DNA from: Eucommia ulmoides
Taxonomy: Eukaryota > Streptophyta > Magnoliopsida > Garryales > Eucommiaceae
Direction of reading: 5' to 3'
Assembly: GCA_016647705.1 (NCBI GenBank)
Contig: CM028327.1
Location: 44,533,114 to 44,597,113, forward strand
DNA length: 64,000 bases
Shown here: positions 1 through 64,000 of the stretch, piece by piece
How positions within the stretch are numbered: the first letter of the stretch is position 1
Layout of the letters: each line of letters begins with the position of its first letter
Made by a program: the position numbers and the translations under genes
The notes under the pieces: generated by a model
What the model was told of the DNA's origin: nothing
Database searches by the model: none
Seen by the model: only the letters and a program-made list of their open reading frames with translations

Positions 1-998
1 GAAGATTTTAATGATCATGAAGAAGAAACGAACGTAAGATTAATCATCTCTCTCATGCTTTTTGACAAAGCCAGAAAAAAAAAGTTGAGGGATTGGCAAT
101 GAGTGTGATGAGCTAGAGAGAGAAAATAAGAGAGTATGAAATGATGGGTGTGATGAACATGCACGTAGCTTATAATTATCGTGAAGAACGTCAACTTTTG
201 ATCACAAATGTCTGAATTTTTTTGTCTCCATTTTCAGATTTTTTGTTTCATCTCAATGCGTGTGTGTATCTCTGGTTTCGTAATCAAGTTCATGCATGAA
301 ATGTCTAAGACGAATAATGTTATCCCTTATTATTGTTTGTTCTATTAAAACTTACTGTGAGCTAATTATTCCGGTGCAATAAAAAGTACTGTAAATTAAT
401 GGTTGCAGTAAATGTGTGTTGACAATAGTTTTCAACCAGAGGAGGGGGCTCAGGTTAGTTGGTAATAATTCAGATGATAAATCAGGTTGGTTGGTAATAA
501 TTCAAATGAGAAATGTATTGAACTTTTTAGAAATACGCATGGACCTAAATTTTTGTGTGTTAATTATTTCGCTACAATAAAAATTATTGTGAAAGTCATA
601 TAAATATCGTACTCCGTGGATACACATCTAGCTACCGGATCTTCGGAATCCGAGTTGAATTACAAATTACTGTGTATTAATTATTCCACTACAATAATAT
701 ATTACTGTGAAGTAATATTCATCTATTACTCCTTGTTTTTTATTTGCTTAATAAATCACTGTATCCGCCGAATAAATCGTGTCTTATAAACATTTAATTT
801 ATCTTCATCAAAATATTACGTAATTTGGCACAAAAATAGGTTCAAAACATAAAATTAGCATACACAACTATAAAAAATGAAAACCAATTGATAAAACGAT
901 TCTAGTTATGAAAACATCCACACGATTGTTGAATTTTTTAAAAATAAATAGCAATTGTTGCTCTAAAAAATAATGAAAGTCTAATAAATGATGTCATT
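1..998. other. AT-rich sequence beside the MULE, with three short related repeats
   Basis: No gene is visible. Three imperfect copies of a roughly 50 bp motif lie at about 346-400, 547-597 and 660-720. Each pairs a phrase like TTACTGTG with TTAATTATTCC and a following CAATAA stretch. Similar ACTGTATA/AATATTC wording recurs on the other side of the transposase gene at 3.15-3.5 kb, so these may be subterminal repeats of the same transposon. I could not fix a terminal inverted repeat. Confidence 0.4.
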
Positions 999-3048
999 TC
1001 ATATGGGTTCTTTGCATGTTTTCCTATTGTGTCCTTTCCCACCGCAACGACTGCACTTCAATGTTCCTTTCTTGAATTCTCCCTTTGATGGGATCCTTGT
1101 TTTCTTCGGTCGTCCCCTAGGTCGTTTGATAACTGGTGGTAGTATTACAATATCTTCTTGTTTCGTCTCTTTCTTCCCCGCAGTTGGCACAGCAAAAATT
1201 CCATCCTCGTAACTTAAACGGTAAAAGGACATGTGGAAGTAATCCTCTACATATGAGTTCAAATCTCCACCGGTCTTTGTAATAGCAGCGCAAGCGTGCG
1301 CACACGGTATCCCGTTGTCCCTCCAATCGAAACAAGAACACGTCTGTTTATTTAGGTCCACGAGTACAGAAGGGTCCGATTGAACCTCGAAAACTCCATT
1401 CACAGATTCACGCACCACCCATGTCCTGCATTCTTCCAATCTTTTTAGCATTTGTTTCTCGATTATCTCACACAGAATATTGTTCACCCCCGAAGCCATG
1501 TTACATCGTTTTGTCTGTTGTTCCATTAAGTCAAAACGAATACGATCGACAACTTTGTGAATTGGCAGGTATCTAGCTTCAGCAATCCATCCATTGAATG
1601 ACTCTGCGGCGTTGGACGTCAATTCACCGTATCTTCGCCCTTTGAAAAACGCATTTGTCCAATTCTCTCTAGGCAAATCACCAACCCAATCAGAAATATA
1701 CTTGGATCCCTCTGTTTTTAAATCTGCCAATAGTGTGTAAAAGTCGAACTCCGTTTTTGCTTTGTAACACTCACGTAACAACCACAACAACTGTTGTTTT
1801 ACCACTGGTAAACGAGCTCCAATTTTTTCCTTCAAATTCATTGTTAAGTGGTTCAAACAAAATGAATGGTATGCATCTGGGAATACCTTTTTCACAGCTT
1901 TTATTAACCCAGCATGTTGATCAGATACGAATGTCATTACTCGTTCCAGTGGTATAACATTAACTAGTTGCTTTAGAAACCATTCCCAATGGACTTCCGT
2001 TTCTGAGTCAACGATTCCAGAAGCTAGTGGATATATACATGTCAAAAAATGACAAAAAGTCTAGTTAGTCAATATGAAATATTTAATGTACACCCAATAT
2101 TATTACTAAATTAACAGTAATAATTATTTTTACGCTGTATAAAAAGAATATTACATCGTATAGAACAACGACAAATTGATTAGCACATCAAAAAACAACA
2201 AGATTTTTTACCCCCGCTTACCGTTATTCCCGTCTTTGCCGGTCGCGCCAAGCAACGTGCCTTTATACTTTGCTTTCAGAAACGTTCCGTCGAGAAATAA
2301 TAGAGGTCGTACATATTTAAACCCTGCTATGCTAGCACCGAATGAAACAAAAAGTCGGTTTAAACAACCAGTACTCATATCATATTCAATTTTAAAACAG
2401 GTCCCCGGGTTTGTCTCCATGCACACTTCTTTGTACCATCTCAACTTGTCATATCCACTACGATAATCCCCAAAAACATCTTCTCTAGCCTTTTCAACCC
2501 CCCACCATGCATGGTGATAATTTATGTCCAACCCATAGTTATTTTTAAATTCTTTGACGACGTCAATAGGGCGTTTTAGTGGTTGAACCTTTAGCGTGTT
2601 TTTTTATACAATTCGACACAATTTTGGAATTAATTCTACCATTTTGCCTGGTTCTAACTGCAGCACCACAAGTATGAATATTGTTTATTTTCTTGATGTA
2701 AAAAAATCCATTCTTACTATCGATGCTCGCACGTACGAACCATTCACATCCTCGCTCAATCTTATATGCGCAATATGCTACAACACGAGATGGTTCATTC
2801 TTATGGTAATCAAATTTGAATCCAATTTCAATGGAATACTTTATCAAACAATCCCTAAAATCATTAGCCCCACCCTTAAAAACTTGCCCTACCTCACGAA
2901 TTAAATACCTCCAATCAGCAGACATTGTTGTCGACTTATTTGGGCGGTACGGTATCAATAGATTTTCATCTTCGTCACTCCCTGTATTTTCACTGTAGTA
3001 ATCATTATTAGTTCTAGTTGCATCTCCGATACTCTCTCCAACATGCAT
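999..3048 (-). pseudogene. Mutator-like (MULE/MuDR) transposase, decayed
   Basis: This is a minus-strand transposase of a Mutator-like DNA transposon, which would cut and rejoin element ends in the nucleus. Blocks in order: an acidic N-terminus and MuDR-type DNA-binding region with Cys/His residues (3048-2563); a block with HHAWWGVEKARE and the first catalytic Asp in FLDGTFLKAKYKG (2531-2208); then 2045-999 with the second Asp in FVSDQHAGL, the Glu block NAAESFNGWI, a SWIM zinc finger (CSCFDWRDNGIPCAHAC) and a C-terminal zinc knuckle (CSRCGGKGHNRKTC). The first and second blocks are in different frames: RPIDVVKEFKNNYGLDINY is readable across 2585-2520, so a one-base shift near 2570-2590 breaks the gene. 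A GT donor follows GKDGNN near 2220, but no clean acceptor precedes YPLASGIVDSE, so the intron may also be damaged. Family assignment is firm; activity is unlikely. Confidence 0.9.
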
Positions 3049-3149
3049 CTCGCCTGTTCAAACAATTTTAGATGTACACTCAAACATGAAAGGTTATCGA
3101 CATAATATTTAGATATGAAACGGTTGCTCAACATTTCGTGTTTTACAAT

Positions 3150-3500
3150 AAAAAAATCAACCAATTGTAACTGTATATTAATATTCAGCCCAATTATAGG
3201 TGTATATCGAATATTGAACCAATTATTACTATATAGTAATGTTCAATCCAATTATAACTGTATAGTTATATTTACCGCAATTATAACTGTACATCAATAT
3301 TCAATCCCTTCTAATTGTATATTAATGTATAGTTATAATTGCGGTAATGTAATATTTAACCCAATTATAACTGTACATCGATATTCAACTAATTATAACT
3401 GTATAGAAATATTCAGTCCACATATATCTGTATAGTAATATTCAACAAAGTAATTATGTGCAAATCAAGAATTAACCTCCAGTAATATTCAACAATGTAT
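3150..3500. repeat. Degenerate ~32 bp tandem repeats upstream of the MULE gene
   Basis: About ten imperfect units share the core AATTATAACTGTATAGTAA followed by TATTCAA. Spacing is close to 30-34 bp. One stretch near 3325-3350 runs in the opposite direction (TATAGTTATAATTGCGG). The array lies just 5' of the transposase reading frame, where MULEs often carry subterminal repeats that bind transposase; that role is inferred only. Confidence 0.6.
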
Positions 3501-5473
3501 AACTACGAGTGTTGCTATCAATTCCGAAGAACTCTTGAAGAACAAATTCTGTAGTGAACTCTTGCATTAGGTGTTTCTCTCTCTATAAATGCAAGACCCA
3601 CTACTTTCTCTCTCTAAAATTGCACAAATAAAATTCAACTTTCTGATCTAATTCCGTTTGCATGCCGATAACTATATCTTGTTAGAAGAACTTAGTTAAA
3701 TATCCAACCAGTAGCAAAATCAAATATCGAGAAATGGTCTTTGTTTTATGTTCCTAATTTTTGAAATAAGGAACACCATTTGAAACATGGAAGTGAATAA
3801 AAAACGAAACCTGTAACTAGTGTTTCTGCTCAACCACGCCCGCCATTCAATCTGTTGCCGTCGCCACCGAAATCGCTGCCGTCGCTGAAGTTTCTCCTAT
3901 CACTGAAGTGGCTGTCGTCGCCGCCGATTCGTCGCCGTCGTTACCGCCTGCCGGCGTGGGAATGTGTTTCGTGATTTAGGGCTTTTCCTATCACCGTCCT
4001 CACTTTCGCCCTCACCTCCTTTGCGATTTATGGCATGGAATATGGTAATAGCATTTTCAAAATCTTCCATTTTCATAGCTTCAAAGGTTTAATTGCTTGG
4101 ATTTGCCTTATTTAGCTTGATGCCATTTTCCAAAAATACCTAACTAGCAATTGCAGAAGCAAAGCCGCGCGTGAGTCGTTTGGATGTATAAATGGGTTTT
4201 TCTCAAAATTAAACTAATTGCTTGGGTGTTTAATGTTATGGGCTAAAGTGTTTGGGGCCCATTCAAATATCAATTGTATAATTAGATGTCTAATTAAAAA
4301 ATCCCTTTTTCTTTTATTTTTAATATAAAAATACATTTAAAAAAATGGCAAACCCTTTTTGCCATATTTGTTGAAGCACTCACTTTAAATTAGGTCTGAG
4401 ATATTTGATAAATGACACACTAAATTTGGCTTACTTGACAGAATGTTGGAAACTACAAGCACCCAAAAATCAATATTCAGAATAAGAACATCAATTTACA
4501 TGCTATTCATCACCAAATTACTGAACCCAAAATCAAATACTAAACCCCAGAAAGTATACCTTAGTGATAACCCACGCTCCTTAGTCAACAAGTGTGTATG
4601 AATTGTAACAATTTAGTAATTAAAATTAATTATATATAAATATGGAAATTATATTTTTGCCCACATATTTTGAGAAATTATTTTAAAAAATAATGTGCTC
4701 TCTCCCTCCCTTCCATTCTCTCTTATATTAACTAGATTAATATAATGTCTATACAATAATATCCCCAGGTTATGTGGTTCACAATTCTTCTTCCTTGGAA
4801 AAATCTCTACTGCAAGATAGTGGCTCAATTTATTAAATACTTTGTTAAATATATATAAATATGTGTGTATATATTTATTAATAAATCAGGCACTTATATT
4901 TTTAAAATAGATTTTTTTCATTAAAGGCCTGAATTAGTTTGAGGGGAATGAACCAATGAGATTGAATTATAGAATTTTTGAAGGGAAAAAATCCCGCCTA
5001 AATATTTTTCTCCCCCATTCAAAAAGCAGTTGACTTTAATTATACTTTGCACTCTTAATTAAGTTTTACATTTTTATTTAATTGTATTTTTTTTTTTAAT
5101 TATTCGTTATCTTTTTACAGTTATAAATTAGAAAAACAAAGTACGGCCTTTAGTCACAGTCACAGTTAATCCTTAATGCGTGTATGTATGTGTGTGTGTG
5201 TATATAGTATGCCTTAGTTTTTGAATGTTTATAGTTTGATCGTTGAGATGGCACCTAAACAAATAAAAGGTGGAGATCTGTTTTGAGAAAATAATTCAGA
5301 CGAAAAAAAAAATTGTTATTGTACCAAAAGGAAGACAAAGCTGGAGATCTTGTGAAACTACCCGTTTCTCGAATGCTTGCAATGCCTTGTAATTCTTATA
5401 TCATTTATTTTGGAAACAAAGAGAAGAAATGTCAATGATGTTAGCTCCATGTAGACGAAGAACACCAGGGTAT
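3501..5473. other. Intergenic, no gene recognised
   Basis: Mostly AT-rich. The stretch 3830-3970 is unusually GC-rich (repeated CGTCGCCGCCG-like words). On the minus strand it would lie in the 5' leader of the MULE transcript, so it may be part of that element. From 4000 to 5470 I see only AT-rich sequence and short TG/TA runs. Confidence 0.4.
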
Positions 5474-5771
5474 TGTTAGAATCCCACATTGAATTTGTGA
5501 GGCGTTTCAAAGTAGTCTATATATGAAAGGAGTTTCTCCACTTTGTACCATATGGTTTAAGTTGGAATCTCCAAACATGGTATCAAACCAAGGTTTGAGA
5601 AGTCTCTTTTTCGTCGCCGATTGTTAGAATACTTGTTTTGTCTCTTCTATTGTTTGATTGCATCTTGTGTAAGGCAGGGTTGCACTTAAGGGTGAGTTTT
5701 AGAATCTCGTATCGAATTTGTGAGGTTTTCCAAAATATTCTATATATGAAATTAATTATTCCACTACACCA
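5474..5771 (+). mobile_element. TRIM-type LTR element with a truncated 3' LTR
   Basis: The left LTR (5474-5577, 104 bp) begins TGTTAGAATCCCACATTG and ends CCAAACA. It is followed at once by TGGTATCAAACC, a near match to the TGGTATCAGAGC primer binding site complementary to initiator methionine tRNA. After about 120 bp with no coding capacity, a second LTR starts at about 5697 (TTTTAGAATCTCG...AATTTGTGAGG) and follows the first LTR for about 70 bp. It stops at 5755-5771, where the next element begins. LTRs near 100 bp and no genes define TRIMs. The truncation point is one proposed inversion breakpoint. Confidence 0.75.
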
Positions 5772-6303
5772 GGCCATCCAAACCATTGAGGGGCTTGTAC
5801 AGGAGAGGGAGAATGATATCCAACTGCTGGAAGATTACAAGAAGGAGGTGGATCGCGTGACCAGCGAGATGAGCCGTCTCTACGAGGAAAACGAGCGCAT
5901 GCGCGCGGAGAAGGAGGTCGCCGAGAAGAAGGCCAGGTGAGCCGAGCACGTGACTCGGACAAAACTTGAGGAGCTTCGGAGGAACCAAATGGGTGAGCTT
6001 GAGGAAGCCCGTGATGAGGCCCGGGCTAACGCGATCGCCCTGTACAAGCAAAGCGAAGAATTCACCAGGCTCCGGGACTACATCGCCGTCAGTGTGATCA
6101 GGCTCGATTTTCAAGGAGCGATCAACTCTTTGCACCAACAGTTCCCGAAGGTGGACCACACCAAGCTGACCCTCGAAATGACTAGCGAGGACCTCGCTGA
6201 AGCCCAGGCCAAGTAGGATGCCGAGCCGAGTCGACCCTCCGGAACACGCAAGGAGGAGACCGCGGAGAAGGCCGCCACCGAGCAGTCCACCAGCCCAGCG
6301 TGA
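5771..6303 (+). pseudogene. C-terminal half of the element's antisense gene (aORF)
   Basis: The frame opens after a splice-acceptor-like ACTACACCAG (exon from about 5772) and encodes a charged, coiled-coil-like protein with runs such as AIQTIEGLVQERENDIQL and EELRRNQMGELEEARDEA. It ends at a TGA near 6301. Two in-frame stops interrupt it: TGA at 5938-5940 and TAG near 6214. Coding direction is opposite to the LTR. GC content is far above the flanks. It looks like the C-terminal part of the gene whose N-terminal part is at 20340-22081. Additional antisense ORFs between pol and 3' LTR are described for Tat-lineage gypsy elements; the join between the two halves is inferred. Confidence 0.7.
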
Positions 6304-6689
6304 TCAGCCAACTTAGCTTTAATTACTTTTTTTTTTTTCTTTTTTCTTTTTTTGTTCGGCCTAGCACATAACGAGCTTGTAATTTGCGGGTGGTAGCCCC
6401 ACCACTTTTTTAAATTTGACTGACCTAAATATAATATTATTTTGCTCTTCTTTCTCTTGCGTTTGCTTTGTTTGATGGTTGCTGACGTCTTTAAAAAAGA
6501 AATTTTAATTTTTACAAATGGTAAAGGTTTGCTAAGCCGAGCTGGAGCACAACTCATGTGCCTAGCAATCCCTACAACCCTTGCCCCCCAGTTGACCAGG
6601 AGAGCTCGCACTCTTTCAAGCTGTGGTGGTCGATTGGATAATCTCTGACGGTCTTTTATGACTTGGTATTTATTAGTGGATGTGCTGCG

Positions 6690-7110
6690 GTCGGACACTT
6701 TGCCCCCCAGACGCCCAAGTTGGCCCATGCCATCCGGGCTTGCTTGGGGTCTTTGCTGGACAAGGCTCTTTGATTTTGCCCCTTGGACAGGGCTCGTTGA
6801 TTTTGCCCCCCAGACGCCCCAGTGGGCCTGTGTCATCCAAGCTTGCTTGGAGTCTCTTCCAGACAGGACTTTTTGATTTTGCCCCCTCGACAACCAAGTG
6901 AGCCCGTGAGAGTTGGGCTGTCTTGGTGTCTTACCAGACGGGGGATTTAGGTTGGTTGACACGCGGTAGATGGTGTTTTGTTCAAAATACAGGTTACTTT
7001 TCCCCCCAGACGATCAAGCTAGCTCGTCGAGAGCGAGCTATCGAGGTCGTCTTTTATGGGTGACCGGTACAATTTCACTACTTGTGCCGTTGATTTTGCC
7101 CCCAGATGAC
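6690..7110 (-). repeat. Tandem repeats each carrying a polypurine-tract-like motif
   Basis: Five to six diverged units start with a plus-strand phrase like TTGATTTTGCCCCCCAGACG (about 6697, 6773, 6800, 6875, 6992 and 7083). Full units run about 70-110 bp and continue with GGCTTGCTTGGGGTCTTTGC-like text. In element orientation each unit contains GGGGGGCAAA, very close to the polypurine tract GGGGGGCAAC next to the 3' LTR at 22511-22520. They sit between the gag start and the antisense gene. Confidence 0.7.
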
Positions 7111-7181
7111 TTAAGATCTTCTGCACATAAATGTGCGGTTAGCGGCCTGAGGCCGAGCCCGTGCCATCTGTCCATAAGAGA

Positions 7182-7463
7182 CTAGTGCTCGATCACCATA
7201 CTCTTGTGGGCGGACCCTCTCCTCAGCGACGTGGAGGTTCGGCCCCCTTCAACCGGGGGCGGAGGAATGCGGGAGAGGAGGATGTCGAAGTATTCCTGGA
7301 ACTTACCCAGCTGGCATTCCACGTTGTCAAGCCTGGCGGTATCGACGGCCCTGGACGCCTGGCCCGGGCAGAGTCCCTCATTACACCTTTCAGCGTCTGC
7401 ATCTTCTTCGTTGGTCACTCGGCGGGTAGTGGTCGTAGTTTTCAGCCTTGGTGCCCGCGACAT
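7182..7463 (-). pseudogene. Start of gag, truncated
   Basis: The ATG at 7463 begins a minus-strand reading frame (MSRAPRLKTTTTTRRVTN...) rich in acidic and basic residues, ending at 7182 after about 93 codons. It sits about 130 bp downstream of the primer binding site in the LTR's direction, where gag is expected. It is far shorter than a normal gag and is followed by tandem repeats instead of capsid, protease or RT. A short leader protein cannot be excluded. Confidence 0.55.
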
Positions 7464-7591
7464 ATCCTCACCGGGCTGTCTATTCACCAGGTGGCTTATG
7501 TTTTTTGATCGATGAGAATGGCCAAACCTTGTATTCATCAAACCTTAGCGAAGCAGGTAGCTGATGATTCAGATAAGGTTTTTAGTAGCGC

Positions 7592-7612
7592 TTCCCACAG
7601 ACGACGCCAAAC
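7592..7612 (-). other. Primer binding site
   Basis: Directly inside the LTR end, the minus strand reads TTTGGCGTCGTCTGTGGGAA. This resembles the TGGCGCCGTCTGTGGGAA-type primer binding sites of plant Ty3/gypsy elements. It fixes this LTR as the 5' LTR and the element's direction as minus. The tRNA partner is not assigned. Confidence 0.7.
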
Positions 7613-8451
7613 TGTTGGTGTCGGAATTTGGTCCAGCCAACAGTATGGTCTGAACACTCTCGAATTAAAGGTGAGAGGGGTATTACCCATGTTTCCTCAC
7701 GTGCTGTAGCCGAGTCGGAGGGCCGATCAGGCCTGAGAGATGGGTATTACCCATGTTTCCTCATGTGCTGTAGCCGAGTCGGAGGGCCGATCAGGCCTGA
7801 GAGATGGGTATTACCCATGTTTCCTCACATGCTGCAGCCGGGTTGAAAGGCCGATCAGGCCTGAGACCGAGCTTGGGTCTTGGTCTCTTTCTTAGCTCCT
7901 TGCCGTTGTCCGGGCCGAGCTCCTCGTTGTCACCTACACAAAGGACGGCAGGGTTTTTCCCGGTGTGTCCCCTCCAGTGTGAGAGTAAGAATCTGGGGAG
8001 AAATATAGATCGAAGAGTTACTGTTACCTCGACCTGTCTGACCGATCTGAGGCAAAGTCTTTCTCTGTAGAATGGTTTTCTCATTCCCTTAAAGTGTTGT
8101 AGAAGCCTCATATTTATAGGCGAGAGCGCGATTAACATAAACAAGATTTAGACCTTAAGCTCAGATTACCAGTAAGCAGTTAGGTGCGTGGGGGGCACGA
8201 CAGATTAGAGTTATGGACTTGTGCCCTGGGCCCATTACTGTTGACGGTGAGGCCGACGTCCGAACTGCCGAGGTGACGGGCCAGGTCAGTCCCAAGCGAG
8301 GAGGTCGGTCTGGGCACTCCGTCCTCCAGCGGGCTGTCGAACAGCGACCATCCCGGGCTGCCTGCACACTGGGACAGTATGAGCGATGGCGTCGTGGCGG
8401 ATAAGATCTTAGTGGCTGACATGTGGAGGAGGCCCGACTTTACTCACATCA
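7613..8451 (-). repeat. 5' LTR (839 bp)
   Basis: On the minus strand it begins TGATGTGAGTAAAGTCGGGCC-like and ends CGACACCAACA. It carries a TATA-type box (CCTATAAATATGAGG on minus, near 8105-8120). It aligns along its whole length with the LTR at 22521-23224, apart from two extra 64 bp units. The two LTRs show many substitutions and small indels, so the insertion is old. Confidence 0.85.
7681..7872. repeat. Three 64 bp tandem copies inside the LTR
   Basis: The phrase TATTACCCATGTTTCCTCA recurs at 7681, 7745 and 7809 with a regular 64 bp step, each followed by GGCCGATCAGGCCTGAGA. The sister LTR at 22521-23224 has a single unit (near 23100-23160), so the amplification happened in this LTR only, after insertion. 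Confidence 0.9.
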
Positions 8452-8513
8452 ATCTTATTTTGAAGTTGATCTGTATATTTTCTATTTACTCATTATTTAA
8501 TTAAGTTTACTTA

Positions 8514-10688
8514 GGGCATGTTTGATAAAAAATAAAATAAATAAGCACTTAAAACTGAGTAGATTAAGCACTTAATAAATTAAGTGTGTTTGATAAATGT
8601 AATAAAAATTACTTAATTGATTAAGCTAACTTAAAAATTAAGTGAAATATTAAGATTAAAATTCAGCAAAACCCTCCTAGCTTAATTTTTTTTTACAGAA
8701 AGCGCTCAAAAGTTTTCAAATTAAAAAAAAAAAAAAAAAAAAAATTGACCGTTTTGCCCTTAGGGGTGTAGGGCTACTTCGATCGTTTTGTCTCATTTTC
8801 ATCGTTGTGCTTGCAGAGTGGCGATATCAAACAAACAATGATTTGAGAAGAGAGGCGACGGTGGCGAGCTTAGAAGAGGAGTGGCGGCGGCGACGACGAG
8901 CTTAGAAGAAAGGCGGCGAATAGACAAAGCTTCAACAAGGTATGTTCTTCTTCCAATCTATAGTTTTTTGTTTCTTCAACTTTAAATTTCAACTCAAGAT
9001 CTGAATTGTTATCCCTATATTGTTTTGATGATGATTTATCAATCGTTTGAGATTATTTTGTTGGAATTGATTGTTGATTTTGCTCTTAACCTGCTCAAAT
9101 GTGCCTGATTTTACTGAAATTACTTCATTTTTCGTATCTCTTGTTATAAAATTCTAAAAATGCTTTCTTAGGGTTTTAAGAAAATGAAATGTGATCTGTA
9201 ACTTTTGCTTGAGATCTGAGATTTCTGTTATTTGATTTCTATTTTTTTGGCGAACATGAGTTCCATTAGTTTAACCAGTATGTTCGGAAAAAAAATAAAA
9301 TCTTTTGTATGCAAATACTGAATGGGAGTGGTGAATTGAACTGATTATATTCTGAAATAAATAATTACATCATAGTTCTTGTTAGAAATTTGAAATCAGG
9401 TGATTTGAAATTTGAAATCAGGTGATGGGAATGGTGAATTGAACCGATTTCAAATATTCAGCAATCCTGCTATGTAATTTTGTTCTTTGTTATTTGTTTT
9501 TGGGTTGTCATAAACCGACATTTTTGTTCTTTGTAAATCCTATTGTGTAATCCTGCTGTCTAAATTTCAATTTTGCTATTTTTTTTGGTCGAAATCATGT
9601 GATTTTTCAACATGGTGATGCTTTATATGCTTCTATTTTGCACCTAATTCCTGACATTGATTCAGTTCATCTTCTCTACTCTCCCCCCATTTCACAGATT
9701 TTCTTAAGCTTTCTTGAAAAAGTCGCTTTCGATTTCCTCTCCACCTTGAAATTGTGTTCCTATATCGACATCCAGTGAGTTGTTTTATGGGTCAAGATGT
9801 TGATAAGTGGGAAGGGGGAAGATTTGGGTGACGTTCAATGGGATTGGAATGTTTGTTCAGGAGAAAACAGGTTGATAATTTGAATCGAACCAATCACGAT
9901 GGTCAAAAATTGGCCAAGACGCTCTTTGCTTTTGATCTCATTTCCATTGGTTAGTCATTCAAGTTCAATCTCCTCGTCTTTTGGAACATTTTCATATTCA
10001 TTTTGTTTTTTGATTCCGATTTAGAAATTGGTTGTTGTGTGTTCCTTTTCCGATTGTTTTCCTGCTTAACAATCGGGCGTATTGCCTCCAAATTTATACG
10101 TGTTAACCACAATGATCAATCAATACTAAGTTAGACCTAGAATCTCTAGTTTGAGCTCACGATTTCGATGTTCTTTACTATGGTTGAATTTATGCTTCGT
10201 CGATTATATTAGGAGTTGGATCAACCTTTGGAACTGGAGTATGCATACTTGTTGGAACAGTTGCCAGGGAGCTTACATGACCTGCTCTCACATTTTCGGC
10301 CTAATAGCTGGAATAGCTGCAGGGCTTTCGGCCCTTTGCTATGCTGAGCTTGCTTGTCGTTGTCCTTCTGCTGGAAGCGCCTATCACTATTCATATGTAT
10401 GTGTTGGAGAAGGGTGATCTCCATCTTTTTTGTTCATATGAAGTATGGTTGTGTTTGAACCTATTTGTTCTAGCTATGGAAGATGAAATGCTTGAGTTGA
10501 TGTTTTGTTATTACTTTTATAATTTTGATTTAAGGGTAATTATGTAAATTAAATAATTTTCGGCATTTAAATTTTGTACATATCAAATAAACAAAAAAAA
10601 TTCAGCACTTAAATTTTCAACACAATTTTATCAAACAACCTTCTTAAATTTTCAGTACTTAAAAATTAAATCGTTATCAAACAAGTCC
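8514..10688. mobile_element. Harbinger-like element carrying a captured gene fragment
   Basis: The left end GGGCATGTTTGATAA is matched by the inverted right end (GGACTTGTTTGATAAC on minus). Both are flanked by TTA, the 3 bp target duplication typical of PIF/Harbinger elements. Subterminal TGTTTGATAA and AAGCACTTAA words repeat on both arms. No transposase is present. The interior (8800-10430) looks like a plant gene 5' region, with a GC-rich leader at 8815-8940, a donor-like GGTATG at 8938, intronic sequence and then transporter exons. A related right end occurs alone at about 49010-49130. Confidence 0.7.
9870..10416 (+). pseudogene. Fragment of a cationic amino acid transporter (CAT) gene
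   Basis: Exon-like pieces match the first membrane segments of plant CAT (APC-family) transporters. At 9870-9949 one reads KLAKTLFAFDLISIG, followed by a GT donor. After an intron ending ATTAG at 10212 come [20 protein letters not shown] and, one frame over, [20 protein letters not shown], then [18 protein letters not shown]. Plant CATs read very similarly here ([26 protein letters not shown]). A TGA and a frameshift break the second exon near 10275-10300, and all later exons are missing. The retained intron shows capture from genomic DNA, not from mRNA. Confidence 0.8.
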
Positions 10689-10691
10689 TTA

Positions 10692-11699
10692 GTTTTTTTT
10701 TTTTTTTTTTTAACAAAAACATATTTTAATATTGTAATTTGATTAATATTTTAGGCATATTTTAATTACGCGAGAAAATAGGCGATGTAGTAGTTTTAAT
10801 TGTTTTAAATTCTTACCACCAAACACAAAAATATAAGAGAAAATTACTTGTTTTGACACCCTAAAGTTTAGGGATGGGTCTATTTGGATCTTTAGCTTTG
10901 TGAAATTGCACATTTGATACCTCTAGTTTCATATTTGTTTTAATTTCTCAAAATAAAAAATATTATTAATAATTTTGAACAAAAAATAGATTGTACTCAG
11001 CACGTAACCTTACAACGAGGATATTTTCAGTATTTGAATATTTTACTAAATTTAAGACATTTTCCTCTAATATTTCCCTAACAATGATTAAGATTTATCC
11101 CTCTCATTCTTCAAATAAATCTTATTAGGAAAAACGACTTCAATTTAGTGAAATGATAAAATAGCAAAAACATTTTTATTAGAAGATCATATGTTGAGTA
11201 CCACCTATTTTTTAGTCAAAAATCATATTGTTATAATTTTGTAAGATTGAAATAATTGTGAACCTTGAGAAACGAGTTACGCAAGGGAAATCTTAGGGAA
11301 TACGTTAACATCCACCCTCATTTGAGAAAAAATGATCAACATATAATATAAAAAAACTTCCAAATCCAATACGACCCCATTTCATTACTATTCTTTTCCC
11401 TAATTTTTGTCCCCACATCCAAAAATTTAGAATTAATGTACAAAAACAAATATGATAAACACATTTTTGTTCCCAAAAACATTGGGAGTAATTCCTGAAT
11501 TCTTTAAGAATCTGAGAAAAAAATATTGATTCTCGTTCATTTTCACAAAATTATTTTCACTATCACTCCACCGACAATCATACATTTAAAGTAAGAGAAA
11601 AAAAAAACAAATATTGCAACCAAATGTGTTTCCTGTTTTTGTTTCTTAAATTAAAAAAATAAATTTAAAATAATGATTAACATAATTTAACACTACAAG
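10692..11699. other. Intergenic, no gene recognised
   Basis: AT-rich sequence upstream of eIF3h. It contains poly-T and poly-A runs and low-complexity sequence. No coding or structured element can be supported. Confidence 0.5.
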
Positions 11700-11864
11700 T
11701 TTATATATTATTGGGCCGGCCCTATCGTATTTAACCCAGCCCACAACAGTAATCACATTCCTTCGCCCTTCACCAAATCGAACTTCTACTCCTCAGAGCA
11801 ACGAGTTTAGGGTTTCCAAGTGCCATTGTTTTCCTGATCACTCTGCTTCAAACTCCACATCTTC
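11700..11864 (+). promoter_or_regulatory. eIF3h promoter and 5' UTR with site II and telo-box motifs
   Basis: A GGGCC/GGCCC cluster (TTGGGCCGGCCC at 11711-11722) and AGCCCA near 11738 match site II elements bound by TCP factors. TTTAGGGTTT at 11806-11815 is the reverse of the telo-box AAACCCTAAA. The pair is characteristic of plant promoters for ribosomal protein and translation genes, which suits the downstream gene. No clear TATA box is seen. The transcription start is inferred to lie between 11740 and 11800. Confidence 0.6.
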
Positions 11865-14800
11865 ATGGCGAATCGTTCGTAGTCTATTCTCTCTCTTCTC
11901 TGTTGTTTTCTGTATATGTGGAATATGGATAATAGGATGTGAATTTCCTTAAATAACTGTCTGTTTGTGCTATATGCGTTTTGCTCAATGATTTTATGGT
12001 GCATTGGTTGCAGCGACGTCTCGATCGTTCCTTCAGGTGGCAGCTACGGAGGAGGTTGCTCAACCTCTCAGAGTTGTTCAGATGGAGGGACTGGTATTCT
12101 TCTTAACTTTTATGAAGTTTATGTATTGATTGAATAGCTATTTATATTTTTGTGCAATTGTGATGGTGTTTGGATGTTACATGGTGAATCTTAATCAGTT
12201 CTCAGCCATGAAAGGCCGATTGGCATGCTAAACATTTTTGTTATTGGATTTCCGAAAGAGCAGGGGTGATTAAATTTAATTGGATAATCTCCTTTTCTGA
12301 AGTGCTTTTCAGTGTTCATTGTTTTTGAGGGAATTGATTAATCAAAAACTTCCCCCTAGGAAACTTTAATATTCATATTTTTCTAATTAGTGTCTTAAAA
12401 CAGGTCATATTGAAGATAATCAAGCACTGCAAGGAGTTCTCTCCTGCCTTGGTTACTGGGCAACTTCTAGGTCTGGATGTTGGTAGCGTTCTCGAAGTCA
12501 CTAACTGTTTCCCCTTTCCGGTATGTACAATTAGGTTTCACTGCATCTTTCGTGATGTATTACACAAGTAATATTGAAGAAAGAAATTCTTATATGTCAT
12601 TATTATCATGTTCTCATCCGTTTGATGCTGTGTTTGTCAACCAATGATCGAACCGAATGATAGATTAGGGAGGAAGATGAGGAGATTGAAGCAGATGGTG
12701 CTAATTACCAGCTCGAGATGATGAGATGCTTGCGAGAGGTTAATGTTGACAACAACACTGTTGGATGGTAAGTTTACTGTTTAGTTATGTTATGAAGGAA
12801 TCTCAAATGAATAATCATAAGAATGGCATGCAAATAATTAGTTCAGTAATTCACAGTGTTTGGTCCTTGAGTTTCTCAGCTTTTTGCCCCCTCTTTACGG
12901 GGTCAGTTAATGTATTTTTCGTGCCTAGGCAAAAAATTGACTGAACTTATTTTGTGTATTTCATGTCATGTAACATTGTAACATAGGATTCTTTATGTTG
13001 TCGCTTACTTGGATGAGAGTGTTATGTGATTCTTTTCCAAAAATGTTGTCTTCTAATGATTTCGCTTTGTATGTAAGCTTGATTCCTCCTATAGTAGATA
13101 ATTTTTGTCAAAATACTTGATTTTCATGGGGGTTGCCATGTAACCTCACACATCGATACTAGGTCTAGTGAGGTTCTATTAGTCCCAGTATTATATGATT
13201 ACTAAGGAGTCTTTTCTTGAACATTTTCCAGGTATCAATCAACTCTACTCGGTTCCTTTCAGACTGTGGAACTGATTGAGACCTTCATGAATTACCAGGT
13301 TTTTATGAATTCTCTTTGTACAATGGCTATCAAATAGTGCTGTCAGTTTTCTAAAATTATGATGATCAGTTGATGTTCAACTGATCGTTGAAGAAATATA
13401 GGGATTTAACGAATTGACACTTATTTTTGGTTCACTGACATATTAATGCATTACATTTTTGGGTCTATAACTATATTCATTGACTCTCTTCTTTTTTGTG
13501 TGAAAGTGCTATTGAATGATTTTACTCATTTGCTATAGGTGTCTATAGTCTTGAGAAGGAAACTAGAATGCCTTGCCATCAGCTAACTGTTAATCTTGAA
13601 GAAATGCGTGCTACAATAATCGGCCTAATATCTAAATTGCACAAGAATGCTAGGCATCTGTACATGTTAAAAGATATGTAATTTTATATTGTACTAAAAT
13701 TAAATGAATGTTCCACTTTGTGTTCTTTTAGCTTTTGTTTTCCTATTCTATGAGTATGAAGGCTATTCGTTTCCGCTGGGATTGTGTTTTGCTTGGCCGA
13801 GAATGGAAATCACTAGACCTTTGGGCTCCTAGGATTTGACTTTTTGTGTTCAAGTCTTTTCTATGCTATTCGAGTATTGGAGATTTTTCATCTTTCTTCT
13901 TTTTAAAAGGCTTAGAAGTTACCTATAGAAAAGAATTAGAAGTATTTCAATGTCTTTTTACCAAAATGATGGAGATGTCTAAAATTGTACAAATTATCAG
14001 GGTAAAAAGCTTATGAGTCATACCATGAAACTTTTGAAAGTGTAATAGAATATAGAATAAGACATAAGACGAGTATAAAAGTGACTCAATTTAAATTTAT
14101 GCCTAACCAAAAACCTTGGAAGCCATATATACTTAGGAGATTGATTTAGAAATATAGGGAAAGGAAGAACGATTTGCATATGTTTTTTGTGAACTTGGAA
14201 AAAACTTAAGATCGGGTACCTAATAAAGTTTGTGGTCAATTTTGGAAAAGAACAGGCATTTAATGATTATATTAAGGTGGTTAAGGACATCTATGAAGGT
14301 ATAGTTATTAGTGTTCGAACTGTAGGAGGTGATACTTGTGCCTATCCAATTAACATAGGTTTGCATCAAGGATTATCTTTCAATTCGTGCTTCTTCATTT
14401 TCGTGATGGATGAATTGACGAAATATATTCAAGATGGGATACCATAGAATATGTTGTTTGTGGATGAGATAGTAATAGTTGATGAACTAGAAGAAATCTG
14501 AACATTAAGATAGAACGTTGGATGTAAGCATTATAATCTAATGGATTAAAGATCAATAGAACTAAGGCATAATACATGCATTGCATTTTTTTTTTTGCAA
14601 TACTCAGGAAGATGATGACATGGTAAAAATTGAAGATTGAGGTAAGTTTAGATACTTAGGTGCTATACTTTAGGGGAATGGATAATCGAGGAGGATATTA
14701 CACACAAAATTAAGGCAAGATAGTTGGGGTGATTTATGATTGTAGGGTACCATTGAAATTTAAAGGAAGGTTCTACAAAACCGCCAGTAGATCTTCAATT

Positions 14801-17775
14801 CTCTATGGTTCAGAATATTGGGTGGTGAACAAGTGGCATGTTTTGAAAGTAGGTGTAGCAAAGATGATGATGGAATTTGATTATTAGGGAGAGGTTAGGA
14901 AAACACCAATTGAAGATAAGATGAGAGAGAATCTTTTAAACTTGTTTGTACATGTGCATAGAAGACTTGAGGGCCAACCAATATGAAAATGTGATTCTAT
15001 TCAAGTGGAGGTTTGTCCAAGGGAGAGGTAAACCTAAGAAAACTTGGGATGAGACAATTGGGAACGATCTGATTGTTTCAAAGTTAACTGAGCAGATAGC
15101 CCTTGAACGATCTTTATGGTACGAAAGGATCATATATCCAACCATACTTAGTTGGGCGGGCTTTGTTTCGTGTGTGGGTGTGTGTGTGTGTGTGTGTATA
15201 ATTAAGTAATAGTTCTCAACTTAGAATACGTGTTATTTGATGCACCTTGGACACTGGAATTAAGTATATCATTTTTACAAGTCAGTTGTATTAAAAACCT
15301 GCCAAGGGGGAGAGATATTCCTATGTGGAAAGGCAAACTCACTACGAAAACACAGCTCTAGGAAGTCAAAACAAACAAAACTATTTGGAGGATCTACCAC
15401 CTTTAACCGAAACATCATCATGTACAAATATGTCTGATTGATCATGACGATGGTGATCATTATTTTAAATTTAGTCTGTTTATTTATTCAAAAAATATTT
15501 GTCCTCCAGCAGTCAATCCACACGTTTGTCTCTGTTTTTTGTGCCCAACTTAATATTATTGTGGCTGCAGGAGAATATAAGACGGTGTGTATGCATCATT
15601 TATGATCCTTCAAGGTCCAATCAAGGCGTCTTAGCTCTCAAGGCGCTGAAGCTTTCTGATTCATTCATGGATCTTTACCGGAATAACAATTTTACTGGAG
15701 AAAAGTATGGGCTCTTTTCCATTCACTAAGAAATAAATAATGCGAAAGAACTATTTAATGGATTTTAATTTGCCCTATTACCCTTTACAGATTAAGAGAG
15801 AAGAATCTATCGTGGGTGGATATCTTTGAGGAGATACCTGTATGCATCTGATGCCCTACTCTCCATTCTTTCAACATAATGCTTCTTTGTTTTTATGTTG
15901 TGGAAGGTTACAAGCTTCCCGTTTCCTGAAACCAACTCATGTTTATTAAATACATCAAACAAACTTTCCCAAATGGATCCCAAGTTTTCTGAATATGAAG
16001 TTTTTGGGAAGTACAGAGTGATGTTAATAAATATGTTCCTATTTTGGTTTAGGCTTTTATGTTACTTGTATTTTTGACAGATAAAGGTTTCAAACTCGGC
16101 TCTTATCAGTGCCTTCATGACCGAGCTTGAAGCTGACACACCCGTCACCCAGGTAAGTCATAATCCCGCTATCTGGAGGTAAGCAGTTACTCAAACATCA
16201 TATAAACTTCAACATCTTATTTTATTTCTGTACGGCAGTGCGATTACGATAGACTCCAATTGTCAACGAATCCAATTCTGGAGAGGAATGTTGAGTTTTT
16301 GATTGAATGCATGGATGACTTATCAATGGAACAACAAAAGGTTAGTTTTTCTTTCCTTCCCCTTTTGGGCTTTCTTTTACTAGTATGAATTGGTGTGGTT
16401 GAGACAACAAAAACACTTGTTCTGTTTCCAGTTCCAATTCTATTATCGGAACCTCTCACGTCAGCAAGCTCAGCAGCAAACATGGCTTCAAAAAAGAAGG
16501 TACTTCCCCTTTCCTCTTATGCCTCATTTGGATTGAGAGAAAATAAAGAATTTGATTTTTTTTTTTTTTTTTTCTTAACTTGGTTCATGTGTATGTTTTC
16601 TTTAGGGCTGAGAACATGGCAAGGAAAGCTGCAGGAGAAGAGCCATTGCCCGAAGAGGATCCAACAAACCCCATCTTTAAGCCACTCCCGGAACCCTCAC
16701 GTTTGGATAGCTTTCTCATAACCAATCAAATGGGCAACTACTGCAACCAAATCAATGGGTACGTTCCAATCTCTTTTGACACTTAGCACCCTTGAAGTTT
16801 GACCATTATCTCATTCTGGTCCCATTCTACTTTTTGACTGCAAACGGTCATGTGGCATGCATCTAACTGTTTTTAAGGGATTTAATGGATACTCTCAGCC
16901 TCATCCCTTCCTTCACCCCCATCCGCATTTTTCTTCCAAAGCTACACACACATATATATGTTTATTCCTGTGTGTTTGGACATGATTGTTTACCATAAAA
17001 ATTATAACGCGGAGAATGATTTGGACTAAATTGGGATGATTAAGAAACTTGAGGGTATTATGTGTTCAAATTAAAACCATAAGAACCAAAATGAGATAGT
17101 AGTCAAACTTCAAGGGTGCAAATTGTTAAAAACCTTACTCAAAATGAAATATTAGTCCTTACTTATTATTATGATTCTTGCATTAATGAGATCGGTTCGA
17201 ATGATATTCATTTTAAGAGCAATTTCCTTTCTCATAATTACTAGTTTCTTTGGATGGAGCATAATTAGTATTTAGTTGTCTTACCCGTCAATGTTAATAT
17301 AATTGGAGAAATTAGTAGATTGTCCTTTAAACAAGTCACTTAAATTTTTTATACTTGGATTTCTTCTTATTTTTTTATTTTTTAATCTTTCAGCTAACAT
17401 CAACTACATTAATTGATTGAAGTTATGAGTTAATTGATATGATGTTCTAGTTGATATTACCTAAATTATTGGCAAGGACAAAAAAATAAGTTGCTTTGAA
17501 CAAAAAAATTGAAAATCCAAAAAATGAGTATTATACTAAGAACCCCTTAATAATTTTGGTGGCCTTGGTTATTTTTAATGTTTTTATCTCTGTTTTTTAA
17601 TTACCTAAAAACATATAGCAGAAAGTAAGAAAAATTATAAAAAAAAAAATTATTTCCATTTTGTTCCTAGTTCTTTAGAACAATTTTTGGGGAGGTGAAC
17701 ATCATTTTTTTTGTTGTAATGGAAACAAAAAAAAAATAGCATAAACACTAAAATGGCCACCTTAGAGAAGAATCC

Positions 17776-17813
<38 letters not shown>

Positions 17814-18285
17814 ATCCCCGTGCTCTAATTTATAAGTAATATAATTTTATTTGAAGTTAGGTTTGAATTTTTGTCCAATATATTTTGAGGCATGTTGTTA
17901 GTTTGTTAGAGATATTGTAGGATCTTGAATTTAATGATGAATGCATAAGGCCGAGGTGAGAAGTGTGTCCTTAAGATCACCCAAGAAGGGGATTAGTCTA
18001 GGTGCACGAAAGTTGACCCGGATACACCTTACCGTAAAAAATAAAATAAAAAAATAGAAGAGATATATAAGATTATGAGAGTTTTAAATATTATTTGATC
18101 CCAATCGTTGGATTTAAAATTGATCCAACGATTGAAAATGTTTAAAGTATGAAATATATTTGAATCTGTGTTTTTTGTGGTGTAACATATAACGGAAATT
18201 TGATTGAGAATATGGATAATGCAGGGTTGCGGGGCAGAGTTTCAGCAGGTTGTATCTGATGAAGGCGTTGCATGATGAAAATTGA
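11865..18285 (+). CDS. TIF3H1: Eukaryotic translation initiation factor 3 subunit h (eIF3h)
   Basis: eIF3h is an MPN-domain subunit of the eIF3 complex, which helps the 40S ribosome recruit mRNA. In Arabidopsis it supports reinitiation after upstream ORFs. Twelve exons can be placed: 11865-11874, 12014-12093, 12404-12520, 12664-12767, 13232-13298, 15571-15704, 15791-15839, 16081-16152, 16239-16340, 16432-16499, 16606-16758 and 18225-18285. Phases agree throughout and sum to 1017 nt (338 residues; Arabidopsis has about 337). Key text: [57 protein letters not shown], and a last exon ending [14 protein letters not shown]. Exon 1 codes only for the first three residues plus one base, with donor GTTCGT, the weakest call in the model. 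The MPN domain is the non-catalytic kind (no JAMM metal site). Intron 5 (2.3 kb) holds a LINE remnant and intron 11 a MITE. No disabling change is visible. Confidence 0.95.
13990..15160 (+). mobile_element. LINE-type reverse transcriptase remnant in eIF3h intron 5
   Basis: Decayed coding on plus matches plant non-LTR reverse transcriptases in order: a KLMSHTMK-like start near 14010, [11 protein letters not shown] and FVNLEKT near 14150-14200, then [28 protein letters not shown] and [12 protein letters not shown] (14270-14440). Next come LFVDEIV (a degenerate YADD-type catalytic box) and a C-terminal [13 protein letters not shown] near 15025-15060. Stops and shifts occur throughout. No target duplication was located. 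It is in the same direction as eIF3h. Confidence 0.8.
16774..17131. mobile_element. Foldback MITE in eIF3h intron 11
   Basis: The left arm GCACCCTTGAAGTTTGACCA is repeated inverted at the right end (TCAAACTTCAAGGGTGC at about 17103-17119). The arms extend through TATCTCATTCTGGT versus its complement. It is about 350 bp with no coding capacity. Longer relatives with the same AAGTTTGACCAAAAT and CACTTTGGTCC wording lie at 31998-32476 and 36600-37066. Confidence 0.75.
17776..17811. repeat. (CA)n microsatellite
   Basis: An uninterrupted run of about 16 CA units in eIF3h intron 11, followed by GAGA. Confidence 0.95.
17935..18055. mobile_element. Possible SINE tail in eIF3h intron 11
   Basis: The phrase TTAGTCTAGGTGCACGAAAG, followed by TTGACCCGGATACACCTTACCGT and an A-rich tail, resembles the 3' part of plant SINEs. 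There is no clear A box or B box upstream, so only a tail is proposed. Confidence 0.35.
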
Positions 18286-18894
18286 TGCAATCTCCCTCTC
18301 ATCCTTTGAAGCTTTGATTGCATTTTTATTTTGTTTCTTTTTTTAAATTTTAATTTTATTTACCTTGATGTCCTTATTTCTAGTTAGATTTCTCCGGAGC
18401 AAAAAAAATGTAAAACAAAATTTTGATCAAATCTAATTTGAGTAATGCTTGTGGAATTTGATTGAATTTTAGTCTATTTCATCAAATAGCTTACATGGAG
18501 AGAATGTGTTTTTTATATTCATGGTACTTTTTTCATGTAATAATTTTTGTATTTTTGATTTAGACTCAGAAAAATTATTGTATTGTGAGGGGTGGATGAA
18601 TTAAAATTTTACTTTTATTTTTCAAAAATCTTTTAAAAAATGCAATAATCTAAATGAATGGAAAATTGTACTTTTCATCCTCAAAATTTGAGATGAGTGT
18701 CTAATTGGGCATAAAAAATAACACATTTTTAGTTTAATTTTTAATGGATGAAAATGTGCACGTGGTTTACACCTGATATTAATTTATTGAGTAATTTTCT
18801 CACTTTAGGTAGAACTAATCACGTGGATAATTTAAACAGTTATAAAAAATTTAAGGTATTTGTGTGACAAGTTTATTATTTTATCTTTAACTTT

Positions 18895-19255
18895 AAAAAA
18901 GTCGCACACACAATTATAATTTATGTTTTAGTCCCGCCTTAAAAAAAGACAAAAAATTTAATACACGTGCTGCATTCTCGCAGTTACATGTATCTAATTT
19001 GTATGTAAAATATTTGTTAAATATAATAAATATTACATGACTACATGAAATATAATTACTTGTATTTTGTAATATGTTACTAATATTATATAGGTACATG
19101 TAACTAATATTATAAAAATGTGAGCACATGCAAGACTAATACACAAGCAAAAATCAATTTAAGAGACTAAATCAAAAATTGTGTTTTAAATGAGATTAAT
19201 AACATATTACACCCGTTATTTAGGACTACTCACCAATTATCCTATAAGGAAAATT
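18895..19255 (-). mobile_element. AT-rich repeat related to 28785-29330
   Basis: On the minus strand it shares with 28785-29330 a GGATAATT...TAGTCC start, a CTTGTGTATTAGTC(T/C)TGCATGTG core and internal short repeats of the type AATATTAGTTACATGTA. It ends near a GCGGGACTAAAACA / GCGAGATTAAAACA phrase. Two related copies in opposite orientation suggest a small mobile element with internal tandem repeats. No coding capacity. Confidence 0.5.
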
Positions 19256-19489
19256 TGGTGATAGGTCCCATTTCATAAAACTATCACTTTGCGGGTCCTG
19301 TAACAGTGATTTTTTAATATATAGTTTAATCCTTAAAAAGTGATTTTTTTGAGTCTTAAGATCTCTCAACAACATTTCCAACCTAAACTTCATGTTCAAA
19401 AGTATAATTTCATTACAAATGAGTTAGAAAAAACGGAAAAAAACGCGCGTAAAAAAAAAAAGGAAAAGAAAAATATAAAGGAAAAACAA
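19256..19489. other. Unassigned AT-rich spacer
   Basis: Nothing recognisable apart from an A-rich stretch at 19440-19490. Confidence 0.4.
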
Positions 19490-19850
19490 ATGCAAACCAG
19501 CGGTAGCTTCATTGCCGGAAACACGTCCTCCTTCGGGTACTCCTCCATGCTCCGGTCTACGCACTCCAACCCATTTCCTTCCTGCAGCATAACCCTCACG
19601 TGGTCACTCACTACCACCGCGTTGTCTTCCCATCGGCCTTCGACCGGTGACGAGCTCGAGGACCAGCAAGCCGAATCCGTAGACGTCGCACTTCTCGTTC
19701 ACGCTCTGGCTCCGGTGCCTCGAAGCCTTGCACGCTGTGAAACCTGTTGTTGACCGCTACGTGTTCGTCGAAATGCGCCAGAAGCCTGACGAGCCTGAAA
19801 TCCGATGTTTTAGGGCTGAGATCCTTCGTCGCAAGGTAAATAAGGTTAGT
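19490..19850 (-). pseudogene. Receptor-like kinase C-lobe fragment
   Basis: The minus strand reads the end of a plant LRR receptor-like kinase domain in three frames. In order these are DLSPKTSDFRLVRLLAHFDE (subdomain VII, normally DFGLARLL), HSVQGFEAPE (normally YMAPE), NEKCDVYGFGLLVLELVTGR (subdomain IX) and VVVSDHVRVMLQEGNGLECV. The closest wording I know is in the IRK/PXC2 group. The DFG-type glycine is replaced, at least two frameshifts separate the blocks, and the rest of the kinase, membrane span and LRRs are absent. GC content is well above the flanks. Confidence 0.75.
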
Positions 19851-19957
19851 TATTTCTTGCCTTCATCTTCGAATTTCGAAACCATCATTATATCCAAAAG
19901 GAAAATGGCTAAGAAAATCAAGGAGATATCCACATCTTTGGAATTAATTAACAGCTG
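19805..19957 (+). pseudogene. NLR coiled-coil domain fragment
   Basis: The plus-strand frame AEILRRKVNKVSYFLPSSSN, continuing KMAKKIKEISTSLELIN, matches the end of the Rx-type coiled-coil domain of plant NLR proteins. It parallels RRKVKKVTTFMPSSSKSS and GEKIKKRLASLKKINEQA of the NLR at 45.2-45.8 kb. It stops at 19958 and lacks any NB-ARC. It abuts the kinase fragment in opposite orientation, sharing a few bases near 19820-19840. Confidence 0.65.
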
Positions 19958-19965
19958 AAGATGAA

Positions 19966-20325
19966 GCAATACCTTGTACTTGCAAAAGAAAGCTAGTGAG
20001 TTGTTTCTTCATGTTTGTGTCGTTTGATTAACGTTCGTGTATTTTATTTTTTGTTTTGATAAAATATTATGATCCCAAAATTTTGTTCTAAAATATGAAA
20101 TTGTTAAAAAAGAAAAAAAACTGAAATTATTGATCAATTTAGAAATTCCTGGATCTTAGATGGACAATAATGATGTTTTTTTCTTTTATGTCCATTCGAG
20201 TTTTTATTCTTAGTTTCTTTTTGAAAGAACATAAGCATGTAATAACTCTTAGGAGATTCGGCCTCCAGCGAGGCAAACAATGATTGCACGGTCAACAATA
20301 ATATTGTTAAATAAAAGTTTCCCAA
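19966..20325. other. Unassigned sequence next to the proposed breakpoint
   Basis: AT-rich, with an open minus-strand frame (20325-20134, including SLFASLEAESPKSYYMLMFF) that I do not recognise. A GAATCTCCTAA phrase on minus near 20250 recalls the TRIM LTR end (GAATCTCCAAACA) but the match is too short to assign. Confidence 0.3.
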
Positions 20326-20339
20326 GTGCTAAACACTGA

Positions 20340-22081
20340 CCGGGGAGGATCGCTTACCGAGAACGTATGCCAATTCATGTCGGCGCAGAGCTTGGCATCT
20401 GACTTGTCGGCGAATCTCTTTCTGTCCGCCGGTGGCACCATTCGCATCACAAAATGCGTCAGTACGGTGGTGTTCTGCGTCGCTAATTGGTCGGGGCGGA
20501 GCCCGGTTCCGATGATTAATTTATCCGGTTATTCTCCACCCCTATGTGGTTGCTCTTCTTCTTGGGCCGAGGTGACAGGACAACTCTTCTTATTTCGGCC
20601 AGTCGGCACATCGGATGTCCCCACCTTCCTCTTCCCCTTGTCTTTTCTGATGAGTGGGGCTGGGTCTTCCTCGATGACCTCTTTTTGCTCGACCCGTGCA
20701 ACTACCGGGGTCTCAACCCCTCTCGGCATTGGGGTAGGTCCGACCTGACTGGCGGGTCCCATATCCTCGATCCTCGGTCTGGGCGGTGTGCTTTGGGCAG
20801 CCTGTCGAGAGTCCACGACTCTCTTTGCCATACGGGCTATCGCAGCCAGATCCATCACTGAAGAGCAAGCAAACATACAAATCCAATCAGCAGGAAGGAA
20901 AATAAATCAAGTTAAATAAAATGACTGGGACGAGCTCAACTCACTTACCGTTTTGCGACTCCGGGTTCAAGGTCGGCGCCGGTAGGAACGAGTTGCTCCA
21001 AAAGTAGATGTCGTGCAGACACGACGTGAGCAGATGATTGACATTTGTAAACAGCGTCCGAAGGATCACCTCCTTCTCTTGTAAGATCTCTGCGCTGGGC
21101 TGGCGTTTCCTCATCACTAAACGGAAAAAGAAGCTCGTTAGATCTAAAACTGAGGTGAGGGTAATGAGTTCCGAGCTGAAAAGGCTTACCCAGATCTCCC
21201 CAGTGCCTCTGGATCGGAAAATCAAACGACGGCTTCTTGTTGGACTCCCACCCGGTACCTCCCAAGAAAAAAAATCCCGGTTTCCAGTCTTTAATGGAGT
21301 CTGGGTAGCCCTTAAGGAACTTTTGCCGGGCTAATAGGTAAAATCAGCCCTTCCCGTCGGGCATGGCCTTCACCAAGAACAGTGTGTGAAATAGGTCGAG
21401 GGATGGCGTAATCCCCTCGGCCAGGTAGATGATATGAAATGACACGATCATGCGAATACTGTTGGGAGAGAGCTGTGACGGACACAGACCCAAATCCCAA
21501 CAAACCTCACTCACCTAGGGGTGGAGGAGAATTCGCAGCCCGGCCTGCAGTTGCTGGTCGTAAATTGCGATAAACCCCTCGGGTAGATCGCATGCTCGAT
21601 CGTCCAGCCTAGCAGCCCGGAGCACCACTGAGCTGGGGATCGCGTAATTATTATAGAGTTTACGGACCGCTTTCTCCGATAGCTCAGATTCTAGCCCCCA
21701 GACCAGAGCGCCCCGAGGAATAGTACAGGACAATCGACAGGAAGTCGAACTCACCTAGGGAGGACTCTTGGAAGTAAACGGCCTGGTAGCCGCAGAATCG
21801 CCGATGGAGCCTGCCTCGCGTCCCGTCCCCCAAGACCCACGGGGTGGACCGGCCGCAGGGAGTGCCCCTGCACTGATCTCACCCTGAGACTTCTCGGACG
21901 AAGATGTCCACTGAACAGAGGGCTCTTACCCACCTTTCGACCCGGAGGCTGGAAGAATAGTGAGGTTTGACTTCGTCGCAAACGAGTTAAGCTTTATTTG
22001 GACGCCTGGAGAGTACACGGCTATAACGTCTATTAAGGACGCGCTACTCCCCGACCAGCCGACCTCAGAAGTAGAAGACAT
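20340..22081 (-). pseudogene. N-terminal half of the element's antisense gene (gypsy-type aORF)
   Basis: The ATG at 22081 starts MSSTSEVGWSGSSASLIDVI. Downstream blocks match the family Pfam names 'putative gypsy type transposon' (Transposase_28): YAIPSSVVLRAARLDDRA with LPEGFIAIYDQQLQAGLR (21700-21520), then SPNSIRMIVSFHIIYLAEG (21480-21400) and WKPGFFFLGGTGWESNKKPS (21280-21220). Several introns have canonical sites on minus: donor GGTAAGCC at 21190 with acceptor CCGTTTAG at 21120; donor GGTAAGTG at 20948 with acceptor CTCTTCAG at 20868; donor GGTAAGCG at 20356, whose acceptor is missing here. At least one in-frame stop is present (after MPDGKG). Coding is antisense to the adjacent LTR. The C-terminal half appears to be at 5771-6303. 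Confidence 0.75.
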
Positions 22082-22159
22082 GAAGAAGAAGAAGAAGATG
22101 AAAATGGAAGAAAAGAAGACAAGGACAGGAAGAGTACCTTGCTCAGGAGGTCGGTGAGA

Positions 22160-22225
22160 GCTTTCGTGAAAATCTGGTGAGGAAATTTGGAGAGTGAGCC
22201 GTGTATTTATAGGATGCAGAGAAGT
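22160..22225 (-). promoter_or_regulatory. TATA region of the antisense gene
   Basis: On minus, CCTATAAATACACGG lies at about 22213-22199, roughly 120 bp upstream of the ATG at 22081. It is followed by a pyrimidine-rich leader ending in a TTC microsatellite (22110-22080). Spacing fits a plant core promoter. It lies inside the element, pointing away from the 3' LTR. Confidence 0.6.
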
Positions 22226-22504
22226 CAAAATGTCGCGTCGCATTGAACGGCTCGTAGAACCTCGGTTCCCGCGCTTCAGCCACGTGTCGGGCATCTGGAT
22301 GGACTGACAGTCTGATTTCCTCGAGAAGCCAAAAGGCGCATTCGACACGTTGGTCTAGCTTCCGGGAGACGCCAATGGACATGCCCGACCACTGACCAGT
22401 GGATATGCCTGATGCCACCAACCGCTCTCTTATTCGGATTGGTTGCTCACTCCGTGGGGCCTGACAGCTAAATCCTCAGCGTCTCATGTTTCATTTCCAC
22501 GCAA

Positions 22505-22520
22505 AGGCTTGGGGGGCAAC
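22505..22520 (+). other. Polypurine tract
   Basis: AGGCTTGGGGGGCAAC sits immediately before the LTR start TGATGTGGG at 22521. That is the position of the plus-strand primer for reverse transcription, and it identifies the following repeat as the 3' LTR. Confidence 0.75.
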
Positions 22521-23224
22521 TGATGTGGGTAAAGTCGGGCCTCCTCCACGTGTCAACCACTAAGGTCTTATCCGCGACGATGCCATTGCTCATACCATCC
22601 TAGTGTGCAGGCAGCCTGGGATGGTCGCTGTTTGACAGCCCGCTGGAGGAAGGGGTACCTAGACCGACCTCTTTGCTTGGGACCAACTTGGCCCGTCACC
22701 TCGGCAGTTCGGATGCCGGCCTCACCATCAACAGTAATGGGCCCAGGCCCATAGCTCTAATCCGCCGTGCCGCTCACGTGTCTGACTGCTTACTGGTAAT
22801 TTGAGTTTAAGGTCTTAATCTTGTTTATGTTAATCGCGCTCTTGCCTATAAATATGAGGTTTCTACAACACTTTAAGGGGACGAGAAAATCATTCTAGAG
22901 AGAGAGACTTTGTCTCAGATCGGTCAGACAAGTCGAGGTAACAGTAACTCTCCGACCTATATTTCTCCCTAGATTCTTACTTTCATATCGGAGGGGACAC
23001 GCTGGGAAAAACCTGGCCGTCCCTTGTGCAGGTGACAACGAGGAGCTCTGCTTGGACAACGACAAGGAGCTAGAAAGGAGACCAAGACCCGGGCTTGGTC
23101 TCAGGCCTGATCGGCCCTCTGACCCGGCTCTAGCACGTGAGGAAACAAGGGTAATACTCTTTTCACCCCTGATCTGAGAGTGTTCAGATCATACTGTTGG
23201 CTGGACCAAATTCTGACACCAACA
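22521..23224 (+). repeat. 3' LTR (704 bp)
   Basis: Begins TGATGTGGGTAAAGTCGGGC, ends GACACCAACA, and has a TATA-type box CCTATAAATATGAGG near 22846. It is the counterpart of the inverted LTR at 7613-8451, lacking that copy's two extra 64 bp units. Followed by AAGAT, the proposed target duplication. Confidence 0.88.
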
Positions 23225-24245
23225 AAGATAATTTCAACTTTTTTAAGGCACAAATTGATGAGGAAAAAATTCCTACATGCGAACCAGAGTGAAGGAAGAT
23301 AAAGAAACGAGTTGGACCTGAACAGAAAGCCTAACCCGAAAGAGGCAGCGCAATAGTGGGCATGGGCCGCTACCCTAATAGCCCACAAACAAGGTGTCTG
23401 GCCTACTAAGCGCAACCCAACCCCGCATTAGGCCTATTTAGGGCAGAAAAAGGCCACCAAAGCAGGGCCCAATCACCAAATCTAAAGGTAGTAGGTCAAC
23501 GTAACCATTATCTCACCTACCACCGCCTCCATGCACCTACACGATTGACGCTACTTTCTGTAATGGGAGCATAGGCTACGATTAAGGTGGCTGGTTATGG
23601 AACGTGGAGAAAATCATGGCGGGAATGGCTAACTAGAAGAACGACCTATATATACGACAATGAAGGATGTATCAAGGGATGTTGAAGGCTTAACTCTCTG
23701 TATACAATTTTCTATACACTGTTGTATTTTTACCCTCCATAGAGTAGTTTAATTCCAGAAGGGTTGTGTGTTGTGGAGTTTCCCGGCATGTGAGACCTTG
23801 GTTCTTGCATCGGATAAATTGTGGCAACATCGCAGAACCCCTGGACTTCTAATAATTAAGCAAAATGAGAATCCCTAGACACAATATGATAATAATATTA
23901 ACATGATAAAAATATTATTAAAATTTGAAATTTTTGTTTTAAAATGGCAAAAGAATGTGAAATACACGTGATAGTTTCTCATTTAAAATGTCACCATACA
24001 AGGTGATTGGACCAATTGAGGGAAAAAATGAAAATTTTAAGGTTCAATATGATGAAATTAAAAATAAGAGGTTAAAAACATTACTTGTCATAAGTATTGG
24101 TGTGAAAGTGTAATTTAATCAAATTCTGTGGGTGTTGGATTTGGTCATCACCGTCAGGTGATCCTATCACTCCTCCGTCAGCCTTTTTCCTCAAGTAGGA
24201 TCATACTTGTTAAAGGAACAATTACTTTTTCTCCCTCATACATAT
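23225..24245. other. Possible LTR remnant; otherwise intergenic
   Basis: 23280-23850 is less AT-rich and carries a promoter-like ACCTATATATACGACAATG near 23650 with downstream text typical of retroelement LTRs or leaders. No ends, PBS or coding were found. 23850-24245 is AT-rich sequence upstream of the bHLH gene. Confidence 0.35.
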
Positions 24246-24247
24246 CG

Positions 24248-24284
<37 letters not shown>
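24246..24284. repeat. (CT)n microsatellite in the bHLH 5' leader
   Basis: About 19 CT units lie 13 bp before the start codon at 24298. Pyrimidine repeats are common in plant 5' UTRs. Length variation here could alter leader length. Confidence 0.95.
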
Positions 24285-24285
<1 letters not shown>

Positions 24286-24297
24286 ACGCCGTTAGCC

Positions 24298-26203
24298 ATG
24301 TACCCATCTTCATCTTCTTCCTCATCCCAGGGCTCAATGGGCCCCACCGCCGGCAGCGGCGGCCTAATCCGTTACGGCTCAGCCCCTGGCTCATTCCTCG
24401 CGGCCGTCGACTCCGCCGTAGGCTCCAATCGCGATTTCTCAAACGTCGCCCCCGGATCCCAGATCCATCCACACGCCTTCATGAGCCCCTCCCGCTACTT
24501 CCCCTCCGAAACCTCTTCTCTCACCTCGGAATCCGCATGTAAAGTCAACGTCGACTGTCGAGCAGGCACCGGGGAGAGCAGCAGAGGCGGATTGCAGCTG
24601 CACGGACCGTACGGTGTGGAAGAGAGAGCCGTTGGTGAATTCACAACGGCTAGTAATTTGAAAAGTACGGCCGGTGGTCCAGGTTCTTCTTCTTCTTCTC
24701 ATTCACCTTCTCTGGTTCGTCACAGTAGCTCGCCGGCCGGCTTTCTTAATCACCTCACCGCTACCGGTACTTCAGCTGATAACGGTACGCTTTTTTTTTC
24801 TTTTCTTATTCTATTGTTCTAATTTATTTTATTTTTCATTCATTAAAAGTAAAAGAAATCATAGCTTAAATGATCATTCTAAATTGAAGAGTGTTGGCGT
24901 AGTTCGCAAGAGATATGTTTCATTTACTTGTTGGGATAAGTGTTCGCTTTTGGCGCCCGACAGTACCTCGAGAGGTTAGTCTCTGCTGACTATAGTGCGG
25001 GATACTCTGAAAAACCAAAGAAAAAAAAAATTACTTGTCAACCAAATTCGAACACTTTATAAATTAAATTTTGAATTTAACGTTGATTTAACAATTAATT
25101 TAGTAGTGTGTTTTGAAAAAGTTATTAATTAAATACTCGTAAAATTAATCCAAACACATCTTACTTATTATTATATTAAAAAAAATGATCATTGTTTATT
25201 TTGTAGTTTTCACTGATATTAGAAAAAAAAAATTGACCGGTGGTACAAAACTCCTGTTTTTAAGTGATATTACATTCAATATTTTGTAATTTTAATTGAT
25301 ATTAATACAATGTTTTCGTATTCTCTCAAACATATTAGATTCTTATTTCACATCGCTTATTTGAGAGTTTTCAAATCACTAATCAAAGTAGTTACTTTAC
25401 TTAGCACTATATGGTTTTAAGTTGGAACCTCTTAACATGCTATCAGAACTAAGGTTATGGGTCTTTCATTCCCGCGTAGTCAAATCATTTGTGCAAGTCG
25501 GAGGTTATACATTTCTCATCAATCCCTCGTAGTTAAATCATGCATGCAAACCGGGGATTGCACGTAAGGACGGGTGTTAGATTGTTGTCCCCAAATCGCT
25601 TATTTGAGAGTTCCCAAACCATTATATAAATTAAAGAAGTTATTCTACTTAGTACTATATGGTTTTAAGTTGGAACTTCTTAACATAGAATAAGATAATA
25701 ACTCTAATTTTCAAATAATTTTTAATAAAATGATAAATTTCAAAATATATATATGGTTTAAAATTTTTAAAAAAATAATCGAATTATAGTCATTAATTAG
25801 GGTGAATTTTAAAATATAAACCAAGTAAAACAATAAAGTGATTTTTTTTAACGTGGGCCTAAATTCATTAGGAATTTGTAGTCTAAAAGGTCATTTGGAC
25901 CTAGGGGTGCGGGTTGGGGGGTCGTCTATTCCTAAAAAGCTATATTAATCATTAATTAAATAATTAAATATATGCAAGTAGTTAATTAATTATTATTTTT
26001 TTTGGGTGAGTTTAGGGCCAATCAGTTCACCAATTCACTGTGGAAGCCGTCGCACGTGTGAAAAAATGTCAGTATTTTAATTTTTTAAATTTATTTTTGA
26101 AAATTAAAATTATTAAAAATAATAGAAAAAATTTCCTAAAAGTCTTATCCCATAAAAACACCACTTTAGGAGTCATGTAACAGTCATTTTTTTATTTTCT
26201 CAA

Positions 26204-26244
<41 letters not shown>

Positions 26245-29200
26245 AATCAAATTAGTGTAATATTTTCTTATTAAAAATAATATTTTTTTTAAAAAAATAA
26301 AAAAAGAAAAAAATGATGAAAATTGTGACTATTTTAGTGGTTTCAAGGCACCCATAGTTTTGGCCTTGGGGGAAGCATGGGAGAGAAAACCACATGTTGC
26401 CTCTCTTTCTCTCTCATCCGTTGTCGAAATGTGCATAATAGTGAAATTCCACTACTTGTCTCATAAATATCAGGAAAAAAAATTAGTTTTATTTTAGGGT
26501 AAACTGTCTTTTACATTACTTTTCGTCAAGTATTTCTACTTTTGAACAAAGTGAGAATTTTTTTACGTGTTAAAATTAACCTAATATGCTTAAAAATAGA
26601 TACAATTAATTTTTTTTCGTCTAATTTTTTGATGAAATAGATAAAATTATACATTTGTTTTCATTTTGATTTGTTTTTTATCATCAATATTTTTTTTAAA
26701 AAAATTTAAAATTAAAATAAAGGGTAATTTTAACTATTTCAGCCAAAAATTGGATGAAAAATTTAATTTCATCTATTTTTAAGCGTATTCTGTTAATTTA
26801 AACAAAAAAATATTTATCTTTTGCTTTGTTCAAAAGTAGAAGTAGATAAAGTTTAATTTTTTGAAATAGAAGGGAGTAAAGTGATAATTAGGTAAAAGAT
26901 GTAAAGACAAATTTGAAATAATTATTTTTTTGTAATTAAGTTAATAATTTAATAATAATATGGAAGAGTTCATCAATTAGGTCTTCACAAATTATAATCA
27001 ACTAGTTTATATCCCTACAATGCACAAGACTTTATTTACCGAGTTTAATTTTTTTTAATGCATATAATTTATTATTTAATTTAATTTTTTTATTTAATTA
27101 ATGTATAACTTAAGTAGATTGTTGTCTAAATATGTTTATTTGAATTTTTTTGTAAATTTTATTAATTTAATTATATGCAATAATATATTTTAGGGTTAGT
27201 AGAACTTTACCCCCTGTGATTTAGCAGATTTGCACTTAACTCCCTATGGTTTTTAACTTGACACTTACCCCTTGTGGTTTTGGAATTAAGTGCAAATCAC
27301 AAGGGGATAAGTGCCAACGCAGGGGGTCAGTGCACTTAAATCAAGACCACGGGAGTAAGTGCAAATCAGTTAAATCACATGAGATAAAATACTATTAACC
27401 TTATATTTTATTGTGATTATAAATGAAAAAATAATGTATTAAATGATTATTAAATTATATATTAATTCTACTATGCAATAGTATATGTTTTTGCCAAATT
27501 TGCGAAAAGAGAGAGAAAGATATGTTCTTATCCCTCAATTCTCAATTAGGTATATACCATTAGATTATATTTTCTCTTTTCTATCTTCCAACATACAATC
27601 ATACATCCAAAATAAAAATATAATAATATAAACATCTACACACCAATATATATATATATATATATAAACATTTACCCACCCACAAAAAAATATTTAAAAC
27701 TTTATAAACCCACGTGGTTAGACCGAATTGCACTTTGCATTATTTTTTTTGTTTCGTCAATTGTACCATCTATTCTTAAGAATTAAGTGTAACGGTGAAT
27801 GTTTCTATTCACTTTAACTGTCAACGGGTAAAAGTCAATTTGAAATTAGCTAATTAATGTTAAATTACATTTATACCTTTTAATTTTTTTAATAAGAATT
27901 ATTTTAATACTAATTCAAAATATAAGTGTCAATAATATTTTTTCCTTCATCTCTCCACTCATCCATGTTTTCCAAATATTCCTAGTTTCTAACCCTGTAT
28001 CCAAACACCTCCTTTATCTTATGTAGATTCAATTCTTTCAAATTTTTAACCTAATAGCAATTATTAGTCTTTATTAATTGGTAGTGTTTTTTTCTCAAAT
28101 TTTAATCATGACCCTTCATTTCAAGGAAGAATAGAATTAGAGAGATAATAGATAGTTGAACCTAATTCATTCTCAGGCCGCTTTTAATTATAAGATAAGA
28201 TATTTTTAAAAAAAAATTATATTTTTTGAAATATAAATAAAATTTATTTTTTAAAGTTCATTGAACCAAGCTTCTACAAGTGGTGTCCTTTCTTTTAAAA
28301 AATTAAATTATAAATAAATTAATAATTTATGTATATTCTCAACCTTAAATGATTGGTGGGGTTTACACCTTTACTACTATTCTACCCCCAACTTGCATGC
28401 ATACTTTATGAAAAAGTCTTCTTAAAATACTATTCTAATCTCCCTATTTATATTCATTTGATTGGATCAACTAGCATATATATATATATATATATTTCTT
28501 AACTTTTGAATATGTTAGATTAATGTTCCATATCGATCACTTGAGAGTTCTCAAACTGTTATGTAAGTTAAAGGAGTTACTCAATTTGAAATCATATGGT
28601 ATTAAGTTGGACCCTTCTAAGTCCTAACATGGTATCAGAGTCAAAATAAAGATAATTCGTCTCTCAAATGATCGATATGATATAAAAATCTAACAGAATA
28701 AATTGTTAATATGAGCTATATTGAATCCATTTAATTGATATTAATCAAATAACTTTCTTGTCACATAGGATTGTATTAAAAAAAGGGATAATTGACGATT
28801 AGTCCCATATAAAATGTAAGTTTTGATTTAGTTCTTTAAATTATATTTTACTTGTGTATTAGTCCTGCATGTGACAGAGTGTAGAAAGAACTTAGTGAAT
28901 AAATTCGTATTATAGTGAATATTAGTTATATATAACTAAAATTAGTTAATAATTACAAATAATATGTAATTATACCTATGTAATCTTTGTTACACATTAC
29001 AAATTACATGTATTTGTGTAATATTTGTTACATTTAACAAATATTTTATACATAAATTAGTTTAATATTAGTTACATGTATTTGTGTAATATTAGTTATA
29101 TGTTATAAATTACATATATTTGTATAATATTGGTTATATTTAACAAATTTTTACACACAAATTAGTTACATATTACAAATTATAGTAATATTTGATACAT

Positions 29201-32200
29201 CTAACAAGTATTTTACACATAAACTAGTTAAATGTAGTAGCGCGAGTGCAGACGTGTGTATTGGTACTTTGCTTTTTTTAATACGCGAGATTAAAACACA
29301 AGTTGCAATTGCACATGGGACTTTTTTAAAAATTAAGGGTAAAATAAAGGACTTGCCACCGAAACACCTTATTGAATAAATATTGGAATTATCTATTTCA
29401 TAAATAAAATAAAATAAAAAAATGTAAAAAAAATAATTAAATGATGAGAGATGTAGGTAGATTATATGAATTCAACTATAATTGTGGGGTAGAAAATGTA
29501 ATTAACCAGACAACCAATTTGGAAAGTCACATGCTATGTTAAATCCCACAGCCGCCTCCACATCGGTGACGTTCATAAAAAATGCCCGTGATCCGACCCG
29601 ATAAATGGGAAACGGGCATTACTTTGAAAATTACACATAGGACCCCCATCATTTGAAAAATTAGCATCTTAGTGTAAAACATAAAAAAGACAACCTTAAC
29701 CTTTACTATTTTTCAAATTGCAACATTGAAAATAAGATTATGCAAAATTTTACATCAAATAAGTCTTCAATTATACATTGTTATTAACTAAAACAAAAAT
29801 ATAGTTATAACACAAATTAAAATTTCATATTAGGATGTTTTATTCATATTATCATTGATCATGGGTTCGAGTCAAGAAAACAGTCGCTTGAAAAAAAAAC
29901 AAGGTAAGGCTGCGTAAATAGACCTAAGTGGTCCGACCCTTTTTCGGACCCTAGTATTGCGGAAGATTTGAAGCACTAGGATGCCCTTTTTATTAAGATT
30001 AATCATTTTTTTTTAATTGTTTGTTATTTTTAATGAATTATTCATGGGTTAGTTATATGGTTTTGAAAAAAAAAAACACATATTAGGGTCACAAATTTCA
30101 TTTTTTTTTTTTTGTGTGTGTGTGTGTGATTATTGAATTAGGTTTTTCGGTAGCAAGAGGAATGGGGAATTATAATTCCAAAAATGGATCTTCCGAAATT
30201 TCAAGATTGAACTCTCAACTGAGTTTCACGAGACAAGATCGTCAGTCTCTTTCTCATATAACCGAAGAAGTAGAGAATCCTGATCACCATCAATCACAAG
30301 GAAAAACGTCGCATTCTTATGCAAATCCGAGCTTTGTTTTGGGCCCATGGGACGATACAAATGATATCACGTTTTCTCCTCCATCAAGCAAACGAGCTAA
30401 GAACATTAGCAACAATGACATTGTTAACGCTTTTAGCACGATGGATCAATCTCAGGTAATATAATAGACTACCTTTGAGTCGCCTTTGAGTGAGGTATCT
30501 GATTTGGAAAAAGGATTTGTAAAGTTCTTTTTGAATGCGTTTGGGTGAGGTATTTAAAATTTTATTATTATTTTAAAAAAAAATTGTAAAGATCTTCTCC
30601 ATATAAAATACCTTCTTCAAAAACATTATCCAAACAAACCTTAGGGTTTTCATGTAATTTTATCAGTATTTTACATTGCCTAACTAAAATATATAATTTA
30701 TTGTTCAGTTCCAGTTTAGCATGTCTCAACCTGCACTAGAGATGGCGACGGTAGAGAATTTATTGAACATTCCTCAAGACTCGGTGCCTTGCAAAATTCG
30801 CGCTAAGCGCGGTTGTGCTACTCACCCCCGTAGTATTGCTGAAAGGGTAAAAAAATATTTCAGTATCATCCCTGTAAATGATTTCTTAATTAAAAAAATT
30901 ATAGATGATTGAAAACTCGTGGATGAAAATGATGATTGAAAAATCGTGGACGAAAATTCTAGTCCATCGATCTCATATAATATAAAAATTAAAAAAAATA
31001 ATAAACAATTATGTTTTGGTTTTCCAAAAATGTACTTAATTTTTTTTTTTTAATAAAATACTCTTTTTAAATGCAAAACAAACATTATTTACAAAATTAA
31101 GTACTTTTTTTTTTTTTGCTTAAAGCCGAAAAAGTACTTGCAAAAAACATTAGCAAACTGTGCCTTTGTATTTTTTTTTTCTTTTATTTTTTTTAATTTT
31201 TTTTAATGAACATGCTATGTCTTATATTTGTAATACAGGAGAGAAGAACTAGAATAAGTGGAAAACTAAAGAAGCTACAAGATCTTGTCCCCAACATGGA
31301 TAAGGTAAATTATCATTCAACTTTGAAATATTTGTTCTAATTTAATTTCCAAGCATATTATATCTCTAAAAATAAAATTATATTTAGTAATTCTTGTTAA
31401 TCATTTAAGTTATTTGTTGAATCCCACATTGTTTGTGTCACCTTAATAAAACTTAAGGCAATTCTCCTGTTTTAAGACGTTTTTTGAGAGTGAGTTAGGT
31501 CCCTTGGGTTTCTATATAATAATAGTGTTAGATATTTTATCTGATGTTGGGTGTGTTGAATCCCACATCAATTTTGGGTCCCCCGATATCCATTCACAGT
31601 AGTTTGTCAAAGTCCATCTTGCACGTGAGGGGCTGTGTTGAATCCCACATTGATTTTGGGATCCCAATATCCATTCGCAATAGTTTGGTAAAGTCCATCT
31701 TGCGTGTGGGGGGACACATTGAATCCCACATCGCTTGTGTTACCTGATCCTGAGTTATGTATAAAGACCTGAGGTAATCCTCCTCTTTTAGGATGCCTTT
31801 GTTAGGCTATTGGGTTTCTGATTAATTTTTTATTTTTGAAAAAAATTGTTATTGCAGCAAACTAGTTATGCAGACATGCTTGATCTTGCAGTCAAACACA
31901 TTAAGGGACTTCAAAATCAAGTTGAGGCAAGTTACCCTTTCATTATACATAGCATATTTGGTCTTTTTTCTTCTTTGCATTTTTTTTTTTTTGGTTTTTA
32001 CACTTTGTACCCCTAAAGTTTGACCAAAATGTCACTTTGGTCCCCATGATTTCAATTTTAACATATAACACCTTCATCATCCCATTAGTGTCCAAGTCAT
32101 TATCCCAATTACAATTTTGGACAAAAAACAGTCACATGTCATGCACCTAATTTTTTAGGCTTTATGGCCAATTCTAGTCTTCTCCTTCCTTCTCACTCAA

Positions 32201-32585
32201 TTTGTTGCTCAAATATTCAAAAATATACAGATAACATAAAACATATATATATATATATATATATAACCGCTAAATTTGTATGGGAAAAAGAAAGAGATTG
32301 GAAATGCCCATAAATCCCCTAAAAAATAGTTGGATGTATGACAATTGACTGTTTGTTGTCTAAATTTGTAATGAAGTGGGATGATTGAGGAACTTCAGGG
32401 TGTCACGTGTTGAAATTGCAACTACGGGAACCAAAGTGAAATAACAGTCAAACTTTAGGGATACAAAGTGTCAAAACTCCTTTTTTGTTTTTTTTTTTTA
32501 AATTTTTTTTCTCTTTTTCATTGTACAGAAGCTTCATTGCGAACTTGAGAATTGCACGTGTGGATGCAAGCATAAGAGATCATGA
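24298..32585 (+). CDS. bHLH transcription factor, bHLH122/bHLH130 (FBH/AKS) type
   Basis: A nuclear DNA-binding regulator. Arabidopsis relatives activate CONSTANS (FBH3/FBH4) and stomatal KAT1 (AKS1/AKS2) and are inhibited by ABA-triggered phosphorylation. Six exons fit with continuous phase: 24298-24784, 30142-30455, 30715-30846, 31239-31304, 31858-31926 and 32529-32585, giving 374 residues (relatives about 360-380). Residues 23-34 read LIRYGSAPGSFL and 139-150 LVRHSSSPAGFL. Both contain R-x-x-S-x-P, the 14-3-3 binding form, with Ser28 and Ser144 as candidate phosphosites. Exon 2 holds LNSQLSFTRQDRQSLSHI. The bHLH spans about 296-356: basic region RAKRGCATHPRSIAER then ERRTR, helix 1 LKKLQDLVPNMDK, helix 2 YADMLDLAVKHIKGLQNQVE. 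The tail ENCTCGCKHKRS is family-typical. Intron 1 is 5.36 kb and full of mobile elements. Intron 5 has a GC donor. No stop or shift is seen. Confidence 0.93.
25333..25685 (+). mobile_element. Complete TRIM element in bHLH intron 1
   Basis: Two LTRs of about 105 and 111 bp (25333-25437 and 25575-25685) share AATCGCTTATTTGAGAGTT-type starts and TATGGTTTTAAGTTGGAACC ends. TGCTATCAGAACT after the first LTR is a decayed initiator-tRNA primer site. The 137 bp interior has a partly repeated CGTAGT(C/T)AAATCAT phrase and no coding. No clear 5 bp target duplication remains. Confidence 0.8.
26208..26242. repeat. (TA)n microsatellite
   Basis: A run of about 17 TA units in bHLH intron 1. Confidence 0.9.
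26498..26912. mobile_element. Foldback MITE in bHLH intron 1
   Basis: Arms of about 120 bp are inverted copies: CTACTTTTGAACAAAG on the left (about 26540) matches CTTTGTTCAAAAGTAG on the right (about 26825), and GCTTAAAAATAGAT matches ATCTATTTTTAAGC. The ends carry CTTTTACAT/ATGTAAAG wording. No coding. Confidence 0.7.
27195..27410. mobile_element. Short palindromic MITE in bHLH intron 1
   Basis: The left end GTTAGTAGAACTTTACCCCCTGTGATTTA is mirrored by TAAATCACATGAGATAAAAT and ACTATTAAC on the right. Internal CTTACCCCTTGTGG and CACAAGGGGATAAG form a second hairpin. About 215 bp, non-coding. Confidence 0.75.
28513..28695. mobile_element. TRIM LTR with primer site and an inverted LTR end
   Basis: A 117 bp LTR (28513-28629: TGTTAGATTAATG...GTCCTAACA) is followed by TGGTATCAGAGTC, an almost perfect initiator-Met primer site. 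Only about 20 bp later, 28661-28695 is an inverted copy of the LTR's first 35 bp (CTCTCAAATGATCGATATGA, then AAATCTAACA). The whole unit can fold back on itself. Confidence 0.75.
28785..29330 (+). mobile_element. AT-rich element with internal tandem repeats
   Basis: Counterpart of 18895-19255 in opposite orientation. Interior 28915-29235 repeats AATATTAGTTA(C/T)ATGTA and TTACATATTACAAATTA-like words about six times. The ends carry GGATAATTGACGATTAGTCCC and GGGACTTTTTTAAAAATTAA. Non-coding. Confidence 0.5.
29862..29990 (+). mobile_element. Au-type SINE, 5'-truncated
   Basis: GGGTTCGAGTCAAGAAAACAG starts at a Pol III B-box-like GGTTCGAGTC. GGTAAGGCTGCGTAAATAGA, GGTCCGACCC and TTTTTCGGACCCT follow, ending in GGATGCCCTTTTTATT. 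This is the diagnostic 3' body of plant Au SINEs. The A box is missing. It sits about 150 bp upstream of bHLH exon 2. Confidence 0.75.
31415..31820 (+). mobile_element. TRIM-like repeat cluster in bHLH intron 4
   Basis: Four copies of TTGAATCCCACAT occur at about 31418, 31555, 31635 and 31719. The first and last are followed by TTGTGT(C/T)ACCT and AAGG(C/T)AATC(C/T)TC text that matches between them, like paired short LTRs. The middle ones start a 80 bp unit (ATATCCATTC...AGTCCATCTTGC) repeated twice. A relative lies at 35965-36395 in the duplicated gene. Non-coding. Confidence 0.65.
31998..32476. mobile_element. Foldback MITE in bHLH intron 5
   Basis: Left arm CACTTTGTACCCCTAAAGTT and TCACTTTGGTCCCCATGATT are mirrored on the right by GAACCAAAGTGAAATAACAG and AACTTTAGGGATACAAAGTG. 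About 480 bp with a (TA)n run inside. Same family as 16774-17131, and shared with the duplicate at 36600-37066. Confidence 0.75.
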
Positions 32586-33484
32586 CAATGTCGATTGAAG
32601 TAGTTGAACAAGAATCGGTTTAACTTAGTGTTGAGTTCGATCCCAGAAAAAATTACTAACTGCACCAGAACGACTATATAAAAGTTGGAAGGAACTTGTT
32701 GTATGTATAGAAGAAACCAACATGCTTCAAATTCAACCAGAGATTTTGAGTTCGGTTTATCTTTTTTCTTTTTCCCCAATTTGTAAATGAATTTAGATTT
32801 GTTTTGTTTGATCATCAAATGTTGTCTTTATTTTTTTTGAGTGTTCAATTTTGACATGATAACATTGCCGTTTGTTACATTCACTTTTTTTTTTTTTGCA
32901 ATAATAAGAATAATTTGTTTTGATCAATAATTCAAATATTTGAATCCCTTTCTCTCTTTCATTTAATTAAATTACTAGTTTTAGACTTGAATATTATACG
33001 AGTTTATAAAAAATTATATTAGTATAATTTTTTTTTTATGGTCACAAATTCCATGCCTTTATTTTTTTTTTGTGTGTGTGTTTTTTTTTTTTTTTTTTGT
33101 TGAATTAGGTTTTTCGGTAACAAGAGGAATGGGGAATTATAATTCCAAAAATGGATCTTGCGAAATTTCAAGATTGAAATCTCAACTAAGTTTCACGAGA
33201 CAAGATCGCCAATCTCTTTCTCATATAACCGAAAAAGTAGAGAATTCTGATCACCACCAATCACAGGGAAAAAGGTCGCATTCTTATGCAAATGCGAGCT
33301 TTATTTTGGGATCATGGGACGATACAAATGATATCACGTTTTCTCCTCCATCAAACAAATGAGTTAAGAACATTAGCAACAACGACATTGTTAATGCTTT
33401 TAGCACGATGGATCAATCTCAGGTAATATATTAGACTGCCTTTGGGTGAGGTATTTATTTGGATTTGTAAAGGATTTTTTTTTA

Positions 33485-34525
33485 ATGCGTTTGGGTTTGG
33501 GAGGTATTTAAAGAATAGCTTTGATTTGAGAAGGGGTTTTATAATTTTTTTCTTAAGAAATTTCCTTGATAAAATTTTACACATCTAACTTGACTTCACC
33601 CAAATCCACACGCTATAATAATTTTTTAAAAGTCCGAAGTTATTGCATTACATGAATATCGTTGTAGTTTAAAAATTACAGTGACTTAACTGTTGGATTT
33701 TTTTCCAAATAATTCTCAAGAAAGTGGTTCATTCCTCTATCATTATAGGAAAGTAGGTCAACCTCCTACCCACGTCCCCCTGCATGAACCCCATGCACAC
33801 ATGTAACAACCTTAACTTCTTTTGTAGATCATTGTCATACACTACAAGAGTAGGTGAAGGGGGTTACAAGAGTGACCATGCACCCATGTGACAATCACTC
33901 CATGCTAGAGAGAGAAAACATGGTACAAGAAGTGGGTGTATAAAAGTTACATAAGCTAGAGAGAGAAAGGGGTTACATGGATCCATGTTCTACATGGTAG
34001 GTTACAAAAAAGGTGGGTTCATGGATGGCTAATTGCTCACTACCCTTCTGCACGTCCAAAACCAACTCTTTGATGTGAAGAGTCTATAAAAGGAGATTGT
34101 GCAATTGGTTTTGGTTTCTTAAGCCTAAAATCTCATTTTAGAAACCAAATACACCATCAAACAGAGATTGAGTGAGGTTTAGAAGAGTCTTAACTCGAAA
34201 TTAATATTTCTCGTAATCTTGAGCAAGTGAGAATGACAATGGCTAGAGGTACGCATCGATTCGTTCGTTTTTATTTATGCATTGATCTAATTGTTTATTT
34301 CATATGCATGAGCACGTTTAGATCATTAAAGTTTATCCCATATTAACTTCTTATAGAATTATTGGATTTCTCAAAAATTACTATATTGTAGGTTGAGTGA
34401 ATAATGGGTTACAAAATTTTGAGTCTATCACAAAAAACCCTAAACACTAAAATAGATTTTTTTATTTTTGTAATTTTTTCTAAATCAAATTTCTTCTTCA
34501 GATAACTGAACCAAACACGCCCTTA
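33485..34525 (+). mobile_element. LTR-like insertion in the bHLH duplicate
   Basis: About 1.0 kb absent from the parent intron. It has a promoter-like GTCTATAAAAGGAG at about 34080 followed by a long leader (AAACCAAATACACCATC...), as in retroelement LTRs. It possibly starts at TGTTGGATTTTTTTCC (33690). A GTTTGGGTGAGGTATTT phrase from the parent intron is present on both sides. No coding and no defined ends, so class is uncertain. Confidence 0.45.
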
Positions 34526-34948
34526 TGGTTTGTTTGGGTGAGGTATTTGATTTCTAAAAAGGGATTTGTAAAATTTTATTATTATTTTAAAAAATTGTAA
34601 ATCTCTTCTCCAAATAAAATCTCTTCTTCAAAAACATTTGCAACCTTATGTTTTCATCTAATTTTACATTGCCTAATTAAAATATATAATTTCTTGTTCA
34701 ATTTCAGTTTAGCACGTCTCAATCTGCACTAGAGATGGCGACGGTAAAGAATATATTGAACATTCCTCAAGACTCGATACCTTGCAAAATTCGCGCTAAG
34801 CGCGGTTGTGCTACTCACCCCCGTAGTGTTGCCAAAAGGGTAAAAAAAAAATTCAGTATTATTCCTGTAAATGATTTCTTAATTAAAAATTCATAGATGA
34901 TTGAAAAATTGTGGATGAAATTCCTAGTCCATCGATCTTGTATAATAT

Positions 34949-35738
34949 TGATGAGGGTATTTTTGGGCTTCTCCGAGTCAGCACTTGGGACCCAGTCACG
35001 TATCCGTCGTTGTAGTGACAGGGACGCATTCCAAAATTCACAAACGTCACACTGGAGCATACGCCGACCACGGCTCCTCCCTGGAACCTCATTTGCATCC
35101 AAGGAGGAGCGAGGAGCCTTGCTGGGACGTGTCGCTCTGAGCTCTGCGCCGTTCCCTGGGTAGTCAGTTTCAGGGACTCAGCCGTTCACCTCGACCGGCT
35201 CCCTTTTTCACCTTGTTTCTTTTTCAGGACTCCACGGATCTCCGCTCTCCTCCACCATCTTACCGCCGTAGGCCTGACAAAGGCCCGCGGGCTTTGCCAA
35301 ATGAGCCCAAACCCAATGATTATCTCCTAAACGCCTCGGATTATCGGCTAAACACAGGGTTTCAACTACTTAACCGTGTTTAGACTTGACTAATCATCTC
35401 CAACGCCTATATATATCGGGGGCTATGTAAGCTCGAGGTACGCTTTAATGACTTACATTACGTGCGAGTTCATTTGTTTCCTTACTATATTCTATATCTT
35501 TTCTCTCTGAGCACTGATTACCACGCCGGAGGGGTTTCACCGAGACAAACTCCGGTCTGAGCCTTCTGTAGGTACACTCCCTGAGGAGCAGGACTCTGGA
35601 CACAGCAGGTCAGTCCTCCTAGGACCCAGCACAGCTCGCTCGAGGACTTTTCAATCGACGACTCTACCTCAGCAAGAGGACTCACCCGTCATCTGACTGG
35701 ACCATACTCGAGGTGTGTACCAGTTTTATGCACCAACA
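34949..35738 (+). mobile_element. Solo LTR (790 bp) with a 5 bp target duplication
   Basis: Starts TGATGAGGGTATTTTTGGGC and ends TTTTATGCACCAACA, and is flanked by AATAT at 34944-34948 and 35739-35743. The parent gene copy (about 30975-30990) preserves the empty site ATAATATAAAA, which confirms the boundaries. A TATA-like CTATATATATCGGGGG lies near 35408. LTR ends resemble the gypsy LTRs elsewhere in the window (TGATG...CACCAACA). Confidence 0.92.
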
Positions 35739-35964
35739 AATATAAAATCAAAAAAATAATAAACGACTATCTTTTGGTTTTTATAAAAAAATATTTAAAA
35801 TCATGTTTTTGTTTTTATTTTTTTATAAAATATTCTTTTTAAGTACAAAACAAACACTACTTATAAAATTAAGTTTTTTTTTTTTTTTTTTTTTTGCCTT
35901 AAAGACAAAAAAAATACTTACAAAAAGCGTTTGCAGACAAAAATAAAAAACCATTTCCAAAGTG

Positions 35965-36395
35965 TGTGTCACCTAATCTTGTGATCCTAAGTTATATATA
36001 AAGTCTAAGGCAATCCTCTTCTTTCAAGACGTCTTTTGAAAGTGAGTTAGACCCTTTGTGTTTCTACATAGTATCAGAACCATATTTTGTCTGATGTTGA
36101 GTGTGTTGAATCCCATATTAATGTTGGTCTTCCCGATATTCTTTCGTAGTGGTTAGAAAAAGTTCACCTAGCGCGTTAGGAAAGGCCGTGTTGCATCCCA
36201 CATTGATGTTGGACTTTTAATATCTGATCATAGTAGTTTGGTAAAGTTCACCTTGCACGTGAGAGGGCGTGTTGAATCTCATATCGCTTGTGTTACTTGA
36301 TCCTGAGTTATATATGAAGAACTCATACAATTTTCATCTTTCTAGACGTCTTTTGAGAGTGAATTAGTCCCTTGGTTTTCTACATCATTTGATTT
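35965..36395 (+). mobile_element. TRIM-like repeat cluster in the bHLH duplicate
   Basis: Counterpart of 31415-31820 at the same intronic position (before exon 5'). It has GTGTTGAATCCCATATTA, GCATCCCACATTGATGTTGG and GTGTTGAATCTCATATCGC units and the AAGACGTCTTTTGAGAGTGA end phrase. Presence in both gene copies means it inserted before the duplication. Confidence 0.65.
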
Positions 36396-36599
36396 TTTGT
36401 TTTTTAAATTATGTTATTGCAGCAAACGAGTTATGCGGACATGCTTGATCTTGCAGTTAAACACACTAAGGGACTTCAAAATCAAGTTGAGGTAAGTATA
36501 AATAACCATCACCCTTTCATTTTATATAGGATATTTGGTCTTTTTTTTTTTTTTTTTTTGAATTTTATTTATTTATTTATTTTTCTTTTTTATGTGGTA

Positions 36600-36818
36600 T
36601 TTGCACTTTGTACCCTAAAGGTTTGACCAAAATCTCACTTGGTCTCCATGATTTCAATTTGAACATATAACACCATGAAGTTTCTTAATCATCCCACCAC
36701 TTTCCAAGTCATTATCCCCATTACAATTTCAGACGAAAAACAATCATATAACATGCACCTGATTTTACTTTATGGGCAAATCTAGTCTCTTCCTTCTCTT
36801 CCCCGCCCAAATACTCAT

Positions 36819-36877
<59 letters not shown>

Positions 36878-37066
36878 TGAGAATTGGTCATAAAATCCCC
36901 CCAAAATTAGTTGGATGCATGACAAGTGATTGTTTGTTGTCTGAATTATTGATTTGGACTAAAGCGGAATGATTGAGGAATTTCAGGGTGTCATGTGTTC
37001 AAATTGCAACTACAGGAACCAAAGTGAAATAATAGTCAAACTTCAAGTGTACAAAGTGTCAAAACT
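36600..37066. mobile_element. Foldback MITE in the bHLH duplicate
   Basis: Counterpart of 31998-32476. Left CACTTTGTACCCTAAAGGTT, right CAAACTTCAAGTGTACAAAG. It contains (TA)n then (GA)n at 36828-36878. Shared position with the parent gene dates it to before the duplication. Confidence 0.75.
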
Positions 37067-37839
37067 CCTTTTTTTTTTTTATTAAAATTATTTTTTCTCT
37101 TTTTCATCATGCAGAAGCTTCATAGCGAACTTGAGAATTGCACGTGTGGATGCAAGCATAAGAGCTAATGTCAATGTCAATTAAATTACTAGAATCGGTT
37201 TAACTTAGTGTTGAGTTCGATCCCAAAAAAGGGTACTAACTGCACCAGAACGACTATACAAAAGTTGGAGGGAACTTGTTGTATATATAGAAGAAACCGA
37301 CATGCTTCAAATTCAGCTAGAGATTTTGATGTCCGTTTATCTTTTTTTTTTTTTCCCTAACTTGTAAATGAATTTAGATTTATTTTGTTTGATCATCGAA
37401 AGTTGTCTTTGTTTTTTTTAGTGTTCAATTTTGACATAATCAAACTTTTGTTTGTTACATTTCACTTTTTTTTTTTTGGCAATAGTAAGAATAATTTGTT
37501 ATGATCAATAATTCAAATATTTGTATCTCTTTCTCTCTTTCATTTAAGTAAACTACTAGTTTTAGATATGAATATTAGGTGAGTTTATAAAAAAATATAT
37601 TAGTATAAATTTTTTATTTGAATTTGAATTTTATATTTAGTATATTTTATAAAAGTATAACAAAATTAATTTTTAATACGGAAAAATAAAAATAAAATTG
37701 TAACCTAGAAAACTATTTATCTCAACCACCAAAACTATTAATATTCATCATTCATATTTATTTTCATAAAATAATGAATAATAAGTAAATAAACTCCTAG
37801 AGCGGTTTTTGAAATTTTGTATTTTTTTTTTAAATAATA

Positions 37840-39060
37840 ATTTTAAAATAATCTAATAGATCATTTATGTTATTTAACGGTCTCTATTATTTGGTTAAGA
37901 ATTGTAAAAATAATCTTTGAATATACATGAAATTAAATAAATTTTATATATAATTAATAGATGGAGAGAGAAAATTTTACTAAATGGTTGGACCAGAGAA
38001 AGAGATGAAGAGATGTGATTACATATAATTATTATAATAAAATTAATCATCAACTAATATATGGATAAATTTTAGTGAACTTCTTGTCATTTAGAAAACC
38101 TACAATGATATCATTTGTCATTTGAAAAATATCACTAACACACTCTTTCTTTCGATATTAAATATAAAATTACTTATTTGTCCTTTTTACTATAATATTA
38201 AAAATTAATTGAAACTATCTAATAAAAGATTTGCTCTTACAACCCTTCAAAGAATTAATATTTTGGTCAAGATTGATTTTTTATTGTTAAATTTTGTTTA
38301 TATAATACATTTAAATTCCATTTTATTTTTATTTATTTTTGGGATCAAATGATGATTGCTATATTTTTTTAGTATTTAAAGAGTAGTCGTTGTCAGATTT
38401 TTGAATTTAAAATAATTTTTAGAATTAAATAATGTTTACTTATGCAATACATTTTTAAAGAGTACGCTTTAATATTTAAAGAATACTTGCTTCTAAAAAT
38501 TAAATATATTATATTTTTGAAATTTAATTACGGTTTACATATAAGCTATTTCATCTAATTATTTTTTTAATTATTTGGTAAAGTATTCATATGATAATTA
38601 ATTTAGTAATAGTTCCATTCAGGTTAAAAAATAGTGGGCTTGTGGATTTTCTAATTGTAATTTTTAACTCTTTATTGTATTTGTCATTTTTAAACTCGTT
38701 TTGTATATGAAATTGGTAACATAAAAAATATTTTTTTAATTACTCTTATCAACACTTATATGAGAAATAAAAAAATATGAAAATATTTATAAAATTATTT
38801 TTTTAATAAAAAATCTAGTAAATGAGTCATTTATATTTTTTTGTTATTTATTATAAAAAATTATCTTTTACTTAAATGGAAAATCTCACCATTTCAAATA
38901 TAAAAATACTTTAAAAATTCTTTAAATCCACTATAGTAATGATCAATAACAATTAAATTCACTAAAATTATTATATTAATGATATATAATGCTTAAAACT
39001 CATTTAAACAAAATAAAATACATATAAAAAAAAGAGAAATTAAGGAGAATTAAGAGAAGG
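37840..39060. repeat. Direct repeat, copy 1
   Basis: A roughly 1.2 kb AT-rich sequence that recurs, strongly diverged, at 39655-40835 in the same orientation. Shared landmarks in order: AAATAATCTAATAGAT; ATTAAATAAATTTTATAT near 37930; GGAGAGAGAAAAT; AAAACCTACAA(T/C)GATATC; CATTTGAAAAATATC. No coding in either. Confidence 0.7.
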
Positions 39061-39654
39061 TGTTTTGTGAGCCTTAATTCATTCTCAAGTGTAGTTGTTC
39101 AATTTTAGTCTTGTACTAATTTTAGATCCGCAAATTATGCGGATCTAAAAAAATATATATTAATATGTGTTTTTTATTTGAATATTACCTATGATCCACA
39201 ACTAAATTTTTAATCTATATAATAAATTACGACAGACTTGTTGACCAGGACAAACAAAACATGTGACTAAGACAAACAAATTTACTGACTAGGACAAATA
39301 AATTGCTGAATAGGATATTTTGCGGTTGCAGACATATGTTAAGGACAATATAATGAAATTAAATTCGTCTAAAAGGAAGTTATAAGGACGTATAAACCCT
39401 ACAATCAACCTAATTTCTCTTAATTCTTAATTTCTTTCCCATTTTACAATAATTAATTACCCTCGCCGCTAGGTACGCCACCTCCATCGAGACCTAGGTT
39501 TGAATGTATATCAATGTGACATTGCGATTTTGCGATGAAGGTTCAATTTCTGATTCTTGCAATTTTGCGATGTAGGTTCAATTTCTAATTTTTGCGATTT
39601 TGTGTGACTTTCCTAAAGCCATATTTTGTCTGATGTTAATTATTAATATCAATT
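39061..39654. other. Spacer between the direct repeats
   Basis: AT-rich, with a perfect palindrome TAGATCCGCAAATTATGCGGATCTA near 39124-39148 and a duplicated TTGCGAT(T)TTG phrase near 39525-39600. No gene. Confidence 0.4.
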
Positions 39655-40835
39655 AGTCGTAAAATAATCTAATAGATATTTTTTATATTGTTCAATAGTT
39701 TTTATTATTTGATTAAATATTGTTAGAATACTCTTTTGAGTACTTCAAATTGAATAAATTTTATATGTAATTAAAGATGGGGACAAAAAAAAATTATTAA
39801 ATTATTGGAGAGAGAAAATATGAGGAAGAAATAAGATGATATTTAATTAATTATAATGAAAATAATCATTAACCAAAATATGGATTAAATTTTAATAATG
39901 TCCTTTGTAATTTAAAAAACCTACAACGATATCTCTTATCATTTGAAAAATATCCCCAATACCCCTTTTATTTGATGTTAAATATAAAATTATTGCTTTT
40001 GATTTTTTTTTAAATTTTACTGGTAATACAATTCAAATTCCTATTGCTTTTATTGATCAATTATTTTTCAAATTAAATATTTTTTATTTCAGTAATACAT
40101 TTTCAATTCTAATTTTTTATTATTTTTGGGATTAAATGATGGGTTGTTGCAATTTTTAGTATTTAAAGAGTACTCACTACTATTTTTTTTAAAATAAATT
40201 ATTCTGAGAATTAAATATTTTTTATTTATGAAATTTACGATTTATATATAAACTTATTCATTTAGTTATTTTTTTAAAAATTATTTGATAAAATTTTCAC
40301 ATGAGATTTTATTTAATAATAATTTTACTCATGTTCAAATAGTAGGCTTGCGAAATTTTTAATTATTATTTTTAACCGTTAATTGTTTTTTTTTTTCCTT
40401 TTTTACTCATTTAGTATATGAAATTGGTTGCGTACAAAATAATATTTTTCATCATTTCTATCAACTTTTTATTATATATTTAGTTTTTAAAATTATATTT
40501 TATTTAAAAGAGTATAATTGTATTCTATGTAAAGAATAAATTATAGAAGTTTAAATATGTTAAACAAAATTAGATGTGATCTATTCGCATAATTTTTGAG
40601 GTGTCATTGGGATATTTTGTAATTTTTTTCTAAATGACATGGGATATTAGTTAAATTTACCCATGAAAAAATTCATTAAATTAAAAAAAAAAAAAAAAAA
40701 ATCACTCCACACACTATTAATAATAAATAAAAACTAAATTCATTAAATCATTAAATTAATGATAAATAATATTTAAAACTTATTTAAATATAAAAATATT
40801 AAAGAAAAATAAATTGACAAAAATCAAGAGATAGG
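39655..40835. repeat. Direct repeat, copy 2
   Basis: Diverged second copy of 37840-39060, sharing the same order of landmarks through TTAATGATAAATAATATTTAAAA near 40765. The pair could be old LTRs, but I see no TG...CA ends, primer site or PPT. Confidence 0.65.
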
Positions 40836-41099
40836 ATTTTTTTGAATCGTTTAATGGGTTTGAAAATAGAGAATCAACGAGAGGACAAAAATTACATTTG
40901 GTAAACTCTCATTCATTCCAAGCCCCTCAAAACATTTCCAAAGTGTATTCCTATGCAATCAAACCAGTAAAAAATAACTTAAGCACAATGCGAAGCATCA
41001 CTCTGGTAGGCAATTTGACACGTTTTTGGGAACAAAACATTTTTTTTTTGTTTCTGTTCCAAATCTTGGGAACATGGAGGAGAAACATTAGCTATCAAA

Positions 41100-41700
41100 G
41101 CCAAAGTCATTGGTGAATGTATTTAGAACAAAGTGTTTTGGATAGTCTTTGTGCACAATTAATGGACCAATACAAAAAGAAAATTCTTGTCTCCTGCACA
41201 AGTCTTTTTGGTCTGCTATTTTGCCTATATTTCTGTTTCTGTTTCCAAAGAACTGGGAACAGAAACAGAAATTTGGAAACAAAAAATAAATGAATATGAT
41301 TATGGTCATCGCCCAGATTTTTAGAACACAAAAACTTTGTTCCGAAATTTCTGTTTCCACAGGTTTTCTGAAAAATTGAAACAAAAACACAATATCTGAA
41401 AACCGAAAAGGTACACGTTTTCACATTTTTGAGAACATAAACAAAAACACTAATCAACTCCCAAGTGAATTTGAATCATCAATACAAACAAATGCTTCTC
41501 GTCTAGATTCATAATGAAAAACATACCAACTAATTCAAATATGATATTCCAGAAACACCCCCGAAACAAGTCGACAAGCCTCCAAATCCTCAAAACATGC
41601 ATCTTCTTCAAATAATTCTTCGACGGAAGTAAAAATATCAAGTTGGTTGTCTCATTCCACGTAAAAACTACATTAATAAATTGTTAACAATTAGTACAAA
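41100..41700. repeat. NLR 3' flank, duplicated at the right edge of the window
   Basis: Shares ordered blocks with 63390-64000 in the same orientation: GTGCACAATTAATGGACCAAT / GTGTACAATTAATGAACCGA, CTGGGAACAGAAACAGAAATTT, AACAAATGCTTCTCGTC, AATATGATATTCCA, ACAAGTCGAC and TTGGTTGTCTCATTCCACGT. It lies about 0.7 kb past the NLR stop codon. A nested hairpin MITE (TTTCTGTTTCTGTTTCC and its complement, 41228-41275) is in both copies. Confidence 0.8.
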
Positions 41701-42408
41701 TTAAATGTCTTAATTTTCTCAATTTCAAGTAAAAATCAAAGAAGGGTAATATTGACCTTATGATAAAATTTGGAAGATGCAGCGCCATAATGATGCCGTG
41801 AATTGAACCGGTTTTGCTAATCGTTGCAACCGATTTCCAACTGTAGAACAAAATTCAAAGATAGAATAGAATATTAATACAGACATGAAGTGTGTGAAAT
41901 TCAACACAATTAAAGAGTGATTATGAAAATACCTCTCCCATAACTAACACGGAGCACTTGTTAAGCTGCTGTTGAAATATATAGTTGGTTGGTCAACTGA
42001 CATCATCGTCCATCGGATCCAATGGGTAACAATTTGGCTTAAGAAAAGTAAATTATGCTTAGAAGATGCATAATCATAGAATTTGCGTGTGCGCGTATGT
42101 ATGTACGTATTGCCTGAATTTTATCACCAAAATGGAGTGAAATGGCGTTGATCACTGCATTTTGGTGATGACATGGGTTTGTTTAGTGTTTCTGTTACCA
42201 GGTTTCTGTTTCTATTCCCAAAAAATCTGGGAACAGAAATAGAGATGTGGGCAAGGAAACATTATACAAATGCCACTCAAGTAAATGCATGAAAAAACAG
42301 AATAGGAAAATGAAGAGTGATTATTATGAAAATACCTATATAAGGGATTGTAGGCCTGGTAGAAAACTCTCCAAAATCTTACAATTACAACCAAAACAAT
42401 CCAGATCT
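41701..42408. other. NLR 3' region with a small hairpin MITE
   Basis: 42185-42250 folds as GTTTCTGTTTCTATTCCC / GGGAACAGAAATAGAGA. At 42345-42408, just past the stop codon, the sequence still resembles a leucine-rich repeat unit (GGATTGTAGGCCTGGTAGAA on plus), so the LRR region once ran further and the present stop truncates it. The rest is unassigned. Confidence 0.55.
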
Positions 42409-45400
42409 CTAACATCGTAGAGATGTGTAGGATTGTAGGCTTTGTGGAAGAGACTCCAACATCTTACAACCAGAATAATCCAGATTTGTAAGGGAATTGA
42501 GGCCCTCTAAGCTTGGGATCGACTGTAGCATATCACAATAACTAACATCCAAGCTGCAGAGAGATATACAGGATTGTAGGCTTTGTGGAAGAGACTCCAA
42601 CATGTTACAACCAGAACAATTCAGGTCTGTAAGGGAATTGAGGCCCTCTAAGCTTGGGATCGACTTTAGCTTACCACAATTACGAACATTCAAGATGCGG
42701 AGAGATGTGCAAGATTGTAGATCTTGTGGCAGACTCTCCAACATCTTACAATGAGAACAATTCAGGTCTGTAAGGGAATTGAGGCCCTCTAAGCTTGGGA
42801 TCAACTGTAGCATATCACAATAACTAACATTCAAGTTGCGGAGAGATATACAGGATTGTAGGCTTTGTGGAAGAGACTCCAACATCTTACAATCAGAACA
42901 ATTCAGGTCTGTAAGGGAATTGAGGCCCTTTAAGCTTGGGATCGATTTTAGCTTACGACAATAACGAACTTCCAAGCTGCTGAGAGATGTGCAAGATTGT
43001 AGACCTTGTGGCAGACTCTCGAACATCCCACAATTATTAATAATCAATTCCATGAGATGATGCCCATTATTGTGAAACAGAGCATCCGGTAGATAAATCA
43101 GCTCTGGTACATAACTTATAGTGAGAGATGTTAGCGTGCTGCTGCTGCTGCATATGCTTACTAATGGTGACCCACTTTCTACACCTCTAAATACCAATTC
43201 CTTGAGAGATGGGAAATGAATGGGAGTTGTCTTCAACTTAGGACAACCACTGACAGTCAAGTTCTGGAGGCAAGGAAACACCACCACCTCTTCTTGTGAA
43301 GCTGTTGCTCCCATCCACTCTTCTAGGTTGAGCATATTAGACAATCGAAGCTCCTCCAATGCAGGAAACAATTTGATTGTCTTCCTACAATTACTTGAAT
43401 CTTTATATCCATAGAAAGACTCGTCTATGCATTTTATGCTATCCAATCTAAACAATTGGAGACATCGAAGATTTGGAAGATGCCCCAGCATTGGAATTCC
43501 TTCAACTCTACTATACCATGTCAATTGTATATCCATCAAATTATCGAGTAACAATTGGCTACCCCCAATATTCACCGCCATATTCATAACCCAATCCGGA
43601 AATTTCTTACCTCCAAAGCCCATGAGACTTAAAGATTTCAAATTGTGATGGGGTTGGAGCCCTTCCAATACACCATCGTCAATGTGACTGTCGCGTTCCT
43701 CTTCCACTTGCCACTTAAGTTCCAGTTCCTCAAGTTTTGATTTTTTCGATAAGTTTGCCCTCTCTGCATCCTCCTTGGACCTCACTTTTTCAAGATGCCT
43801 TATATGAAGTTTTCCACCGAGGTTTTCTAAGGATCCTAACTCTTCAATTTGAAGACCCTTCTCCTCGCCAACTACAAATAATGGTAATGTCTGAAGGCAA
43901 GTTAAACTCCCTAGCTTAAGTGGCATCTTTACCAAATCATATGGGTCAAAATAAAGATGCCTTAAGCTAATTAGATTTCTCATTCCATCCGGAAGATATT
44001 TAACATATCGAAGTCGCAATGTCTGCAAATGGTAGAGCTTGGTGATAGAATCCGACAAAACTTCAATTACAGTATCCGTCGACAAATCAAGATACCTCAA
44101 ATGGATCAACTTACTTATTGAGGTTGGGAGTTCATTAATCATGTCCAACTTAAGAATCCGTAGACATTTAAAAACCATGAAGCCTTTGCCAATTTCATTG
44201 TTGCCTAAAAATAATGTGTGCAATTTAACACCGTATTGTTGGCCAATGGTATGAAGATTTACTCCGCCGGAGTACAATGCTAAATGCCGAATATCATGAG
44301 GGTTCTCCCCTCTTTTTAATTCAACACTTCCTTCCACAACAATATCGGGTTTTGAAAGTGATTGCGCAAGATCATGAACCAAATCATGCATCTTGCACCT
44401 TTTGACATGACCATAAAAATTTGTAGTGAGATCTTGAAATAAGGACCTTTCAACCAGAATGTTAAAATACTTATCCCCGATATCTTCTATTTCTTTATTA
44501 TTATGTTTGTGAAGTGGTTGCAAATATCCAAGTGCCATCCACTGTTGAATTAATTCGTCTTTTTTCATAACGCTATCTTTTTTGAAAATTGAACAGTATA
44601 AAAAACAACGCTTCAATGACGACGACGGCAAATGATCGTAACTCAACTCTAGAATTGCTAACACTCCATCTTTGACACCATCAACATTCCAAGATCCACT
44701 GTTAGCAATTGACCTCCACTCTTCTATATCTCTCTTGGAACGCAACATGCTTCCTACAACCTTAGCCGCTAAAGGCAAACCTCTACATTTATTCGCGATT
44801 TCTCTTCCTATGGCCTCAAAATCCCCAAGCAACACATTTGGAAAAGCTCTCGCACAAAATATAGACCAACAATCATCATCGGATAATCCCTCTAAAGGAT
44901 AAGGCTAATCAAATGTCCCCACGAGTTTACCTACTTGATTGCTACGGGTAGTGACCAGAATAGTGTTACCCTCGGATGTACTTGCACTTTGCAAGTCATC
45001 CTTGAACGCATTCCACTTAATGGTATCTTCATTCCATACGTCATCAAGAACAAGCAAATATTTTTGCCCTCCCAACCTTTTCTGAAACTCTTTAACTATT
45101 GCATCTGTAGTGTCTAACTCATACTTTTTCTCTATTAAAGATTCAAGTATGTTTTCTAAAAGCCTCTTGACATCGAACTCATCAGACACGCACACCTACA
45201 TTCTCTTTTGGAAATGGTTTTTGACCCTATCGTTATTGTAGATTTGTTTAGCTAACGTAGTCTTTCCCTGTCCTCCCATTCCCACAATGGGAAGGACAGA
45301 AAGAGCTTGTTGATTGGTATGGGAAGACAACATCTGCACTATTTTGGTGCTATCATCCTCCCTCCCCACGACTTTTTCAGACACGTTAACAAGCGAGCTT

Positions 45401-45849
45401 GTCTCTCGATGCTCACGGACATGAGGAGGAGCAACATCACCTCCCGCACGCTGGAGTCCATAAGCAGAAGCTTGTTCGTTAATCTTTTTCAGAGATGCTA
45501 AGCGTTTTTTTATTTTCTCACCCATTATTAATTTGGATACAAATGAGGACTTAGAAGATGAAGGCATGAAAGTGGTTACCTTCTTCACCTTGCGGCGGAG
45601 GGCATGATAAGCAAACTCATCCAACACATCAGCAACTTCATAAGCCAAATCTGCAAGCTTCTTCAGCCACAGCTTCACAGCCTCATCTTCCGAACTGCGT
45701 CTCTCAGCATCATGTAGCACAGCTTGAATCATTTTCACTTCATCTTTGAGGCTACCCAATTGATCATCAAAACCCAATATCAAGTTGATCTTCTCACTCA
45801 CTACGGACAGTAGCAAGTCCACAGCAGGGCCAACGAGAACTTCAGCCAT
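42409..45849 (-). pseudogene. CC-NB-LRR (CNL) resistance-type gene with two in-frame amber codons
   Basis: NLR immune receptors sense pathogen effectors in the cell. The likely start is MAEVLVGPAVDLLLSVVSEK at 45849. Order: Rx-type coiled coil with DEFAYHALRRKVKKV; P-loop GMGGQGKTTLAKQI; kinase-2 KYLLVLDDVWNED (the Trp marks the CNL class); RNBS-B ILVTTRSNQVG; GLPL CRGLPLAAKVVG; RNBS-D CFLYCSIFKKD; MHD motif KMHDLVHDLAQS; then LRRs to the stop at 42409. Total 1146 codons in one exon. TAG at 45196-45198 replaces the usual Trp of HFQKRMWVCVSDEF, and TAG at 44905-44907 interrupts VGTFD-PYPLEGLSDDDCW. There is no frameshift in 3.4 kb, so the loss is recent, or these are assembly or strain-specific changes. 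The C-terminus may be truncated, since LRR-like sequence continues past the stop. Confidence 0.93.
42420..43020 (-). repeat. Four 141 bp (47-residue) in-frame LRR duplications
   Basis: AGGGAATTGAGGCCCT starts at 42491, 42632, 42773 and 42914, a constant 141 bp step. Each unit encodes two LRRs, one with LEGLNSLTDLNCS and one with LESLPQSLQSC(I/T)SLR. Units are almost identical, so expansion is recent compared with the rest of the LRR region. Confidence 0.92.
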
Positions 45850-46035
45850 TTTTTGTTTCTCACACAAAAACACACACAGAAAGAGCAAGAGAGATAGAGC
45901 AAGAAAGAGAGAGAGATTTGGATGAACGTGGTAGGTGCTTTTGCCCCAGGCTTGCTTTTATAGGCTGCATTTTCCTTTTCATTGAACTGCTTGGGAATTA
46001 CTTAATACAACGGGGGTTGGGGTATAGTTTGAATT

Positions 46036-46038
46036 ATA

Positions 46039-46104
<66 letters not shown>
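46036..46104. repeat. (TA)n microsatellite upstream of the NLR
   Basis: TA and ATAC runs about 190 bp upstream of the NLR start codon, in its probable promoter region. Confidence 0.9.
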
Positions 46105-46109
<5 letters not shown>

Positions 46110-46228
46110 AAAATTTGTTTAATATTCTAAAATTAAAAATTATATATACAAATTAATTAGGTAAAATTATAAATATATATAATTGGGAGAGGGCGAGAGT
46201 GGGATGGGGCGGAGGGGGGACTGGGGTG

Positions 46229-47656
46229 GGGGCTGTGTGGGAGTCTTTTACGAAAATAATATTTTTAATTTTTTTTTTATTGAAAACGAGTCGTTTCCAA
46301 CTTATTTACCAAACTAGTGTTACCCAGGGTTGTGATCCCCGAGAATGAGAACCCGGAGTTTCTAACCCGGGGTTTAACACCCACCCAAAAAAGAAAGAAA
46401 ACGGGGTACACAACCTCGGGTTTAAGACCCTTAAAAAAAAAAATTATTTGGCAAATGGCCTAAATGAATTTTTAATGTTTTCGGCAATGTTGAATTAATT
46501 AACGGTAATCTATCGGTATTTTAAATAAACTCATTTTTGTGTGTGCATAAATTACGTTCAAAACACTCCATAATATTTTTTACAACACTAAAAACGAACA
46601 AGTTAATGATTTTTAAAAAATCGTCAAAGTTAGCCGATTTTTAAAAAATATTTTGTTATGTCAATCCAAACTTTTCAAAAACATTTTATTGTGGATGGGC
46701 ATAACTTTGCGCTCGATGGTCCATTTGGATTGATTTTTTTCTTTTTGTTTTCAGGTATTCTTTTGAGATTTAGGCGTGACAAACGCTTCAGGCAGTTTGG
46801 TTGAGTAGTTTTTTCAAATAACGCCCGTTTTCACCTTCAATTTTAGATTTGAAGTGTTGGGTGCCTAAATTTGTAATCTTCATTGATTATTTAAAAATTA
46901 CTCACTAATCCGTTTTTAGTGTTCTCAGTTTTATTATGTGGCGTTATGAACATAATTTGTATAAAAAAAAAATTGTATTAATTTCTATTACGGATATACC
47001 ATATTTTGCTAACTTAAAATTTCCCCAAAAATAACTCATCCGATCAATTTTGGCGATTATTTATAATTTATTCACTAGTTTATTTTTAGTATTTTCAGTT
47101 TTATTATGTAGTGTTATGAACATAGTTTGTATACAAAAAAATGGTTTCATTTCTATTACGGATAAGTCATTGTTGTTAACTCCAAGTTGCCGAAAAAATT
47201 ATGCCGCTATTAAAACAGCTCATCTGACCAATTTTGATGATTTTTTTAAAAATTATTCACTTGTCATTTTTAGTGTTGTAAAAAGCCATATGGAATATTT
47301 TCAACGTAATTTATACATAAAAAAATTAAGTTATTTAAAATGTCGATAAATCACCGTTAATTAAATCAAAATTGTCGAAAACATTAAAAAATTATTTAGG
47401 CCATTTTGTCAAATAATTTTTTTTTAATGGTCTTGAACCCGGGGTTGTGTAGAACCCGGGGTACACAACCCCGGGTTTAAGACCCACCAAAAAAAAAATT
47501 GTTTTTGGTACCCGGGGTTGGGAACCCCGGGTTCTCCTACCCTATCCGGGAATCACACCCCCGGATAACACTAGTTTGGTAAATAAGTTGGAAATGGCTC
47601 GTTTTTAGTAAAAAAAAATTAAAAAATATTTCCATAAAAGACTCACTGCCAGCCCC
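46229..47656. mobile_element. Foldback element with ~400 bp inverted arms
   Basis: The left arm from GGGGGCTGTGTGGGAGTC through TTTCCAACTTATTTACCAAA and CTAGTGTTACCC is mirrored on the right by GGGTTGGGAACCCCGGGTTC, GGATAACACTAGTTTGGTAA, ATAAGTTGGAAATGG and GACTCACTGCCAGCCCC. Short GC-rich palindromes (AACCCGGGGT) stud both arms. The middle (46550-47300) is AT-rich, with inner repeats of TTCAGTTTTATTATGT and no coding. No transposase. Confidence 0.8.
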
Positions 47657-47821
47657 TTTTTAGAATCCGGCCTTCACAAGGTTGGATTCTAAAAACAAAA
47701 AAAAAAAAAAAAAAAAAAAATATTGTGAGAAATCGACTTTGAAAGAGTCGGAGAGACCCAACTTGAAAAATTAAATAAAAGGAAACTCATTTCTTAAACC
47801 TTTTGTGATTTGGTACTCATA
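47657..47821. other. Short hairpin and poly-A spacer
   Basis: TTTTTAGAATCCGGCC and GGTTGGATTCTAAAAA (47655-47693) form a small hairpin followed by a long A run. Nothing else is recognised. Confidence 0.4.
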
Positions 47822-48425
47822 GGCCCCGTTTGATAACCATTTCCATTCCAGAAATTCCCATTCCATTCCCAGATTTTTGGGAATTCTATTTGGGAATAGA
47901 GTTTAGTAATTTTTGTTTCCGTTTCCATTTCATTCCCATTTGAGAATTGTGCCCACTTTTTTCTTAAGAAATGAGAAATAAAAAAAAGCTGTTTCTCATT
48001 ATTCCTATTCTATTCCCAAAACACATGGTCACTATTCATCCACCGGCCGACCACCGGCCGCCGCCGGCCACCGTCTACCGTCCCACCGGAAAATTTCTGG
48101 CCACTTCTGGCCGACAGCCACTGTCACCCACCCGCCACCGCTGTCCGGCCGTCGCCGTCGACGGCGCCACCGCCGTCCGGTCGTCGTCGGCGCCGAAGCA
48201 CCGCCGGCCGGCCGGCAACGGCGTCACCGCCGTCAGGCCAGGCAAAAAAAAAAAAAAAAAATAGGATAAAATCGTTACCAAACACAATTCTCTTCCCAAA
48301 ACAAAAAAAAAAAAAATTATCGTTACCAAACGCGATTCTATTCCCAAGAAGAAAATAAAATTTTTATCCCATCTCATCCCATCCCAATACTAAAATAGAA
48401 ACAAAAACGGTTACCAAACTTCATC
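47822..48425. mobile_element. Harbinger-like MITE with a GC-rich core (copy 1)
   Basis: Left end GGCCCCGTTTGATAACCATT, right end AACGGTTACCAAACTTCATC, flanked by ATA on both sides. AT-rich arms with CCATTCC words enclose a 200 bp core (48040-48245) of CCACCGGCCGCCGCCGGCC-like sequence, ending in an A run. Non-coding: the proline/arginine-rich frames in the core are compositional. Confidence 0.75.
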
Positions 48426-49198
48426 ATAGTTTTTTCACATGTGCAAGACTTGCAGGACCTTTTGAAAAAAGTCAGTCCTTTTCTTAAATATATCACGTGA
48501 CTGTGTAGTGAACAGTGCATGTCCTATATCTCTCTCTAAAACCCATAAGAATTTTTAAATTTTCTTGCCAATAATTTATTTAAAGCTTGATTATAATTTA
48601 TTTTAAAGTAAAAATTTGATTATATTAAGTTTATAGAAATTGTGAATTGAAAATAAAATTTCACGATTGCGGTATCCGTTACCATTACATTACACCCATT
48701 TTACCCCCGCTTCCGCATCACCTCGTCCGTTACCGTTACGGTTGCCGTTACCGCGATTTAAAACCATTGTTCTAGTTCTAGCATGGTGTGATTTGTTCTG
48801 TTTTTCTTTTAAATTTCTCTACGAAAGTAAGATTTTGAGAATGAATCTGATTTTAGGTTTAAATTTGTTGAATCGATTTTCGCTAATTTGCTACTTGTTC
48901 CTATTGCTTGAAGAGTTTCTTAATGCTTCAAATGAGTTTCAATTTCAAGGGTGTGCTCGAAGAGTTTCTTGAATTCTTTGTATGGGCGTTGAATTTGTTA
49001 TTTGATTGACGGCTAGTTATGTAAATTAATAAATTTTTAGTATTCAAATTTTGTGTTTATCAAATAGACAAAAAAAATTCAACACTTAAATTTTCAACAT
49101 TTAAAAATTAAGTAGTTATCAAACATATTTAAGTGTAATTTTGACAATAAAAATTATTAGGTCTAAAATATGTTTAATTCTATTTTTGGTACATTATC
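48426..49198. other. Spacer with an orphan Harbinger-like right end
   Basis: 48660-48770 has repeated CCGTTACCGTTACGG words of unknown origin. 49010-49130 matches the right end of the gene-carrying element at 10525-10688 (AATTTTGTGTTTATCAAATAGACAAAAAAAATTCA-type text), ending near AGTTATCAAACATA. A gene-like stretch at 48780-48985 precedes it, which may be another captured fragment; I do not recognise it. Confidence 0.45.
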
Positions 49199-49201
49199 TT
49201 A

Positions 49202-49776
49202 GGCCCCGTTTGGTTAGTGTTCTCAATCAAACCCAAGCCAAAAATTTTGGGTTTGATTTTTGGGAACGCGTTTGGCAAATATAAAACTCAACCAACCCAA
49301 CCCAAAAAATAAGAATTGATTATCAAAATCTTAAAAAAACCAGAAATAAAAAAAAAATTGTTTTTTTTTATGCCAAAAAAATTTAACCCAAAGTTCTCAA
49401 CTTCCGACTTCATTTGCTGGCCGACCACCACCACCAGCCGCCGACCACCGTCCGGCGACTATCGCCGCCGCCGGCGGCCACCTCCGGTGACCTTCCTCTA
49501 CAGCCGGCCACCTCCGGCGACCGTCCGTGCAGTCGGCGTCCACCTCCGGCGACAGTCGCCGGCCACCTCGCTGTCAAGCCGCCACCAAACAAAAAAAAAA
49601 TCAAAAAAAAAAAAAAAAAAAATTTAGGATAAAATCGTTACTAAACACATTCTGTTCTCAGCACAAAATAAAAATTGTTGTTACCAAACGTAATCCTGTT
49701 CTCAAAATTCAACTCAACCCAACCCAACTCATTCTAGTTGGATTTAGAAAAGTGGAAACACTAACCAAACGCCACC
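49202..49776. mobile_element. Harbinger-like MITE with a GC-rich core (copy 2)
   Basis: Left end GGCCCCGTTTGGTTAGTGTT and right end AACACTAACCAAACGCCACC, flanked by TTA on both sides (49199-49201, 49777-49779). The core 49420-49580 is rich in CACCTCCGGCGACC units, then a long A run and GGATAAAATCGTTACTAAAC, as in copy 1. Non-coding. Confidence 0.85.
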
Positions 49777-49779
49777 TTA

Positions 49780-50596
49780 ATACATAGTCCTTACAAAGTT
49801 ATCTGACCTAATTAATGGATTTATGAAGAAAATGTCCTAAAAAAATAACTCAAAAAATTTAGGGAATTTTGTTGGGAGTTTTCATTTTTATTTTATTTTT
49901 TAAAAAAACTTTCTAATAATTGGTCAAATCAAACATGTCAAAAGTATATAAATAATTTCGTTCTAATATTACTCCCTTTTCACTTAAATTTTTACAATTT
50001 TGCTGAATTTAATTTTTTATTTGATTTTTTTTTTTTAAAATGCCATAAATACCTTTACATATGTTCCATTGAATTTTATTTTTTATAATGTTTCATTAAA
50101 ATTTAAAAAAAATATAAAAACATTAAAATCATTTAATACAAAATCATATTTATAATCAAATTAATTACCAAAAAAAAAAATTATTTACTATTTTATTTAT
50201 TACAATTGAGGGATAATATTGTCGTTTAAAAATATTATTAGGAGTTCGTGCACAATTTTTTTTTAAATAGAACTCGTAAATAATGCTTTATTTGAGTGGG
50301 TGTAAAAAAATTATTTCACTTTGAAAGGAGGGTTTTGGAAAAAACATACCAAAAATCTAAACTTACAAACAAAATTAATAATTTGAAGTGTCTCATAAAA
50401 ATTAATTTTTGGTTACTGGTAGCACAATTTCAACTTAATATAATAATATTACAACTTCTTATAATATCATAAATATTACATTTGTTGCAATTTGAAATAC
50501 AAGTACAAAAATTATTTAAAATTACATAAAAAGTATTATTATTTTTATATTCGATATAGATCTTGTGTTTTTTTTTTTTTTTTTTTTTGTAGATCT
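49780..50596. other. AT-rich spacer
   Basis: Low-complexity AT sequence with long A and T runs. Nothing supported. Confidence 0.5.
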
Positions 50597-50604
50597 CCAC
50601 GACT

Positions 50605-51367
50605 TAGGGCTCTCCAAAAAGTCCGGAGCCCATGGGCGGCCCGAAGCCCGCCCTAGCCCGAAATTAGGGCGGCCCGAGCCCATAAGGCTTCCGGTTGGGC
50701 TAGGGCTTTGAATTTTTTATAGGAGCCCGGCCTTCCAAGGCCCTAGTCCGAAGCCCGAATCTAAGGCCTGTTAATTATATATATATTTGAATTATTGGAT
50801 TTCAAAATAGTTAAAATATTTGTTTTACAAATAGTTGGAGAAGAAATTTGAACACTAGATCTCTCATTAAAAAAACAATTTTAGTAACCATTAGGCTATA
50901 AGTCTTGGTAATGCATTAGTATCTAGTAGAAAGAGTTAAAGAGTAGTGTTCAATTGTCAAAATAATTTTATATTTCAAAACATTTGTTATCCTTTTTTAA
51001 AATATTTCTCTTCTAACTAAATTTATTTTAAACTTGAAAATTATATTTTTTGACTTTATTAATGTAAAACTTTTTTTTTTTACTTTATATATATATATAT
51101 ATTTATTATTCACTTAATATCTAATATCATTCATTGTCTTCAATTATTTGTTATGTTTCGGTAACATTAATCTAATTTTTTACTATTATATTATTGATTA
51201 TTATTTTTAATTATTTATTTATTCATATTTGATATTTAATAATGGCTAACATCAATTTTAATTTGTCTCATTTTTTAGATGATGATCAATAACTTCATGA
51301 ATTTGAAGTTGCATCCTCATCGCCAATTCAATTATATCTAACTCATATATGACTTTATTAATATAAG

Positions 51368-51406
<39 letters not shown>

Positions 51407-52456
51407 ATAATGATTATATGAATTTCAATTTGTCTCATTCTTTAGATGAGGATCAAGAACTTCGTGAACTTGAAGTTTGATTCCCATCGTCAATTCAATT
51501 AGATCCAAATGATATAAGACTTTATCAATATAAGACTTAATATTTTTTTATTTTATGTATATAATACACACACATATATATGTGTGTGTGTATTATTTTC
51601 ACCAAAACTCCTTTACCGTCTTAAATTATTAGCTTCGATTAATTTGTTTTCCTACTATTATATTGTTGATTATTATTTTTAATTATTTATTTTTTCATAT
51701 ATGATATGGCTGACCTGAATTTCAATTTGTCTCATTATTTAGATGAGGTCCATGGGGATCAAGAATTTCATGAATTTGAAGTTGGGATCAAGAATTTTAT
51801 GAATTTGAAGTTGAATTCTCATCGTCAATTTAATTAAATTCAACTGAAGTACAATTAATACCCCTAGTACTGCAACATGTGTAACAAGTCTTATATTCAA
51901 TTCTCGAATTTTATTTATTAAGTTTGAAATTTTTAATAGAATACCTATTTTATTTTTTAAACTAAAAAAAATAAATTTTAATAAAGTAAAAAAAAATTAA
52001 GTCCTATATTAATTTATATAAATTTATTAAAAAAATATTTTTGAAAAAAGGATAACATGTTTAAAACTTAAAATTATTTTGACTATTGAACATTACTCTT
52101 TAACTATTTACATTTGATATGTATACATAACTAAGACTTGTAGCCTAATAGCTTGTAAAATTGTCCTTTTTATAAGAGGTCTAGTGTTCAAATCCTTTTT
52201 CCCTCAACCATTTATAAAAAATAAAAATAAAAATAAAAAAAATATTTGAATTATTTTGAAATATGAAAAAAAATCCCGAGCCTGAAGCCCGTGGATCCGA
52301 AATATGTGGCCTATTGGACGGGCTCGGACTTCTTCAATTCATGCCAGCCCGGGCCGACAAGCCCGTTGACCAGTCAAAATCAAATGGGCCCAAGCCCGGG
52401 CCTAGTCGGGCTTCAATTATTTCGGGCCGCCTAGCCCGGCCCATTACCGACCCCTA
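50605..52456. mobile_element. hAT-type element with long inverted arms
   Basis: Ends TAGGGCTCTCC and GACCCCTA (inverted: TAGGGGTC) are flanked by a perfect 8 bp duplication CCACGACT (50597-50604 and 52457-52464), the hAT signature. The terminal 200 bp are full of GCCCGGGCC-type words. Further in, roughly 300 bp arms are inverted copies: GAACACTAGATCTCTCATT (50850) against AAGAGGTCTAGTGTTC (52175), and AGTAGTGTTCAATTGTCAAA against GACTATTGAACATTACTC. No transposase domain. The middle holds three copies of one short coding-like unit. Confidence 0.9.
51240..51852 (+). repeat. Three copies of a coding-like unit inside the hAT element
   Basis: Units at about 51241-51365, 51410-51540 and 51700-51852 each read like (M/D)ADINFNLSHFLDEDQEF(H/R)E followed by FEV and SSPIQL. 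Stops and indels are present and TA/CA runs separate them. The peptide is not recognised; it could be the first exon of a lost transposase or captured host sequence. Confidence 0.6.
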
Positions 52457-52464
52457 CCACGACT

Positions 52465-53189
52465 AGATTTTAAAAATACTAATTTTAATATTTTTTATAT
52501 TCAATACAGATCTTGTTTTGTAGATCTCCACAAGTAAATTTTGAAAATGTTAATTTTAATAAAAAATAAATATATAAGACAATTTATATTAATTTAAGAG
52601 GCGCTTCCCACCCAATTCAATTTGGGTATCAAACTAATGAATGAACTCAATATATTTCAATGAACAACGAGATCATTTTACCAAATATGACTTGATTTGC
52701 CCCTATCGAGAGGTCGTTTCCGTCCATTCTAAACTAGTGAGTATTTCCATTTATACGCTCCCTTACACAACAAATTGTGCGAAAACACATTTCTAAAATA
52801 TCACATATTTTCCCCCCACTATATTAGTTGATCCATTATTTATTTATACAGGAATAATCACTGTTTCACTCTCTTTAAAATGATATGTTAATCGTTTTTT
52901 GGACCATTAGATAAAAATCAATGTTACATTCAACATTGTATGCATTACAAAAAGTAAAAATACAGTATTATCGGCATCTCCGTTCATGTTGAATTCAACA
53001 ACAATAATGTTACGTGTTAACTACGATTTTAGATTCAACATCCGTTCAACAAATCCAAACAGAAACGGAAAAGCAAGTCCTAGGTTTATAAAATCAATTT
53101 TTTGTGGGTGTTAAATATAACATTAAGTGGTTATAAAAATAAATATATCTTCCATGAAGCACACGATCATATACCATATTTTTTGTTTA
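52465..53189. other. Intergenic, no gene recognised
   Basis: AT-rich. 52480-52535 repeats the sequence found just left of the hAT element (TTTTTATATTC(A/G)ATA(C/T)AGATCTTGT, TGTAGATCTCCACAAG), so the hAT inserted beside an older local duplication. No coding. Confidence 0.45.
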
Positions 53190-53198
53190 AATATAATA

Positions 53199-53938
53199 GG
53201 AAAAAGTACGATTTAGACCTTCTAACTATTAACACATTTCTAAGTGGTCCCTCTAAGTTTAAATGTTTCATTTTAAACCCTCTACGTATCATAACGTTTC
53301 AAATTCGTCCCTCCGTCAGAGATTCCGTTAAAACTAACAGAATCTTAAGGGCAAAATGGTCTTTTCATATTTTTTTAATTTTTTAATCATTTTTAATTAA
53401 ATTTTTTTAATTTTTTTTTTCTCTCTCTTCCTCTCTCTCTCCCACCACCTCCCTCTCCCTCCTTCCCTCTCCCCGCCACCTCCCTCTCCCTCTCCCTCTC
53501 CCTCTTCCTCCCCTTCCCCTCTCTCCCTCCTACCCCACCCCCTCCCCTGCAACAGGGGGTGAAAAATCACCCCCTGTTTCAGGGGGTGATTCCACCCCCG
53601 TAACAGGGGATGGTTCCACCCCCTGTTGCAGGGGAGGGGGTGGGGTGGGGTGGGAGTGAGAGAGGGGAAGGGGAGGAAGAGGGAGAGGGAGGTGGCGGGA
53701 GAGAAAGATGAAGGAGAGGAAGAGATAGAAAAAAAAATTAATTAAAAATGATTAAAAAATTTTAAAAATGTGAAAAGACCATTTTGCCCCTGAGATTCTG
53801 TTAGTTTTAACGGAATCTCTGACGGAGGGACGAATTTGAAACGTTATGATACGTAGAGGGTTTATAATGAAACGTTTAAACTTAGAGGGACTACTAGAAA
53901 TGTGTCAATAGTTAGAGGGTCTAAATCGTACTTTTTCC
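53199..53938. mobile_element. Mutator-type MITE with ~190 bp inverted ends
   Basis: GGAAAAAGTACGATTTAGAC at the left and GTCTAAATCGTACTTTTTCC at the right begin nearly perfect inverted arms of about 190 bp. The flanks carry a perfect 9 bp duplication AATATAATA (53190-53198, 53939-53947), the Mutator-superfamily length. Inside, CT-rich and GA-rich strands (53410-53540, 53640-53730) pair around a hairpin core with ACAGGGGGTGA / TCACCCCCTGT. Non-coding. Confidence 0.9.
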
Positions 53939-54178
53939 AATATAATAATACCTATATACATTTAACAATAACTAGAACAAATTTCATTTTAAACTCTCAA
54001 AGTAGTATTGACATATTTCTATATGGTCTAATAACTTCGTTAAGATTAATCCGTTCAAAAAATCTAGTCAATGAGATTCATTAGTTTAATCATGATCAAT
54101 TAGTATTATTAAACGGTAATTTGATTCTTAATATAAGTATGACCGATAATTTTTTCTTAATTTAAATATAATAATACT

Positions 54179-55327
54179 TGTTAGGGCAATATCTATTTTA
54201 GACCTTTAAAGTACTCAAACATTTTTACCTACGTGGTTTAATAAGTTGTTGCATTTCAGTTTAAATCATCAATGTTGTTTTAAAAGTCCTCATGTGAAAA
54301 TTTTCGTCCAAATTAGACGGTATTAGAGGCAGAATTGAAAATTTATATTTTTAAAATTTATATATATATTTTTTTTTTCTTTATTTTTTTTTTTCTTTTT
54401 CTTCTTCTGTGTTTCGTCTCTACAGTCTACACAGCTCGCCGTCTTCCACTGTCTTCTTCACCGCCCACGTCCAGCTATCACCACCTCTATCTCCGGCCAA
54501 CACCAACACTACGGCCATCAATGCCACCCCCAAAACCCAGATTACTCAACTTCGACAAAGAAAATCTAAAACCATACACCACAACAAAATCCAAAACTCA
54601 GATTGGTCGAGAAATTGCTCAACTTCGACGAAGAAATTGCTTGAAAACCATGAATTTACAGGAGCAAAAGCATACGCTACAGCAAAACCCATACTCCAGC
54701 GAAAAAAATTGCTCTGACAGGGTTTTGGGTCTTCGATTGCAGGGGTGGGGGTGGCGTTGATGGTAGAGGGTGGATCTACCGCGTGGCATTGATCCGCCGT
54801 GTGGATCTTCAGATTTGCAGTGGATCTGAAGTCCGAACAAATCCACTGCGGATTTGTCAAGTTCCACGGGGGTAGATCGCCGCGGGGAGAAAGAGAGAGA
54901 GAGAGAGATGTTGCAAGGGTGGGGGGGGGGGGGGGCGCTGGTGGTTTTGACTGGGTGGTGTTGGTCGGAGATAGTGGTGGCGCTGGAACAAAAAAAGACA
55001 GTGCAGAGACGGAGATGGTGGAACAAGGAATAGAAGGAAGAAGCAAAGGAAAAAAGAAAAGGCTAAAAAAGACAAAGAAAAAAAATTGAATAAAAATAAA
55101 TAATTTTTTTTTTTAAAATATGCAATTACAATCTTACCCCTAATTCTGTCCGATCTGAATAGAACATTTAATAGAAACACTTTTTAAAACTACGTTCATA
55201 CTTAAAATAAAAACACTTTTTAAAATCATATTCATACTTAAAAGATTTAAACTGAAACTCAACAAAATTATTAAATTACGTAATAATGTATTAATACCTA
55301 GAGAATTTAAAATGAAATTTACCCTAA
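54179..55327. mobile_element. Composite foldback element, boundaries tentative
   Basis: Left GTTAGGGCAATATCTATTTTAG and right AAAATGAAATTTACCCTAAC are diverged inverted ends. TTTCAGTTTAAATC recurs inverted at 55245-55260. The interior 54400-55080 is GC-richer with open frames on both strands that look proline- or lysine-rich and match nothing I know. A GGATCT/AGATCC hairpin cluster lies at 54765-54850 and a (GA)n at 54890-54908. The frames are probably compositional. Confidence 0.5.
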
Positions 55328-55525
55328 CTATCCCAAGTAGGATTCACCAACCTCCCCATGCTAAGTTTTTGAAATTAAATACGGGAAAAAATTATATTTG
55401 TGTTCTTAAAATTCAATATTATAAATCAAAATAATGTGGAATCTACGTACTATCTCTGAACTATATTTCATTATCTCTACTCTAAGAATAAAAATTTATC
55501 TAGACGAGACACAATGCAAATGAAT

Positions 55526-55582
<57 letters not shown>

Positions 55583-55706
55583 GGCAAAAGCGGTAAAACA
55601 GAGAAAATAAAAAGCATTTTTTATTGAAAAGAAAAAACAAGCAAACAGTGAGAAAAAACTATTATAGGAGGCCATGAAAATAAAAAACAAATATATGGCT
55701 ATGCAC
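55328..55706. other. Spacer with (TA)n(GA)n
   Basis: AT-rich, with a TA run followed by about 16 GA units at 55527-55580. No gene. Confidence 0.6.
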
Positions 55707-55709
55707 TAA

Positions 55710-56269
55710 GGTGGCGTTTGGTAACTGTTTCTGTTTTCATTCCAACAGTGGAATAGGAATGAGATGGGATGAGATGAAACTTTTGTTTATTTCTTGGGAA
55801 TAGAATCGTGTTTGGTAACAATAATTTTTTTTTTTTTTTTTGTTTTAGGAAGAGAATCGCGTTTGGTAACAATTTTATTCTAAAATCAATTTTTTTTTTT
55901 TTGAGATTTTTTATTTTTGTTTTGGCTGGACGGCGGCGGTGGCGGTGACCAGCCGGTGATGCCGGAGGTGACCGCCGACGGTCGCCAGAGATGCCGCCCC
56001 CGCCGGCGACGGCAGACGGTGGTCGGCGGCGGCAGACAGTGGTCCACCGGCGGATGAACAGTAAAATTGATTTTGAGAATGGAATGGGAATTATAAGAAA
56101 CAACTTTTTTTTGTTTCTTATTTCTTAAGGGAAAAATGGGCACAATTCTCAAATGAGAATGGAACGGAAACAAAAACAAAAATTACCAAACGTTATTCCC
56201 AAACAGAATTTCTAAAAATCTGGGAATAGAATGGGAAATTCTGGAATGGAAACGGTTACCAACCGGTTT
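55710..56269. mobile_element. Harbinger-like MITE with a GC-rich core (copy 3, inverted)
   Basis: Inverted relative of copy 1. It starts GGTGGCGTTTGGTAACTGTT, has GTTTGGTAACAA words, a GC-rich core (55925-56055: GGCGGCGGTGGCGGTGACC-like), then GGGCACAATTCTCAAATGAG and AAACGGTTACCAACCGG. Flanked by TAA on both sides (55707-55709 and about 56270-56272). Non-coding. Confidence 0.75.
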
Positions 56270-56349
56270 TAAGAGTCCCATACTCAGTTAAAACATGTCA
56301 GAATTTTTTTCTAAATATCTGAAAACAGAACTAACAAGTTACCACGTTT

Positions 56350-58553
56350 TTGGGAATCAAAGCTAGCCTAGGGCAAGTTAAGGTGATCTTAAACATGACA
56401 TCCCCAAGGACGATCAAGGAGGTACAAAGCCTGATCGTGAGAAGTACAAGTACCTACCTTTCTTCAAAACTCTACGGGGCAACAAAAGTTTGCAGTAGAC
56501 CGATGAGTGTGAGAAAGCCTTCCAAGAATTCAGGAAGTACATCTCAGAACCACTGATACTCACCACCCCAAATCCAGAGCAAAAAATGATTATATACTTG
56601 GCGGCATCGTCAACCGCCGTGAGCTCGACGCTCGTGATAGAAAGAACAAGGAGTTCAAAAGCCTGTATATTATGTTAGCCATGTGTTGAACAGGGCAGAA
56701 TCTTGCTATCCTCGGCTTGAGCTATTAGCTTACGCGCTCATAATTTCAGCGAGAAAGCTTCGACAATATTTCCAAGCTCATTCAATAACGGTATTGACCA
56801 ACCATCCATAAAGAGTCATATTACACCGACCACAGACTTTTGGATGATTGCTCAAGTGGTCAATCGAACTCGAGAAATTCCATATTAAATACTACCCAAG
56901 GACCACCATTGAAGGGCAGGCCTTAGCTAACTTCATATCAAAGTTCACTTTCCTTGAGAAAAATGGCCCGACAGAAGAAGAAACCATCCTGGGTCTCGAC
57001 CAGCAATCTACTGATGTCTGGGCTGCTCATGTTGATGGATCATAAAACCAGAATGGCTTGAGGGCTAGGTTGGTAATCCTCACCCTCAAAGGTGATATCT
57101 TAGAGTATGCGTTAAGGCTTGACTTCAAAGTAATAAACAACAAAGCTTATTACGAAGCATTGATCTTCTCATTGAGGGTCTTGAAGGAACTCGGAGCGAT
57201 CGAAACGGAACTCTACTATGACTCTCTCCTAGTAGCAAACGAAATCAATGGGCAATACATATCTAAGGAAGTAAAAATGATGGCATACTTGCGCAAAGTC
57301 AATCTACTCATGTAAGATTTCTCAAAATTCACCATAAGGCAAATCCTAAGAGAGGAGAACAAGAACACGGGCTCATTGGCTAACTTGGCCTCTGTCATCG
57401 ACGCCAAGAGACAGAGGACCAACTTGGTTAAAAATGAGCCACGGCCCAGCTTTGACGAGATCGAGGAGGAAGTCAAAGAAGTAACACACCAACCTGGGTA
57501 GTTGGATCTCATCTACAACTACCTCAACAAAGGAGTTCTCCCCGAGCCAAAAAGTGAAGCCAGAAGTGAAGGTCTCCATGTGCTCCAAGATATCCATGAA
57601 GGACTCTGTGGTAACCACTCAGGTGGCACGATCCTTAGCAAAAAAGGCATTGAGGCAAGGATATTTCTGGTTGACGATCGAAGCCGACTCTAAAGAATTG
57701 GTGAAAAAATACAATAAATGCCAAAGATTCAGACCAACAATCAACGTTCCTACCACAAGACAACTTCCCATGACTGGACCCTGGACTCAATGGGGGGTAC
57801 ACATCCTTGGTCCATTCTCCATAGCTGCCGCTCAAAATAAATTCTTAATTGTTTTAAATCGATTACTTCACCAAATGGGTCAAGGCTGAGACCGTGGCAA
57901 AAATCATCGGCACCAAAATTAAGTACTTCGCGTGGAAGCACATTGTTTGCCGATTTGGAGTATCGCAAGCGATTATTAGCGACCATGGAATGCAATTTGA
58001 TTGCAATCTAATTGATGACTTTTGCGTAGGATTAGGCGTTCATCGTCACATATTTACTCCGGGCCATCCTCAGTCGAATGGCCAAGTAGAAGTAACCAAC
58101 TGGAGTTTTAGGGTATCCACTGGAGAAACACTGTTTGCTATGGATTTCAGCTCGGAGGCAATGATCCTGATTAAACTAGCCCTACCAACTTACTGGGTAG
58201 CCCACTATGATCTTGAGGAGAACCAACGCAAGCTCGCACTGAATTTCAACCTAATAGAAAAAAGGCGAGAACAAGCTCACATTCGAGAATTGGCCTATAA
58301 GAGGCAAATGGCTCGGTATCACAACAAACGTATCAAGGCACGATTACAACTCGCAATCGAGTCCTGTAAAGGGTCACCCTTACAACTCACAATAAAGTTG
58401 AAGGCAAACTAGGCCTAAACCGGGAAGGACCGTATCGGGTCACCAATGTGATTGGTCCTAGCACTTACGAACTTGAAACACTAGAAGAACGATCCCTGAA
58501 AAACCCACGAAATATACAACACTTAAAAGAAATATTATCAGTGAAGAATATGT
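56350..58553 (+). pseudogene. pol remnant: RT end, two RNase H segments, integrase
   Basis: Blocks in order: RT-RNase H boundary LNMTSPRTIKEVQSL (56390); first RNase H with KYISEPLILTTPNPEQKMII and IYLAASS; LEKFHIKYYPRTTIEGQALA (56870); a second RNase H with YALRLDFKVINNKAYYEALI and YYDSLLVANEINGQYISKEV (57110-57270); an integrase zinc-finger region (ALRQGYFWLTIEAD, KYNKCQRFRP); and an integrase core with WGVHILGPF and IISDHGMQFDCN then HPQSNGQVE (57790-58090). The C-terminus has GPYRVTNVIGPSTYELE. Many stops and shifts occur (for example TAG at 57499). Not functional. Confidence 0.88.
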
Positions 58554-59483
58554 AAGTTGTTGCATGCTCAATAAAGTTATGTTTTGCCTAAGACGACGAA
58601 CATATTCTGATACGTCGATATTTACATCAACTACTCTACTTGACGGGACAAGTAAGAATGAGATATCAAGCAGCAAGCTAGGACGCACTCATCCGACCAG
58701 ACAATTTTAGCCATTCGACGTGTCTGGCTTGGCGACGACCTGAAAAACCCTCCTTGTACTCTGGAACACCTGATACCCCGAGCCTACCCTTGCAAAGAGG
58801 CCGGCGAGAAAAGGAGGTCATCGGATTAAGAACTCGGGTTATGAACCCTTTCTACTTAGTTTGATCTTCTACAACGGATTTCTATAATCTACAAATTAAG
58901 TCATCTAACTTATGCTACGAATTCCCCGAGTTAGAGGATGTCTCTCCGGCGGTAAAAGACGGGTCTGAGGATGCCTCCCTGACTACGAATTCCCCCGGTC
59001 AGAAGATGCCACCCGGTAGCAAAATACGGGTCTGAGGATGCCTATCTGATTACTAATTCCTCAGGTTAGGAAATACCTCATCGGCGACGAAAGAAAGATT
59101 TGAGGATTCCTCTCCAACTAGGAATTCTCCAGGTCAGATGATGCCTCCAATACGGCAAAAAAAGGGGTCTAAGGATGCCTCTCTGCTACCAATGCCATAG
59201 CAAAAAACAGGTCAAATGATACCTCCTATACTTTCTATAGCGAAAAGAGGGGACACGACTACAATTCCTCGACTAGATGACTTTGGCCGCTTGATGTGTC
59301 TGGTTTGGCAACGACTTGAAAAAATCTCTTGGAATAATTCTAATATTCAGGTATGACCCGATAAATGGAACAACCCAAACAGGATCCCAAGAATTTTGGG
59401 GTTGTCTAACATCACTGCAAAAATAGATAAAAAAAAAATTATACTCTTCCATTTGATTCATCAAAAGAAAGACTGGGGACCTA
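58554..59483 (+). repeat. Tandem ~80 bp repeats and polypurine tract
   Basis: Between pol and the LTR, four diverged units of about 75-85 bp (58918-59240) share ACGAATTCCCC, GGTCTGAGGATGCCTC and a GGCGGTAAAAGACGG-like middle. Two diverged copies of GTGTCTGG(C/T)TTGGCAACGACTTGAAAAA lie outside the array (58720 and 59298). AAGAAAGACTGGGGACC just before 59484 is the polypurine tract. There is no antisense gene here, unlike the element split between 8 and 20 kb. Confidence 0.7.
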
Positions 59484-60036
59484 TGATGATGAGTAATTTT
59501 TATGGGTAATTCTGCTAATCATTTACCATCAAAATTATCACTATAACCTAATTTAGCCACTAAAACCTACCACTACCCTAAATGGCCTAACCATTAATAA
59601 GTGGTGGCCTAATTTCACCACTAAAATGAGTATTTAACTCCAAAATTAGTCCAAGAAACCCCTATAAATAGGAGCCTCATTTTTCACCGAAGGACACACC
59701 AAGAATTTCTTACAAAGACACAAATCTTCCAATTTCTTCTCTACTTGAAGAAAAATCCTAGGTTAATAGCGAAACAGGCAAGCCGAATTCTCGAGCCTAC
59801 ACTTCTAGTTAGAGAGTAATAAACTCTACTTTACTATAAATTCTACTTTAAATTCCTTGAAATATATATTTTGCTTTCTAAACAACGGTGACTTATTCTC
59901 CCACTGGCAGGGCTTCACCGGGAAACCAACCCCCGATGTCTAAGCCTTGTTTTGCAGGAACAGATCAATGAAATAAACCTAGTAGAGTTCAACCATATTA
60001 ACTATGATCCACTGAACCAGATTTTGGCATCAGCAA
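59484..60036 (+). repeat. 3' LTR of the Tat-type element (553 bp)
   Basis: Begins TGATGATGAGTAATTTTTAT after the polypurine tract, has TATA box CCTATAAATAGGAGCC near 59662, and ends GATTTTGGCATCAGCA. Plant gypsy LTRs of this group often end in TTTTGGCATCA. A (TA)n(CA)n run follows at once. Confidence 0.8.
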
Positions 60037-60038
60037 TT

Positions 60039-60088
<50 letters not shown>

Positions 60089-60092
60089 TACA
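60037..60092. repeat. (TA)n(CA)n microsatellite
   Basis: TA then CA units directly after the LTR, ending CATACATACATAT. Confidence 0.9.
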
Positions 60093-60179
60093 TATCACTC
60101 TAAACACACCTTAAATTAAAGTTTGAAATTTCTATATCTTATTTTAACCAAAAAAAAAATACACGATGATAGATCTATA

Positions 60180-61000
60180 TCGTTGAATGGGACGCCATTG
60201 GGTTTTGGATGATGAATTATCATACTCTTTAGATCCAAAAGTTCATTACTCTCCACAGTGGCTTGCAAGGATGCGGGAGGGATACACTTATCATGTGAAC
60301 TAAACAGAAGCTATCGTGGATGAATGCAGGCGACACAATATTTCAGTAGCGCGTTAATTGGCCAGAACAATGTCAATAAACGCACCACATGATCTTCAAA
60401 TGGCGTTGTATCGCTACCGCGAAGAAAATAACCGAATGCAAATTCGAATTTTTCAACACAAGCTTTATATGTAGGTACATGAGCGTCTCCAATAAGGTTT
60501 GGTTGGCGAAGCGCGTACTTACATGAAATGCTCAAGAGAACCTCAATATCTGTCAGATATTGAAATATCTAATAATGAGAATAATGTATAATGTTTTGGC
60601 GTTGGTGAATTGTACTTTAACTATGTATTTATTTTCAAATCTAATGTATCGTTTTTACGTTCAATTATAATAACGCTACTCCTACAAAAAAATATACTTT
60701 TTATTTTCATTTAAATTTCAAAATTATATATAAAATAAGAAAGGTTTACAATACTAGGAAAATACGTAGAAAGAAACACATAGTCTATTACAAACACAAC
60801 TATTAGAAAATACGACTTTGAAATGAAGTTTGTTAGACGGACGGATCAGCAAACCTTCGTACTCTGATAAAGTGTCATCGCATACCAACTTTGTCCCTGC
60901 AAAATTTCTATACCAGCGGCCTAATCGCGTTCTAATTAGCCCCCTAATGCAGAGACATGCTGACCAGTTATTTAGCTGATAATATCACCAAATACTTGCC
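60180..61000 (-). other. Possible unrecognised coding remnants
   Basis: On minus, a frame at 60535-60311 reads SISCKYALRQPNLIGDAHVP with YKACVEKFEFAFGYFLRG after it, and 61000-60840 has GTKLVCDDTLSEYEG. Composition is protein-like (non-repetitive, balanced residues) but I do not recognise the family, and stops separate the pieces. Probably remains of a transposon or host gene. Confidence 0.3.
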
Positions 61001-61340
61001 TAGAAAATAAAAAACCATCAAATCAGAAATGAATACAAAAATATAGTAACACATATATATTCAAAACATTCACCGTAATCTTATTTATATATTATATTTA
61101 TTCTCTTCGGAAACACTTTACCAGAATACCTCAGGTGATTAAATTGAGAACTGAGACTTATGTTTATAGAAAATTAAGGATGAGAAATGGGCAGAAAATT
61201 GGAGGTAAATGAAGAAAAAAATAGAGGGAAAAAAATACATCAAATTAGAGGGAACTAGTTTGGTGGGAAATTAGTAAAGAAATTGAAAAAGTTGTTGTGG
61301 GAAAGTGGTTGGCGAAATATTATTTTGGCACAAAAAATTG

Positions 61341-61980
61341 CCTATATATACATCTATACTTTGAAAATTATCATTCACACCACATTCATTTCTCTTCTAC
61401 ATTTTCATTACTCATAAAATCAGTTCAAATGACAAGCGGGTCAGGAAACGATAAGGGTAAGAGTAAATGCAAGGAACTAATGAAGATTCATTGCACTGAT
61501 AAGGTTCAAGAATAAGGGACCATGCTAAGTACTAAGATGAGATAGGTATGTGGTATGAAATCCAGATACGCCGATCAAAGTTCATACATTGGAACGAAGA
61601 CGAATCGCAATGCCTATTACTATAGTATGATGTCCAAGATAAGTTGTGTTACCCCAGGACGTGTGCAGTCCGTAGGATGTTATTACAGATTGTACTGGTG
61701 TTCAATGACAACTAGATCTCTTTGGTACATGGTTGAATCCCATCACGAGGAAACGAACTTCATTGTACACGGTGATCCTTTCAAACAAACTGTTCGATGG
61801 GTTAATCAACGTTACCACGAGAGTTACAACTATACCGAATGGGGAAAGGATGGTGAAGAGGCAAATAATTTACAATGGCCAACACTAACGACAAAGAGGA
61901 ACATTTATGAAGCAAATTCTTATATGTACCATATCAAGATCCCGAAATTACAATCTTTCGAAATATTGAAAAACGAATAA
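61341..61980 (+). other. Possible small gene or pseudogene of unknown family
   Basis: A TATA box (GCCTATATATACATC at about 61340) and a C/T-rich leader precede the ATG at 61429 (MTSGSGNDKGKSKCKELMKI, ending at 61515). After an in-frame stop, a second frame at 61555-61980 runs 141 residues (including RSLWYMVESHHEETNFIVHG and YHESYNYTEWGKDGEEANNL). Both are on plus and could be exons of one gene, or a broken gene. No family is recognised. A continuing open but broken frame reaches about 62215. Confidence 0.35.
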
Positions 61981-62215
61981 GATAACATCGGTAAAATTTG
62001 CCTCGCATTGAAACGAGAAATATATAAAACAAATAGAAAAACAAATTCATGTCAAACATAAACGTCATAAGATTCGAAAAACCAATGCGCCAAATGCAAA
62101 CGAACATATATTAAAGTATTTTACCGATCCCAAATACATGGATGACCTAGAACTGTTCGATTACGAAGATGGAGAGATTCATACGAATAGTTTGATAAAA
62201 CTAAATAGTTGTCGC

Positions 62216-63203
62216 TAATAGAAAAATTCAATGATGGGTAGTATTTTCTAATTTATATATAAAAAAATTCTTTTTGTGATTACTTATATTTGTCATCACA
62301 TTTAATTTTAATTTGATGTCTATCTCGGTTATTTTAAATTCTTTTGTTTAAGATTATGTTGAATACCCATTTCTAAAATTATAAATTAAATGCTTATCAC
62401 AATTACAAATAAAATATTTTATTCATTAAATCTTACCACAATTGAAATTGTCATTTTCTACTAAATGTTAACGGTCAAATTTTATGCTAAATATATTCAT
62501 TCAAAATTAGTATAATTTTAAAACTAGTAGACCCTACTGCCCCCAAACACCCCACTCCCCCCATTCTTCACTCTCTTTGCAAATGCTTTTTTTTTTTAAA
62601 TCCGCAGGTTATAACATACCGAGAAGAAACTTAATTTTTTTTTAAATATAAATATAATATTTGTTAGATAGAATTATTTGTCTTAGTAATTGGTCCCCCT
62701 ATATGTTCAGTGTTTGATGCATGTGCTTCCCACCTACCTAGCTTAGTTCAGTATCATGAGTTGTCCCATCATTATTTCTAAAAAAATCAAAGCTTTTGTT
62801 GTCTCTGTATGTAAACATACTTTTTTTTTTCGTCTTTTTTCATTTTTAACACTCCGTTTGTATTTTTTATTTTATTTTTTGTTTTTATTAAAAATATCCT
62901 TATTTCAGTATACTATTCAAACAATCACAATTATTATTTGAATATTTTATTAAAAAAAATTATTTTTATCATCAAATCATAAACAAAATTTTGAGAAAAA
63001 AAATACCCGGCTATTTAGGGTTATGAGAATGAATGAAAAAAAAAATCCTCCGACGATGTGGAGGAGAGGAAGAAACAGAGATTGAATCTCCGTTTTATTT
63101 ATTTTTTAAAAAGAAAAAAATCTATCGCATAAATGGATAAAGAAAATCCATTTTTAATATTTTTTCACTTTAAAAATGGATTTTGAAAATTCGTTTTATT
63201 GGT

Positions 63204-63250
<47 letters not shown>

Positions 63251-63389
63251 TTAGTATTTTAGTTTTTAAATTATAATTAAAGTGTTAAGAACTCTACCCA
63301 AAAATGCCTTTGTATTTTTCTCCTCTTTTAATAAAAAACATTATTAAGTGAAAACAATTCAGGATAAACCTTAAAATGTATCAAAACCA
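62216..63389. other. Intergenic, no gene recognised
   Basis: AT-rich, with long T runs and a (TA)n(TG)n microsatellite at 63207-63251. No coding supported. Confidence 0.5.
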
Positions 63390-64000
63390 TAAGTCATTGG
63401 TGTACAATTAATGAACCGATACAAAAAAGAAACATGGTGTCCTGCATAAGCCTGCCATTTTGACTATATTTCTGTTTCTGTTTCCAAAAAAACTGGGAAC
63501 AGGAACAGAAATTTGGGAACAAAAAATAATATCAATATCTTTACTGTGATAGCCTAGAATTTTAGAACACAACAAAAAAATGTTCCGAAATGTATGTTTC
63601 CCTTACAACTTTTCCAAAAATAAAAAAATAAAAAAATTGAGACAGAGAATCTCATACTCGGCTAAAACATGTCAGAAATTCATTCAAAATATCTAAAAAT
63701 AGAACTAACATGTTACCATGTTTTTTGGGAACAGAAACAAAAACACTAATAAAAAACAAACAAATGCTTCTTGTCCATATTCCTAATGAAAAACATAGAA
63801 CTAAATGAAATTAAAGATCTTCATTGAAAAACATAGCAACTAATTGAAATATGATATTCCAAAAACAAGTCGACCGGCCTGCAAATCTTCAAAACACGAC
63901 TTTTCTTCAAATAATTCATCCTCTAATACTCGACGGTTGGTTGTCTCATTCCACGTAATAACTGCATTAATCAAATTCTTAATCACCCAAATAATTCAAG
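63390..64000. repeat. Second copy of the NLR 3' flank
   Basis: Same orientation and block order as 41100-41700 (hairpin CTGGGAACAGGAACAGAAATTT, CAAATGCTTCTTGTCC, ATATGATATTCCAAAAACAA, GGTTGGTTGTCTCATTCCAC). A local 30 bp duplication (TGAAAAACATAG) has occurred at 63785-63835. It runs off the window, where an NLR paralogue on minus would be expected. Confidence 0.8.

Follow-up and report, generated by a model that had tools for sequence, protein, structure and literature searches.

Two parts of what looks like a single LTR element lie in opposite orientations on either side of an eIF3h gene in the genome of Eucommia ulmoides, and the question raised by this arrangement is whether one element was cut in two by an inversion that carried the gene with it, or whether the locus came about in some other way. 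The window is the whole stretch of DNA analysed, 64,000 nucleotides in length (C3:44533114-44597113); coordinates are window positions unless a contig is named, and the genome searched comprises 946.7 Mb in 391 contigs. An initial annotation had proposed that one LTR element was cut when about 14.5 kb of DNA, with eIF3h in it, was inverted, and this main interpretation is correct, to judge from halves that abut in relatives of the element and from an uninverted paralogous site that also lacks the second element described below. The segment from 5764 to 20258 (14,495 bp, no strand assigned), with eIF3h inside it, is on this evidence inverted, its breakpoints being placed by alignments of relatives and by the reciprocal joins. 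Three lines of evidence agree: the split LTR element with AAGAT at its outer ends, the tail of a TRIM at the right break, and the uninverted paralogous site.

Two halves of one LTR element

The part of the element to the left of eIF3h lies on the minus strand and consists of a 5' LTR of 839 bp containing three 64-bp tandem units (7613-8451) and an internal half (5764-7612) that holds the primer site, the start of gag and the C-terminal part of an antisense gene, which reads plus. The part to the right lies on the plus strand and consists of an internal half (20259-22520), holding the N-terminal part of the antisense gene on the minus strand with a TRP28 domain at 21344-21514, and a 3' LTR of 704 bp (22521-23224). 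The LTRs were delimited from the inverted pairs in the window, of which they form the longest found, and from their alignment, the start of which falls 2 bp within the 3' LTR (first TG at 22521); the internal halves were delimited from alignments of relatives and, for the 3' half, from Pfam. Outside the LTRs, in element orientation, are the same five bases that the initial annotation had recorded, AAGAT at 8452-8456 on the minus strand (ATCTT on plus) and AAGAT at 23225-23229 on the plus strand, and the chance that two random 5-mers from the window agree is 0.0021.

The two LTRs are also close relatives of one another. Apart from itself, the 5'-half LTR has its highest-scoring genome match in the 3'-half LTR (682 bits, the next being 631, with the best 40 of 1105 candidates scored), and a tree of 8 LTRs, which differ by 12-17%, pairs the two as sisters (support 0.979). 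Their alignment, which had been suggested as a means of dating the element, gives 88.0% identity over 702 aligned sites, with 75 transitions, 9 transversions and a K2P distance of 0.135, corresponding to about 5.2 million years at a substitution rate of 1.3e-8 or 9.6 million years at 7e-9. The age is rough because transitions dominate, and it would serve as an upper bound for the inversion, which is presumably younger than the element.

The two internal halves do not overlap, there being no significant shared sequence between them (best blastn E 0.63). Nineteen loci (L010-L028), drawn from 39 other copies in the same genome, were cut out for comparison, and in all 17 relatives with both halves inside the fetched flank the halves lie 1-26 bp apart, with a median of 8; they are therefore neighbouring parts of one element. 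Both ends fall within the limits set for the junction in 15 of the 19 loci; in two, L019 and L024, the flank fetched contains no match to the 5' half. The junction alignment contains eight bases that are present in relatives and missing here. The sequence at 23252-23831, starting about 22 bp past the element's target duplication, is a separate LTR-like repeat that belongs to another family and is probably a solo LTR. No paralogous site lacking the large LTR element came to light.

The breakpoints and a truncated TRIM

Matches to the 5' half stop exactly at 5764 in 13 of the 17 relatives holding both halves. The left break had been placed inside a TRIM LTR at about 5771; it does cut the second LTR of the TRIM, at 5764 instead. 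The right break, which had been placed at 20326-20340, lies 67-81 bp further left, at 20259. When the sequence from 20150 to 20900 was used as query (best 40 of 148 candidates scored, a copy on contig C12 counted once, counts by hand), 30 of the 39 other same-genome copies began to match at 20258-20261, and the 3' half of the element thus begins at about 20259; as a counterpoint, the remaining nine begin at 20250, 20263, 20268, 20270, 20284, 20297, 20312, 20319 and 20325.

TRIMs are short elements with two short LTRs, a primer site, no coding region and a target duplication. The sequence at 5474-5763 on the plus strand, delimited by genome matches, is presumably such an element, and resembles the class in its length of about 0.3 kb, its LTRs of about 104 bp, the putative primer site (by eye) that follows LTR1, and its 5-bp target duplication, differing in that here LTR2 is cut by the inversion, LTR1 occupying 5474-5577 and the truncated LTR2 approximately 5697-5763. 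The family is represented by at least 52 non-self matches among those listed, from 1605 first-look candidates. The left copy of the target duplication, GGTAT, is read directly at 5469-5473 (plus) and occurs once in a TRIM-free paralog.

If the inversion was a simple one, the remainder of LTR2 and a second copy of the TRIM duplication are to be expected, inverted, at the right break. Both are found there on the minus strand, a tail at 20247-20258 in which 11 of 13 bases (including the shared base 20259) equal the LTR1 tail, followed by GTTAT at 20242-20246. No other non-self site among the 127,974 window positions of both strands equals the tail match at 20259, and tail and duplication together (20242-20259) match at 15 of 18 bases, unique at that quality in 127,964 positions. 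The TCCTAA core of the tail is also present in 16 of 29 TRIM relatives (counted by hand). This agreement is tempered by a single mismatch between the two copies of the duplication. Of LTR2, about 25 bp have been lost (by eye). When the tail was sought at the right breakpoint of the initial annotation it was not found (p 0.10-0.47), because that breakpoint was wrong, and it became visible once the break was moved to about 20259.

Paralogous sites without the inversion

The host sequence to the left of the TRIM and the inversion (5202-5473, plus, here called W) has paralogs in which it runs on into the reverse complement of the sequence from 20241 leftwards (X'). The clearer of these, L074 (C3:44301331-44301785), lies about 237 kb from the window on the same contig and has neither the TRIM nor the inversion; W (219 identical among 254 aligned bases, gaps not counted) is followed by the reverse complement of X' (149 of 165) with no gap at the join. 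The score of the joined query, 250, is the sum of 142 and 108, and the gain across the join is 36, as against a maximum of 29 among 3000 random tails. A second site, L070 on contig C14, has the same order at lower identity, with a near-join gain of 19 against a maximum of 16.5 for 5000 random tails; over a longer stretch the result is less decisive, being matched by 6 of 1000 random tails and by 25 of 1000 shuffled ones. As a counterpoint, a copy on contig C7 (L036/L072; C7:627297-627807) carries W with the TRIM inserted at the identical position, followed by different sequence that is not X', and the TRIM may be older than the duplication that gave rise to this copy.

Both reciprocal joins thus restore ancestral adjacencies, the halves of the LTR element abutting in its relatives and W meeting the reverse complement of X' in the two paralogous sites. 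The assignment of the ancestral orientation would rest on these paralogs in the same genome and on the elements themselves.

A probable two-break inversion and its alternatives

The best explanation, of which we are very nearly certain, is that a TRIM and a Retand-type element were split by an end-joined inversion of the eIF3h segment. The two elements would have inserted about 14.5 kb apart, the Retand-type element as a copy with gag-pol deleted, and each generating a 5-bp target duplication. Later, two double-strand breaks, in LTR2 of the TRIM and within an antisense-gene exon, would have freed the eIF3h segment, which would then have been rejoined in reverse by end joining, at a cost of 8 bp from the LTR element and about 25 bp from LTR2 of the TRIM. 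Rejoining in this manner leaves the halves of each element mutually inverted, at opposite ends of the segment. The overlaps at the joins are 2 bp and 1 bp (by eye), and no inverted repeats at both 5764 and 20259 are found among the 25 listed of the 33 pairs in 4000-25000 or among all 24 pairs of at least 60 bp in the window. The short losses, the microhomology of 1-2 bp and the lack of a listed inverted repeat favour two-break end joining, a process marked by short losses, 0-2 bp of microhomology and no repeats at the breaks; the mark of a repeat-mediated event, inverted repeats at both breaks, is not seen among the pairs listed.

Of the alternatives, the one that survives best, though we consider it improbable, is a series of nested rearrangements, such as two overlapping inversions or a flip by way of templated repair. 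The 18 bp at 5751-5768, which span the left join, have an exact match at 676-693 (three matches within 3 mismatches, a result given by 0 of 100 shuffles), and this could represent a templated patch; elsewhere in the genome, moreover, NLR sequence is mixed with eIF3h fragments. A single inversion nevertheless accounts for the joins, and 24 of the 52 listed non-self TRIM matches extend to 5763 (counted by hand), so that the stretch is TRIM-like without a patch.

An error in which the segment was flipped during assembly is very unlikely. Inverted LTR arms of 88% identity near the segment ends speak for it, but neither break coincides with an LTR, no listed inverted repeat is present at both breaks, and the two LTRs can be told apart at 84 sites. 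A flipped contig would also not be expected to have lost 8 bp at one join and about 25 bp at the other.

We give almost no credence to the proposal that two members of the same family inserted independently in opposite orientation and were separately truncated, even though the family is abundant, as the number of LTR candidates attests, and its compared LTRs are only modestly diverged. Such insertions would have to share AAGAT by chance, to carry sister LTRs, and to retain non-overlapping halves that abut in every relative holding both, and the proposal is contradicted by the join of W and X' in the paralogs. Homologous recombination between inverted repeats, a common source of inversions where repeats abound, is equally hard to credit, since no listed inverted repeat covers 5764 and 20259 and, before the flip, the two LTRs faced the same way.

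The end-joined inversion has parallels in other systems. End-joining inversions in plants, both engineered and natural, are described in sections of a review (PMC10893937) as having junction deletions and sizes from about 0.1 kb to more than 100 Mb. The event described here is like them, as far as those sections go, in having two breaks on one chromosome, reverse rejoining and junction deletions; it is unlike them in that its two breaks each hit a transposable element, and the duplications of these elements, together with the paralogs, make it readable from one genome. Inversions of Drosophila attributed to ectopic recombination between Galileo elements, in the portion of that account considered (PMC2775673), likewise have elements at their breakpoints, whereas here no homologous element copies are present at the two breaks, and the elements are cut and act as markers. 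The inversions covered in excerpts of papers on maize and wheat (PMC2773423, PMC7156093) are far larger than this one of 14.5 kb.

The event is therefore an ordinary genome rearrangement, unusually well recorded. It shows that, where both breaks of an old, small inversion hit transposable elements, one assembly and no outgroup suffice to prove it, polarise it and locate it almost to the nucleotide, split halves, target duplications and a TRIM-free paralogous site being here in agreement. Scans of assemblies for inverted LTR pairs with common duplications and complementary halves should reveal more.

A deletion derivative of the Retand type

The antisense gene had been described as divided between the two halves, with its parts meeting at an intron marked by an orphan donor and an orphan acceptor. 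The division stands, as parts of the gene are present in both halves, but the intron does not: read from the rows of the junction alignment, the donor near 20356 and the former acceptor region near 20298, about 60 bp on, both lie in the 3' half, and an open frame in the relative L028 (2070-2576) crosses the break. The right break thus falls inside an exon of the gene.

At 21344-21514 on the minus strand, the right place and strand, the gene matches Transposase_28 (TRP28, PF04195) with an E-value of 1e-5 and 26.1 bits, just below the Pfam cut-off of 26.2. Ten other pieces of the element gave only sub-threshold Pfam matches, whereas one of three further pieces matched TRP28; a search of viral contigs yielded no relatives of two pieces of the antisense gene or of the LTR end. 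Retand elements, as characterised in part of a study of this lineage of Ty3/gypsy (PMC11963269), possess an antisense ORF with TRP28 between pol and the 3' LTR, LTRs of 315-1194 bp, a 5-bp target duplication, and gag-pol within an internal region of 7.4-12.9 kb. The element here has a TRP28 antisense gene (at a marginal score) upstream of the 3' LTR, LTRs of 839 and 704 bp, which are of Retand size, and a 5-bp duplication. In contrast to the lineage as that part of the study presents it, this copy is cut in two, its TRP28 match falls just under the cut-off, and its internal halves, which total 4.1 kb, lack gag-pol and contain no reverse transcriptase.

A relative on contig C7 (L072/L073) accounts for the difference in length. 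Compared with it, the leader matches to about 7113 and the region that follows pol matches from about 7112, these two being separated in C7 by about 7.5 kb, which places an internal deletion join at 7109-7113 on the minus strand. The gag start reported in the 5' half is therefore present, but it is fused at about 7112 to the post-pol region, with gag-pol deleted. The element can be described, from these comparisons, as an old, gag-pol-deleted Retand-type copy, a deletion derivative and not a complete member.

eIF3h and other sequences in and near the segment

The eIF3h gene was confirmed on the plus strand between the element halves, inside the inverted segment, its exons spanning 12007-18276 by tblastn with an Arabidopsis protein and by a Pfam match to eIF3h_C (E 1.6e-14). 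Matches to eIF3h elsewhere in the genome are fragments, and the copy in the window looks like the only complete one. It is conceivable, though very unlikely, that the flip was not neutral, in that it would have moved this apparently sole complete copy, in a region where the NLR genes are related to ones containing eIF3h pieces, to a new regulatory setting and been kept for altered eIF3h expression or for separation of the parent gene from those relatives.

Pieces of eIF3h occur amid NLR sequence, in sense with the NLR, at three places, L071 (C3:44090-44096k) and L068/L069 (C14:585-605k), which were compared with window positions 12633-12789, 16211-16443, 18329-18504 and 41501-45961. Identity is 93-96% for the exon 3 region and 83-90% for the other pieces, and each of the three exon-3 copies contains one TGA; they therefore have the look of scrambled captures and not of clean integrated domains, and no eIF3h was found among the listed matches to the literature on NLR integrated domains. 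Because the fragments on C14 and C3 are in sense with the NLR, they are uninformative on the orientation of the segment.

There was no support for the suggestion that genes resembling a cationic amino-acid transporter (CAT) and a bHLH factor were neighbours ancestrally, and it was set aside; the bHLH exon, searched in the same genome, matched only itself. The CAT-like sequence at 9600-10420, upstream of eIF3h, which from its likeness we take to be the first exons of such a transporter, is a fragment with stops, and the stretch 10130-10417 has no Pfam match. At 19491-19962 is a presumed receptor-kinase-like fragment, so named by likeness, that has no Pfam match and has relatives on C3 and C14, some of them near NLR sequence. 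Beyond the segment, the minus strand at 999-3057 holds the remains of a MULE transposase, with Pfam matches to MULE, Transposase_mut and SWIM for 999-2060 and the rest assigned by likeness.
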